A stretch of 64,000 nucleotides of DNA from Telopea speciosissima (lineage: Eukaryota > Streptophyta > Magnoliopsida > Proteales > Proteaceae). The stretch covers positions 26,459,001 to 26,523,000 of the forward strand of contig NC_057916.1 of the NCBI RefSeq assembly GCF_018873765.1, in the 5' to 3' direction. Position 1 is the first letter of the stretch. Each line of letters starts with the position of its first letter. The notes below the pieces were generated by a model. That model was not told the origin of the DNA. It saw only the letters and a list, made by a program, of their open reading frames with translations, and searched no databases. Shown here piece by piece: positions 1 through 64,000 of this stretch. The translations under genes and the position numbers were made by a program.

Positions 1-16
1 CTGAAGATGGGTTTAA

Positions 17-3000
17 TCGCTTCGTAGGCACATTCTGCAACTGCAAGCTTCTGTTAACTCTACAAGTACAGTGGTATTAGCCTCTTCGGTGAGTGATGCC
101 TTTGCTTCCTAGCGATTTTCCATAGCTTTACTTGTGAGAAACCATTCCTTCACAAAATCACTTTTATATGTTTAGCTGTTAGTTTTAATTCTTGTAGTTA
201 CTTTATCGCATGCTGTTGAAAAAAAATGCGATGTAGAATTGCGCTTTAGTTTATATGACAAACAGAGAATGAACAGTCGGGTAGCAAATTAGGTTTAAGG
301 TCTTCTTGTATTCGTAGCATTTCATTTTCTTGATATCTGTGAACATCTTGATTCAATCTTTGTTAATTTCAAATATAGGTTTGTTAGTTTTTCATTTATA
401 TCTACCATTCCCTATTTTCTGTTACTGCCTTCTCCTACAGGATACATCAACTCAATTATAGTGTGAAAATATGGGAGTTAAACATTGTCCCTACTTGTTT
501 GATCTGCCTGCAAAACTTCTGTTTCCAATTTTCATGATCCATGTTAAAAATTTTTGCTTACGGTTTTCAAATGCTGGCTGGCAAGTGGCAACCCGATGCA
601 TCTACCACTTCTCTCACGTGGACATGGGACTACAAGCGCAAAAACACTGGCATAGTTATTCTAGGAATAAAAAAAGGACAATCACTCGCGAGGCTCTGGT
701 TGGAGTTAAACTTAGCTTTTGTGAGAAAAGCAAGAAATCACTTTAGTTGTTAGGGCTTGAAACAAGTCAGATCTAAATTCGATCCATGTAGGTCCCAATC
801 CTGATCCAACTATCTATTATTGCAGAACCACATCCCGCAAGAAACTCAAATGGAAAATGTTGATTGGCTCTGAACTCCTATTCCCAGACCCAAATAAGAC
901 CAGCCTTAATCTGGCTCTGAAGTCTCGACTGATTTTAACTGATATGGCTTTAAAAATGGATAAAACAGATATGGAATGGGTTAACGCACATATATTCTCT
1001 TTATTTTCCATGGATTAGTTGTTTGAAGACTCTCATGTTGCTCATATGATTACCTCCAAGGATGACTTTATTGAATCATATCTGTTTACACCCTCTCTGT
1101 GTTTTAGATATAAATTAGGCTGGGAACAAAATTGTTGGTTTGTAAATAATCTTTATGTTCAGGATTATTGACATTCCTCACAGAACTTCACTCTTGATTA
1201 ATCGGTGATATTACTTAATGGCCTATCTAGATAAACTTGTCTTGATGGTCCAAACATCTACCCCGTGGCAGCTTTGTTGGTACTCCAATTTTGTGGACAT
1301 GTTGTCATTAGGATCATTTATCTATCCACCAAGTTTTCAGCCCAAGCACATTTGTCTGCTTGGCAATATAAAGCTTTAGAAACTGGTTGGAAGTTCAATT
1401 TTGGCTAACGCAGTTCAGCAGTTGAAAATACAAGGTTTAAATTGAGATGGGGAAACTGTGCTGTTTTAGCCCTAGGAGCCCTCCATATGGTTTCAAAATT
1501 GGACCATCAAGATAAGCTTATCCCTGCAGATTTTAGAGATTTTCCCATGTATGTAGATAGGTAGGGTCAATCATGATGAATCATTACTGTTATCTGCATG
1601 GAAATTGTATCCATAACTTGTCAAACTCTGCAGTCTGCAAACATGTTTTACTATTGCTATATCATTTCCAACTACTTTGACAAGTTATTTCATTTGCAGA
1701 AGTCAGATCAGGATGCTGATACTGTTCCTATGCCTATGGTTTTGATTGGTCAAGATTTAGATTCTGATGCAACAATTGTACAACTTAGTTTTGGAGATCG
1801 CCTTGGAGCTCTTATTGACACGGTGAAGTTGCTTTACTGACTCTGTTGTATTTCTTGATGAAACATTACATTGCTTGTTAAACAAGAAATATTTCCCATT
1901 GTATAATCTTCGTTGTCTATGTTTGTTAATTTGCCAACCATGCAAATTTTCAATAAAGTTTTTCAGCAGTATGTCTGACTTCTGCCCTTAGGAAGTGATT
2001 GATCTGTAGAAATACTATTGATGCTCTGGCCTTTTCATTTATTTTGTATATTTCCAGATATTTTCCAATCTTTGATTACTTATTATCATACTAAATTTGG
2101 GGGAAGGACACAAACAATGGGGAAATTCCTCTTCTATTTTTCTCCCCTGATTGGTAGAGTTTATAAAGAATTATTTGATTGTCACTGATATTATGGGTCT
2201 CCCCATCTCATTCTCTCTTAATCTGGCTAAGGCTTCCAAATCTATCCTACTCCCATTATGGATGCAGCTAAAGCTAAAGTTTTCTGATTGGTATTGGATT
2301 ATAAATGTCAAAAAATGAGGGCATTGTAAACTATGGTTGTCGTAGCACACTCCAGGTCAGTGATGGTATACTGAAGATATTGCCATAATCAAGACTTTAA
2401 TGCTTAGTTTCCCTTAACTTGATTCATTTTGGATTATTTGGTCCATATCTAGATATGGAGTTCTTGTCTCTTGATGTGTCTAGGTTTACGTTGTGACAGA
2501 TGAAGGCCCTTAAAGATTTGGGCTTGGATGTGGCAAAAGGAACTGTTACAACTGAGGGATCAATTAAGCAAACAAAGTTTTTCATTACACGTTTGTAAGT
2601 TCTATTTTATTGTTTAGTATCTGTATTATTTGGTAGTAATTTTTCGTGAACTTGTCAGAATCCACGGAGCTTACAGAAGAATAGAGGTGGATGCTATCTG
2701 CTGCAAACCTCATGGTTGTGGCTTGGATTTGCAATCTTGCAGATCTAACACCAATGTTCTTTAAGGGTCTATTTTGCTTCTCTTTGTGATGCTTCTCTTC
2801 AGTATGATCAATTACTCGCAAAGAATTCTTTCTTTTTTACGATTCCAATACATGCAAGCAACTCAAATAAAAGCATGACATTTACACTTCTGTGTTCCAT
2901 ACACAACTTGGTGGAATCTTTCTTTTGGTTTATGAAGGAAATGCACCAATTAGGTGTTGGGCGTTATGTATTAATTTGAATGAGAAATAGATTGAGGGGC

Positions 3001-6000
3001 ACCCAACCAGGGGTGGATGCACCTGAGGCAGATTCTCTGAATGAAACGGTCGGGGAATAGATTATGGTCAACCGCATCTCATTTCACTGTAGAAAGTAGA
3101 AGTTTTCTGACTGACAAAAAAGAGCTAGAGAGGTTGATTAATACTTTCATACAATAAATGTGACTTCTCATGTCTTTTTGGCATGTGTTGGATGTGGACA
3201 TGTGGCAATTTAAAAGGATGGTTGCTTTCCCTGTATCTTTTTTTTGAATGGATGCATATTATCGTGCTTGCTATGTAAATGTTATTTTGGTTAAATATAT
3301 AATGGCTGTGTAATTGTTGATAGATGTTGCTGGTTAGCATATCATTTTCTGAAATTGTTAGTAGTGTTTCTCAGTGTAGCTGTTTTTGAATCTTTTGATT
3401 AACATGCTAGGGGCTCTGGCCGCAAAGTTGAAGATCCTGGTATGATAGAGAGAATTAGGCTTACCATCATCAACAACCTTTTGAAGTATCATCCGGTACA
3501 TTGAAATTTGGCCTGCTAACTTTGTTATTCTGTACATATCTCCATATTTTTCTTGAGTTATGCTTTTGTTTTCTTGATAGGAATCTAGTGAACGACTTGC
3601 AATGGGTGAGGCTTTTGGAATTAAAGCACCAGAGAGGAAGGTATTGATTTTAGTAACACATTTAATATTTCATCTTTTTTGCTTGCTTGTTTGCCCTCTC
3701 ATTTATTCCATACGATGTTTTTGTTTTCTCCGGCATTAAACTGCTAAGATTCCTCATGTTTATATCTGGACTTTTATAGCCAGCTGCCTTTTCCAGTATG
3801 ATATTAACTGGAAAAATGCAGGTTTTTCAAAGCTTAGAGAGCTAACCTGATATTAAAGGCCCAATTCAGCGATTCTCTAAGGCCCCGTTTGTTTGACGGA
3901 AAGGATGGGCTGGGAATGTTGTGGGAGTGGGTCCCACAGTGTAGTGGGTTGGGGAACAGGGGTGGGATTTTTTTACTTTTTCCATGAACAGTAACCAAAG
4001 TCCTTGTTTTTTGTGGGACTTTGGATAGCATAGGGGTGGGATTTTCAAGTGCCACATCAGCAGACAAAGCATTGAATTCTGTTCCCTATGCTTTTGTAAG
4101 TTCACCACCCCAGGTTAAACAAACAAGGTTGGGGTGGGATTTTGAAGTGCCACATCAGCACTTTCCCACCCCACCTAAGTCCCCATCAAACAATGGGGCC
4201 TAAAGAAAACCATTTTGAGATGTACAGGCCCCTAGATTTAGCCATTTTGAGGATTAACTTGTTTACTGAGATAGGACTTTAGTTCCTATTTCCTGATGTT
4301 AGTGAAGCCTCTTAAATTTGAAAATGGGGAAGAGAAAAAACAAGCAAAATGCCCTGCTTTATTGAAACAATGCGTGGACCATTGAGAGTTACCAACCAAT
4401 TTGAAGAGTGACTCTTATTTAGGGAAAGGGGCTTTGGTTCCATTTATGCCAGACCCCATTGGGTTTAAGAGAAGAATCTGAAGTACCAGATTTTTTAGAA
4501 ATTTAATTTGGGATTGATGATAAACGATAAAGATGGTTAATCAAGGTGGCTCAGCCTGTTGATGGTGTTCAACCTACTAAATGGACTTTTATTTAGATGG
4601 AACCTGATGTTATTTGAGCATCTTCCATGTTGTTTGACAACTAACATCTATTCAAGTATGAAACAATGAAGGAAGACTGTGTCCTCTATTCTGACAGGAA
4701 TGTCCACCTCTCAACCAATGAATGTTGGTGCCACTTGGCTTGTTTGAACTGCATCCAGTATGCATATGCATGTGCATTAATTTTGCTGGTTAAATTGTAA
4801 TTTCTCACATTGCTTGCTTGGAAGTTAAGGGATGATCTCCAATGAACCTGGAAGCTGCATTTAATTGATCTGCTTATCTGATTGTAGCATGACATCAAAC
4901 ATATTCTGCGAATGGAATTCATGCTTGAAATGAGAAATATCTAGTTGTCTTGAAGTAATTTACTTATTGATGTTTCTCAACCTCCCCCCTCCTTTCGTGT
5001 CTACTGACGGCGAGACATAAGCTCCCCTCTGTATCCCAAGAAGCGGTCCCACCAAGACAATTCCCTGCCCAATAATGAGAAGCATCTGCCTCTTAGCATG
5101 AGTATCCGTGGTCATGTCTTTTGCCGAGACAACTTGTTGTGACTAGGTGGTTTGTTTGTCGTGTTGTGGTTAGGCCTTTGCTTGCTTTGGCCTCCTCCCA
5201 GTGTGCTGCCTCCCTATAATTTGTTTGTTGTGATTCCTTGGGGTACTCCCCTTCCCTTTTCAGGCCCTTGCCTCCTCCTTTGTAAAGGCAGGATCTTGTA
5301 ATTTGTTTGCCCTCCCCCCCCCCCTCTTTTCCTTTGGTATTGAATTATTTATTTATCCAAAAAAGAAAATCAGTTATTGATTGTTTAAATGCGTGGTTCA
5401 ACAGAATTATGACAGTGGAAGTTCTTATTCAATGGTTGATACATGTTTTGCAAAGAACTTATTTATTTCTGAGATGTCTCTACGACAACTGGATCTTGAT
5501 AGTTATTTTGTCATCGACAGCTTGATGTTGATATTGCAACTCACATACATGTTAAGGATGATGGACCGAAGAGAAGGTTTGCTTTTTTCAAGATAGTGAT
5601 TACAGTTATTTATAAGATAGGAGACCTTTACCGTCCTTTGTGGGAATGGTTGAAGTATTAATCTTTTGCACCTTTCTGCCAGCGTACTTAGTATAGAGAC
5701 AGCAGATCGACCAGGCCTGATACTAGAAATCATCAAGATTATGGCTGATATCAATATCAATGTGGAATCAGCAGAGATTGATACTGAAGTATGATCACAA
5801 TTGTATCTCCTCTTCTTTCTTCATTCTATTGTTTGCATTAATTATAGCACCTTCTCTCATCTAACAGGGATTGATTGGCAAAGACAAATTTCATGTCAGC
5901 TACAGAGGGGCAGCACTAAACAGTTCCTTGTCTCAGGTAAATCATCAGGATCTAAGGCTATGGCCCCCTCCAACAATTTTTGTACATGAATTGTGACCAC

Positions 6001-6889
6001 AGTGGCCAAGATAAAAAAAAAAATTGTAAATTTGGAGAAAGTAATTAAGTTGGAGAGAAAAATCATTCTAAAGTACTGGAATCTTTTGAGTGGCATTTCT
6101 TGTAAGATGCTCATAAAAATCTTGAAATCATGCTGGAATTTTCTATATGTTTTATGTTCACTTGATAGGCTTTACAAATTGTTACTACTACCCTGCTACG
6201 TTTTGATTTTAGCCAAAAATTGGATTATGACATTTCTTGATTGCTTTCATACCCTATTGGTTCTGCAAAATATATTACAGAAATATTAATCAATTAAGAT
6301 CAAGCGAATTAACTTGAAAAATCTTAAGTAAGTCAATTATAAAATTCTTTTCATTTGATTGATACTTCTTGCTTCATTTCATTAACTTAACTAAAGCACT
6401 GTGCTCAATAAAGGCTTCAGTTTGGAAATTTGGTTTGTTTTTGCCATTTTTATCTGAAATTTGACTGGCCAGGAGGAAAAGTAAAGTTGTTCTGCGCTTG
6501 ATCAAATATCCTATTTCATAAACAACGATGGAGAGCCAATACCACGAATTGGCAACTGTTTTAAGATTTAAGAAAATTTTAGAACCGGGCAAGCACAACT
6601 GAAGCTGAGCCTGGTAATCCTTTGATGGAATACCTGAGCACTTGCATACTCCTTTGAATTGATAGTGATAAAAGCACTTGCATACTCCTTTGAATTGATA
6701 GTGATTTTCTACTGGGTGAAATTGATTCTAGTTCGAGTTTTCTGATTAATCATGAAGCTTTCAAATTCAGCCTAGAAATTTCCCGTCTCTTCTCACGAAC
6801 ACTTTTTTTTTTAAATGAACATGCAGGTCTTGATAAACTGTCTGCGTTACTACCTTCGAAGGCCAGAAACTGATGAAGATAGTTACTGA
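17..6889 (+). CDS. ACT-domain protein, chloroplast ACR11/ACR12 type (5' partial)
   Basis: Nine exons can be chained in phase: to 88, 1700-1822, 2500-2594, 3411-3495, 3581-3640, 5521-5576, 5683-5788, 5868-5936 and 6827-6889 (TGA). The first exon is incomplete: reading back in frame meets a TAA at 14-16, so it either starts at an acceptor near 27 or the true start lies outside the window. The protein has two ACT domains. The first contains [13 protein letters not shown] and a GRKVEDP linker; the second contains [20 protein letters not shown] and [11 protein letters not shown]. The C-terminus is [16 protein letters not shown], typical of plant plastid ACT-repeat proteins (ACR11 and ACR12). Wording such as [14 protein letters not shown] looks closer to ACR12, from memory. 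Known role of the family: amino-acid-sensing or regulatory proteins, ACR11 being linked to plastid glutamine synthetase/GOGAT; no catalysis expected. Intron 5 (3641-5520) carries a Tourist-like MITE. Confidence 0.88.
3881..4200. mobile_element. Tourist-like (PIF/Harbinger) MITE in ACT-gene intron
   Basis: The 320-bp segment starts ggccccgtttgtttga and ends with the matching inverted sequence tcaaacaatggggcc. It is flanked on both sides by TAA (3878-3880 and 4201-4203), the 3-bp target duplication expected of PIF/Harbinger elements. Inside, a motif containing gggattt and gtgccacatcagca occurs twice, near 4037-4062 and 4135-4160. It has no coding capacity. It sits about 240 bp downstream of the exon ending at 3640. 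Confidence 0.8.
6637..6703. repeat. Short tandem duplication in last intron of the ACT gene
   Basis: The phrase starting gcacttgcatactcctttga and running through attgatagtgat is present twice in direct succession, about 34 bp each, with almost no divergence. This suggests a recent slippage or repair event. It lies about 120 bp before the acceptor of the final coding exon. Confidence 0.75.
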
Positions 6890-7189
6890 TACCTGTAGAA
6901 GGAACTCATGGCTGGACATCAAGTGTACCATCTCCCGCTGAAACATATGCCATGGGTTGGGCCACCCACCTGTTGAGGTTTTCTTTGAGGATGAACAGAA
7001 AAATAGGATAACTGCATTCCAAGATTCTCAGTATGGGTTGATTACAGGAGTTGAATATTTCTTGGGAACTTGTTCTGATAAAAATAAGACGCTCACATTG
7101 TTGTTATCCATTAGATCTGTATATACTGGGAGTATACTGTTAATGAAAGTTCTAGAACTGCTTCTTCAATAGACTTTGTTTCAGTTTTA

Positions 7190-9550
7190 CAGCTTGTGTT
7201 AGTCCGCACCACCAAAAAAAATGGAATTCTTTAACTGACCAAGTCTTAGATCTCTCTCACTCTCTAGAGCTCTACAACTCATGTGGATAAGCTCCTAACC
7301 TCCACCGGCCGACTTGTTGAATGCTGGCGACCGCTTGTCGGAGGAGATTCCTCTCCAAACTTTGGAACAACCCTTCTTAACAATTAAATCCAGGGTGTTT
7401 TGCCTTCTCTGGTACTCTTTGCCTTAACCAGTGGTGGCTGTTCCTTCAAACCAAACCTCTCATTTAGATCTTGTACTCTGCTTCTAGTGGCGTTTTCAAT
7501 TAAAACTTGCCTCAGCCAAGGCTCTGACCTCGCTCAAACAAACGATGGGTGGATTATGAAACAAACGATGGGTGGATTATGAGATCAACAACAATAATTG
7601 TGTCATTATTATTGGTTCTACTTGAAAAGTTTCGATTATGTCTTACATAACATCCTCCCCTCCCTCCCTCTCCCCCCCCCCCCCCAACCCCCCAAAAAAA
7701 AGTAAAAAAATAAAAAAAGAGGTATAAGTATTTCAGGTATTGCTTAAGGAACTCGTGTAGTAGAAAATAAAAAAGAGTAGGATAGAATAGAACCTTATGT
7801 TTTATTTTTTATACAAACGTTAATAAGTTTGGTTGAATGGTTGGATAGAATTATTTATCTAATACAACAAACAATGGAGATTCATGAGTATACAAACCCA
7901 TATGGAGATGGATGTAGGCATACTTGGATCCATGATCAATGAACAATGCCTACACAAACGATGATGTTTCGTTTTAATGGTCGTCAATCTTCTCTACCAT
8001 CTTCTCTACTCACTCTAGGGTTTCTAATGTCTACACTCAATGGGAGAGTGTCGATAATATATAGAGTGAAAGTAGGTACCAACCATGCAAAAAAGAAAAC
8101 ATAATTTCCTTTCCCATTAAAGAACATATTTTAGTTAGGTCTACACTGCACAATATTTTCATACCAATTAAAGTGTGTCAAAATAAGTCCAATATTCCTG
8201 TATATGATCACTTACCACTACTGGACTTGAGAGATTCACTCCATCAATATCAACACTTACCAATCCAATTTTATAAAATCAAATAAGTCACTATGCTTGC
8301 CCACCCAAAAAGGAAACATTACAAGGTTGAGTTGTTATGCTTAACAAAGAAACTCAGTCCAAGGAGAGAGTTTTTTCTTCACCAACAAGGAAGAAGATTG
8401 AGGGTCATAATCTGAAACTTCCCTTTAGAGTGTTCAAAGAGTCCCATCCAACCGTAATAAAACTGGTCGCTTTTCTTCACAAGTGAAGAGAAATTTGATC
8501 CAACAAAATATATTTGAATTAGTCAAAAAAAACCTAGCCATCCCGACCTGGCCCTTACCCACCCTGAACCTGGACAGGGCTGGACTGGGCCTATGTTCCT
8601 ACCAGGGTCGGGCTGGGTTTAGTATTTTCCTGGCCTTGGCAAGGTCAGGCCGGGTCTGGTTTGAGGTCTTGGCCTTCGCACGCCCAGTCTGACCCTGTAT
8701 GCACTTAATAACCCACTAGTGCATTTTAAGGCTAATGCACTTAATAAATATAGCCTTTGTTAAGTGGACTGTTCACTATTCAGGGCCAATCAGGGCCAGG
8801 CCAGGCTTGGGAAAACCCTGCCAGGATCGGTCTAGGTTGAAGTTATGCTTGGCCGTGGCAGGGTTGGGTTGGGCTAGGGTTAAGGCAAACCCGTCCCGTT
8901 GACACCCGTATTAAGCTCATATTACTGGTGCTTATTTACTACATGAAGCAACAAATTTGAGTTCAAATGCTGCATTCATCCTCAATCACTCCATCCCAAT
9001 TGACTTGCTGATCCCCCTCAAAGCACAGGTGGAACAGGTTTGACTACCCAAGTTGGATTAACAATAACGACTGATCACACGTCCAAGCCCTAAATCCTTG
9101 CAAATCAATTTATTTTTAACCTAGACATCAGTCACCAATAACTTAGCTATTGTTTGTTAAGAAAATTTCAGTAGCAGCTAGATTCTGGTTCCCTTCTGAT
9201 GCCAACCTCAAAGTTCAAATTAGAACACCATCACCTAAAAATTTATGCAAATTTGATCCATCTTTTAATTAGTCGTTTATCACTTACTCTTAGTTATTAA
9301 TTCTATCTCCTTAAAAATGAAAACCAGATTTGAAAGTGATCGTCTGAAACAGATCACTAATGACCCATCTTCATTACAAATTTCCTTCCTGGGCTCTACA
9401 GACTCCAAAATATTTACATTCAGTATAGCTGTAATAGCTAACCAGTTCATACTAAACCATAAGTAAAAAAGCTTAATTATAACAGTAATAATAATAATAA
9501 TAAGCCTCATATAAAAATATAAATCAGATATTCTAAATTCCAATTTGATC
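7190..9550. other. Intergenic region with no recognised gene
   Basis: AT-rich sequence between the 3' ends of the convergent ACT-domain and bZIP genes. It contains a short direct repeat of acgatgggtggattatga (7542-7580), a poly-C/poly-A stretch near 7670-7710, and at about 8540-8915 a pyrimidine/GGC-rich dispersed repeat full of ctggcc, gggctgg and cagggcc words. That repeat is related to the one in the bZIP intron (10270-10970). I see no ORF here with recognisable protein similarity. Confidence 0.6.
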
Positions 9551-12375
9551 TCAGCAGAGTCCATTAGGAAAGCTGAAGCTTCTCCTCATCATTCTCAACT
9601 TCTCCTCTGCCATTTGCGCTTTTGTTGAAGGCTTTATTTCCTTCATCTCATCCTGCATCTGTGTTTGCATAAGAACCAAATAGTTAATGTTTTCAAGAGA
9701 GAGAGAGAGAGAGAGAGAGAAGAGTATATAATACGTTATAGATCACAACTTACCTCCTGCCTCTTCTTCTCCTCAGTTTCCGCCTGTTATAATTGATTTC
9801 AAATACAAAGATTTAGTAAAAGAAATATGGAAACTGAAAAAGAAAGGGAATTAATTATATAGTATGTGTTGTTCTTGTTAATTACCAGAATTCGCTTGAG
9901 GTGAGCATTCTCCTCCTTCAGTTGGTTCAGCTCTGCTTCCAGCTCCACCGTGTATGCCTGTATTGTATATATATAGTAAAAATAGAAATTAATTAATTCA
10001 TGTAAAACAATACCATTTCCCCATACTTTTCTACAGTTCTTTCTCTAACTATAAATTTAAATGTATATTGAGAACCAACTTTGATATATTTTCCACTACC
10101 CAACCCCGTTAGGTTCCTTCTCGAGTTTCTTTGTCTAATGTTGGGTCTGCATAGTCTTCACGACCCAGACGAAATTTTGTTACTACCCTTGTAGGAACTT
10201 TCCTGCTACGGCTTGCAACCAAAATAATGAAATCTTGAAGATTATTTTGGAAAATATCAAAACCTAAGAGGTACGGGTGTAAATTTGGCTCGAACCTGTT
10301 CTGAGCTCGAACAGGACCTGGGCTGGATTTTTCAACTTGAGAGCGGGTTAGGGTTGAAATTTTTAGGCCTTGGGTTAGGGTTGAACTGGGCCAGGGTTGA
10401 GGCCTTAGGTTAAACCCAACTCGGCCAGACCCGGTGTCAAAGGTTAGGCTTTACAATTTATAATTTTTTTAATATCTAATTATCTATTGATTTACTAAAA
10501 AAATGCTAATAAAAAATATTTACAATTTTAAGATTGGACTAAATTTTTTAACCCAAAGAAAAGTCTAATAGTCAATTGAGTATGAAACAAACCAATACAA
10601 TTTAACCCCCAAAAAAAAAACCCAATACCCAATCACATGTGTCTCATTTTTTGAATGCATAGAGCATAGGATAACGTAAATGGCAAATAAGCAAGGCAAG
10701 TCAGGGCCAACCAAATCCTAACAAATTTTAGGGTCAATCAGGGCCAACGCAGCTCTTGGAAACAAAAAACCAAGGTCAATTAGGGCCAACCTGGCCCGAT
10801 CAGGGTCAATCAGGGCCGGGCTGGGTTGAGTCTGACAGGATTGGGCCTGGATTGAGATATCTCAGCCCGACCTAAAACCGGGTTGTGCTTGGGTTAAGCT
10901 AAGAGGACTTAAGATTGGGCTAAGGTTTTAGAAACCCCAACCCAACTCGTCCCTGTTTCACCCCTATTAGGAAGTATTTGTGAACCAAAAAAGAAAGTGA
11001 ATTATTTCATGGCTATGAGCCTAGGTAAAAAGAAAGTTCTTACAAGTTGGGTTAGGTTCAGCTCCCCATATAGGGTACGACCCAACATGCATTTCTTTTT
11101 TTTCTGTTTTTTGGATAAACCCAACATGCATTTTAGTGTGGGTGAGTCTTTTTACTCATGAATGGTGAAATTCATGTGAAGTGGTTTCTTGTCGGTTTGT
11201 CATAAATTTTTTTTTCCTGAAATAATTTGTCATCATCCATTGAGTTCCAATTAGGTACTCTGGGTCAACGGTGAATGGTAACGTTGGTGAGACTTGGGAG
11301 CCATGATCAATCATCGAAACCGATTGTGACCAAAGTCTCTCTCTAGCTAATCCTCATTTCTCTCTCTATCTCATGCAAGTAGATGGAAATGCAGAGCGCA
11401 ATAGAACAGTGAAAGGGGGAAATTTACCTGTTTTCTGGCACGGGATCTGGCGGCCGATTCTCGGTTCTTGATCATCCTTCGTTGTCTCCTCTCCACCACC
11501 ACCTCCACAGGACCATCTATCATCCTCTTCCTCCCTCTTATCCCTCCAATCTCCGCTCCCACGTATCGATTCTCCATTGGACCAGAATTCTCTCCACATA
11601 TGCCATCAGAAGACCCTGAACTTGCCGGCGAAACCGTCACTCCGTATGCACCACCACCGTTTCCCGCTCTCCCTCCAAAACAGACACCCCCAATCGCCGG
11701 ATAATTAGACATCTCCCCCATAACCCCACCACTAGGTGGAGGAAATGTTTGGTAGTTCGAAGGAACACCCATGACATCTATCCCGAAATTGTGTTTTTCC
11801 AAGGCAGTCGCATTATTATTATTCAGGTAAAGTCCGTACGGTTGTGCCACATGTGCCGGTGCACCTCCTTGTAGCGGCGCCACCAGATTAAGCTGAGCAG
11901 AAGAAGGCCTACATGCTTCCCTAACCACTCCAGCTTTTACTAAAAAATCTTCCAGAGTCATTTCCCCGATGGTGGGTTGGCGATGGGTATTGTCAGCCTG
12001 TTCTTCCTCTTCCTCTTCTTCTTCTTGCTCTCCTCGGATTTCGGCCCACACCTCCTCTACTGTCTTCCTGTAAAGAGGAGATTGAAGAGTAAGAGAAACT
12101 TGCCGGGGTAAGAAGCTGCTTTGCTGGTGTTTGATGAAATGGTTAGCTTGGTTTTCCTCCGCAGTCCAAATGTTGTTAAGGAACTCGTCCATGTTCATCG
12201 ACCCAAAGTTCTTCCCGTTCTTACAATGGCTGTTCTGAAATTCGTCGAGGGTGAGGGAGAAGATGGAGGATTGCATTCCCAATGAGTGTGTCTTCGAAGA
12301 ATTTATCTCCTCCGCTGCCTGCCTTCCCAACCCTACCTTGTCATGGATCACTGCTTCCGATCCCGAAACCACCAT
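9551..12375 (-). CDS. Group A bZIP transcription factor, ABI5/DPBF-like
   Basis: Four exons in phase on the minus strand: 12375-11428, 9957-9886, 9783-9754 and 9658-9551 (TGA), giving 385 aa. Exon 1 carries the group A phospho-motifs: SIFSLTLDEF (residues 37-46), the LPRQVSLTLQSP box leading to TVEEVWAEI (88-113), and PTIGEMTLEDFLVKAG (134-149). The basic region RRMIKNRESAARSRARKQ ends exactly at the exon 1 donor. The zipper continues in exon 2 with VELEAELNQLKEEN. The C-terminus is LRMMRRSFSFPNGLC, a loose match to the family's terminal C4 motif. An acidic run of eight Glu (118-125) precedes C3. Family knowledge: SnRK2-phosphorylated regulators that bind ABRE (ACGTG) sites in ABA and seed responses; length and exon count fit ABI5/DPBF members. 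The exact orthologue (ABI5, DPBF2, AREB3 or EEL) is not resolved. Confidence 0.93.
9699..9721. repeat. GA microsatellite in bZIP intron 3
   Basis: An uninterrupted (ga)n run of about 22 bases lies in the short intron between bZIP exons 3 and 4, a likely length-polymorphic SSR. Confidence 0.85.
10270..10972. repeat. Dispersed repeat in bZIP intron 1, possible hAT-type element
   Basis: Within bZIP intron 1 (9958-11427) this stretch begins acgggtgtaaatttggctcg and ends gtccctgtttcaccccta, weakly inverted ends of the ggggtgt type seen in plant hAT MITEs. The candidate 8-bp flanks (ctaagagg and ttaggaag) match only partly. The interior is rich in gggcca, ggcccga and gggttggg words and shares them with 8540-8915, so both belong to one repeat family. 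No coding capacity seen. Confidence 0.45.
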
Positions 12376-12572
12376 CTTACTAATTAACTGGTTTCAATTT
12401 TCAAACAACACCGAGAAAGAGAAAGAAAGAGAGACAGACAAAGATACCAAGAGAGAAGCTGAGCTTGTGGCCTTTAGATTCTCAATTAGGGTTTTGACGT
12501 CCACAGTCTGCATAAACGCACACAGAGAGAGATGTTAGTCTGGTTTTATGAAGTGTTCGGAAATACATATAT

Positions 12573-12739
12573 GAGAAGCAGTTTTCTGTACGGGAGTGTG
12601 GTCTACACCAGCACTCCCATGTGTTTATCTCTCTTTTTTAAAACAAAAGGGTAAAAATGTTTTTTCACATAGAAAAGAGAGAGATAGACTCATAAGAGTG
12701 CTGGCCTAGGCCACACTCCCATGCAGAAATCTTTTTCCC
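12573..12739. mobile_element. Mutator-type MITE (foldback) upstream of bZIP gene
   Basis: Left end gagaagcagttttctgtacg and right end (inverted) gggaaaaagatttctgcatg start long arms that share gggagtgtgg, ccagcactc and tatctctc. Flanks tacatatat and tacattata resemble a diverged 9-bp duplication, the size typical of Mutator elements. It starts about 200 bp upstream of the bZIP ATG, on the 5' side. A TATATATAA-like motif lies just beyond it at about 12745-12757, so the element could be in the transcribed leader or promoter. Related diverged sequence occurs at 18310-18430 and 19805-19860. Confidence 0.6.
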
Positions 12740-12759
12740 TACATTATATATAAAGAATG

Positions 12760-13930
12760 ATTCAAGAAGAAGAAGAAGGGCTTTCCTCGTGTGGCTGACC
12801 TGGCACTCCTACTGTGAATAACCACCTTTTTTTTATTCTTTTTAGCTTTTTATAATATAAAATTTAGGAAATACAGTAACGGTGACGAAACCAATTTAAT
12901 ATATTCCTCATATACCACGAGAAAACCAAGTATGACAAAAGTCTGCAAAAAACCAAAAAATTTACCTACCACGCATGGGATGGACATTCCCAATTTCAGA
13001 AGCGAAACAGAAGATTATATTGTATTGGGGATCTCTTCATTATATTCCTCTTATACTTCTCGATCTATTCCCATTCTCACCTTTATATGTGTATGGGTGA
13101 TCCATGTAAGCTATCTACTTGTAACATACCAAAGAAACAAGGGTACTCGGAGATCAGCTCACTAATCTATTACTAAGATACATTAGCATGCTTTGATGTA
13201 GGAGTGTGCTTATATATAGATTGCACGTGCCTTACTTAAATAGAGACCCTTGATTATTGGTTTCGCCATATCTTGCTAGATTAGAAATTCATTCCATGGG
13301 CTGCTTTGCTTCTATGTGATGCAAGGAATTTTAGCAGGATCTGCTCATAAGTCGAGTAATTCAACTATCAATAACGGAGGAAAAGTCCTCTTATCTTACC
13401 ATAAGTGACTTTTTTTTCTTGCTCAAAATCATGGTGAGTTGTGGCTTACCTACCACTTTTGTGATTTCACCATTTGGGTTGGTAAAATGATAATTTTGAT
13501 TATTGGATATACAGAGGATCAAGTGTCCTTACCCGCGATGAATAGAGGATCTCTTACTCCACGAGATCCGACCTTTGATTGGATGGAAAAAAGGTATTTC
13601 AAACCTCCGGAACGAGAGTTGATGATGACATTCACTATTCTTGTAGGAGTTCAATCATAGCATCAAACCACCATAACACTATGCCTAGAGAGATTCTCTC
13701 TTCACCCTGGTGGTGGAAAACTTTCTCCTATAGAGAATGATATGGATTAGCTACTTACCAAATTCCATACCAACTAGAACTACCAGAGAGAGAGAGAGAG
13801 AGGGGTACCTTAAACGTCCACACGAGAAAGCCTGCAGTTCGCTAGCAGGGTTACCAACCAATTCTGCTAATAGTTGTCTTTTCCACGTTCTATACTTATA
13901 TTCAATTGTATTCCTTCCTATTTATTGTCA
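12760..13930. other. Intergenic region with no recognised gene
   Basis: Unassigned AT-rich sequence. An open stretch at 13439-13660 (73 codons) on + encodes no motif I recognise. A (ga)n run is present near 13785-13802. No RNA gene or transposon ends were found. Confidence 0.5.
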
Positions 13931-13935
13931 AGCAC

Positions 13936-15345
13936 CTCTTGGTCATCTTAGATTTTTTAAAGTATCCACAGGTGCATAAACGTACGTTGAGCAACGTTAC
14001 TTTTGCAGAAACAGATATTAATGAGACGCGAGATGCTAGATATCAAATCTTTATTTTTTTATTTTCAAGAATGGAATGAATTAATGAATTGGAGGTAGAA
14101 AGAGAGACGTTGTAAAGAACTCGAGATAAGATCGAGGGACTGTCAGCTCGAGCTCTTAGCCGTTAATATAACCCACCCTCTGATAGGGAGGCAACCTAAA
14201 ACGGATTCATGGTCAATGTATCTCCAAATTCTATACAACCCTCTTGGTAATCCTAGATTTTTAAAAGCATCCGCAAGTGCATGAACATACGTTGACCAGC
14301 GTTACTTTCGTAAAAGCAAATATTAATAAGACGCGAGATGCTAGATATCAATCTTTATTTTTTATTCCGAGAATTGAATACATTAATGAAATTGAGGGAC
14401 TTTCGGTTCGAGCCCTTAATCGTTAATATAACCCACCCTCTGATAGGAAGGCAACCTAAAACGGTTTCTTGGTCAATATATCTTCAATTTTATACAACCC
14501 TCTTGGTATCCTAGATTTTTTAAAGCATCAACAGGTGCATGAACGTACGTTGAATAGCGTTACTTTTGCAGAAGCAGATATTAATGATACGCAAGATGCT
14601 AGATATCAATCTTTATTTTATATTTCCAAGAATGGAATGCATTAATGAAATCGAGGGACTTTTGGCTCGAGTCCTTGGCCGTTGATATTACCCACCCTCT
14701 GATAGGGAGGCAACCTAAAATGGTTTCTTGGTTAATGTATCTCCAAATTCTATACAACCCTCTTGGTAATCCTAGAATTTTTAAAGCGTCCATAGGTGCA
14801 TGAACGTGCGTTGAGTAGCGTTACCTTTGCAGAAGCAGATATTAATGAGACGCGAGATGGTAGATATCAAATCTTTATTTTTTATTTCCAAGAATGAAAT
14901 GCAATAATGAATTGGACGTAGAAAGAGAAATGTTGTAAAGAACTCGAGATAAGATCGAGGGACTTTCAGCTCGAGCCCTTAGTCATTAATATAACCCACC
15001 CACTATGATAGGGAGGCAACCTAAACCGGTTTCTTGGCCAATGTATCTCCAAATTCTATACAACCCTCTTGGTAATCCTAGAATCTTTAAAGCATCCACA
15101 GGTGCATGAACGTACGTTGAGCAGTGTTACTTTTGCAGAAGCAGATATTAATGAGACACGAGATGCTAGATATCAATCTTTATTTTTTATTTCCAAGAAT
15201 GGAATGCATTAATGAATTGGAGGTAGAAAGAGAGATGTTGTAAAGAACTCGAGATAAGATCGAGGGACTTTCAGCTTGAGCCCTTAGTCGTTAATATAAC
15301 CCACCCTCTCTGATAGGGAGGCAACCTAAACCGGTTTCTCGTTCC
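13936..15345. repeat. Tandem array of about 260-306 bp units (five copies)
   Basis: Units begin with ctcttggtaatcctag at 13936 (variant), 14241, 14500, 14760 and 15066, giving spacings of 305, 259, 260 and 306 bp. Each unit contains acgtacgttgagcagcgtta, gcagatattaatgagac, gctagatatcaa and aacccaccctctgatagg. The long units (1, 4, 5) carry an extra segment of about 46 bp with gttgtaaagaactcgagata; units 2 and 3 lack it. A sixth, isolated and diverged copy lies at 16380-16670. No protein or RNA gene is recognisable in the unit. Confidence 0.85.
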
Positions 15346-15551
15346 TGAAAATCACTAGGGGTGCGACCGTCATTTTGCATGCCCCTGTGTCAGGGCGCAA
15401 GGGTGGCATCTCTGGCGTGACCGATTGGCATTCTTTCTTCCTATAAATATTTATTAGCTTTTGAATTTGAATTTGAATTGTTTAGATGAGTGATGTGTTG
15501 GATTATTGGATGGGATCATGGAATTCTGTATGTAGTTTTGATTTGGATCAC

Positions 15552-15735
15552 TAGGGGGCCTTTGTTTGGTGCAATGGTAGAAGCTTGGGTTGCCAGCATG
15601 AAGATGCAGGTTCTAGTCTGAGGGTGGCCATTTCGTGCAAAAAATGTTGAAAGTTAGGACCAGCTCGTGTCCACGCCTCCTGGAATCCTATGAAAGTGGA
15701 ACATGCACTGGGTTATGGCTGTTATTGGTGAAGCC
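15552..15735 (+). mobile_element. SINE-like tRNA-derived sequence
   Basis: The segment has a pol III A-box-like tggtgcaatggtag followed about 40 bp later by a B-box-like ggttctagtctgag, the arrangement in plant tRNA-derived SINEs. The 3' end and target duplications are not clear, so length is approximate. It lies between the tandem array and a copia LTR-like fragment. Confidence 0.4.
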
Positions 15736-15799
15736 TGACCTCAATCTAAAAAGTGTTGTGGGGAATCTTCGGAGGGCCATTTCGGCTTCGAAATGTTCC

Positions 15800-16185
15800 A
15801 GAAAGGCCTAAAAGTGCATACATTAGCGTCGTAGGCTCTATCCCCTGTAGAGCTCGTCGAGACCTTCAAATCGATATGTATTTCGACACATGTTCAATTC
15901 TTGTCCGAACCAGACTAGGTGGGTCTTTGGGGCTTTTAGGGGCATCTCTGTACTTATCTGGGTTAGGGTTTCCTTGTAAAATGTTCTTATCACGTTGAGA
16001 GGGTAAGGTGAGATCTAAGGTTTTGTAACTTGCTTCAGAGAAGTAGTGAAAATAGTTCTATCGCTTGCCGTGGAGGTAGCCTACCAAAATTGGGGGTGAA
16101 CCTCATAAAATCTGGTATTGTGTGTTTGTCTTCACTTCTTTTTTGTTTTCTTTTGCAAAAATCCCCATTTTTGGACATTAATTTT
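15800..16185 (+). mobile_element. Copia-type LTR fragment (R/U5-like)
   Basis: The stretch gaaaatagttctatcgcttg, then ccgtggaggtagcc, then gggggtgaacc and ggtattgtgtgtttgtctt, is the layout often seen at the 3' part of plant Ty1/copia LTRs, just before the primer binding site. No tRNA-Met primer site or coding region follows, so this is at most a solo or broken LTR. Confidence 0.45.
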
Positions 16186-16379
16186 CTAACAATGGCCCTC
16201 TGCTTATGAATTTGATTTGAATCTAACCCACTTCATAGCTTACTACAGTAAAGAGGGAGAGGGTGAGGGGGAAGGATAATGTTCAATGCGGTAGTGAATT
16301 TGGTAGCTGTCACTTGGAAAGACTAAGTGGATCCATGTCATAGTGGCCCCACAACCTATTTATGTATTGTCATGCACCC

Positions 16380-16670
16380 TCTTGGTAATCCTAGATTTTT
16401 GAAAGCATCAATAGGTGCATGGACGTACGTTGAGCAGCGTTAATTTCGCAAAAGTAGATATTAATGAGACACGAGATGCTAGATATCAAATCTTTATTTT
16501 TTATTTCCAATAATGGAATGTGTTAATGAATTGGAGGTAGAAAAGAGAAATGTTGTAAAGATCTTAGGATAAGATTGAGGGACTTTCAACTCGAGCTCTT
16601 AGCCGTTAATATAACACACACTCTATGACAAAGTGGCAATCTAAAACGGTTTCTTGGTCAATGTATCTCT
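16380..16670. repeat. Isolated sixth copy of the 300-bp tandem unit
   Basis: Begins ctcttggtaatcctagattt and contains gacgtacgttgagcagcgtt and gctagatatcaa. It includes the 46-bp optional segment, with aggataagattgagg in place of the array's cgagataagatcgagg. It is more diverged than array members and separated from them by about 1 kb that holds the SINE-like and copia-like pieces. Confidence 0.8.
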
Positions 16671-16679
16671 CCTCTAATC

Positions 16680-18000
16680 CTCCTCCTGAACTCTCTCCCT
16701 CCTTCCCCTAAATTCGGGATGACAGGTATGTAGTGTGTGGGTGGACCATATTCATCAAACTACAAAGCACGCAATGTTAGTGTGAAAAATGATAGCTAAG
16801 AGGGAACGACAACATCTCCTACTCCTCATCAAGCAACCAAAGCTAATAAGTGAAAGTGCTTTTCCCTTCCTTGTTTCGGTATCATTGTCTCAAAGAGAAA
16901 CATAAAAACGGTTTTATTCTAACTTCCACCAATGCTCTCTCCCCGTTGTAAACCATTTTCACCACCATTCCTGTTCAAAAATCATATCTCACGATCCAAC
17001 TCCTTAAACTATGAAATGCACTAGTTCTCACGACTAGAATCTCAAGCCGCAACAATCATATTTTTCTTTAGGCGAAAGGTTCCCTAAAAGGAATTGTGGC
17101 CCCTCCACCAGTGTGGGGGCCAATGGGAACATACAATGAAGCATCAACAAAAGTGGAATGTCTGCCTTTCATGGGGGGGTGCATTTCACGCCCACTGTGT
17201 CTGGGTGCAGGGGCCACACACCGTCTTTTGGGGTTCTTTTTCCTTTTCTTTATTTTCTGAAAATTTCTCTATCACCGTTGATTTAATAGTTTGTGACATG
17301 TGAAGTACCCATAAATCATAATAATATCATGATCTCACAATCTACCCTTTCTGTTCAAATCCCAAACATGCAAAAGATCCACTATAGTGTGTAAAGGTTT
17401 GAAGGAGAGAGAAGAAAGTACATGGACATAAATAGGAGAGAGAGAGAGAGAGAGATGTCAGAACAAGAAGCTGTTTTAGATGACCTCCTCATCTCGATTC
17501 TAGAGGTTGGGTGATTTCAATGGCTAAAGCCTCGAGCCAAAAGCATTTTTATTTTTGCAATATTTTTCAGGGGAAAAGGTTCTTGTCACTAAATTAGGGT
17601 ATGCTAACACCTTTGCGTCTATCTCTCTCCTCTTGACATGAAATAGCAGTTTTTCCCTCCACTGTAACATGTCACTTTGTCACACCTCATTGGTCTGCTC
17701 CTCTATGCTGTTGTTTGCTTAAAGAATCCTCACCTTGATTTAGGGTGAGCTTCCATATTGTATTTACACCTAAGGTTTAAAACATTGGAATTAGATGAGT
17801 TGAATCGTCCAATCATGGAAAGGTTTCTCAGATTCAAGGTGATCCCAAGTGATTCTTAACTGATTCTGGTTGAATTGGAATTAGCATAAATAGTCTTGTT
17901 TCTAATTCTGCTTACTTGAACCTTGTTTGCACTCCATTGAGTACTCTATTACATACTAATTACGAAGTATTACCAAACCCCAAGATAAGTATGCTCATGA
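16680..18000. other. Intergenic repeat-rich stretch
   Basis: No gene recognised. A motif family containing catttcacgcccactgtgtc and gtgcaggggc appears at 17190-17220; it also occurs at 15356-15410 and forms the arms of the MITE at 18017-18204. A (ga)n run is near 17442-17456. A repeat containing ggggaaaaggttct and gcctctatctct-like words (17570-17735) recurs at about 28035-28180. Confidence 0.5.
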
Positions 18001-18016
18001 AATTAAAAAAAATTAA

Positions 18017-18204
18017 GGGAAAGAGAATGCCACTCAGTTGCGCAGTGCACGCCACCCTTGTATCCTAATACAGGGATGCACGAAATGACCACCGCACCCC
18101 TGGAACCTTATAAATGATTAGAGTTGCAGTGGTCATTTCACGCGCCCCTATGTCTAGGTGCAGGGGCAGCATGTCTAGCACAACGGGGTGGCGTTCTTTT
18201 TCCC
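18017..18204. mobile_element. Mutator-type foldback MITE, 188 bp
   Basis: Two arms of about 80 bp face each other: left starts gggaaagagaatgccac and right (inverted) starts gggaaaaagaacgccac. Both arms contain a gaaatgaccac core. Flanks aaaaattaa (18008-18016) and aaaagttaa (18205-18213) match at 8 of 9 positions, as expected for a 9-bp Mutator target duplication. No coding capacity. Confidence 0.8.
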
Positions 18205-18729
18205 AAAAGTTAATTATAAAACAAATAGATTTACAAGACAAATAGGTCAAATAGGTCAAACGTGCTTTTTATAAATAACTTTCTTATCTTGTAGTTTTAC
18301 GTAAATAAGAAAAGGAACCAGGAGTGCTGGCGTAGGTCTCTCTCCTTCCCATATGAAAAGATAACTCTGCCCCCTTACTTTGAGGAGAGGAATAAAGTAA
18401 TGAGAGCGCGGTCACTCTCCCGCATAGAAAACTGTTTCTCAAACAAAAACCGAGGAGGAACACTTTAGCTACTTCCAGAGGAAACCATTTGAAGATTAAA
18501 ATTTACACTAGTTTCAAGAGTGAGCTACGATATTCACGAAGAATCGATCAAATTAGTCCATCTCTAGATGGATCGATAAAATAATATCAAAATCTAACCA
18601 AAATCCATTACTGAAAAGCATTATTAAATTAACTAGAAAGAAAGAATATTGATTCAAAATGAGAATAAGAATAAGAAACAAAATTTCTTCAGAGAAAAGA
18701 AAATTGAAATCTAAAGTCAAAGTACAGAA

Positions 18730-19045
18730 AAGTGTACCTTATTGGATCCTCTGCTCTTCACTCTTCGCGAATACCACTTCCACTACTCCCATACTACTGG
18801 TCCAAATTTTCCTCTTTCACGATAAATAACCAAATCTCAACAATTGGACCAGAAATTAATAAGATTGGCCATTGACGAGCTTCTGGAACTTCTGAGATTC
18901 ACCGCAAAGCTTCTGCGGTAACAACTTATTCCCTTCTTCTCTCCGAGAAGAAGAAGAAGAAGAAGAAGAGGCCCTGACAATGACAAGTGCCAACAGACTC
19001 AATAAAATGGTTCGTTTTTCGCCAGACCCATTTTTATATAGTCTG
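18730..19045 (-). promoter_or_regulatory. Possible minus-strand promoter and untranslated first exon
   Basis: Reading the minus strand, a TATA-like ctatatAAAAATGG (about 19045-19030) is followed by a CT/TTC-rich leader (GAA repeat on +, 18948-18970) and then, near 18740, by the donor-like sequence ATAAG/GTACAC. This looks like a plant promoter plus a non-coding first exon. No matching downstream coding exon was found, so it may be a gene remnant or a transposon-captured promoter. Confidence 0.25.
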
Positions 19046-20189
19046 TTCAGTTTTCAGCCCCACAGCGGCTGTTTTTATTGAGTTTTTACGGTCCGTTTTC
19101 TTACCTAGCGTCGTTATCTCCGGAAAATGTGGTCCCAATTTAGGTCAATTCAGCTAAATTTTATACTGCTCTTCAAGTCCAGTTCTGTAGATACAGAGAC
19201 ACGTTTTAGCCAGGTGTCAGCAAGAGCTGTTTCCTGCTACTCTCACTTCTCTTAATGCTGTATTGTGTCGTGTCCCTCATTCCCTTTAGCGTTCGGTGCA
19301 TGCGAGTCAAAATTGTATTTAACCGCATGTGCGCTTTTGATGCATTCTTTTCTATTTTGACACATTTGCCCTTATCTTTTATCTCTTTTGTCTCCTTCAG
19401 TGTTTCTTTAGTCCTTATCACGTTTCTTCGCACTTCGTAGTATCAGGAGTTTGGACCGTATGTCCTACACTCCTATATACCCGAGAATGAACTCCACTGT
19501 CTTATTACTTCTATTGGGCCACGTTTTATTTAGGTGGGACCTAGGACTCTGTAAACGGAGGCATCATCCATCAACTTCTATTTTTTTGTACTTTTCATTT
19601 TGATAATATATCGTGGGGAAAAACCGAAAAAAGCTCCCCACAACATCATACATTCATACTGCAGTTTTTCTTTCGTATGAATTTTTTTATTTTTTTTTCA
19701 CTGAATATGATGATTCCTATGTGGGTGTTATTTTTATTAGACAATCATTGGTCTGGCATGCAGATTCTCAATGTTTTTCTCCTACCACAATAGGGGGTAG
19801 ATATATCATTTCATATGAGGATAAGAGAGAGAGAGATAGACATAAGGAGGTGCCAGCATACAATAACCCCAAGGGGTTGGGGACAAGGGGATACAAGGGG
19901 TGAAGGGGGGATACTTAGATGAGGAAAAGGGGGGGGTCTTGAAACCGAGGTCTCCCGGTGGGCTAGGCTGTACTTTACGAGCCACTAGCCAGTTGCACTA
20001 GTAGTTGTCCTCTTTTTTCTAATTATTTTGGAAGTGACTTATCATTATGTTTGAAAATAATCATTATGTTTGAAAATGTCTTCATCTATGTAAAATGACA
20101 TGAATTAGTCTTATTGAAGAAACAAAATAAGTGTATTATATTCGAAGGGCAAAAAGGTAAAATTATAATTTTTTTTTTGAGAAAAATAT

Positions 20190-20890
20190 TTGTACAACAC
20201 TAGCTAAAAAATGAAATTGTACACCCCCTCACGACGTTTAGAAGACTGAGATGAACAAACCTATTCATCTTCCAGTGAGTTACTCGGCAAGAGAAAGAGA
20301 AGCTTTGCGTCAAGAAATTGTCAAGGGGGATCCTCCAGTGACATAGCCTACACAGAGGAACAGAGAAAGCACAAGAGAGTCGGTCTTCTCCGACAAGGAA
20401 CTCTTCGATGCTTAAGTTAGGTCTCTTTAGCAACAGATAAAATACTAGAAGTCAAAATAAGATCTGTTATGGTTTATATCTGAGTATATATAGAGTAGAC
20501 TGTAGATAGAGGTGGTGGTAGATAGTCCCGTTTATTGAGTCTTCTATTCATGGTAGGAGATTCTCTAGAAGAATCCTTTTGGAAAAGTGATCCCTAATTA
20601 GTAGGAATCGTGAGTGCTCCTTATGGAGATGTAGTTTCTTTATAGGAGTGTGATGATAACTGACTGCGGCATATTAGGAGTGGGATTGTTCCCACGTGGT
20701 GGATAATGTCCCTATATAATTGAATCCCTGGTTCCGAGTAAGTAGGCGCGTATGTGAGCCTGACCAAGTGGGCTTTTATCCATCGGACTGTTCCTTGCCC
20801 TAATGACGTGGCGTGATGTCAATATCATTGGGTGGCTATATTTAGGTATATCAAGAAGAATATCTCTTTCATCAGAATTAAAAACCTAGC
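20190..20890 (-). mobile_element. Ty3/gypsy-like LTR fragment
   Basis: On the minus strand there is a promoter-like CTATATATACTC (about 20490), then the phrase ACCTAACTTAAGCATCGAAG (about 20420), then CTTGTCGGAGAAGACCGACTC. I associate this succession with the R/U5 part of plant gypsy LTRs. No gag/pol follows and no LTR pair was found, so it is a solo or truncated LTR with unsure borders. Confidence 0.45.
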
Positions 20891-21329
20891 CAATTAGAGA
20901 GAGCTAAGATTTCGTCCGATAAAACAAATTGATTATGGCTTCTGTTGCTTGGGCAGGATATCTAATTAGCGTTTTCCATTCTGCAAAGTTCCATCCAAAA
21001 TGGTGGGACTTTGGAGGGGGGTGAGGTGAGAGAAATGGATTGCTATGTAGGCCGACAATCTCCCTTGATTTAATTATTTTTGTCTCTTCAATTCTCCCAC
21101 TCTGGCAACCAAACAACAACAATTTTGATATTTTATGCAAAAATTTAAAATCCTTCCATCCCTTTGTTCCCATCCCTTATTTTTCTTCCGGCAAACAGAT
21201 CAAGCTTAAGTGTAATTTGTCAAAACATTAGCTACCCCTCATATATGTCATCCATCATTCGCCATTCGCTCAAAATGTGAGAACCTTCTCCCTTTTTTTT
21301 CTTTCAATAACCTCATATACAACAAGAAT

Positions 21330-21560
21330 TTTTTATTTAAATTACACTTGGGGTATCTCATATTTCAAAAACTATATTTGGGGTATCCTATTTGAAAAAT
21401 GTTATATTTGGGATAACGCACGTTTCATAAATACCTTCTATTTTCATATTTTCAGTTTTGTCCATAGCTCTCACCCTCTCTCTCCACATTTCAAAAATTA
21501 TATTTGGGATACCCTATTTAAAAAATGTTATATTTGGGATACACACACAACCAACTAAAA
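21330..21560. repeat. Local repeat with ttatatttggggtatcc motif
   Basis: The motif tatatttggg(g)ata/tc appears at least five times between 21345 and 21545, alternating with atttcaaaaa-type words. The second half roughly repeats the first (21370-21420 versus 21490-21545). No gene content. Confidence 0.6.
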
Positions 21561-21599
21561 TATCTAAAATACATGCGGAGACTTAGTCTCCGTGGGCTA

Positions 21600-22290
21600 T
21601 CATATGAACTCATGTTGGGTTTTTTTAATGGAAAAATCTTATTGTAATCAAGATTGGTGAAAAAAAGTTTACCTTATTTTTTTTGTCCTTTGAGTATAAT
21701 AAAAAATTTTCAATGAGGGTTAATCGTGTCATTTCAAATAAAAATTATATTAAATACTTCATTAAATAACTTTCAATATTTTGAAAACTCATTTTTACCC
21801 TTACATCAAATACTGTATTAAATAATTTTAAGAATACAACAATGGGCAATTAAAAGAAGGTTACGGCTTCTAATTAATTTTTAAATCCTTACCCCTAGCT
21901 AGGAGAGGGTTTTGAGAGAGAATTTTGGAGCTTAATTTCCATTCTATGTTGTCCAAAAGGAATCTACTCAATTCCCTTTCCTCGCTTATAACATCATTTT
22001 AATTTTTAAGGATTATATTTTGAGGGTGGTAGGGAAATGAGTTGGGGGCCTAGGGCAAAAGGTATTTTTATCTGCTCATTTTCCTGTCTATTCCATTTCT
22101 CCAAGGTTCTCTAATCTAGGCAATGTGTTCGGGCAGGGGTGGGATGGTCATTTCTATCTCTCTATTAGAGGGACTTGGGAAAATGGACCTGCCGATGAAA
22201 TGAAGCAGATAAAGGTCCGGGCAAAGGAAAATCAGTCCAAACATATGACATAACGAAATTAGCAGTCCTATTGCCAGAGTATGAGTTGTT
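21600..22290. other. Intergenic region, nothing recognised
   Basis: AT-rich sequence with no ORF, RNA gene or transposon end that I can support. Confidence 0.5.
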
Positions 22291-22292
22291 GT

Positions 22293-22688
22293 AGGGGTGT
22301 CAAACCCCAAATTGAATCGATCCAATCTGATCGAAGAAACTCAAATCAATCCGAATCGATTTTTTATCGGACTAGCTTTGGTTTGAAATATTATGACACT
22401 AGTTAAAATCGGACTGAACCGGACTGATAAAATGGTACAAAACCAATAAAAATTTGAAAAGCGATAAAAATAAAAAATAAAAAATCCATATCTTTTTAAA
22501 ATATATACATGATAGATTGAAGATCCGAGCTTGATATCAAACTGTTAATAGCCCAATAAAAAGAAACCGAAATAAACCGAATCTAAGACCGATCCTTCTC
22601 TTATCAGGCCAGCTTTGATTTCACCTATCAATCTAAAACCGGTCAACCCAATCGAACCAAATCAAACTGATGGATTGATACCCCCCTA
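22293..22688. mobile_element. hAT-like MITE
   Basis: Ends are aggggtgtcaaaccccaaat and, inverted, taggggggtatcaatccatc. The candidate 8-bp target duplications gttgttgt (22285-22292) and gttgatgt (22689-22696) match at 7 of 8 positions, the length typical of hAT elements. The interior is rich in aaccgga, ccgaatc and tcggact words and non-coding. It ends about 680 bp upstream of the germin-like gene. Confidence 0.65.
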
Positions 22689-22732
22689 GTTGATGTTAGA
22701 TTGGTGCATTACCACTTCTTCGAACCTAGAGT

Positions 22733-22920
22733 GTCCAAAACCATGGTTAGAGGTATTGGTATCAGATTGGCCGATCCGTCCAACTCATATCGGTATCGGT
22801 TGATCGGTATGGATAGGTGTAAAAATGAGAAACAAAAGTAATTTTTTGATGAAAACAGAACCGATCCAGACTGATACGGCCGTTCAGGATCAGTATCAGT
22901 CCGATACTAAAACACTGGTC
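22733..22920. repeat. Small foldback repeat with ggtatcgg words
   Basis: Left arm has gaggtattggtatcagattg and right arm, inverted, has ttttagtatcggactgatac. The interior holds cggtatcggttgatcggtat. This is a common class of non-coding dispersed repeat in plants; no clear target duplication. Confidence 0.45.
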
Positions 22921-23312
22921 CAAACACATAAATGATCAATCCCTAGTATTGCGGGTTTCTAGCCATACCTAATGTTCACGCTAGCTGACTGCCATGATCA
23001 TGGCATCTTCCCTTTACTAACTACAAGACATCCAGAAGTGACCCAAGCTTAAGTGGATTGAATCATGTCCTCCACTGTCCTGCTCCAGCTTGAACCTTAC
23101 GCAAAGGATGCTATACTATAATTTCGAAACCATCCCTCACTGAAAGTCATCCATTAATGGATGTTCAAGTCACACATAATGCTCAAAGACAATAGCAGTT
23201 GTAGTCTAATTAAGTCCTTTCTTGCTTCAATCAAGTTTAATTTTGTAATAATGATCGTAAGAACATGATTTGAAAATTGGGTGCAGTTTAATCATTTCAT
23301 TAGCTCAAATTC

Positions 23313-23318
23313 TATAAA
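23313..23318 (+). promoter_or_regulatory. TATA box of germin-like gene
   Basis: tataaa lies 58 bp before the ATG at 23371, predicting a leader of roughly 25-30 bases. No other TATA-like sequence lies closer. Confidence 0.6.
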
Positions 23319-23370
23319 ATGCTTCTCCGGCAATCTGGTTCCAGACCCATAAGGACTGAAGGAGTTCAAG

Positions 23371-24048
23371 ATGGAAGGAAAAAAATTCTTTAGTTTATTG
23401 GTTACTCTCCTGTTCTTCATGAATGGAAACCACATAATCATGGCGTCCGACCCAGATCCTGTCCAAGATTTCTGCATTCTCTATACACCAAAGCCTGACT
23501 CGGTAAGAGTCGGCAGAACCAGTAGTCTCCAACGGTGCAAGAACGCATCGGAAGCTACCGCAGACGATTTCATCTTCTCCGGAATAAAATCCGCCGGCGA
23601 CTTCAAAGAGTCTGGCTTTTCAACCTTGTCTATCAACCCCACAGCCTTTCCGGGGCTTAACACTCTGGGGATGTCGTTCGTGCGAGCAGACCTTGATGTG
23701 GGTGGCATCAATGTGCCTCATTTCCATCCCAGAGCCACAGAGGTTGCATTGGTGCTGGAAGGAAAGGTTTACTCGGGTTTCGTCGATTCAGCTAATCGGA
23801 TTTATGCGAAAGTGATTGAGAAAGGGGAGGTGATAGTGTTTCCAAAGGGTCTGTTGCATTTCCAGATGAACGTCGGAGATTCGCCGGCGACGATTTACGG
23901 GAGCTTTAACAGCCAGAACCCTGGATTGCAGAGAATCCCCGCGGCGGTTTTTGGGTCAGGGATAAAAGAAGAGCTCTTGAAGAAGGCGTTTGGATTGAGT
24001 GGAAAGCAGATTGATGAGATGAGGAGGAAGTTCAAACCAGAGGATTGA
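23371..24048 (+). CDS. Germin-like protein (apoplastic cupin)
   Basis: Single-exon ORF of 225 aa, the usual germin-like length. Residues 1-26 form a signal peptide (FFSLLVTLLFF core, cleavage probably after MAS). Cys35 and Cys56 can form the conserved N-terminal disulfide. Germin box 1 reads VPHFHPRATEVALVLEGK with metal ligands His117, His119 and Glu124. Box 2 reads VIVFPKGLLHFQMNVG with ligand His163. An N-glycosylation site (NAS) is at 58-60. Known role: Mn-binding hexameric cell-wall cupins, some with superoxide dismutase or oxalate oxidase activity; which applies here cannot be read from sequence. All four ligands are intact, so a functional gene is likely. A TATA box is 58 bp upstream of the ATG, the first ATG in the leader. 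Confidence 0.95.
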   Translation: MEGKKFFSLLVTLLFFMNGNHIIMASDPDPVQDFCILYTPKPDSVRVGRTSSLQRCKNASEATADDFIFSGIKSAGDFKESGFSTLSINPTAFPGLNTLGMSFVRADLDVGGINVPHFHPRATEVALVLEGKVYSGFVDSANRIYAKVIEKGEVIVFPKGLLHFQMNVGDSPATIYGSFNSQNPGLQRIPAAVFGSGIKEELLKKAFGLSGKQIDEMRRKFKPED

Positions 24049-24286
24049 GTGGTCAGAATTGTAACCTTACTTGCCTTTAGAATTGTGGAATTCCATTTTT
24101 TGAATCTAAATTTGTAGATTTATATCATATTTTGTCCTGAATTACCTAAAAGTTTTCCTAAAAAGACAGAATAACCTGAAAGAAAGCTTCATCATCTTCC
24201 CCAACAAGTCATTGGGGAAGGAAATCTGAACATACAGCAACACTCAAAAAACACCCGTGATTACATCAGATATCTCTAAAGCTAAG

Positions 24287-25873
24287 CTAAATTAATGCAT
24301 TCAACATTTCATTCCAGATATCAGGAACTCCAGGAAGGCACCAATGGCTACAGTCAGAGGTGTAGTCTCTTGGGTGCTGTCTCTCCTGCGGATCCAAAGC
24401 TCTGGCATACACAGATGGATGACCATCCCTTCGAAGCTCTGACATTGTTGTGATATCTTGCAAGTATACTGGAAATCTCATCTGTTTCAGAACCCCTTCA
24501 AGTATTTTCACTTGTCCTGGAACATGAACTTGGTGGTGATTCAAGTACTCCATAGGCTCTCTTTGATTGTAGCATTTCCAACCATTTTCTCTGTTAGAGA
24601 AACCCATTAATCTCATTACTATACTTTTCATTTAGCTGCATACATCATCAATTAATCGATGGATTTTACCTGTTATGTCGAGGCGAAACGCTTCTGAAAA
24701 TGACCTGGGTTTGTCGAGGATCTAGGTTTAGATCTACCCATCTAGCCCAGGTGGTGAGTCCCTTCTCATAAGCAACCATTGGGTTCATCTCTGTAAACAT
24801 TTTGTTCCCCTCCATCAAAAAATCCCACCTGCTAATGTCAAACAGTTTTTGATTATTAAAGAATGGAAATCATGAAGTAGCTAATCAGGAAATTTAAAAA
24901 AAAAAAAAGCCACACCAGGTGTTTGTTCTCTTACGTGCTTGAATCACTGGCATGTGTCCACCAGTGAGCTGAATCAAACACAAGAATATCAACACCTCTC
25001 CAGAATCTTGCGTTCTCTTCAATAGAATCCAAATGTAGAATCCTTTTGTTCTGAGGTCCTCCCCTCTGCAATTCCACCAGGAATGGAGCCCAGCAAAACT
25101 CAATCGATGTTTCAAAATCCTGCACAAATAGATTGACAGATTACTCTTACTGCAAAGGGAGATGAAGAAGGAAAAAATGAAAAAAATTTGATCTTACCAA
25201 GAGGTGGAAGGCCATGGTTGGACCAGTGTAGGTTACAATCTTTCTCTCAGTTGGAATGACTGATTCAACAAGGCAAACAAGAGACTCCCATTGATTCCTG
25301 ACTATGGAATCACCCACAAGCATTATCCTCTTCCTCCTTATCTTCCCAAGAAACTCCAACGCATTAAACCTGAATTAATCAAGAAGATCAAGAAAAGGAA
25401 TTTTGAATACTCTGCTAGCTAGTGTAAGCTCAAAAGCTCCAAAATTCAGCTTTGAAGTTTAAAAAAACATTGGAACTTGGTGTGATTGGGTGTTGTACTG
25501 AGAAGCAACTAGTATGAGTAGTAAGAATCATTTACCTAGGAATTGTACAGCCTTGAGGCGTCCACCTCCATTTTTCATAGTCTGAATCTGGCCTTCCATT
25601 TTTTTGACAACTAACTGCAGAACTAAGATAAGGGCAAGTTGAATCATAAAGAGGGTAAGATGAATCATAAACCCATTTGCCAATAGACATGTCACAACTC
25701 TTGGGAGAACCCCACTGACTCTGAACCATGTTAACATCATCATCTTTCTCTTCTTCAAGCCATGGATTCTCACCTTGGTTGAATTGGGTTGATTCACCAT
25801 GGAAGAAGAAGAGTGTCACAGAAAGGAGGAACATGAGGAAGAGACAAGAGCAGAGTGGTGTGGATTCACCCAT
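24287..25873 (-). CDS. Trichome birefringence-like (TBL/DUF231) O-acetyltransferase family protein
   Basis: Five minus-strand exons chain in phase: 25873-25536, 25369-25198, 25119-24935, 24828-24670 and 24590-24287 (TAG), giving 385 aa. The N-terminus is a signal/anchor segment (SCLFLMFLLSVTLFFF). The TBL domain follows (CDMSIGKWVYDSSYPLYDS, then a CPYLSS segment). The DUF231/PC-esterase region has the GDS motif MLVGDSIVRNQWESL (Ser134) and the DxxH motif DCSHWCLPGVPDIWNEML (Asp364, His367), the presumed catalytic residues. Known role: Golgi transfer of acetyl groups to cell-wall polysaccharides such as xylan, mannan or pectin. By feel it resembles the TBL36-TBL43/PMR5-like clade; substrate is not predicted. 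All key residues are intact. Confidence 0.93.
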
Positions 25874-25929
25874 TGTGAGGCTGAAGAGAGGTCAAGAAGA
25901 AGAGGAAAAACAGAGATGAAACTTAAATG

Positions 25930-28600
25930 TCCCAAGCCTCTAGGGCCAAGGGGGAAGGGAGGCACTTTGGCTTTTAAGATGTGAGCTCCATAGGTTGACT
26001 AGATATAATTTCGGCATAAGTTACGGTGGATATGGACCATGCAATGCGCTTTTTTTACTCCATTTCATGATTTCCTGCAATTGAGATGTCTAGTTTCACT
26101 TTTATTATGTTGGCTACTTTTGGCTAAAGAGAGAGAGAGAGAGGCTGTAATAATATTAGGTCTGTGGACCATTGTGATTGTGGTAGTGGTAAAGCTTAAA
26201 AAAAACCGGGCTGGAATGTCCGGTTAGACAGGTTTAATTGGAGCCGGCCACCTTTCAAGTTCATTGTTTTTTATAATGCCCAGTGGTTAAACCAGAAACC
26301 AAAAAGTACACCCAGATCGGGGTTTTAATAATTGGAAACGACCGAACCCAATCCGAATTGGCCGGTTCATGTTGGATTTCTAGGGGTTCAGGTTGATTCC
26401 AGACCAATTTTGATCAATTCCAGTTGATTTAGAATTGACTAAAGCCGGTCCCATTTTAAAATTGAGGTCGTTTAATTAAACGGTTTGAACCAAATCAAAT
26501 CATTTAATCAAATAAACCATTTAACACTCTTAAATGTACATAAATGTGTCAAAAGTCACACATAAGCCGTTTACCTAATTTGAACCGAACCGTTTAAAAT
26601 GGAAACCATTTAATAAATGGTTCGATTATAATTTCAAAATTGAGACCATTTCATTAAATTATTTAAATCAAACCAAACCGTTTAACCGAAACTGAACCAT
26701 TTAACACCCTTACCTTTTCATTTGTGGTTTTGTTCGGAGAGAGAGAGAGAGAGAGAGAGAGATAAAAGAACCTAGTGGTTAAGATTATTAATTACCCTAA
26801 CTCCAGTGATTGAATGTTCCATGGGCCACACACAATTTTTCCCTGTTTCCCCACGTTAAAAGGCGTGTCACATACGGGGATCATCATAGACGAGGGAAGG
26901 TAACTCTGCTCCATCTTGCAATTAACTTGAAAACGGTTTAGTGGGTTTCAAGAACATGTTGTGGGCCTCACCACTATTGTGGGGCCTGCGTTTGGTAAAA
27001 ACCGATCGGACGGTTCTCATGTGTGCTGTAGAATTAGTACAGCGATAAAGAAAAAGGGTTCCTTTTCGAGCAGTGGGATCCATGGGAATGAGTACCATTA
27101 GGTTAGGTACGGAATCCATCGCATGCAGCGGGTTACTCAGGGACTCAGCCCCAGTTGCTGGTAAGGTCTTGGTCGAAATTTGGGCACCTGATCCGATCAA
27201 TAATTGGGCCATAGAATGAGACTAGACCAGTTGAACAGACCATAACTGATCGATGGAACAATTTACTGGTTGGATATGAGTTTTGATTTCTATTCATTTC
27301 TTGCCAACCAAACCTAGCTCAGGACTAGGAGCACTTGCAACGACAATAGAACCGTAGAAACACCGATTCATGATAGAGGACAAAGCAAATATCTCATTGC
27401 TAGAATTTCAGCTTGAAATGAATAGAGGAAGTAACTTAAAATTAATAGAGAAGGTCCCAAGCACCCATGTGATTTGTGTGCAACACAAAAGAATCAAAAG
27501 CAAACAAGTTACCTTAGGATTGGATGGAGTTTTCCTTCACCCGAGGTGAAATAGAAATCCTCTCATCATTGTCATTAGTTCTGTTTTAGTGAAAAAAGTT
27601 GGGTAGGAAAAGTTTAATATAGATGGATAATCTATTAATCTCCCACCAGAATTTCTAACAATTGGTTTTTTTTTATTTGTGGTGCAATTCAAGGGTTGAT
27701 AGGCCATCAACTCCATCAGGGCCCCACAAGAAGGTTAGGAGAGGACCCACATGAGGTCAAAAATGGTACTCATAGGCTCCACTTCTTGGAAAGCAAATAA
27801 ATGTAGACTAGATGTCGTTAAGGAGACTTGAACCACCGATCAAGCTCCTAATGCAATTCTTCCAAGGGAGTAGCAAACCACCAGGGCAAGCCCTGGATCA
27901 ACAAAATAGCATGTTGGACGATGGGTAGAAAAGGAAAAGAGATTTTGGAAATAAATTGTAGGGGGAGCGCAGGGGTCATGCGTGCGTTGGCATATGGGGG
28001 GGAAGCATTTCAATGGTTTTTCAATCTCTAGTTTTTTATTTGTGAAAAGGTTCTTTGACAGTAGACCCTTTGTGTCTATCTTTTCTCTTTACATGAAATG
28101 ATCTCTCTGTCCTTTAATGTGTGATACCATTTTACTGTACCTCATTGGTATGCTCTTCAATGCCGTTTGCTCATAGACCCATTTCCTTTTTTATTTGTTT
28201 ATTGAAACTTTTTTTTCAATTTTATTTAGGACTAAATTTTCCTCCACCCATCATCCTAGGGTTCACAAACTCATCTTAGGATTTTTGTGTGTTCCAAAAT
28301 ACCATACCGATACCTTTTCCCACCTTCTCTCGGATGGGTTGAGGGAAACTTACATGGACTTTGCAAAGTCATGGGCTAAGCCAATCAATGGCCAAGCCCA
28401 TTGAATATGTGGGCCCTTAACCATATGGGTTGCGAATTGTATGTGAGCCAACTATGAGCGTGTCTGAAATCTCAACTCTGAACTATCGAATGGTTTCGAT
28501 TTGTGCCTCTCATTGTGGTTCTCAAACAGAACCAAATTACTCTGACTTGCTCTGATTATACACCTACTATTACGAATCAATGTAGTCATCAATTTCTTTT
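25930..28600. other. Intergenic repeat region without recognised genes
   Basis: Contains a non-coding repeat with aaccgtttaa, ccatttaa and gaaccgaacc words at about 26290-26715 ending in taacacccttacc, similar in style to hAT MITE interiors. A (ga)n microsatellite lies at about 26739-26763. The segment about 28035-28180 is a second copy of the dispersed repeat at 17570-17735. No protein-coding gene recognised. Confidence 0.5.
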
Positions 28601-29589
28601 CTTATTAAATGGGAAATTATCAGCACCACCCCCTAACGTTTGCCTATATTTTTAGGCACACCCACTAACTACCATAATATCACGCTGCCCCCTACTTTAC
28701 CAAACTAATTCCACACAGACCCCCAACCATTAGTTAAGAGCTGTTAAGTGGTGATGTCAACCATTTAATATTTTTTAAAAGACAATTTTGTCCTTCTTAG
28801 TGGGCCATGTACCTAATCTACCCTTTCAATTAAAAAACCCACAAACCCGTCTTCTTCCTCACACTCAATTGATGAAGTTCTTTGAGGCCCCGATTGTCTT
28901 CCTCACTCCGGTGAGTACAAATGTATAGCAAACACCCCATTTCCTCTGTTTACATGGTAATGTAAGTGAACTTTTGGGCTATTTGTAAGAGTAACTAAGA
29001 AAAAAAAAACACTACACAAAGCAACCCCAACCCTTCTTTATCTGTCGCATAATCGTTGTCTCTACAAACTGCAACCATTGAGATTTAAGCTAAGACCTGG
29101 TCTAAACTATGGGCTCTCCCTCTGTGTTAATATCTGGTTTGGTTTTTTGGGTTGATGTGTTACAGCTTGGCTTTTTCGACCCGAACCCTAACCCAAATCC
29201 AATGGTAGGTCTAGAATCCGAAGTGGTAGCCTTGTATACATTTTGGAGTATTGTTTTGATGTTCGAACGAGTAGAAGATGAAGAAATAATCTTGGTGGTA
29301 ACCTGTCGTCTACCGGCAAAATGACGCGTACCTCCCCCATACAATTTCAAAATTTACAATCTAATGTATAAATCATGGAAAGCGACCCTGACCATGTTTT
29401 GAGTATTTGGGCCATGAAAACATCGTTGGAAATGTGTTAATATGCGACACCACCAAAGCTCGAGACTTTTCGACACTTGGAGTGCGGGACCCGGTGCCTC
29501 GAGTCGGGGATCTTGCCGCCGCGTCTCATTTAGCTTGTTGAAATGTTTCCCCGACAACGTTGGTACGTGGGACCCACTTAACTAACCTT

Positions 29590-31837
29590 CGTACATAAAT
29601 TCGGCTAAATAATCATTTTATAATTAATAGGGATAAGATTTAAATGACCGACTAATACACCTTATATATAAATAAAACTTCTCCCACTATTCACTCCTCT
29701 TCAAATCTGAACGATAGAAACTGAGAGAAGTAGAGAAAAACTAAGAAGAAGAAGAGAAGAGGAAAGATAAAGATTTAATTTCTGGTTTTGGTAAGAAACT
29801 TGTTACCCACACCTCCCTCTATCTAATCCTAGTTACTCTCTCAATCGTTTTCTCCTTGTAATCTGGCTATGAATTCCGTTCAGCTTCCATACACATGATT
29901 GAAGAAGGAAGTTCATCCAAATATCTTTAAACAACAACTACCATAAGGTAATTTATTTCCCTTTCCATGAATCCTTCCTTAATTCTCCTTTCTTACCATA
30001 ATCTTTGTGTCAAGGCCATCTCTGAATTGAGAATCTAAACACCTAGCTTCATGTGTGCAGATTTACTTGGAAGGTTGTTCAATTTGGTCTGATTTATGTA
30101 AAGCTTAGAATTCTTTATGCATATCTAAACCATGATCATTACCTTAACCCCAATTCCCCAAAATTGCCCACCTCCCTAGTCTATTTTGAGTCACAATAAC
30201 TCAATCTTATATGTAGAAATCATCTCTGATGTGAATTGAGGAAGACCAATCCAAAAACTCCATTAAAACTCTGTTTTTCTTTTTATTTTTCGTTTCTAGT
30301 TGTCTCTGGTGGAAGTTACTAATCAACCAGAGACATAGACCAAAGTTACTAAAAGGTGTTTCCTAACTTCAGATCTATTCCGAATCGACCCTAACTTATC
30401 TTGGGATTTCAGTATCATTAGAATATCATATAGCATGTATGTTTAGTTGATAACTTTTAAAAACCTAGCTCTCGAGTCAACTTTTCGATTGCTGTTTGTC
30501 TCTGGTGGAAGTCACTAGTCAACCAAAGACACTGACCAGTGTTGCTGTCAGATGTTCTCTTAGCTCCAGACCTGTTTTAAATTAACCTAACCTATATTGG
30601 AACTCCAGAAACATTAGAATACCGGCTAACATATATGTTTGGTTTATAAATATTAGGACCTAACTCTTGGATCATTGAACCTACCGGCAAACCACTCGTG
30701 AACTAAACCGGCAGCGCAAAATCAACTAAAGCAAGGTGAGTGGGGATAGGCCTTGATTTTATTTTGGAATGTTTATCATTTTAGATTGATTATCAGAATT
30801 CATGCATATGTATGAATTTATTCTTGTTGGAACCTATTTTATTAATTATTTCATTTATTTCTTATGAAATTGTGGAATCACGATGCGATGTGGAATGTGA
30901 TGGAATGTGAACTTTGTATGTTAGAATAGATGCCGTAGACGGATTGGCAACGAGAGGTATGGTGTGTCGTAGTATGGGATGCGGGAGCACTGTACACCTC
31001 ATACTATGTCATTTAGTCTGCATATGGCTAAGGACATCATTCCTTAGTACTACAACCCTTACCAGCAGAGGTTCAGGTGCTGGGTGATCATAGCTCCCTG
31101 TCGCTGAGGAGTGTGCGAAACACCGGGGTGGGGTTCAGGCTATGATTATTAGGGTCTACCCACGGGAGGATCTGGGAATTACTACTGGTGTGGGCTCCAT
31201 GCAACAAGTGAGGTTACGGCTTGGGTTGAGTTGACGGACCCAAGTCTATTTTCCCGAGTGGTTGGCATAGTACCGACTTAGAAACTTAGGCATTGTTTGT
31301 TAGGTGAAAATTATGTTTAAAATTGAATCCATGCATTTAGGATTTTTGCTTTGTATGTGTGAATGCTTGTGTGTAGTTTATCCTCTATTTACTGGGCTCG
31401 GTGGAGCTCACCCCTGTGGAATATTTTCTTTTAGATGGTCTTGCAGGTGGATATGATGGAGGTGGAGGGGATTACTTGGAGAACAGGGACTGATGACGTA
31501 GTCTTTTTATTTGTTTTTCTTTTGTTAAAACTCTACTCTTTATGGCAGATGTATTTCCACTGTAAATATTTTAGTATAGCTTGTTTCTGGCCCAATGGAT
31601 GAAACTATGTAAATTTAGGTTGTTTGGGAAAAAGGGGATCTGAATGTAAATAATATGTATACAAACTTGAAAATTTTACTGTTCATGTACTTTGATCAAT
31701 GAAATACTTTTTATCTTGATATGGTGTTGTGCTTGTGACGTGTATATACTGCATCGGGATCCTGGAGGTCTTCAAATACTTTGGGTATTTGGGTCTCTGG
31801 CCGAATCCTCCCAGGGGGTGGTTTGCGGTCGTGACAG
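29590..31837 (+). mobile_element. LTR-like fragment inside the Mutator-like element
   Basis: A promoter-like tatatataaataaaac (about 29663) is followed by a GA-rich leader. Near 31395-31420 there is actgggctcggtggagctca, and the segment ends gcggtcgtgaca, which I associate with 3' ends of Tekay/Del-type Ty3/gypsy LTRs. A segment beginning tgtctctggtggaagt is duplicated in tandem (about 30300-30490 and 30497-30660). The left border and target duplication are not defined. Confidence 0.35.
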
Positions 31838-32559
31838 AACGACGACAAAGATGGGATTTCTATTTTAGGTTCGTCCAACAAGCCCTCTTAGTCCACCTCC
31901 TCCTCTCCCTCGCCCTACTGGCTTGTTCGCTTCCTCTCTTTTCCATTTCTCTCAACACCTTCGCCGCTGCCGCCTCCTTTGCCAGCACTTTAAACCTCAA
32001 ACTCCCTTGACTCAGCAAACGATGTGAGCCCTAGCACAAGTATCTAGGTAAGAAAATCTCAGGCAAGAATTGGCGGAATCCAACACCCAACACGTCAAAA
32101 GATGGCAAATTCGACGAGTAGTTGGAACCAGAGAGAAGCTTATGAATTGGAGAATGAACCACAAACGAATTACCATCATTTTGGTAAGAACGGTAGTGAT
32201 AAGCAGGTGATAGAGTTCGTTGAAATGAATCCATAACTCAGCTTTTGTTTTAAAGCATACAAAAACCCAATACCATTTGACACGTTTTAGTTCATAAGGT
32301 CCGGAAAGAGCTTCTAGCTTCTATCGATAAGAGCAATAAGCGAAAAATGGCTAGCAAATTCAGATCCGTAACCAAGATCCGATCACAAAAATTTCCAGAA
32401 ACAAAGGAAAATCAAGAACCTAGTGCATATGCAACAAATTGGATAACTAGACGGGAAAAAAAAAAACACTAGAATGTGCTAAGGATCGAGACAATCAATA
32501 ACAAAATGAGCTCTCTCTCAGGAAAAAGCAGAATAGAAAGACGCTTTCTTTTACTACTC

Positions 32560-32985
32560 TTTGCAACTTTTTCTTCCTTTTTGTATAAGTAGTGCCTTGC
32601 TCGCGAGGTCCCCTCCCTTTGCCATGGCTAACAGTGTCGACACAAAACCCAGTTTCACAAGTTGGAGTGGTTGCTCTGAACCAGCGAGAGATGGTACAGA
32701 GTGAGCGCCGAGTCGTGCCGAGCCCACTCACTCTCCGACCGAAGCATGTGGAGCAGCGGTGGCAACGCGCCTAACACACCTATAGCCATCTTGTTCTCAT
32801 CGTCAAGAGCGAGGCTGAAGAGGGCACCCACAACCTGTTCATGCACTTCAGAGAACCCTCCCTTCAACACATCGATCAATGGTGGAACGATCCCCGCCCG
32901 TACGATCTTTACCTTGTTGATCTTTTCCAACGAGAGATTCACAAGAGATGCCACCGTGTTTATCTGGATGACGGAATAGTGTAAA
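32560..32985 (-). pseudogene. U-box/ARM-repeat E3 ligase (PUB) gene fragment
   Basis: The minus strand encodes [20 protein letters not shown], then [33 protein letters not shown] and [13 protein letters not shown]. These are ARM repeats very like PUB38-41-type plant U-box proteins. After QSN a one-base loss shifts the frame, and the next frame continues the same protein ([20 protein letters not shown]). There is no U-box, start or stop, so this is a captured, decayed internal fragment. Confidence 0.8.
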
Positions 32986-33081
32986 GGGTATTTTGGTCCA
33001 AGGAATTTCAGAGGTTAACACCGTTTAAAAATGGGTAACAGTTGATATTATGGTAGTTAGTGCAATTTTTACCCTCTCATA

Positions 33082-33210
33082 TTACAACACGGTGCTGTAA
33101 TGTATCGTGCGGAGGCTGTAGAGGCCATGTGCATCATGTGGGGCCTGCTGTGCCACATGGCCTTTGCAGCGCCGCACGATGCATTACAGCACCGTGCTGT
33201 AACGGGATAA
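33082..33210. mobile_element. GC-rich foldback MITE nested in the Mutator-like right end
   Basis: Near-perfect inverted repeat: the arm starting acacggtgctgtaatg faces the arm ending cattacagcaccgtgctgt, with a centre containing gtggggcc. It separates the right terminal repeat of the surrounding element from its subterminal sequence, so it inserted later. It has the same build and centre as 61957-62098. Exact borders uncertain. Confidence 0.65.
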
Positions 33211-33277
33211 CGATTCGTAGTTTGCGGGTGTGATTTAAAATATAGGCAAACGTCAGGGATGTTGCTGATAATTTCCC

Positions 33278-33492
33278 TATTGATAATCCTCTCAGATCTA
33301 AATCGAACTTCTACCTTCGGATTTTCTGGAATCGAGTTTCCATTCCATTATTCGCGTTTCTTAGCTTCATTTGCCTGGCTTTCGATTTTCTTCCAACAAA
33401 TGTTGCACTCCAAGCTTCATTTTTCGAATTAAATCACATAAATTTCTTTTGTTTTTGGTTTTTGTTCTTCTTCGGGTGTTTCTTAGCTCGAA
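33278..33492 (+). promoter_or_regulatory. Remaining native MVD 5' flank between transposon and ATG
   Basis: Only 215 bp separate the right end of the Mutator-like element from the MVD start codon. The tract is T/C-rich (tttctt, ttcttc words), typical of a plant 5' leader. No clear TATA box is visible. The proximal promoter therefore either lies in this tract or has been displaced by 4.7 kb. Confidence 0.5.
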
Positions 33493-36400
33493 ATGGCGGA
33501 TAAACCACAGAACTGGGTGTTAATGGTGACTGCCCAGTCTCCGACGAACATTGCAGTCATCAAGTACTGGGGGAAGAGGGATGAAACCCTGATTCTCCCT
33601 GTAAACGACAGCATCAGTGTTACACTTGATCCCAAACACCTCTGTACGACGACGACTGTGGCTGTTAGCCCCAGCTTCGACAGAGATCGGATGTGGCTCA
33701 ATGGGAAGGTACATTTCATGGATGTTTTATCCGTTCATGTATGTTTATCGAGATGGGAATTTTTGGCGTAGATGTGATCTCATTTTTCGGTATTTTCGTT
33801 CTTCGTGGTTAGTGTAGGAGATTTCCCTTTCTGGAGGTAGATATCAGAACTGTCTTAGGGAAATCCGGGGTCGTGCGAGCTCCGTTGAGGATGATGAGAA
33901 GGGGATCCGCATTCAGAAACAAGATTGGGAGAAGTTGCATGTACACATTGCTTCCTACAACAACTTCCCCACTGCTGCAGGCTTGGCTTCTTCTGCTGCC
34001 GGTTTTGCTTGTCTTGGTAGGTTTGTGCATGCCTTGTGCTACTATTGATTTGATGGTATTGCCTCTTTTCAATTTAATTTTACGCTATTGGTGTAATTTT
34101 TTACTGATTGAAGGGTTTATCCACGGCGGTAGGTGATGTTCAGTCTGGATATTGTATAGAGATTGTAGTCCAATAAATCTTGGTTATTCGCGTGATCTGG
34201 AATTTCAGAAGCTTTCATGCAAGTGACTAGAGGATTTATCCCCTCCTTTGGAAGTCACTTTATCTTGCCATCATGCAGCACAATCTCCATATTTCTATTT
34301 TTTTTGTTTTTTTTGGGGCTGTTCTGGTTAAAGCCGAAAGAGTTAGAAATGATCTTGCCTTCTTGGTATCCTATACTGCTATACATACTGATTGACTGGG
34401 TACTAATCCAGCAGTTTTGACGAGGCCATTGACGAGAACCGACTAGGCATTGACTATAAACTACTTGGCTCATTGCATTTGTTTTTGACTTGAGGTAGTA
34501 ACCTGCTAAGGTGCTTCATCTTGTTTTCATGTTGCTCTTTGTTTGACTACTTTTTTATACGCTTTTAAGTTGGTAACTTCAATACCATACTTATGGACGG
34601 AGAATATGAAAAGGACACGGGGGTTACGAAATTATTTTGGTTTCATTGAATATATCTATTTCAATCATCTGAGAACAAAAGAGGGGTGGATGAAGTGGAG
34701 AGACGCCTCTCAGTTGCGATATGATTGAAACATACTGTTCAAATCAAAGGGTAAATTTAATAAATCAGGCTACAAGACTTACAATTTGACAATTGAGAAA
34801 CATTTCCTACATAGAATAAGTGTAGATGTGATGAAGATGTTAAGATAGATGAATCTTGATAGAGAACCACATCTTGATCATTATCATGATTGTGTGACCT
34901 CTGACTGCTTGTAACTTTGTGCTTAGACTGATTCTTCTGTTGATTAGATTTGTCTTGCTATCCTGCAGCTTAACTTAAGTGATTTTATTTGGAATGTGAA
35001 ATTGAAGACTGCTCTACATCAGTATAACTAGTTACCACATTGTTGTTTGCAGTCTTTGCTCTTGCAAAACTAATGAATGTAAAGGAAGATCAGGGAAAAC
35101 TTTCTGCTATTGCAAGGTCAGTTTCTGAGTCGACTTTTCTGCTCTCTTTTTAAAATTGATTCTATAACGTATTGTGTGTGTGTGCACGTATGCCTTACAT
35201 GAATTGATACAACACTTTCTTTTGCTCTATTTTTTTATTGTTTCAAACAGCTCTCGTAATCCCCCATTGTATTAGGATAAGGAAGTGAAAATTAGTTGCA
35301 TTTCTCAAATTTTCTTCATACATGTACAGGCAAGGATCAGGTAGTGCTTGTCGTAGTCTTTATGGTGGATTTGTCAAGTGGGTCATGGGAAATGTAAGGT
35401 TGATTTCTTGGTTCATCTTTGGTGTCTTCTATAAGAAAGCATGTCTAGTGTACTTGGCATCATTTCTATATCAGTCTGATACTAATCTTTATATTGTCAT
35501 TTGTCAAGGTTGAGAATGGAAGTGACAGCATTGCTATTCAACTTGCTAGTGAAACTCATTGGGATGATCTGGTTATTATTATTGCAGTGGTATGTTGTAT
35601 TCTTATATGTAGCCATCTTATCAGTTGAAATAGACATATAGTTTACTGAGTAGTATGTTGAACGGTTTGGTAATTTCTCACTAGATATGCTATATCTGGT
35701 GCCTTCAGGAAATTCTTTCTCCATTATTATCTGATCATCTGATTCTTTTATTTAGCCATATCGCGGGTGATGGTGGGGGGGGGTGAGGGGAGAAAAGATA
35801 TGAACAACTGAGCCATGTTCTTTAAAACTCTCTTTATCTCTCAATCCTCAGCGCTTTTTTGTTTTGTTTTGTTTTCATTTCCTTTGTTCTTTAATAATAA
35901 TAATATATTATTATTATTACAGCATGCAAGACTCGGTTAGAGAGAGAATTTCAGCATGGAAAGAAATTGAAAGCTTATCCGTATTATTTATTATGTTTCA
36001 AAATGTTACGTTTAGTATGACATCTCTTTTGTCATACAGACATACATGGTAACCAAAGGTTGATCGAAGCATTTGGAGAATATCTAACTTTTTCTTTCCC
36101 TTCTATTCTGGTTCATTTGCATTGATCTTCTTGTGCCTTACTCTATATTATGTTTTACGAATGAATGTATCTGTTCTAGAAAACATTGTTTTACTTATCA
36201 ACTTTATGTTGTTTTAGTGTGTTGTAAGTTGGAGTTTCCATTGCCAAATATGTTTGGCACTGGGTATTTGCTTATTAATCCTGTTTTTTCCCCAAATTTT
36301 CTTTCTTCAATAAATATTTAACTTTAACTATAATTTCTTCTAAATCTTTTGTTCATGCTCTTAAGTCTATTGTTGTCTTACACATGCCATAAAACCGGGG

Positions 36401-39400
36401 GTGTGGGGTGGGGGATACTGATGACCCTTGACAAGGAAATAAACATTTACCTTCTCAAATAACTAATCTATCAATTATATTCAAAGCCTGATTTTTTCGT
36501 GTACTAGAAATTAAATGATTACCTTGAAATTCTAGCGTTGAATACCTTTTCTTTTTCTGAGTGATTAAAACTTCATATAAAAAGCAAGAGTGAAATTGCA
36601 CAATAGTGCATGAGAATGAATGTAGAACAAAAAAGATGCATGTCACTGAAAAACAAGCTTGGTCCTCTCTCTCTCTCTCATTCCTTTTTCTCTTTTTTAA
36701 TTTTGTATACAAAGTTATTAACTTGGGGTATTAGGGAACATAGATGTTTACTATCTTGGTTAGTTGCATGGTTTGTGTTATGATGTTGGATAGTCACAAG
36801 GCAACCTCTTTTCTGAAGACCCAGTCAATGCTGTTGGGGTACAATGTCTTGTATTTCTGTCGCTTGCATTAGTGGGCTGATTCCGAAGGGCTGTTAAGAG
36901 GACGTAGGGCCTGAGGTCTGGAGTAATGTAGTTACTAGTTTGAAGACTCAATCAAATAGCCAATAACAAGATCTTTTAACGAAAGGAAAGTTCAGATTAG
37001 GGAGAATAGTGAATGACACAATCAAATGTTGGGAATGACCTAAGACTCCGACCGAGTCTAATAAAAGTGAATGGAATGATTTGTTGAAAGTTTCAGTCCA
37101 ATAGGATGTTTAAACCAGCAATTAAGGGGTAATCCACAAATCCTAGTTCTAATGGGAGTAGTGGTAAAGCAGTAATTTAACTGAAATTAGGGTTTGAAAG
37201 TGAAGACAGGTTGCTGGTTTCAGACATAGTTCTAAATCTTGCCAGATCCAACGGTTGGTTTGCTTAATCTCAAAAAAAGTGCTGCATATGAACTTCTAGA
37301 AGATAGAGTTATAGTTGCAGAAAATTTCAGATTAAAGTTTACCTGTTAATGGGTAAGATCTAAAAAGAAGAATGACAAACCAATAACCAGCAGTAGCAAT
37401 AGCACAAGAACACTGATAAACCTGCTCTGATGCCATGAAACAATATCATCAGGCTAAGATGCCGCAACTGCAAGCCTAAAAGAACCAGGCTAAGTATACC
37501 CCCGAGCTTAAATAATTACACAATAACCCTTAATAACACACACACACTTGTACCCAAATTACCCCTGCGATAACACCAATCTCAACATTCTGTTCTGTAA
37601 ATCAGAAGTTTCATTCAAGTTTATGGATGACATAATTGTGATGTGCAACTTGTGATTAGTATATGTGGCATTTGTGATTCTGATGCATGGTTTCCACTGA
37701 TTTGCTGATTATTTGGTTGTAAGCTTGTATTTTATTTATATGATTATATCATGCTGTGTAATGTTAGTACTTATTTACTGTTTTCTAATCTACTGCCACA
37801 TGACTTAATCTCTTGGATTATATTGCCACGCAACTGTGGCAAGATGTGCATCAGATGTCATGGGCTTTGTCAATCTGGCAATTGTAATAGAATAACTATG
37901 ATTGATAGGAGAGTTTTCTTTGTGCTTTGCTTGTGAAGCCTCTTTACGGGCATCTCTTATATTTTATTTATCTCATCAGTTCACAGCTCTCTATAAACCA
38001 ACGTTTTTTTGTTAATTTCAGGTAAGTTCACTGCAAAAGGAAACAAGTAGCACTTCAGGAATGCGTGAGAGTGTTGAAACAAGTGCTCTCTTAAATTACA
38101 GGTCAAAGGTACTTTTTCATACACTCTATTTGATCCAGTCATTTGAGACTTCAATAGTCCAACGCTTCTTGGCTGTTTGTAATTTTGGATTCTTTAAGAA
38201 TCATTCTAAGTAATTGGACTCAAATTAACTCAAAAAGTGTTACCCGAACTACTTGGGGTTCTTTTTTAGGAGTCCTGTTCCACCATTCATTCTACTGACA
38301 TAACTCATATTCAGTCATAAGCAGTCAGCAGTCAGCAGTCAATGTCTTTTCTCACTACTTCAAGTCAAGTAATTTTCAGCTTCTCCCATATCTTTTTCAC
38401 ACCTCCAGTTTGCATCATTTCACTTCTCAATTATTCCTTTCTTCAGAGCACACAGCCAACCCAACCATCACCCTTCCCTCATTTTATCACTTCTTGGTGC
38501 TAGCTTTGTATGTGCCCAGATGCAGTTTTTTCTGATTCTATCTTCTCTTGCCACTCGTCTAATCTCAGCTAGACTTATTTTATGATATCTCATTTCTTTT
38601 ATGCTTAACATTCAGATTCATGGGACATGCTGGTCTTTTTTCCATCTTATAAAATTCTCTTTACTTTCTGATGCAGAAATTATTCTAGGTGATTATGCTT
38701 TGAAATTTCCACCGCCTCTTCCTTTTAAAGAGGTTCCCTTATTAATCCTTTTGAACTTTTGAGGTTGGAAAGAATTTGTTCTAACTTATGATATTTATAT
38801 ATTCTTGCTTGATAGGAAGTAGTACCAAAGCGGATATTGCAGATGGAAGAAGCCATTAGAACACATGACTTCCCATCTTTTGCAAGGTTAACTTGTGCTG
38901 ATAGTAACCAGTTTCATGCGGTTTGCTTGGATACTTGTCCTCCCATTTTCTACATGAATGATACTTCACACAGGCAAGTGCTGCTCTTTGGTCTTTCTAG
39001 TCTTTATTTTAACGCTTCTATCCATTTGCTTGTTAATAGACAGTTGTATCTCTGAGGTTTATTTAGGTTTCCTTAGAATTTAAGTGTTGATAGAGAAACT
39101 CTTTTTCAGAATAATCAACTACATGGAGAAATGGAATCGGTTTGAAGAAAAACCTCAGGTATGGTTTCTAAAGTACTATTCGTAAGTCATCATAATTTTC
39201 AATAGTTGGCCAAATCATTGATAGAAAGCTCCTTCTGAGTAGATAATATAAGTAGGAATTTCTCCTTGCTACATTGGATTTGACTTGCTCTCTGAGCAGG
39301 CTATAATTATATTATTTCCCTCAATCATCATTCAACTGTTTAGAGTTTAATGTTTTTAAATATCCAATGTTGCATTTAAGTGTTTGCATATGTGTCCACT

Positions 39401-42400
39401 TGTTAAGGGATTATGACAATTCAATTATCTTCATTTTTAAGTTTACTCCCTGTTTTGGCTGTTTATGTGAGATTCCAACTCAAAAGCTCAAACTATTGGG
39501 TGGATTCTCCCCACAGTTCAATCCTTTTGTTGGTCTTGCTTTCTCTCCCAAGCTGCCATTCTATTTCATCATCCTCATTGCTTGAATCAGAGTCCTACTT
39601 GTTACATCTATTGACATATTTACATTTTACCCATCCACCCCCCCCCCCCCTTAAAAAAAAAGAAAGAAAAGAAGCACATATATATTGCTAGATTGGAATT
39701 AAGGAATGCTTACCTGAATATTGCTTCACAAACTTTAAATCTCATTGCAAGTACTTAGCTTCAGCTTCTTTTCACAAAAAGGTTGTTGCAAGGTATGTTT
39801 AATTATTGGAAGACCTTTCTATTGAAGAATGAAGAGTCCATGCGAAATGCTTGTTAGGCAAGGTTATTGGATTACAATATTTCAATTCGATCTGGTACAT
39901 TCGAGTATGCAAATTGATCACAACTGTATGACTAATAATATTTATTTTAGGTGATATAAAATGCAGGTTTATACAAAAGTAAATGATTACTTTTGTCATA
40001 AAATATAAATAAATCCAAAGAATGTTATTAGTGTAAAGTAGTCATATTATTGTACAATACTAGATCATAATGCTTGATCATAATATAGCAGTGGATATGT
40101 CAATCTGAATTTTTTTTTGGTGAAATAAAAAACTTACTATTAATAACTGAACATAATAGGTACATTAGTATCCATACAATCCGATTTAGAGCGGTTTAGT
40201 CTGGCATAATTAGCTAAGTTATCAACTGGATGGAGATAAAGTCTAGGTTGTTTTAGAGTAATTACAGACTTAAATAAAGTAAGAAATGACTTAATATCAA
40301 ATAACCAACTAAAAAGTTCCCAAGGCCATTAAAACTCTTTCGGGGATGTCAGCCAATTCTTTACTTCTTGTGACTCAGTCCAATGATCAATTGTCGGCAT
40401 TCCAATGAAAGTGCCTTTACGATTCCTTCTTGGAGTGTACTCTGAGTTCTTGATGCAGATTCATCATCGAAATGGGCTTATTTCTATAGAAATAAGTCTA
40501 GGGTTGGGATATATATATGTCGGGCCTTTGTTCCCAAGGGTTTTCTATGTAATTGGCCACTTTAATGAGCTTAAACTGGGGGTACATAGGTTGTATACGG
40601 GATTAGTCCAATACTTGGTTTATTTTTCATGTTTTAAATTGAACCGGTTGAACCACTGGTTCAATTTAAGTGAAATGTTCCTATTGGCTGATAGGGTGTT
40701 ATATCCTATTGGTTACTTAGGAATCTTCCTAGGCACCGTTTGATAACGTTACTAGTGTTTCTGTGCCGTTTTTGATCAAAAACATATTTTGGTGTTACTG
40801 TTACCAGAATAACGTTACTGGCTTCCTGAAAGGTGTTTGATAAACCTGTTCCAGAAACGTATCCAGAACACTATTAATATTAAAAAGTGTTTGATAAAAC
40901 CTATTTCTGTAATAGTTTTGTATTGATTAATATAAATTACAAATTTACCATTAATAATATAATACATATAAAGTCAATGATGTTAGGACATTAAAATTTA
41001 TTAAAAATCTAAATAAAATGTATATTAAAAGAAAAAGCCAGAAATGCACTAATAGGTTACTATAAATTACAAAAATGTCATTAATATTATAAATTACAAA
41101 AGTTTATGGATCGATTAGACATACAAAAGTTTTAAAGAATACAAATAGGAAATGTTTCATTCGTTTTTGTATCTTCAAAACCAGAGAAGCAACAAAATTC
41201 ATTCAAACTATCAACAAAAAAAGAAAAGAAAAGAAAAAAAACACAGAGAAGCAGACATTGTATGATGCTCATTGTCTTTTATGAACAGTTGCATAAAAAG
41301 AATCATGGTGGATTCGAACCACCATCCCCTTGGAACATGCTTGACACATCCTCATGTTCCAAGTGCTCTACCAATTTGAGCTAAAGACCCAACAAGTAAC
41401 GTTTGAAATTTACAAGTAACCATGAGACCATGCCACAAACCATGCTTCAATGATAATACCCAATTGAGAACGATATAAATACATTATACTATGAAAACAC
41501 ACATACACAGTTTTGGTGCAATGAGAAAGAGAAGAAGAAGAAGAAGAAGAAGAACATTACATAAGCTGTGCTTCTGTGTAACCAGTATGCAATTTAAGCA
41601 TTTCACTCAACAGAGGGGTTATGCTGATGGGACCCAATCACATTTGCTATGTGGTTGGTTCCATTTCCAACTCAGATTTTTCAACAGTCACCAATAACAC
41701 CTTCAAGCTACAAACAAGAGAAAGGTCCTCCAACAGCAACGCTGCCTTGCAATAAATTGCCAGCTCTCCTTACCTTCTCCCTTTGTAATTCCATCCACAA
41801 TCTTCACTATGAGACTCCCTATCAAGTTACCTGCAGCCATACCCAATGTGAAAAGAGCCATTGCCATGCTAGCCATGTTCTTAGAGAAATGAGAGTAATA
41901 AAAATCTATTTGTGCCACACCACTTATTGCCTCAGCTAAGCCATTCAAACATTGCTGTGGAACCAACCACATAGCCGATGGTCAAATTGATTGGGTCAAA
42001 TTCCTAGGAGCTGATGGGACCCAATCACATTTGCTATTTTGCTTTGGAATGGACTTTTGATCAACTCGATTCATTACTTTGATGGAAGCTATAGGTGTTG
42101 TTGCTTGTAATGGAGTTTGGTATAGCCTCTCAATCCTGATTCTAAGGACTTGCATCATATTTGATTTCTTAATGATCTTGGGCCATGTTTGGTGTAGTTA
42201 GAAAGATACTCTCAGTAGCTATCTCTTCTATTCCTTTTCGATTTTTCAAGAAATTGTTACCCAAAAATAAGTTACCATACTTTCTCCACCCTGTCTACCT
42301 TATTGTATGTACAACCCATTCATTAATCAAGTAGAAAGCCTGCACAAATAGAGAGTTTAAGGTTCTTTATGGAACTTCACTGCATTTCAAAGGAATCAGA

Positions 42401-45400
42401 TTAAGGTAGATCCCCCAATTTTTTAGAAGAGCCTCTTTTATAGCTGTGGATCTTACTTCAAAACTTAGGGGGTATGTGGCAAAAATGTTGAAATACTTGA
42501 AAAGGAAAACAAAAACAAAACTGATATATTTATGCAATGTGCATGGGTAATTTTGTCAATACAAGGACTACATTAAGTTCTGTAGCTATCTTATAACAAT
42601 CAGTTGAGACTTGAGAGCAACCTGCCTTTCATGTTATACTATAGTCCATATAAAGTGTCTCTCTCTCTCTTTCTGGTTTTGACTGAATCAGCTATATAAT
42701 TTGGCTGTTTCATGTTTGTGATCCAACACTACAACAACTGGTTTCTTCTATATACCAAAGTGAAGCCATTAAACTCATACATCTATCGATGGGCACTGAA
42801 TCAAGCTCTAAAAACAGAGCAGCCACAGGGTTTAATAGGCTTTCATAGATATGAATCAATATTAACAGAGAACAATGAATAACGCTAAAATCAAAAGGAA
42901 AGAATCCATACCTTGGGTGGATTTCTTCAAGCTACAACTCAAAGGCCCAGCAGAGAAAAGAAGTCAGAGAGGTTACATGAGAATTAACACTTCACATTAG
43001 ATGTAATACTGTAATAGTAATGAATTGGGTCAAAGGTGTAAATGATTTCTTGATAAGTGAAGATATCAGGAAAAACTTCATTCCCCATACCGTTCTTGCA
43101 GAGCCCATAAATGATTTCTTGATAAGTGAAGATATCAGGAAGCCGATCCTTCGCTATCATTAAATGGAGAAGCTCTGAGACCTTAACGTAATTCCCATCT
43201 CTGCAAAATCCAGAAATCAATTTGGTGAAAGCAATATTATCAAGGGTATGCCCAGCTTCAATCACTTGCCGAAGAAGCTCATAAGCTTTGGAGAGCTTGT
43301 TATCCTTACAAAAGGCTCGGATTAGATACCCAACAGTGTCAACATCGCCCACGAGGCCAGATTCCATCATCTTAGCATACAAATCCCAAACCAGATCAGT
43401 TCTCCCAATACGTAGAGAACCCAAAAAAGCTGAATTCCAAACTGATAGAGAAGGCACAAAGTTGAAAATTTTTGAGCCTCGAAAACCCATCATGAGCATC
43501 GTAGATTGCTCCATCATCGCAGAGACATCGAATGAAGGATTCTAAAGAAGGTGGTTGGGGTTGAAATCCAGGGAAATTTAGAAGAAATGATTTTGCAGCT
43601 TTTGCTGCTTTGGCTTCGACGAGGGTATCGAAGAGAACAGAGCAGAATTGAGGGTCAGGAGAGAAACCAGGTTGAGAGGAGACCCATTGAAAGAAACAGA
43701 AAGACGGGAAAGCATTGTTTTGACGCTTAATGATCTCTCCAACGCAGTTAGGATCAAACATACTGTGACTAAGAGAGGGGAAATCAGAGAGGAGTGTCTG
43801 TTCCCATCTCGGTCGTGTTCGTATGGTCTTGCAGACCTCAATCTCCATTTGTTCGTATGGTCTTGCAGACCTCCTCCGCAACACTCGACAATCCAGTCTC
43901 TGTGGCAGCATTAAGAACAAGTTTCCGCAAATTAGGGCATCCCTGTGTAATAACTCGTAGCCCTCCATCAATCGAAGCCGGTGGCCGCAAATTCTTTTCA
44001 GGGACAAACTCACAAGGCGAGAAATCAGAATCAAGGTGAACTGATAAGAATTTATGGGTCAACAAAACTCTAGAACTCCTGGGAGAGTCAATACAGACGG
44101 CAACGAGATCAACATCGGTGAGGTTGGGGAAATGTAAAAGAAGCCGACCTGAGATGAGGATATCCTAGTCGAGCAGCTTGACAGAGTGAACTTGACAGCC
44201 TTGGAGATTCACCCATTGCTTGCAAACGAGTGAATTAGGGTTGCGTTGTGAATCAGGAAGCTTGGAGAATACCCGGAGAAGAAGCTCGTCGGATAAGAGA
44301 GCGGTAAGGTCTGTCTTGGAAGATACTAAAGCAGCTTTCTTCTCCCATTCTGCTGAGACTTTGTGGTCTGGTGGCAGTGGTGATGGCGTTTTGCTAAGAG
44401 TTGAGAGAGCTTTCAGGGAAGGTCGAGCGAGAGTTGAGAGAGGAGACCTTTCTTCAATGGCTCTCTTTCTTTAAAACACGGGTAACACTTGTGGATTTTG
44501 GACCACAAAGTGGTAATAACAACAAATAGTTGTTATGTCAAAAATGTTTTTTTGGGCATAAATTGTTAAAAATTTTGATTTTTGTTATAAAAAACACTTG
44601 AAACAAAACGGATTTATCAAACGGTTTTTCTGTGCCAATTGTGTGTTGGGAACATTATTGGCACAAAAACAACAGAAACAAAACGTTGTCCAACGGTGCC
44701 TTAGTTTAAGTGTTTTAAATTGTTTTAAGTAGTTTAATTATACCTCTCCACAATTTATGAAGAGGGAAGAGTTGCAATAGCTTTAGGATTTGGCCTATGG
44801 CCTTTTATTATAAAAGATTAAATCGTGGGAGGCTTCCCCACAGTTGAATATTTGAAAAAAAACAGAATTGTTGGCTGCCGATGGTTGCTGCTACTGCTCT
44901 TTGGAGTGTTTGCCTTTTGGTTCTATCAAGGAAGAAGGGCAGGTGGATCTCTTGTGACCCTTTACGCCGTGACGGCTGGGAGGTTCTTCTCTGAAGGTGG
45001 TTATATCCTTCAATCTTGTTTAAGCTACTGCCAATGGATTTCTGCTGCAACTTGTTCACCAATTTCTTCTTCTAATCCTCTAATTCCCCCCTAATTGATT
45101 CCCTTTATTTTGGAATAAAAACCTCCCATATTTTGGAATTTAGGGTTTTTTTGGTTTTCACAGAGACAAGGCAAACTAGGGTTGGAGTGGGAGGATGGGG
45201 CTGCAAGTTGGATCGAATGGAGGGGATGTAGTATGGAGGCTGTGGTTTGAATTTGAAGAAATTCTGATGGTCAAATATGGTTGGGCAGCAAGATCTAGGG
45301 TTTAATGGAATTAGGAATAATGGAATTCAAACACAAAAATAAAGGGGATCGATTGGGGGGGGGAATTAGAGGATTAAAAGAAGAAATTGGTGAACAAGTT

Positions 45401-48400
45401 GCAGCAAAAATCCACTGGCAGCAGCTTGAACAGGGTTGATGGATAGAACCACCTTCAGAGAAGAATCTCCCAACCGTCACGACGTAAAGAGTCACAGGAG
45501 ATCCACCTGCCCTTCTTCCTTGATAGAACCACAAGGCAAATACTCCAAAGAGCAGTAGCAACACCAATCGGCAGCCAACAATTCTGTTTTTTTTCTTTCA
45601 AATATTCAACTGTGGGGGAGCCTTCAACGATTTAATCTTTTATAATAAAAGGCCATAGGCCAAATCCTAAAGCTATTGCAACTCTTTCCTCTTTATAAAA
45701 CGTGGAGAGGTATAATTAAACTACTCAAAACAATTTAAAATACTTAAAACTAAGAAGATTCCCAAGTAACCAATAGGATATAACACCCTATCAGCCAACA
45801 GCCAATAGGAACATTTCACTTAAATTGGATCAGTTGTTTATCCGGTTCAAATTAAAACATGAAAAATAAACTAAGGCACCGTTTGACAACGTTACTAGTG
45901 TTTCTGTGTTGTTTCTGACCAAAAACGTATTTTGGTGTTACTGTTACCAGAATAACGTTTCTGGCTTCCTGAAAAGTGTTTGATAAACCTGTTTAAAAAA
46001 CGTATTCAGAACACTATTAATACTGAAAGGTGTTTGATAAAACTTGTTTCTGTAACAGTTTTGTATTGATTAATTTAAATTACAAAATTACCATTTTTAC
46101 TAAAATGCATATAAAGTCATGGATGGTAGGACATTAAAAATTATTTTTTAATAAAAAAAATTTTAAAAAAATATTGAAAAACCATATAAAGAGAATTATG
46201 TGTAACCATTAGTACTGTAATCCATATAAAGTCAATAACATTAGGACATTAATTATTACAAACCCATATAAAGTGTATATTGAAATAAAAGGTACACAAT
46301 CATCTCAAGAATAGTTTCTCCTCATTTTTTGTTTATGTTCGTATTCTTAAGGTCTTCAAGGATATCATTATATATTTTTGACTTTTTCTCTGAAGCTTGA
46401 ATTGCTCATATTAAAATCCTTTTTTTTTTCTTCCTCTTCTTGCATAGCTTTCTGCAAATATTCCCTAACCTGTACAGATGTAGGAGATGAGGAAGAGGTG
46501 ACTGAAGTTGAAGTGCCCACACATTCACTTGACATTGGGTTAGGCTATTTATAACCACACATGATTTCTTCATCTATCCATTTGAAAAACCTACAACGTG
46601 GGCTTTTAATCTGTATTAAAAATAAAAACATTCTTATTAACATTCATATAATCTTAAAAGGAATGTAATGCATGTAAACTTATGTGAATATTAGGCATAC
46701 CCCTGTTGATTTTGGGCAACACCAGAATCTTCGGTCGGGGTTTGCTGCGGTTTTTTATGTTTGTACCTAACATTGACATAATCTTAATTCCTCCACCCAC
46801 ATGAAAAATTCTTTATGTTGTAGACATTTTTTCAAATGTCTTTATTGGGACATTTCTTTGTTATATCTGTACTACAAATGGAGTTGCAAATTTCACATCT
46901 AGCATGTGTAAGCGTATACTGATTAGAAGCCATCTGGTCAAATAAAAAGATAGTATGATAATGGATATGATATAAAAGATATTTAAATATAATACAAAGA
47001 TATAAACTATGTTAAGTACATAACCATTAATCCATCAACAGCATCAATATCCATAAGTTTAAAAGTTAACCAAATAAAATATATAACCATGAATCCATCA
47101 TCACCATCAATCTCCATAAGTATTAAAATAACATTGTTAAAGTATATAACCATGTAGTCCAACTATTATAAAGTCCTCCTAAGTAGGAATCTGAGGTATC
47201 CTCATATCGATGGCCAATTGGTTTGCAATTTGGAGGCATCTTCCTGTCATTTGTCTTGCACTTTCCCTCTGAGTTGTAGTTGCATTAGCTCGTTCAAAGG
47301 ATTGGGGGGGGGGGATTAAAGTCATCTATTATGTGTCTTTCATAACCATTCTCCTCAAACAATTCATCCGCTATTTATTGGTCTTTGATATAGTTATGCA
47401 AACCACAACAAGCCAACACAATTGACGCTTTGTCATTAATATCATACGCCTTCATTGACCTTAAGATTTGGAATCTATTTTTTAGAACTCCAAATGTCCT
47501 TTCAATAACATTTCTTAGAGAGGAATGCCTGTGGTTGAACCACTCTTAAGCCGTTCTTGGTCTCCTGCTCGCCCCATTAAAGTCCGGTAAGTGATACATT
47601 GCTCCTCTAAACGGTGTTAAGTACCCAAGTTGGTTTGCATAACTTGAGTCCACAATATAATACTTACCTAGAAGCATTATGAATTATATGTATTAATATT
47701 AATTATAATAATCAAAATCTGATAGAATAGACCGTTTTCAAATCCTATAATTTACCTAGAGGTAGATGAGGGGAACCTAAAGATGGATCTGCTCTTAGAG
47801 CTTCAAAGACTCTAGCATCATGTGTACTACCTTACCAGCCCGCGTACACAGACGTGAAACGTATATCGAATGAATAAGCACACATGACATTTTGTGTGGT
47901 TATTCCCTTTCGGTTTAGATATCGGGCTTGCTCTCCTGCTTTGACTATTGCACTGATATGGGAGCCATCAATAGCACCGATGCAATCCTAAAAGTAATAG
48001 TAGGTACATCTTATATTTTTAGGAAAAAGGATTGCAGTGATGAATTAACATACTAAAAGTGCATAGTCAAAGTTGAGATTACCTCAAAATAAGGATTGTA
48101 TTTTATCTCATCTGGTATTACCTCATAAGAAGGTGGTTGAATGATTTCCCCCGCTAAATTGACCATAACTTGCAACACAAGCTGAAAGACAACGTGTTGT
48201 TTCTATTATTTCTGTACCAATAATGTTCCCAACACATAAATGGCACAGAAATAGCGTTTGATAAACCTGTTTTGTTTCAGGCGTTTTTGATAACAAAAAT
48301 CAAAATTTATAGCAATTTATGGCTAAAGTAACGTTTTTGTAATAACAACTTTTTCTTGTTATGACTGTTTTATGGTCCAAAGTAAAAAAGTTGTTACACG

Positions 48401-51400
48401 ATTTTACATGAAGGAAAGACCTCTAATCAAAAGTGTTGCCCGATAGGTTTCAACATATGCAATTCTTCTGAAAGCCCTTCTGTCTATTCGAAACGCTCCA
48501 ACCTGCAACCTCCATCATTGTGGAAACAACATATCTTTCGACTCTCAACGGTACCTTCTCAAGTGTTGCCCGATAGGTTTCAGCTTGTGTTGCAAGCTAT
48601 GGTCAATTTATCGGGGGAAATCATTCAACCATCTTCCTATGAGGTAATACCAGACGAGATAGAATACAACCCTTATTTTGAGGTAATCTCAATTTTGACT
48701 ATGCATTTTTAGTATGTTAATTCATCACTGCAATCCTTTTTCCTAAAAATATAAGATGTGCCTTTTAGGATTGCATCGGTGCTATTGATGACTCCCATAT
48801 CAGTACAATAGTCAAAGCAGGAGAGCAAACCCGATATCGAAACCGAAAGGGAATAATTACACAGAATGTCATGTGTGCTTGTGCATTCGATATGCGTTTC
48901 ACGTTTGTGTACGCGGGCTAGGAAGGTAGTGCACATGATGCTAGAGTCTTTGAAGCTGCAAGAGCAGATCCATCTTTAGGTTTTCCTCATCCACCTTCAG
49001 GTAAATTATAGAATTTGAAAACGCTCTATTTTGTCAGATTTTGATTATTATAATTAATATTAATATATATAATTTATAATGCTTCTAGGTAAGTATTATG
49101 TTGTGGACTCAGGTTATGCAAACCAACTTGGGTACTTAACACTGTTTAGGGGAGAAAGGTATCACTTGCCAGACTTTAATGGGGCGAGCAGGAGACCAAG
49201 AACGGCTCAAGAGTTGTTCAATCACAGGCATTCCTCTCTAAGGAATATTATTGAAAGGACATTTGAAGTTCTAAAAAATAGGTTCCAAATCTTAAGGTCA
49301 ATGAAAAGGCGTATGATATTAATGACAAAGCGTCAATTGTGTTAGCTTGTTGTGGTTTGCATAACTATATTAAAGGCCAACAAAGAGCGGATGAATTGTT
49401 TGAGGAGTATCGTTATGAAAGACACATAGTAGATGACCTTAATCCCGCCCCCCAATCCTTTGAATAAGCTAATGTAACTACAACTCAGAGAGAAAGTGCA
49501 AGACAAATGACAGGAAGACGCCTCCAAATTACAAACCAATTGGCCATCGATATGAGGATACCTTAGATTCTTACTTAGGAGGACTTTATAATGGTTGGAC
49601 TACATGGTTATATATTTTAATAATGTTATGTTAATACTTATGGAGATTGATGGTGATGATGGATGCATGATTATATATTTTATTTGGTTAACTTTTAAAC
49701 TTATGGATATTGATGCTGTTGATGGATTAATGGTTATGTATTTAACATAGTTTATATCTTTGTGTCATGTTTAAATATCTTTCATATCATATCTATTATC
49801 ATACTATCTTTTTATTTGACCAGATGGCTTATAGTCAGTATACGCTTACACATGCTAGATGTGAAGTTTGCAACTCCATTTGTAGTACAGATATAACAAA
49901 GAAATGTCCCAATAAAGGTAGACATTTTTTCAAATGTCTACAACATAAAGAATTTTTCATGTGGGTGGAGGATTTAAGATTATGTCAATGTAAAGAAGGA
50001 CAACGTAAGGTACGAACATAAAAAATCGCAGCAAACCCCAGCCAAAGATTCTGGTGTTGCCCAAAATCAACAGGGGTATGTCTAATATTCACATAAGTTT
50101 ACATGGATTACATTCCTTTAAGATTATGTGAATGTTAATAAGAATGTTTTTATTTTTAATATAGATTGAAAGCCCGGGTTATAGGTTTTTCAAATGGATA
50201 GATGAAGAAATCATATGCGGTTATAAACAACCTAACCCAATGTCAAGTGATTGTGTGGGCACTTCAACTTCAGTCACCTCTTCCTCATCTCCTACATCTA
50301 TACGGGTTATGAAATATTTGCAGCAAGCTATGTAAGAAGAGGAAGAAAAAAAAAAGAATTTTAATAGGAAGAATTTAAGCTTTAGAAGAAAAGTAAAAAA
50401 TATATAATGATATCCTTGAAGGCCTTAAGAATATGAACATAAACAAAAAATGAGGAGAAACTATTCTTGAGATGATTGTGTACCTTTTATTTCAATATAC
50501 ATTTTATATGAGTTTGTAATAACTAATGTCCTAATGTTATTGACTTTATATGAATTACAGTATTAATAGTTACACATAATTCTCTTTATATGGCTTTTCA
50601 ATATATATTTTTTATTAAAAATAATTTTTAATGTCTTACCATCCATGACTTTATATGTATTTTAGTAAAAATGGTAATTTTGTAATTTATATTAATCAAT
50701 ACAAAACTGTTACAGAAACAAGTTTTATCAAACACCTTTGAGCATTAATAGTGTTCTGGATACGTTTCTGGAACAGGTTTATCAAACACCTTTCAGGAAG
50801 CCAGTAACGTTATTCTGGTAACAGTAACACCAAAATATGTTTTTGATTAGAAATGACACTAGTAACATTGTCAAACGGTGCCTTATTGGCTTCCTGAAAG
50901 GTGTTTGATAAACCTGTTCTAGAAACGTATCTAGAACACTATTAATACTGAAAGGTATTTGATAAAACCTGTTTCTGTAACAGTTTTGTATTGATTAATA
51001 TGAATTACAGAAATGCCATTATTACTATAATCCATATAAAGTCAATGATGTTAGGACATTAAAAAGTATTAAAAATCCAAATAAAGTGTATATTAAAAAA
51101 AAAGAAAAATTTCACAGACACCCCCTAAAAGTATCCAATATCTCAGAAACTTACCATACTTGGTCAAAAAGGCAAACTTCCCCCTGGCGTTAAGCAGGGT
51201 AACCCCCCCAAGATAAAATGCCGATTTTACCCTCTTGGAAAAATTACTAGGGTAAGGCTGTCCTTTTTCCTCTTCTTCTTCTTCCTCCCTGTTTCCTTCA
51301 TTGTTCAATTTTCCGGCGACTTTTGCCGTAATACAATAATTTTTTTCAGTTGGACCTGCTACTTTTCCTCCATCTGAGCACTCCAAGGTTGGCTCCTCCC

Positions 51401-54400
51401 TGAAAATTTCCCGAACCTGTAGTTACCTGACATCGTTTTTCTTGTTTTCTTTTGAAACCATGGAAGATCTGACTTTTTTAAGGTTTTAGTAGAGTTGTCC
51501 TTCAGAATGCAGGGATTTTCTATTTTTGTGAGCTTTTTATCTCCTTCTCTTGTTTATTTATTTTTATTGATTCTTCCCATTGGAGCGTGAAGAACAGAAC
51601 CTCCGTTTCATGTTGTTGTTGGTTTCTCAACTCGGAGGTGCTCGAAATGGGTATGGAAGAACTGCGATTAAGACTCCTGGAGAAGCATCTCGGATAACCG
51701 GATGTAACTTTACCGGTCCCATTTTTTTCTCTAACACCCCATTTAAACCTCTTTTATTTCTTTATCTCTCCCACTCAACCAAATCCAAATCCAACATCTG
51801 AAACCCTTTTCATTTTCTCTTTGATTGATAGCGGAAGAAGCAAGAACAGGGAAGGGGGGCATGGGACTTCTTCTTCTTCTATGGAATCTTCTGTGAGCAA
51901 AGGCTTGAATTGAATGTTTTAATTCAAACATAAGAAAGTAAAACAAATCATTTTCCTTGTTAAAGTTACATCTGGTTATCCAGAAGGTTTTAGTTACGAT
52001 GAAAAACACAGGAATCAGGGAGTATTCTGTTGGAAAAATGACTCTGAGGGGACCTAGAATTGGGGAAAACTCCACATTTCTTGACACCTAAAGATAGCTT
52101 TAGGAGAAGAGCAAGTAGCAGATTAAAAACTCCAATAGAAAGCAAGAAAACCTTTCACTTTCGATCAATCGAGAGAGAGAGAGAGATGGACTTACACAAG
52201 AGCTTTCATATCGGTGTATTTGGCCTTCTTTTGGATTGAGAAGATCACCCTGACCTGTGAATCTGAAGCCAGAAGAGCGGCAGCGAGAACTCCTAGTCCA
52301 CAAATGGCACACCTCAGGACGAATGGTTTGTATTTGGAGGTTGCAACGGTAGAGCAGAAAGAAACGGTGGTGGTCGGAGGTTGCAGCGCTGGAGCAGAAA
52401 GAAACGAAGAAGAAGAAGAAGAAGAAATGGTGGGTCCCATGAAGAGAATGGTTTGTATTCCCTAAGGGTATTATGGAGATTTCACAAGTAAGGGTAATTT
52501 TGCCATTTAAAAAGAGTTAACAGACACTTAACTGTAGAGACTAACGGAGTGGACTAAGTTGAAATAAATTCATAAAAATAGGGGGTGTCTATGCCATTTT
52601 GACCAAGTATGGTAAGTTTCTGAGATATTGGATACTTTTAGGGGGTGTCCGTGAAATTTTCCCTAAAAAAAAAAGAGACAAAGATGCACTAATAGATTAT
52701 TATAAATTACAAAAATGCCATTAACACTAATACATGTAAAGTGAACGATGTGAAGACATTAAAAGTTATTACAAATCCTCAACAAAGTGTATATTAAAAA
52801 AAAAAAAAAAAGAGAGACAGAGATGCACAAAAAGGGCCTTGAGAAGCACACATTGTATGATGCTCATGATTATCTTTTATGAACAGTTGAATAAAAAGAG
52901 TCCTGGTGGATTCGAACCACCATCCTCTTAGAACATGCTTGAGACATCCTCATGTTCCAAGTGCTCTACCAATTTGAGCTAAAGACCCAACAAGTAAAAT
53001 TTGAAATTTGCAAGTTTGAATTTCGCAATTCCATCCTCTTACTTCATAGAATCTCACTCATAACTCATATACATATTTCAAACTGAATATGGAGGATCAA
53101 TCTATCTTTTTGTTTTCTTTTCCTTTGATATCATCATAAAGGAATGTGGTGTTACCTTCTGGAGGGGAGTTGGTGGAGATTGGAATTATAGATTCTGCCT
53201 TTTCTTGCATTGCCCCTTCAATTGTAGAAACTGAATTTTGTTTGTTTAAGATAAAGAATGAGTATTAATATCAGAAAATAGATTTGTTCTGTGAATAGGT
53301 AGGAGGATCAAACAGGGCAGATTGGTTTAAGGCCCAACCTCCCTCTGCAGCTTCCCCTTTTGAATACCCTTTACATGAACATTCAGGAGAGATGTATTAC
53401 ACTTAAGAACAGTTTTTCAATCTCTCTCAAATATAACTAATAAGGGTTATTTTGCAGGCATTTTGGCATGTAAGTATTACTAGTAAAAACAAGTAAAAGA
53501 ACTAATATGAGGCTCTGTGCATTTAATATAACATTGTAAATTGTATTAACTGTAGAAGGGTAGTAAATGGTTCAAGGAATTAGTATTTCAGTTTGGCTAG
53601 TGTTTAAATGAAATGAAACTGTCCAGAGAAAAAGGAAAAGAATCCAAAAACAGAATAGAAATGTGGTTAATTTAGTGATAATCATGCCTAGCATTTGTGG
53701 CTGTTTCTTCATGTTTGAAAAGAAAAGGAAACAATTTGTAGTTCAGCCAGCATGTCAATGTGGTTAACTTATTATATTACATAAGATTTAGAAAACAAAC
53801 CTCAGCCACCATGTCAAAGTCAAAATACCGGTTCTTGGATCCTCTACTTCCAACCATCTTAGATGGGTGAGACTCAATTGGAACCCCCTACAACAGACCA
53901 AGGAAATTGAGCATCCAGAGCATCAAAGGCTACCAGAAAGTAGAAGATCTAAACAATGTCCGACGTATGAGACTCACCCTTTCTCTCACATATCGTGGCA
54001 GAGCAATGGATGCCAAATTACAAACTGCTGTTTCGGTCGGACTTGTGTACTCAATGATCTCTGTGCACAAGTTTGAAGACTTGATAGTCCCCAGATTCTG
54101 CCGGTTACTTTTTCTGTTGCAAGTATCCTGAAGATGCAAAACAAGGGAATGCAGTGCTAATCTCAAACCAATAACATCCAGCTGGAGATCAACTTACAAT
54201 GGAATCACAGGTAACGAATGAAATCAGATTTCTAGTGAATAGAGAGGCGAGATAGAGAGGCGAGAAACACGCCAATGATTTCTGACAGAAGAGTACCAAT
54301 CCACATCCAAACCCAGAGAGCACAAGATAGAGAGGCGAAAAACAGAGAGAGAGAGAGAGAGAGATGAACAAATTGAACCCTAAATCAGGAGGACAAACAA

Positions 54401-57400
54401 TCATTCGCACCGTATGGTCTTCCATTGAAGAAGATCAGACCATACCATATCAGAGAGTGAGAGAGACAGCGAAAGAGGGTCTATCAGACATAAAAGTGAT
54501 ATAACTGATACTGAAAGTTTCCAATTTAACCAACACCACCACCCCCCCCTCCACAAAGCCACTTTGGTTTGTCCAGTAGAGAGAAAAGCTTTCCTTTATT
54601 TTGTATCCTATCTGTGTTGCTTAATTCAAGTAAACCAATACGTGGCCTTTGTTCATCCTTTAACAATGGAGTAAGGTCTTCATCACCAGATACCTCTGTT
54701 TCATGAGCCCTTTAACTATAATAATTAATGGCTAAAACCCACAAGTGCCTTGCCTTGCCTTGGTTTTCTTGTTGGAGGGCTAAGACTATATGATGTTCCA
54801 TTGCTCCATTAATGGAAGCACCTTTTTATCACATGAGGCCTGAATGCGCTCCAGTTCATGATTAAATAAATTTTCATCTATTCATGTTGGTGAAGAACAA
54901 CATTCCCATTGTCTTTTGACCCAACGAATCTATATGATTAAAAAAGTTCAATTGTATAACCCCTTCCCTAATTTATTAAGCTGGCTGCGATTCGATACGT
55001 AAATCATTCACTTGATCCTTCCAATTAAATTTTCTGATCTCAAGTCCAACTTTTAAACAACTCCAATAAAGAAAAAAAAGGTCAAAATATATACAGTGAA
55101 TATAGGGTGAAAGAGAGTTGTGGAACCTGATTTATTTTTAAGTAGAGACTAGAGAGCAGGAGATCTGAGATCTCCTACCTGTAATCCATCAATACAGCAG
55201 CCCCAACCTGAGCACACTAACTAGAAGGTTCCCATTTTAATGCCATGAAATTAAATGTCTAGATGTAACCCCTTTGGTTTTTTGCATTGTTCAAGAGGTT
55301 AGTGTACTGCATTCAAATTACTTAAATACAGAACAGAAATAAACTTGCCATGTTGCTTTGACACATCCCACCCAACACAAACAATCCAAATAGTTTTCTT
55401 AGGCCAACCCCAAGATTAAACAAATCTAATTCCTTCAGAATTCAAGTAGTTCAGAACAACCCAATACTAAACAAATCTAATTGATTCATATTGGCTTCAG
55501 CCATCTAACAAGTGGCAATCCTGAACAATCGAAGCTCTTAGTTAACATTTAATTAGTGTGCAGTTCATTGTTTTTACAACACCACCAATGGAACTTAAAA
55601 GAAGAAAAAGATGGCAAGTTGTAAACAGTGACACACTTTTTAGAGTTGGAAAGGAAGGCATTATATAAGTTACCTCTTCTATAGTGCACCAAGGCACCAC
55701 TGAACAATGAAGATGCCCTAATTACCTGGCTTTTGGACACCCAAGTGGGTCAATGAAGCATTCACCCATAAAGGTTATTAATCACCCAAATAAAATGATT
55801 AAGGTTATTGAGCATTTTGGTTGGCCATTGTCACTGGTGGGGTTGGTTGGTTGATTTTTGTGTATGTGTGTGTGAAGGAGAGGGGGTGGGGGAGATAATT
55901 TTCCACTCAAACTCCCCACGTAGTGACAGACTCTATTGTTGATGTCATCAAGCACAACAGGGGGGAGGACCCACTGTAGAAAAGAGGAAAGTTGGAAGTT
56001 GGAAGGAAACCACAGGATTGATTGTGGTTGCTGGGTTGAAGAAGAAGGCTGAGAGCCGCATACAGAGAGAGTATTGGAAGAGGTATAGCCCACGGAAGGT
56101 TTATTCAGAAAATGAAAGGAGAGAAAAAGCGAGATTAGACCCAGTTCACCTCGTAGTTTTGTTTTCCTTATGCTCTTTCTGTAAAAAATTTAATAGAAAA
56201 ACTATTGACAAGTTAATTAGACAGTTTGGGAAGGTCAGAGCAGGGGAATTAAGAGAGCAAGCAGCCACATAGCAGCAGAAGGTCATATCGTTGATGTCCT
56301 TGGCACCAAAGTTGCAGAAATCACAATGGAATTCCTTTAAAGTTGGATTTGGGGGGAAGGATGTCGGCAACAGGTTGAATTTTGTTGTTCAGATCTAGGG
56401 TTACATAGCAGCAGGTTTCTTGGTAGAGAAAACCAGTTTCATAGCAGCAGGTTTCCTTGAGATCTAGGATTTCATAGCAGAGAGAGAGAGAGAGAGAGAG
56501 AGAGTTTTACCTGGATGGTTGAGGTACAGCAGCAGAGAACTCCCGAGCTTGTTGCGAGGACGATGATAGCTTCAAGTCCCAACTCGAGCAGAGGTTATGA
56601 TGAAGACTCCAAGTCCCAACTCAAGCAGAGATCAGCGAGAGAGAGAGTTGCAGGTTTTGGGGGTTTTTGACGGTTTGGAACTTTCACAGCAAGAGAGAGT
56701 TGAGCGAGAGATGAGCCATGCCTTCGCGTATAGCTCTTGTCGGGTAACAGTTTTTGTTAAAAGCCACAAAACAGTCATAACAACAAATAGTTGTTATTTC
56801 AAAAACGTTATTTTAGTCATAAATTGTTATAAATTTTGATTTTTGTTATAAAAAACACCTTAAACAAAACAGGTTTATCAAACGGTTTTCTGTGCCTTTT
56901 GTGTGCTGGGAACATTATTGGCACAGAAACAAAACGTTGTCAAACGGTGCCTTAGTTTATTTTTCATGTTTTAAATTGAACCGGTTGAACAACTGATCCA
57001 ATTTAAGTGAAATGTTTCTATTGGCTGATAGGGTGTTATATCCTATTGGTTATTTAGGAATCTTCTTAATTTAAGTGTTTTAAATTGTTTTAAGTAGTTT
57101 AATTATACCTCTCCACGATTTATGAAGAGGAAAGAGTTGTAATAGCTTTAGGATTTGGCCCATGACCCTTTTATTATAAATGATTAAATCGTGGGAGGCT
57201 CCCCCACAGTTGAATGTTTAAAAAAAAACAGAATTGTTGGCTGCCGATTGTTGCTGCTACTGCTCTTTGGAGTGTTTGCCTTGTGGTTCTATCAAGGAAG
57301 AAGGGCAGGTGGATCTCTTGTGACTCTTTACGCCGCGACGGCTGGGAGGTTCTTCTCTGAAGGTGGTTCTATCCTTCAACCCTGTTCAAGCTGCTGCCAA

Positions 57401-60400
57401 CGGATTTCTGCTGCAACTTGTTCACCAATTTCTTCTTCTAATCCTCTAATTTCCCCCCACCCAATCAATCCCTTTTATTTTTGTGTTTGAATTCCAGTAT
57501 TCCTAATTCCATTAAACCCTAGATCTTGCTGCCCAACCATATTTGACCATCAGATTTTTTTCAAATTCAAACCACAGCCTCCGTACTACATCCCCTCCAT
57601 TCGATCCAACTTGCAGCCCCATCCTCCCACTCCAACCCTAGTTTGCCTTGTCTTTGTGAAGCCCAAAAAAAACCCTAATTCCAGAATATGGGAGGTTTTT
57701 ATTCCAAAATAAAGGGGATCAATTGGGGAGGAATTAGAGGATTAGAAGAAGAAATTGGTGAACAAGTTGCAGCAGAAATACACTGGTAGCAGCTTGAACA
57801 GGGTTGAAGGATAGAACCACCTTCAGGGAAGAACCTCCCTGCCGTCACGACGTAAAGGGTCACAGGAGATCCACCTGCCCTTCTTCTTCCTTGATAGAAC
57901 CACAAGGCAAACACTCCAAAGAGCAGTAGTAGCAACAATCGGCAGCCAACAATTCTGTTTTTTTCAAATATTCAGCTGTGGGGGAGCCTCCCACGATTTA
58001 ATCTTTTATAATAAAAGGCCATAGGCCAAATCCTAAAGCTATTGCAACTCTTCCCTCTTCATAAATCGTGGAGAGGTATAATTAAACTACTTAAAACAAT
58101 TTAAAACACTTAAGCTAAGAAGATTCCTAAGTAACCAATAGGATATAACACCCTATCAGCCGATAGGAACATTTCACTTAAATTGGACCAGTGGTTCAAC
58201 CGGTTCAATTTAAAACATGAAAAATAAACTAAGTATTGGACTAATCCCGTATGCAACCTATGTACCCCTAGTTTAGGCTCATTAAAGTGGCCTATTACAT
58301 AGAAAACCCTTGGGAACAAAGGTCCAACATATATATATCCCAACCCTAGACTTATTTCTAAAGAAATAAGCCCATTTCGATGATGAATCTGCATCAGTTC
58401 TGCTTCCTGTGCTGACCCTGCAAATCCACAATTCATAGAAGAGGCATATATAGTTCATGGTTGTGGATAATTAAATAGCCATCCTCCATAACGTGAGGAA
58501 TTGGTATAGCTTCCATCTGAAATGATTAGACATGTGTCCTTTGTATCCAAGTTAAGGTAAAAGGGTATAGGAAATGATTTAGGATTATGTGCAGAGGTAA
58601 TGCTTGATGGTGGATGGAGCAATTCATTAGCTGTACTTGGAATCAGATTTGACTCTTCTATCCATCTGGTAATGTGATCCATGATGATCGTTGGGTTAAT
58701 AGGTTGATTTTGGAACACCACCTTGTTCCTATGGTGCCATATAAAATATAGAGTAATGCTTGCAATGCTTAAGATTCGGTTCCCATCAGATTTGCTACAA
58801 CTGGGAAGTGCCAACAGATTGGAGAAAGCATCAACTATTGAGCTTCCTACAAGGTTTTCAGATCTATTCCCCAAGGGACCTGCAGCCCAGATTCTTTTTG
58901 AACTTTTACAAGAGAAGAATAAGTGCCATGAAGATTCTGATTCCTCCTTACAGAAGGGGCACAAGTCAAGGCTTTGATTTAACCAAGAGAGTTGAGATTT
59001 AGTGGTAAGACCATTGTGAAAAACTTTCCATAAGAAGAGTCTGAATTTTGGGTGAACTTATGGTTTCCAAAATTTTGACCAAATAGAGATTTGATTGGAA
59101 TAATGATGAGAAGGAGAAGAGAGAGAAGCAGCAATAATTTTTTTGGTCAACGAACCAGATTTTGATAATGGAGGAAAAAGGTTATCATTGTGGTGGTGTA
59201 GTGAAAGTGGGATGGATAGAATAAGGTTACTAATGGATTGTGGGAAAATGGATGTGAGTAGAGATGTATTCCAAGACCTGTTAGTGATTAATTCACTAAC
59301 AGATTGGTACATAGGGTTGGGCTGTGATGATTGGTTTAAGGTAGTGAACAGAGTTGTCGGAATCCAAGGATCGGACCAAGTATTGACATTTGAACCATCC
59401 CCAATACGCCATTGAACCATTTGTCTGAAGGTAGGGAGGACAGTCCAAATGCTATTCCAAGTCCAGGAACCCAAAGAAAGTCTGATCTGTGGATTTAGAA
59501 TAGATGATTTTGGGAAATATTTGCACTTCTGCATCTTAGCCCAAAGAAAATCAGACTTAGAAACCAAAGAAAATCAGGCTTAGAAACCAGCCTCCAGGTA
59601 AACTTGAGGATAAGAGCTCTATCAATCTGAATTTGTATCTGGTTACTGGAGATATATATATAAAAAAAGCACATGCATTTGTTCTGGATAAATGTCTGAA
59701 TAAAACAGTTACAAATTATTTTTTCGATCTGGTTTATTTGCTATCTGCTTACATCCCTGAACATATCCCTAAAAAGCCAGGTAAGTTGCAAATTGCCAAC
59801 AGGAAATCTGACCAGGCCAAGTGAAATATAAAATCTAGGGGGGACTGAACATCTGCAAGAGGGTCTATATGGACTGAACATCCGGTGCTATTGTTTGCAG
59901 TGTTATTTGGATGGTTATTTTGGTAAATTGGAGGTGGGACTTATTTAGGGATAATTGACAGGTTGCCTACACTTTTGATGCGGGGCCCAATGCAGTTTTA
60001 ATTGCTCGTAATAGAAAAGTTGCTTCTCTTCTGCTTCAAAGGCTGCTGTTCTACTTTCCTCCACTTCCAGATACTGATATGGATAGGTATGGCATGATCA
60101 GATGTTTTTCTGAAAAAAAAAATGTTGACCTTTTGGAAAAGACATTTCACTGTCATATTTCACTCCTGGAGCTGATTGGTCTTTTAACAAATTTTCAGTT
60201 ACGTTCTTGGAGATAAATCAATACTAAAAGATGCTGGTGTTGAAGCAATGAAAGATGTAGAAGCTTTGCCATCGCCTCCAGAACTTATGAACAATGTCCC
60301 ATCCAAGAGACATGCAGGAGATGTAAGTTATTTCATCTGCACCAGACCAGGTAGAGGCCCTATTTTGCTTGCTGATGAAAGCCAAGCCCTTCTCCACCCC

Positions 60401-60421
60401 AAAACTGGGTTGCCAAAGTAG
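33493..60421 (+). CDS. MVD: Mevalonate diphosphate decarboxylase (EC 4.1.1.33), complete, ten exons
   Basis: Exons: 33493-33708, 33818-34016, 35053-35116, 35330-35393, 35509-35589, 38022-38108, 38816-38973, 39110-39158, 59962-60086 and 60199-60421 (TAG). All phases agree; 421 aa, matching plant MVD length. It is a GHMP-fold enzyme that uses ATP to decarboxylate mevalonate 5-diphosphate to isopentenyl diphosphate, the final mevalonate-pathway step. Visible motifs: [15 protein letters not shown] (16-30), ATP loop [13 protein letters not shown] (123-135), [11 protein letters not shown] with Arg168, and DAGPN with the catalytic Asp312. SVTLDPKHL (42-50) is the PTS2-like motif reported for plant MVD, implying possible peroxisomal targeting. 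No stop or frameshift is seen. Oddities: intron 8 (39159-59961) is 20.8 kb because of nested transposons; intron 7 has a GC donor; a Mutator-like element ends 215 bp upstream of the ATG. Confidence 0.95.
35590..38021 (+). other. MVD intron 5
   Basis: A 2.4-kb intron with GT-AG ends. It contains simple repeats ((ttttg)n near 35858-35874, an aat/att palindromic microsatellite near 35891-35920) but no recognisable transposon or ORF. Confidence 0.7.
41300..41390 (-). ncRNA. tRNA-like sequence in Harbinger unit 1
   Basis: Minus strand: acceptor GGGTCTT, D-arm TAGCTCAAATTGGTAGAGC and T-arm GGTGGTTCGAATCCACC are all well formed. The anticodon stem CTTGG/CCAAG pairs perfectly but continues as an 11-bp helix (CTTGGAACATG with CATGTTCCAAG) closed by a 13-nt loop instead of a 7-nt anticodon loop. 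The acceptor stem has one mismatch here. A normal U33-anticodon cannot be placed, so decoding function is doubtful. Confidence 0.6.
41760..41972 (-). pseudogene. NPF (NRT1/PTR family) transporter exon fragment
   Basis: Minus strand encodes [18 protein letters not shown], then [20 protein letters not shown] and [20 protein letters not shown]. This is the penultimate transmembrane region of plant NPF1/NPF2-type transporters, where FYYSQFPKSM-like wording is characteristic. Similarity stops after KGEGKESW. The flanking sequence gctgatgggacccaatcaca is duplicated at 41626 and 42011, a sign of rearranged capture. Confidence 0.75.
43030..43815 (-). pseudogene. Pentatricopeptide repeat (PPR) gene fragment
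   Basis: Minus strand encodes [19 protein letters not shown], a PPR-protein N-terminal phrase, then in a shifted frame [19 protein letters not shown] and successive 35-residue repeats ([57 protein letters not shown]). A frameshift separates the two halves, and a 68-bp block containing atgatttcttgataagtgaa is duplicated in tandem (about 43039 and 43107). The fragment is dead and is joined head to tail with the F-box fragment. Confidence 0.82.
43868..44400 (-). pseudogene. F-box/LRR gene fragment (At5g07670-like)
   Basis: Minus strand encodes [53 protein letters not shown] and [19 protein letters not shown], an F-box followed by leucine-rich repeats. It resembles the Arabidopsis At5g07670/At5g51370 type by memory. 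A TAG replaces the Trp expected after KLLD. At the downstream junction the phrase gaggtctgcaagaccatacg is present twice in tandem before PPR sequence starts, marking the fusion point. Confidence 0.8.
46470..46935 (-). pseudogene. GRF-type zinc-finger ORF, left copy in dimer
   Basis: Inverse counterpart of the right-hand GRF ORF: the + strand shows the reverse of the same segments (aaagaatttttcatgtgggt region near 46795-46812; aatggatagatgaagaaatc region near 46563-46582). It holds the same two Cys-rich units with aromatic WxD/WIDE endings and has its own base changes. No complete ORF remains. Confidence 0.6.
47190..48185 (-). pseudogene. PIF/Harbinger transposase, left copy, inactivated
   Basis: Minus strand carries [11 protein letters not shown]-type sequence, then [39 protein letters not shown] and [17 protein letters not shown]. 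This is the DDE_Tnp_4 core of PIF/Harbinger transposases. The third acidic residue lies in [12 protein letters not shown]. In-frame stops occur at the residue after YAGW (GAA to TAA) and at a Gln after PRTA (TAA). The frame is intact at SMKAYDIND, where the right copy is shifted. The N-terminus is missing at the centre of the dimer. Confidence 0.82.
48440..49565 (+). pseudogene. PIF/Harbinger transposase, right copy, inactivated
   Basis: Exons read [16 protein letters not shown], then after an intron (48682-48769) [20 protein letters not shown] and [11 protein letters not shown], then after a second intron (about 49001-49089) [20 protein letters not shown] and [19 protein letters not shown]. 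The DDE signature can be read in AIDDSH, VDSGY and [12 protein letters not shown]. Breaks: TAG in place of Trp after FVYAG, and a 2-base gain after ILRSMK that shifts the frame before [17 protein letters not shown]. The stop here differs from those in the left copy. No active product is expected. Confidence 0.85.
49824..50335 (+). pseudogene. GRF-type zinc-finger ORF of the Harbinger element
   Basis: Starts [20 protein letters not shown], then [13 protein letters not shown] and [13 protein letters not shown]: a Cys-rich unit ending in a WxxD-like motif as in GRF zinc fingers. A second unit follows across an intron (about 50075-50164): [14 protein letters not shown] joined to [13 protein letters not shown] Ser/Thr-rich tail and a Glu/Lys-rich end follow. 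PIF/Harbinger elements usually pair transposase with a Myb-like ORF; a GRF partner is unusual. The frame is broken (TAA after KVRT), so this copy is probably inactive. Confidence 0.6.
51103..52663. mobile_element. Pack-MULE with CASP-like first exon
   Basis: Terminal inverted repeats of about 65 bp: left agaaaaatttcacagacacc and right (inverted) gggaaaatttcacggacacc, both continuing with taaaagtatccaatatctca. The 9-bp target duplication taaaaaaaa is present on both sides (51094-51102, 52664-52672), although the site is low-complexity. No transposase. It carries exon 1 of a CASP-like gene (52440-52196 on -) and unassigned sequence. It interrupts Harbinger unit 3, so it inserted later. Confidence 0.8.
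52196..52440 (-). pseudogene. Captured first exon of a CASP-like membrane protein gene
   Basis: Starts with ATG and reads [20 protein letters not shown], then a transmembrane segment ([20 protein letters not shown]) and [17 protein letters not shown]. The [15 protein letters not shown] phrase after TM1 is typical of CASP-like family 2 proteins. The exon ends at an intact donor (CTTGT/GTAAGT), but the remaining TM segments are absent. The open frame and donor suggest recent capture or selection; without further exons it cannot make a CASP-like protein. Confidence 0.7.
52898..52988 (-). ncRNA. tRNA-like sequence in Harbinger unit 3
   Basis: Minus strand: a 7-bp acceptor stem GGGTCTT/AGGACTC (two G-U pairs, no mismatches), D-arm TAGCTCAAATTGGTAGAGC, T-arm GGTGGTTCGAATCCACC, and an 11-bp extended anticodon helix CTTGGAACATG/CATGTTCTAAG. 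It is the same 91-nt molecule as at 41300-41390, with a better acceptor stem. A- and B-box-like promoter sequences (TAGCTCAAATTGG, GGTTCGAATCC) are intact, so pol III transcription is plausible. The anticodon loop is not canonical. Confidence 0.6.
53801..54127 (-). pseudogene. Captured ribonucleotide reductase large subunit (RNR1) exons
   Basis: Two minus-strand exons. 54127-53978 encodes [20 protein letters not shown] and [20 protein letters not shown] and ends [10 protein letters not shown]. 53887-53801 encodes [19 protein letters not shown] and YFDFDMVAE. Both have AG acceptors and GT donors, are in phase across a 90-bp intron, and contain no stops: 79 residues of the RNR1 catalytic core. 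The rest of the gene (about 800 aa) is absent, so no enzyme can be made. The capture appears genomic (intron retained), not by retroposition. Confidence 0.88.
54200..56740. other. Interior of Harbinger unit 3 without assigned genes
   Basis: Contains (ga)n runs near 54344-54364 and 56480-56504 and words such as tcatagcagcaggtttc repeated (56405-56475). Short open frames at 55782-56093 (-) and 56018-56272 (+) have no recognisable family. A possible exon ending [20 protein letters not shown] with a GT donor lies on - at about 53235-53155. Probably further captured sequence. Confidence 0.4.
56952..58396. mobile_element. Copy 2 of the palindromic TG...CA element
   Basis: Arm (56952-57475, outer 160 bp missing), centre (57476-57710), inverted arm (57711-58396, complete). 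The centre is the inverse of the centre of copy 1 (45109-45344). Arm variants pair diagonally: gactctttacg is shared by this copy's left arm and copy 1's right arm (inverted), while gaccctttacg is shared by this copy's right arm and copy 1's left arm. This identifies copy 2 as an inverted duplicate of copy 1 rather than an independent insertion. Confidence 0.82.
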
Positions 60422-60429
60422 GTTCTGAG

Positions 60430-61950
60430 ATATCTTTTTCTTTGTCATTATTTTTATGAAATTTAAACCCTCCCGCCCAAAAAAAGTGTTTTGCATGTTG
60501 CGACCATGTTTATTCCTTTTAGAATTTTCTGTTTTAGCCATTTAAGACTTTATGCATTGTCTAAGACATGAACTACCAAGGAAGCATGAATTGTTTGCTT
60601 TGAACTTCCATTGTACCCTTTTGAATTTGATTTTTATATATATCCTGCCCCTCCCCCTTTGTTCTATTATTACTGCTCAGTTTGGGTTGGGGGAGCGCAA
60701 ATAGCCTACAATTGTTAAGTTCTGCATTTAATCTGTTGATGATTAGTTAGTCCAGCCTGCAAATTAAATTCTCATTGAATCAACTAATTTCCACGACTCA
60801 ATAGAAATCCATCCACAACTTTAGTTGGAGACCTTCATTGCTGTCAGACATAGGAACTGATCTGATAATTTTACTAAATATTCGATCATATTAGTCATAA
60901 GGAGCGGCTTGGTTCCTGTGTGAGGACTTTAGCCAATAGTTTGCCACATGTGGTGTATCATCAAGTAAGGACCCGCCGATCGTATGTATCAGTTTGGCTT
61001 TGTCCTGAACCAAGGAGGCATTCTGGTGGGTGCGTGTGTAGCCGGTCATACCCGAAAGTGAATAAGGCACTCATTGTCGGTCGCTGGCTTTTATTAGGAC
61101 CAATTGAGAACTTGGAGGGCTACTTGCATTGATCAAGTCAAGTACCCAGTGCGACTCTGCTTCAGTTTAGGAGCACCACCGGGGTACTGTTATCCCTAGA
61201 TCCTATCTCAGAGATTGAATTGGTTCATGATCAGATGATTGTCCACTGTATGATCTGCAGTTTACTTTCTTTGCTTTACTCCACATTTTCTTGATCATCC
61301 AGTATATATAGTAAAAAAATACCTTATCCTGATCACATGATCAGGCGGATTTAACTTAACACACTGTTTGAGTTGTATGAGATTCTAATTCTTGATCTCC
61401 TCAAAACAAGATATGTGAAAAATTCTTTGTGCCCCAAACAGCTGTCTAAATGGTCCAAGATTTTTATTTTCTATATCACTGTAATGTTCCCGATTATGTT
61501 GAATTTTACTCGCCCCTCGGCAGAAAGTCAGAAATAGTGCTTTGAGAAGTACTTGGTTGGAGGATTAGAAGAAGGGTGAAGGTGGGATTTGATCAGACTT
61601 GAGCTTGTGGTTTCTTATATGCAAACCCGTATGCATGGTGAATTTAGATACATCTAGCCCAGAAAATTACTGATTCCCAAAGTAGAGGGATTAAAATTGA
61701 GAAAACCCATTATAAGGGAAAAAGGGGACGTAACCTTCTCATCCTGCAATTTTAGTTTTCAGATGAGATCAAAATTTTGAACATAGACATAACAACTTTG
61801 CTTCATTTTCATGTCATGCGTTGCATTTCTTTCAATGGAATTTTTTTTTTAAATCTGTCCTTCTCAAGCTAGTTGAGTGACTACTACATGTTCGACTAGC
61901 TGCTTCTCCACCAATCTTTATCTTTCCTCCAGACTTTATCTCTCTCCCTT
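60430..61950. other. MVD 3' flank and intergenic sequence
   Basis: The likely MVD 3' UTR lies within the first few hundred bases after the stop at 60421. The GC-richer segment 60900-61230, with aaggacccgccgatcgtatg and ggtactgttatccctag, is unlike its neighbours and could be a repeat fragment; I cannot assign it. No further gene recognised. Confidence 0.45.
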
Positions 61951-61956
61951 TGTATG

Positions 61957-62098
61957 GGATCTTTGGGCGCTGCTGGGCGCATCGTGTGGTGCAGCAGCGC
62001 CCATGTGTGCATGGTGGGGCCCATTGTGCACACATGGGCACTGCTGCGCCACACGATGCGCACAGCAGCGCCCCTAGTACTAGGGGCGATAATTTTCC
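61957..62098. mobile_element. GC-rich foldback MITE, Mutator-type target duplication
   Basis: The arms fold back over about 60 bp: gggcgcatcgtgtggtgcag faces the inverse of ctgcgccacacgatgcgcac, around a gtggggccc centre. The flanking 9-bp duplication ctttgtatg is exact (61948-61956, 62099-62107). Ends are ggatct and, inverted, ggaaaatta. It has the same architecture and centre as the foldback at 33082-33210. Confidence 0.75.
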
Positions 62099-62439
62099 CT
62101 TTGTATGCTGATATTTGTGGAACTTTGTTCCGCCGGTAATAAAATCTGTTTACCAGAAAAAAAAAGTCAGCCACCAGTAAAGCAAGGATGGGGTATGGAC
62201 GTATGGTAAGCAACCCTTAATGCCCATTGGTCGTGCACTAGCTGCCTTCTGTGGGCAACTCTTGATAGGTTGATTGGGAACGGTGGACAGGAACCACTAG
62301 AGATGCTCTTGCTAGCGTGCAACCATATCTTCTTTTGATTGTCTTGTCTTATTTTCAAAAGTTATTCAAGACTAGTAAAAATGAATTTTCTTTACAAGTG
62401 GAAAGTGACTAATCATTATGAGTTGTGAATTCTGATTGA

Positions 62440-63200
62440 TTTATGTGAAATAAGTGTCAATTTTCAGCCCGCACTGGTAAGATCGACCTATCTTGACCAG
62501 TGAAAGTTCGAAACCAGTCTGACACAATAGTTAAACATGTCGGTCACGATGCAAGAGGATGGATGATGGGCGTCTGATCGAGCCCGACACATTTAAGTCC
62601 GATTATGGATTGGTTTATTTTATCCTAATTATCCCATGAAGTCTTTATTTTATTCAAAATATATCATTTTTTAATCTCCTTAATTAATTTATCATCTTGC
62701 ATTACGTAGTAAAAAAAAAGTACCATTTTATGGGCAGAGTAAAAACATAGAATTGATAATTGTATATTATTGCACTATGAAGTTGATGGCAAAAAATAAA
62801 CGAAGCACATAATCAAGGTTATTTATATTGTTCGAAATGTCGTCATTTGTGTGTTCATTGAGATTGAGAGCCACAGAGCTCTAAATAAATTTGAGATTTA
62901 CTTATGAATGTCCGTTAACCCAGTGAAGAACATTCTCTCAGGTAAGTTCTTGTTTAATCACATAGAATTGAATCTCATTAGGAGCTCTATGGACTACACT
63001 TGCATAGTCCGATTATAGCCCATTTAGTATGACCGTTTATAGGTAGGTTTAGCCCATTTAGTACAAGTCCGATTATAGATCAGTACCCGACCGCCCATTT
63101 ATAAATGGGACCATGCCTAGCCTATGAGGACCGATTACTTAAACGGGATAGTCACGATGCGGGAAGTATTAATGCTTTTGTCAAGTAATGGGATTTAGTT
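62440..63200. repeat. Dispersed repeat words in intergenic DNA
   Basis: Words such as cacgatgcaagagga/cacgatgcgggaag, tccgattatag and agcccatttagta recur between 62460 and 63170 in a pattern typical of non-coding dispersed repeats. No ends or target duplications could be defined. Confidence 0.35.
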
Positions 63201-63464
63201 GAGGGATTTTCTTATTTACATTCCTCAATGTGTCAAATAATTTGTAATCTTATGTTTTTACTCTTTTGATATGAAACACATTTTTTTTCCCAGTAGGAGT
63301 AATAGACTAATAGTATCATGTCAAACATGTTTCACTACTTCATTCGCACAATATTATATACTCAGACAATCCTATTCTGTGTTGTACCTGATCATTTGAA
63401 CCGGGACTAGACAAGTCGGCCTGGGTTTTTTGTGTTATTCTACATGGAAAAATCATTTTGGCAG

Positions 63465-63637
63465 ATATAGGGAAAATGGAAGCACATCACCTGCTAGAAC
63501 CAGACATTTTGGCAATGAAGAAAGGAGTTGAGAGAGCTCAAGCTGTGGACCTCAAGCTGCAGGAAATCTGGACTTCGAGTGAAATGTTTTACTTTTTGTT
63601 CCTCAACCAAAAGACCGACCATGGCCGTGGATCTTAG
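63465..63637 (+). CDS. Possible last exon or short ORF of unknown gene
   Basis: After a good acceptor (cattttggcag at 63454-63464) an open frame contains MEAHHLLEPDILAMKKGVER, continues AQAVDLKLQEIWTS, and stops at TAG 63635-63637; 53 codons from the internal ATG at 63476. Composition (charged, heptad-like Leu/Ile spacing) looks coding rather than random. I recognise no family. It could be a terminal exon of an unseen gene, a captured fragment or chance. Confidence 0.3.
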
Positions 63638-64000
63638 TCCCCCTTCTTTTTGATATTTTGAATGATGCTCGGAATTGTAGTTTTGTTCATGTCTTGGGAT
63701 AACTATATTTTTTTTGGGTTATCTATGATGATTAGGACTAACTCCCTGAACTTTAACCAATTTGTAATTTCCCCACTTTGCTAATATAAAGTTTGTTCTT
63801 GTTTCATCCAAAAATAAATAAATAAATAAAAATAGTTTCATGTCACATTATACTTGAAAAAATGTGCATTAGATCATTTTCAACTTATTTTTAAAAACCC
63901 TTTTGTAGATCTATCTTAAAAACTTTTTCAGAATAAGACAAAAGGGAGTTAAAAGGTTTCAAATTCTAAATACACCTATAGTGTGGCGTCATTCAAACAC

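Follow-up and report, generated by a model that had tools for sequence, protein, structure and literature searches.

Known gene-capturing elements

Capture of host genes by Harbinger-type elements was described for grapevine in 2008 and for maize and rice in 2022 (PMC2528002, PMC8903248), so that the view taken in an earlier, sequence-only reading of this locus, that such capture is little documented, needs tempering. Pack-PIF elements are known from maize and rice (Gisby and Catoni 2022, PMC8903248) and, like the element described here (E1), are non-autonomous PIF/Harbinger elements holding coding DNA between conserved ends, with local insertions of related copies; they were recovered by an automatic survey, whereas for the E1 family the parents, a possible intermediate, the junctions and a transfer to Mutator were traced (PMC8903248). 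The grapevine Pifvine-3 is likewise a PIF element with captured exons and introns, some common to several copies, but there a long 5' region is found next to genes belonging to the element, while the search of E1 gave no transposase and its cargo comes from three genes (PMC2528002). Animal Pack-TIRs show the capture by template switching that is proposed for E1, in their case at microhomologies of 1-36 bp (median 2 bp), although E1 comes from a plant, drew on several donors and bears scars of more than one step (PMC8277862). Movement between DNA-transposon superfamilies, as proposed below for E1 cargo, is described for fungal TET/JBP genes; there the cargo is a dioxygenase gene, mostly at less than 70% DNA identity, whereas here two fused fragments of plant genes are involved, and the junctions that the elements have in common can be seen in the DNA itself (PMC12730594). 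Within the available parts of the open-licence literature searched, no report was met of Pack cargo passing between superfamilies in plants. Gene capture by Harbinger elements being already known, E1 adds a member, and what is unusual is the hand-over of cargo between two transposon types.

Boundaries and target site

The window is a stretch of 64,000 nucleotides of Telopea speciosissima contig NC_057916.1, in which E1 and its target site occupy the following positions.

40729..40731, unstranded: left target flank CTA, taken as a mutated TTA because three homologous uninterrupted arms have a single TTA
40732..44700, 3,969 bp: E1, non-autonomous PIF/Harbinger element with GGCACCGTTTG-type ends
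44701..44703, unstranded: right target flank TTA

Short inverted ends of the GG...GTTTG type are typical for PIF/Harbinger elements. Ends of this type had been claimed for E1, and both termini were confirmed to the base: the element opens at 40732 with GGCACCGTTTG, and the reverse complement of its end at 44700 is GGCACCGTTGG, with one mismatch between the two. The host site is a foldback element, into which E1 inserted at a TTA target. The empty site previously pointed out in the arms at 57065 and 58115 is borne out, a single TTA lying at the insertion spot in both and also in a third arm at 45750, and the flanks of E1 are 96.1% (282 nt) and 92.5% (1,215 nt) identical to the empty copy. With up to two mismatches allowed, the end motif has 10 matches in the window against 8.0 expected, a number reached in 27 of 100 shuffles; as the motif alone is not commoner than chance, the proof of E1 is the insertion itself.

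Family ends and transposase-bearing relatives

40732..41469, plus strand: left-end module of the family (E1 1-738), starting GGCACCGTTTG; its first 501 bases match the genome at 41 places or more
41299..41390, minus strand: tRNA-like sequence followed by TTTTT (Rfam tRNA, 44.1 bits)
44466..44700, plus strand: right-end module, ending CAACGGTGCC; at least 40 genome matches to 44450-44700, at 84-100%

Shared subterminal regions do exist, as had been predicted, at sizes other than the proposed 500 bp or so (about 738 bp on the left and 235 bp on the right); the counts of 41 and 40 genome matches are lower bounds. E1 1-733 or 1-738 was matched in all 20 left-end loci fetched, which are the best 20 other matches. 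Both ends could be placed in 16 loci, and identical 3-bp flanks, as expected of the PIF/Harbinger target duplication (usually TTA/TAA), occur in 14 of these, being TAA or TTA in 12. The flanks of L022 and L024 do not match; there the right-end matches are at 76-77% and the ends were extrapolated. In four of the left-end loci fetched no right end was found. The abundance of both ends and the 14 of 16 identical flanks rule out that the ends are chance matches.

The tRNA-like sequence occurs in all 21 left ends aligned, and ARAGORN found no tRNA. A Pol III function was considered and rejected: conservation of the sequence (0.960) is intermediate between that of its flanks (0.919 and 0.972), giving no sign of constraint.

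45875..50882, unstranded: E2, two Harbinger half-elements that form a palindrome of 5 kb, each terminus carrying the family left end
50885..56951, plus strand: E3, second gene-carrying element of the E1 family, with a nested element inside

That E1 lacks a transposase is borne out by two negative results, as none was recognised in the five E1 frames scanned by Pfam (71 listed) and tblastn with four transposase/GRF pieces gave nothing in the 51 loci fetched, including E1 1-3752 (L029). E2, located 1.2 kb downstream of E1, does carry transposase (DDE_Tnp_4, PF13359, 6.6e-10) and GRF zinc-finger relics, together with a truncated right end of 81% identity. Both transposase copies tested elsewhere (C11:12.15 Mb and C2:8.23 Mb) have the E1-family left end, which ends in GGCACCGTTTG and lies at a distance of about 1.57 kb from the transposase match, so that the transposase typical of PIF/Harbinger occurs in relatives with the same ends, in E2 directly and in the C11 and C2 copies as judged by their left ends. 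E3, which lost about its first 83 bp at the E2 junction, holds a ribonucleotide-reductase fragment at about 53767-54146, the one clear family among ten further frames scanned; one more E3 frame scanned with Pfam gave no family.

Captured gene fragments and their parents

41623..41663, unstranded: scar of a 28-nt snippet of the C3 piece and an 18-nt inverted NPF snippet, with a 5-nt overlap
41661..41978, minus strand: NPF (PTR2) fragment in which two donor segments, 696 bp apart, are joined at CCA
41994..42636, unstranded: captured piece from C3:7.88 Mb (L035, 93.5%), no gene recognised
42774..43041, unstranded: module common to L043, L040 and a C7 copy
43039..43854, minus strand: PPR fragment; PF13041 (PPR_2) 1.4e-23, above cut-off
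43816..43873, minus strand: PPR/F-box junction, a 24-nt direct repeat at 34-nt spacing, recurring in Pack-MULE L042
43871..44400, minus strand: F-box gene fragment; PF12937 (F-box-like) 1e-4, 22.4 bits, below the 24.3 cut-off

The NPF, PPR and F-box fragments named in the sequence-only reading were recovered, all on the minus strand as it had stated, with the NPF fragment scoring above the Pfam cut-off (PF00854, PTR2, 2.6e-9); the LRR part of the F-box/LRR assignment found no Pfam support in E1 (LRR_4 E=0.1). A search for an intact parent of each fragment was successful in all three cases. The parents have uninterrupted frames and lie on three different large contigs: that of NPF at C8:20.71 Mb (L037; 96.1% and 98.2% identity for the two segments), that of PPR at C10:44.82 Mb (L041; 93.8% over 785 nt) and that of the F-box gene at C6:58.05 Mb (L044; 94.7% over 530 nt, with an open frame of 423 codons). 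At the left edge of the PPR fragment a 34-nt snippet is duplicated (43039-43072 and 43108-43141, repeat D8). Beyond gene fragments, E1 holds non-coding captured pieces and the tRNA-like sequence, an addition to the first reading.

E1 thus has host coding DNA between its ends and no transposase, as Pack-TYPE elements do, and its cargo reached new sites as a single block: the NPF-PPR-F-box cargo occurs at six insertion sites, E1 and five of the 20 best other left-end loci fetched, the sister copies being 92-98% identical to E1. No host locus holding the fragments together, which would have spoken against capture, was found: among 17 PPR matches (all 15 candidates scored, two C7 matches of 34-35 bases left out), the PPR/F-box fusion was absent outside the six Harbinger copies and the Mutator-type element L042. 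In two sisters (L010, L011) a further 1.5 kb is present, which includes a protein-kinase fragment, and E1 is probably a shortened form relative to them. In nine other family members Cyclin_N was matched in five of 113 frames (Pfam, 1e-4) and no other family was; we read these frames as belonging to a set of related frames from six members. The six sites, the ribonucleotide-reductase fragment of E3 and the Cyclin_N frames support the transduplicating Harbinger family that had been suggested. A conserved chimeric protein was also considered and is unsupported, since the longest minus-strand frames (140-308 codons) are not the same across the six members. Fragments of three host genes unrelated to one another were copied by a Harbinger-type element, which carried them together to six or more places in the genome.

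Assembly of the cargo

E1 is very probably a Pack-PIF element mobilised in trans, whose pieces were joined by stepwise template-switching repair and whose composite was spread by transposition. A PIF transposase supplied in trans would recognise the shared ends and move E1; gene pieces would have entered through DNA repair synthesis that switched templates at microhomologies of 3-5 nt, the F-box piece before PPR and NPF last; and the finished composite would then have multiplied through transposition. Where both donors are known, seven of eight junctions have an exact overlap of at least 3 nt (3-5 nt), which points to template-switching repair, the chance being 0.059 per junction and about 2e-8 for seven of eight if junctions are independent. 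The remaining junction has no overlap and 15 unexplained bases, and at the NPF/NPF junction three shared bases are followed by a mismatch. Duplicated or inverted snippets are found at the edges of the NPF and PPR fragments.

The order of capture is based on one intermediate, L043, where the F-box piece extends 85 bp beyond the PPR join and PPR is lacking, suggesting that it is a possible intermediate in assembly; its left end was not found within 7.7 kb past its right end. Identity to the parent is 96.7-99.5% for NPF, 92.3-94.0% for PPR and 94.7-96.8% for F-box. The F-box piece being closer to its parent than PPR goes against F-box before PPR, though gene rates may differ.

Fusion of neighbouring elements could be another source of the pieces. 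Their trapping by aberrant-excision fusion in place of template switching, a model reviewed for Pack-CACTA elements (PMC13317346), is an unlikely alternative: L016, and to some extent L021, contain portions of the left half (the left module, 732-894 and the beginning of the C3 piece), and L043 contains portions of the right half (module, F-box and right end), so that E1 could be a hybrid of two elements, and the related elements E1, E2 and E3 lie near one another in the window. However, the donors are on other large contigs and not adjacent, and the duplicated or inverted edge snippets of 28, 18, 34 and 24 nt would be unexpected from simple trapping.

Probable transfer to Mutator-type elements

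Four loci (L042, L045, L047 and L048) have the 9-bp target duplications and long inverted ends (51-86 nt) of Mutator-like elements, with the flank repeats TTAAAAGAA, T9, TAAATAGAA and TATTTTTTT; the T9 repeat is weak, as it lies within a T-run. L042 carries both the PPR/F-box junction of E1 and the internal-deletion junction of the Harbinger sister L013, and therefore its cargo went from Harbinger to Mutator. The other three form a second Mutator-type subfamily with PPR and F-box pieces in E1 order. It is probable that fusions pass between superfamilies in this way, L042 having copied a rearranged part of a Pack-Harbinger element and the second subfamily probably having done likewise and then multiplied.

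The cargo tree is a star that does not resolve the direction of transfer, which was argued instead from the subset and the shared junctions. Sites fixed in Pack members and different from the parent (31 in PPR, 7 in F-box) were taken as diagnostic. The Pack state is found in L042 at 28 of the 30 PPR sites that can be read and at all five such F-box sites, and in L045 at all 9 readable PPR sites and all 3 readable F-box sites. Some of the 31 PPR differences probably arose in the parent, 16 being non-synonymous and 15 synonymous; given this and the uncertain polarity, descent of L045, L047 and L048 from Harbinger cargo is, from these sequences, only likely.

That the PPR/F-box fusion originated at a host locus or within a Mutator-type element and was taken up later by the Harbinger family would agree with the star-like tree, where Mutator copies are not nested in Harbinger copies (support of the Mutator group 71.7/65). 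We consider it improbable, because L042 has only a subset of the cargo (E1 2419-3512, the PPR fragment of E1 starting at 2339 and its F-box fragment ending at 3669), because the L013 junction lies in an inverted piece of L042, and because the PPR matches held no further fusion locus. Finally, the idea that E1 is no element and that degenerate pieces of genes came together by chance, with short edge matches, would agree with the chance frequency of the end motif but is practically untenable: the foldback element, present in filled and in empty form, refutes it, and six insertion sites with one interior contradict it, as do the identical flanks.

Implications

E1 is a worked case of a multi-gene Pack-Harbinger element, with parents, possible intermediate, scars, sisters and a likely transposase source in one genome, which makes gene pick-up by DNA transposons testable at base resolution. 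The transfer from Harbinger to Mutator implies that fusions of gene fragments can survive the transposon family in which they originated and, if true, that transposon cargo is a shared pool drawn on by several transposition systems.

Structure and integration of E1

E1, the gene-carrying PIF/Harbinger element, lies beside two relatives.

40732-44700: E1, 3,969 bp; starts GGCACCGTTTG, ends CAACGGTGCC; flanks CTA and TTA
45875-50882: E2, 5-kb palindrome of two half-elements, 1.2 kb downstream of E1
50885-56951: E3, second gene-carrying element of the family
41299-41390 and 52897-52988: tRNA-like sequence with a T-run after it, part of the family left end; it contains putative promoter boxes

The sequence-only reading of E1 as an inserted element that lacks a transposase and carries NPF, PPR and F-box fragments on the minus strand was confirmed. 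E1 interrupts a palindromic foldback element. Its end motif alone is not above chance (10 seen against 8.0 expected), but the identification stands because a single TTA occupies the target spot in the homologous arms that lack the insertion (58115 and 57065) and in the foldback's own other arm (45750), and because the E1 flanks match the empty copy at 96.1% (282 nt) and 92.5% (1,215 nt) identity. No transposase was found in E1. Stop-to-stop frames on its minus strand matched PTR2/NPF (2.6e-9), PPR_2 (1.4e-23) and, slightly below its cut-off, F-box-like (1e-4).

The foldback element (about 1.3 kb) occurs in two copies, 40614-45874 and 56951-58233, bordered by host flanks in inverted orientation (40451-40614 and 58233-58396). 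Elsewhere in the window, at 13933-16654, lie repeats 133-238 nt long; they reach six copies, at intervals of about 260-1,315 bp.

E2 and transposase-bearing relatives

The outer ends of both E2 half-elements correspond to the family left end, and their arms retain relics of DDE_Tnp_4 (6.6e-10) and a GRF zinc-finger (9.7e-7). The transposase piece has at least 150 matches in the genome (150 of 402 candidates scored). From E2, a left end about 1.5 kb beyond the transposase was predicted; it was present in both copies tested (C11:12.15 Mb and C2:8.23 Mb), about 1.57 kb away, with 86-88% identity to the first 262-287 bases of E1 and ending in GGCACCGTTTG.

E2 adjoins the left end of E3, the join being at TTA. 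The E2-E3 block is flanked by TAA and TTA in inverted rather than direct orientation, which excludes its origin by one simple insertion. Transposase matches form another inverted pair at C4:22526551(-) and C4:22528043(+), and the palindrome is therefore possibly a mobile unit in its own right.

Distribution and cargo of the family

A genome search for elements sharing E1 ends, proposed along with the sequence-only reading, recovered at least 41 matches to the first 501 bases (40 of 314 candidates scored). Among the best 20 of the 40 other left-end matches, five loci share the NPF-PPR-F-box interior (L009 on C8, L010 on C5, L011 and L019 on C4, L013 on C6), with cargo pieces at 92-98% identity and variable gaps and inserts. 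Both ends could be placed in 16 of the 20, and no right end was found in the other four. Identical 3-bp flanks occur in 14 of the 16 (TAA or TTA in 12, TTT in one, TAG in one); the flanks differ in L022 and L024, where right-end matches are 76-77%.

L010 and L011 hold an additional 1.5 kb that is 94% identical in the two and includes a protein-kinase fragment (Pkinase 4.6e-13); E1 is therefore probably a shortened form. Other cargo includes Cyclin_N, in five of 113 frames from nine members; no further family reached 1e-4 in those frames. E3 resembles E1 (82-92%) in parts of its left end, tRNA-like piece and right end; as cargo it has a fragment of a ribonucleotide-reductase large subunit (6.6e-20), 97% identical to C7:5.98 Mb. 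An A-rich run of E3 also contains a nested element of about 1.55 kb (51106-52660) with 69-nt inverted ends (97%), which showed no match to the Pack-MULE L045.

Likely parental genes and probable mode of capture

Searching the genome (823 Mb, 1,287 contigs) for the source of each fragment gave candidates whose frames are uninterrupted within the stretches read, and these loci are the likely parents: C8:20.71 Mb for NPF (98.2% and 96.1% over two segments; 297-codon frame), C10:44.82 Mb for PPR (93.8% over 785 nt; 578 codons open) and C6:58.05 Mb for the F-box (94.7% over 530 nt; 423 codons open). The two NPF segments, 696 bp apart in the donor, are fused in E1. A fourth piece (643 nt, no recognised gene) is 93.5% identical to C3:7.88 Mb.

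At seven of the eight junctions for which both donors were identified, an exact overlap of 3-5 nt was found, in one case with a mismatch directly after the shared bases; the eighth lacks overlap and contains 15 bases of unexplained origin. When breakpoints are placed at random in those donors, 5.9% reach 3 nt, giving a chance of about 2e-8 for seven of eight if junctions are independent. Snippets beside junctions comprise 28 nt of the C3 piece, 18 nt of inverted NPF and 34 nt of duplicated PPR, and a 24-nt repeat with a spacing of 34 nt terminates in the join to the F-box piece. Overlaps and snippets of this kind are the traces of repair synthesis that switches template repeatedly, and the gene pieces were probably acquired in this way, the same mechanism as that proposed for animal Pack-TIRs (PMC8277862).

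A possible capture intermediate, L043 (C10:49.93 Mb), combines the right end with an F-box piece that reaches 85 bp past its limit in E1 and with the module next to that piece; PPR is absent from this locus. This suggests that the F-box would have been captured first and PPR second, an order that identities to the parents (F-box 94.7-96.8%, PPR 92.3-94.0%, NPF 96.7-99.5%) do not confirm. NPF, being nearest to its parent, may have been last, although identity levels are weak evidence on order because genes may evolve at different rates.

Cargo shared with Mutator-type elements

Four Mutator-type elements carry PPR and F-box pieces. L042 (C4:15.34 Mb) is bounded by inverted ends about 80 nt long, and its flanks repeat 9 bp perfectly (TTAAAAGAA). 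Its interior includes a 94.4% match to E1 2419-3512 that spans the PPR/F-box junction and the repeat there. It also contains inverted pieces of 169 and 51 nt, both 100% identical to L011 and joined at the internal-deletion point of the Harbinger element L013, from which it differs there by one base. The cargo tree leaves the direction of transfer undecided; L042 contains part of the fusion together with a deletion junction known elsewhere from a Harbinger copy, which makes passage from Harbinger to Mutator most likely. The PPR and F-box pieces of L045, L047 and L048 (flank repeats T9, TAAATAGAA and TATTTTTTT, respectively) are shorter, follow the same order and are 92-95% identical to E1. Their cargo likely descends from Harbinger cargo, although the stretch that joins the two pieces is different.

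PIF elements are already known to capture genes, from grapevine (PMC2528002) and from the Pack-PIF elements of maize and rice (PMC8903248); E1 is an unusually well documented case. In fungi, a TET/JBP gene is documented to have passed as cargo between transposon superfamilies (PMC12730594), and no report of such passage for plant Pack cargo was found in the literature searched. It is this cross-superfamily transfer that would surprise a specialist.
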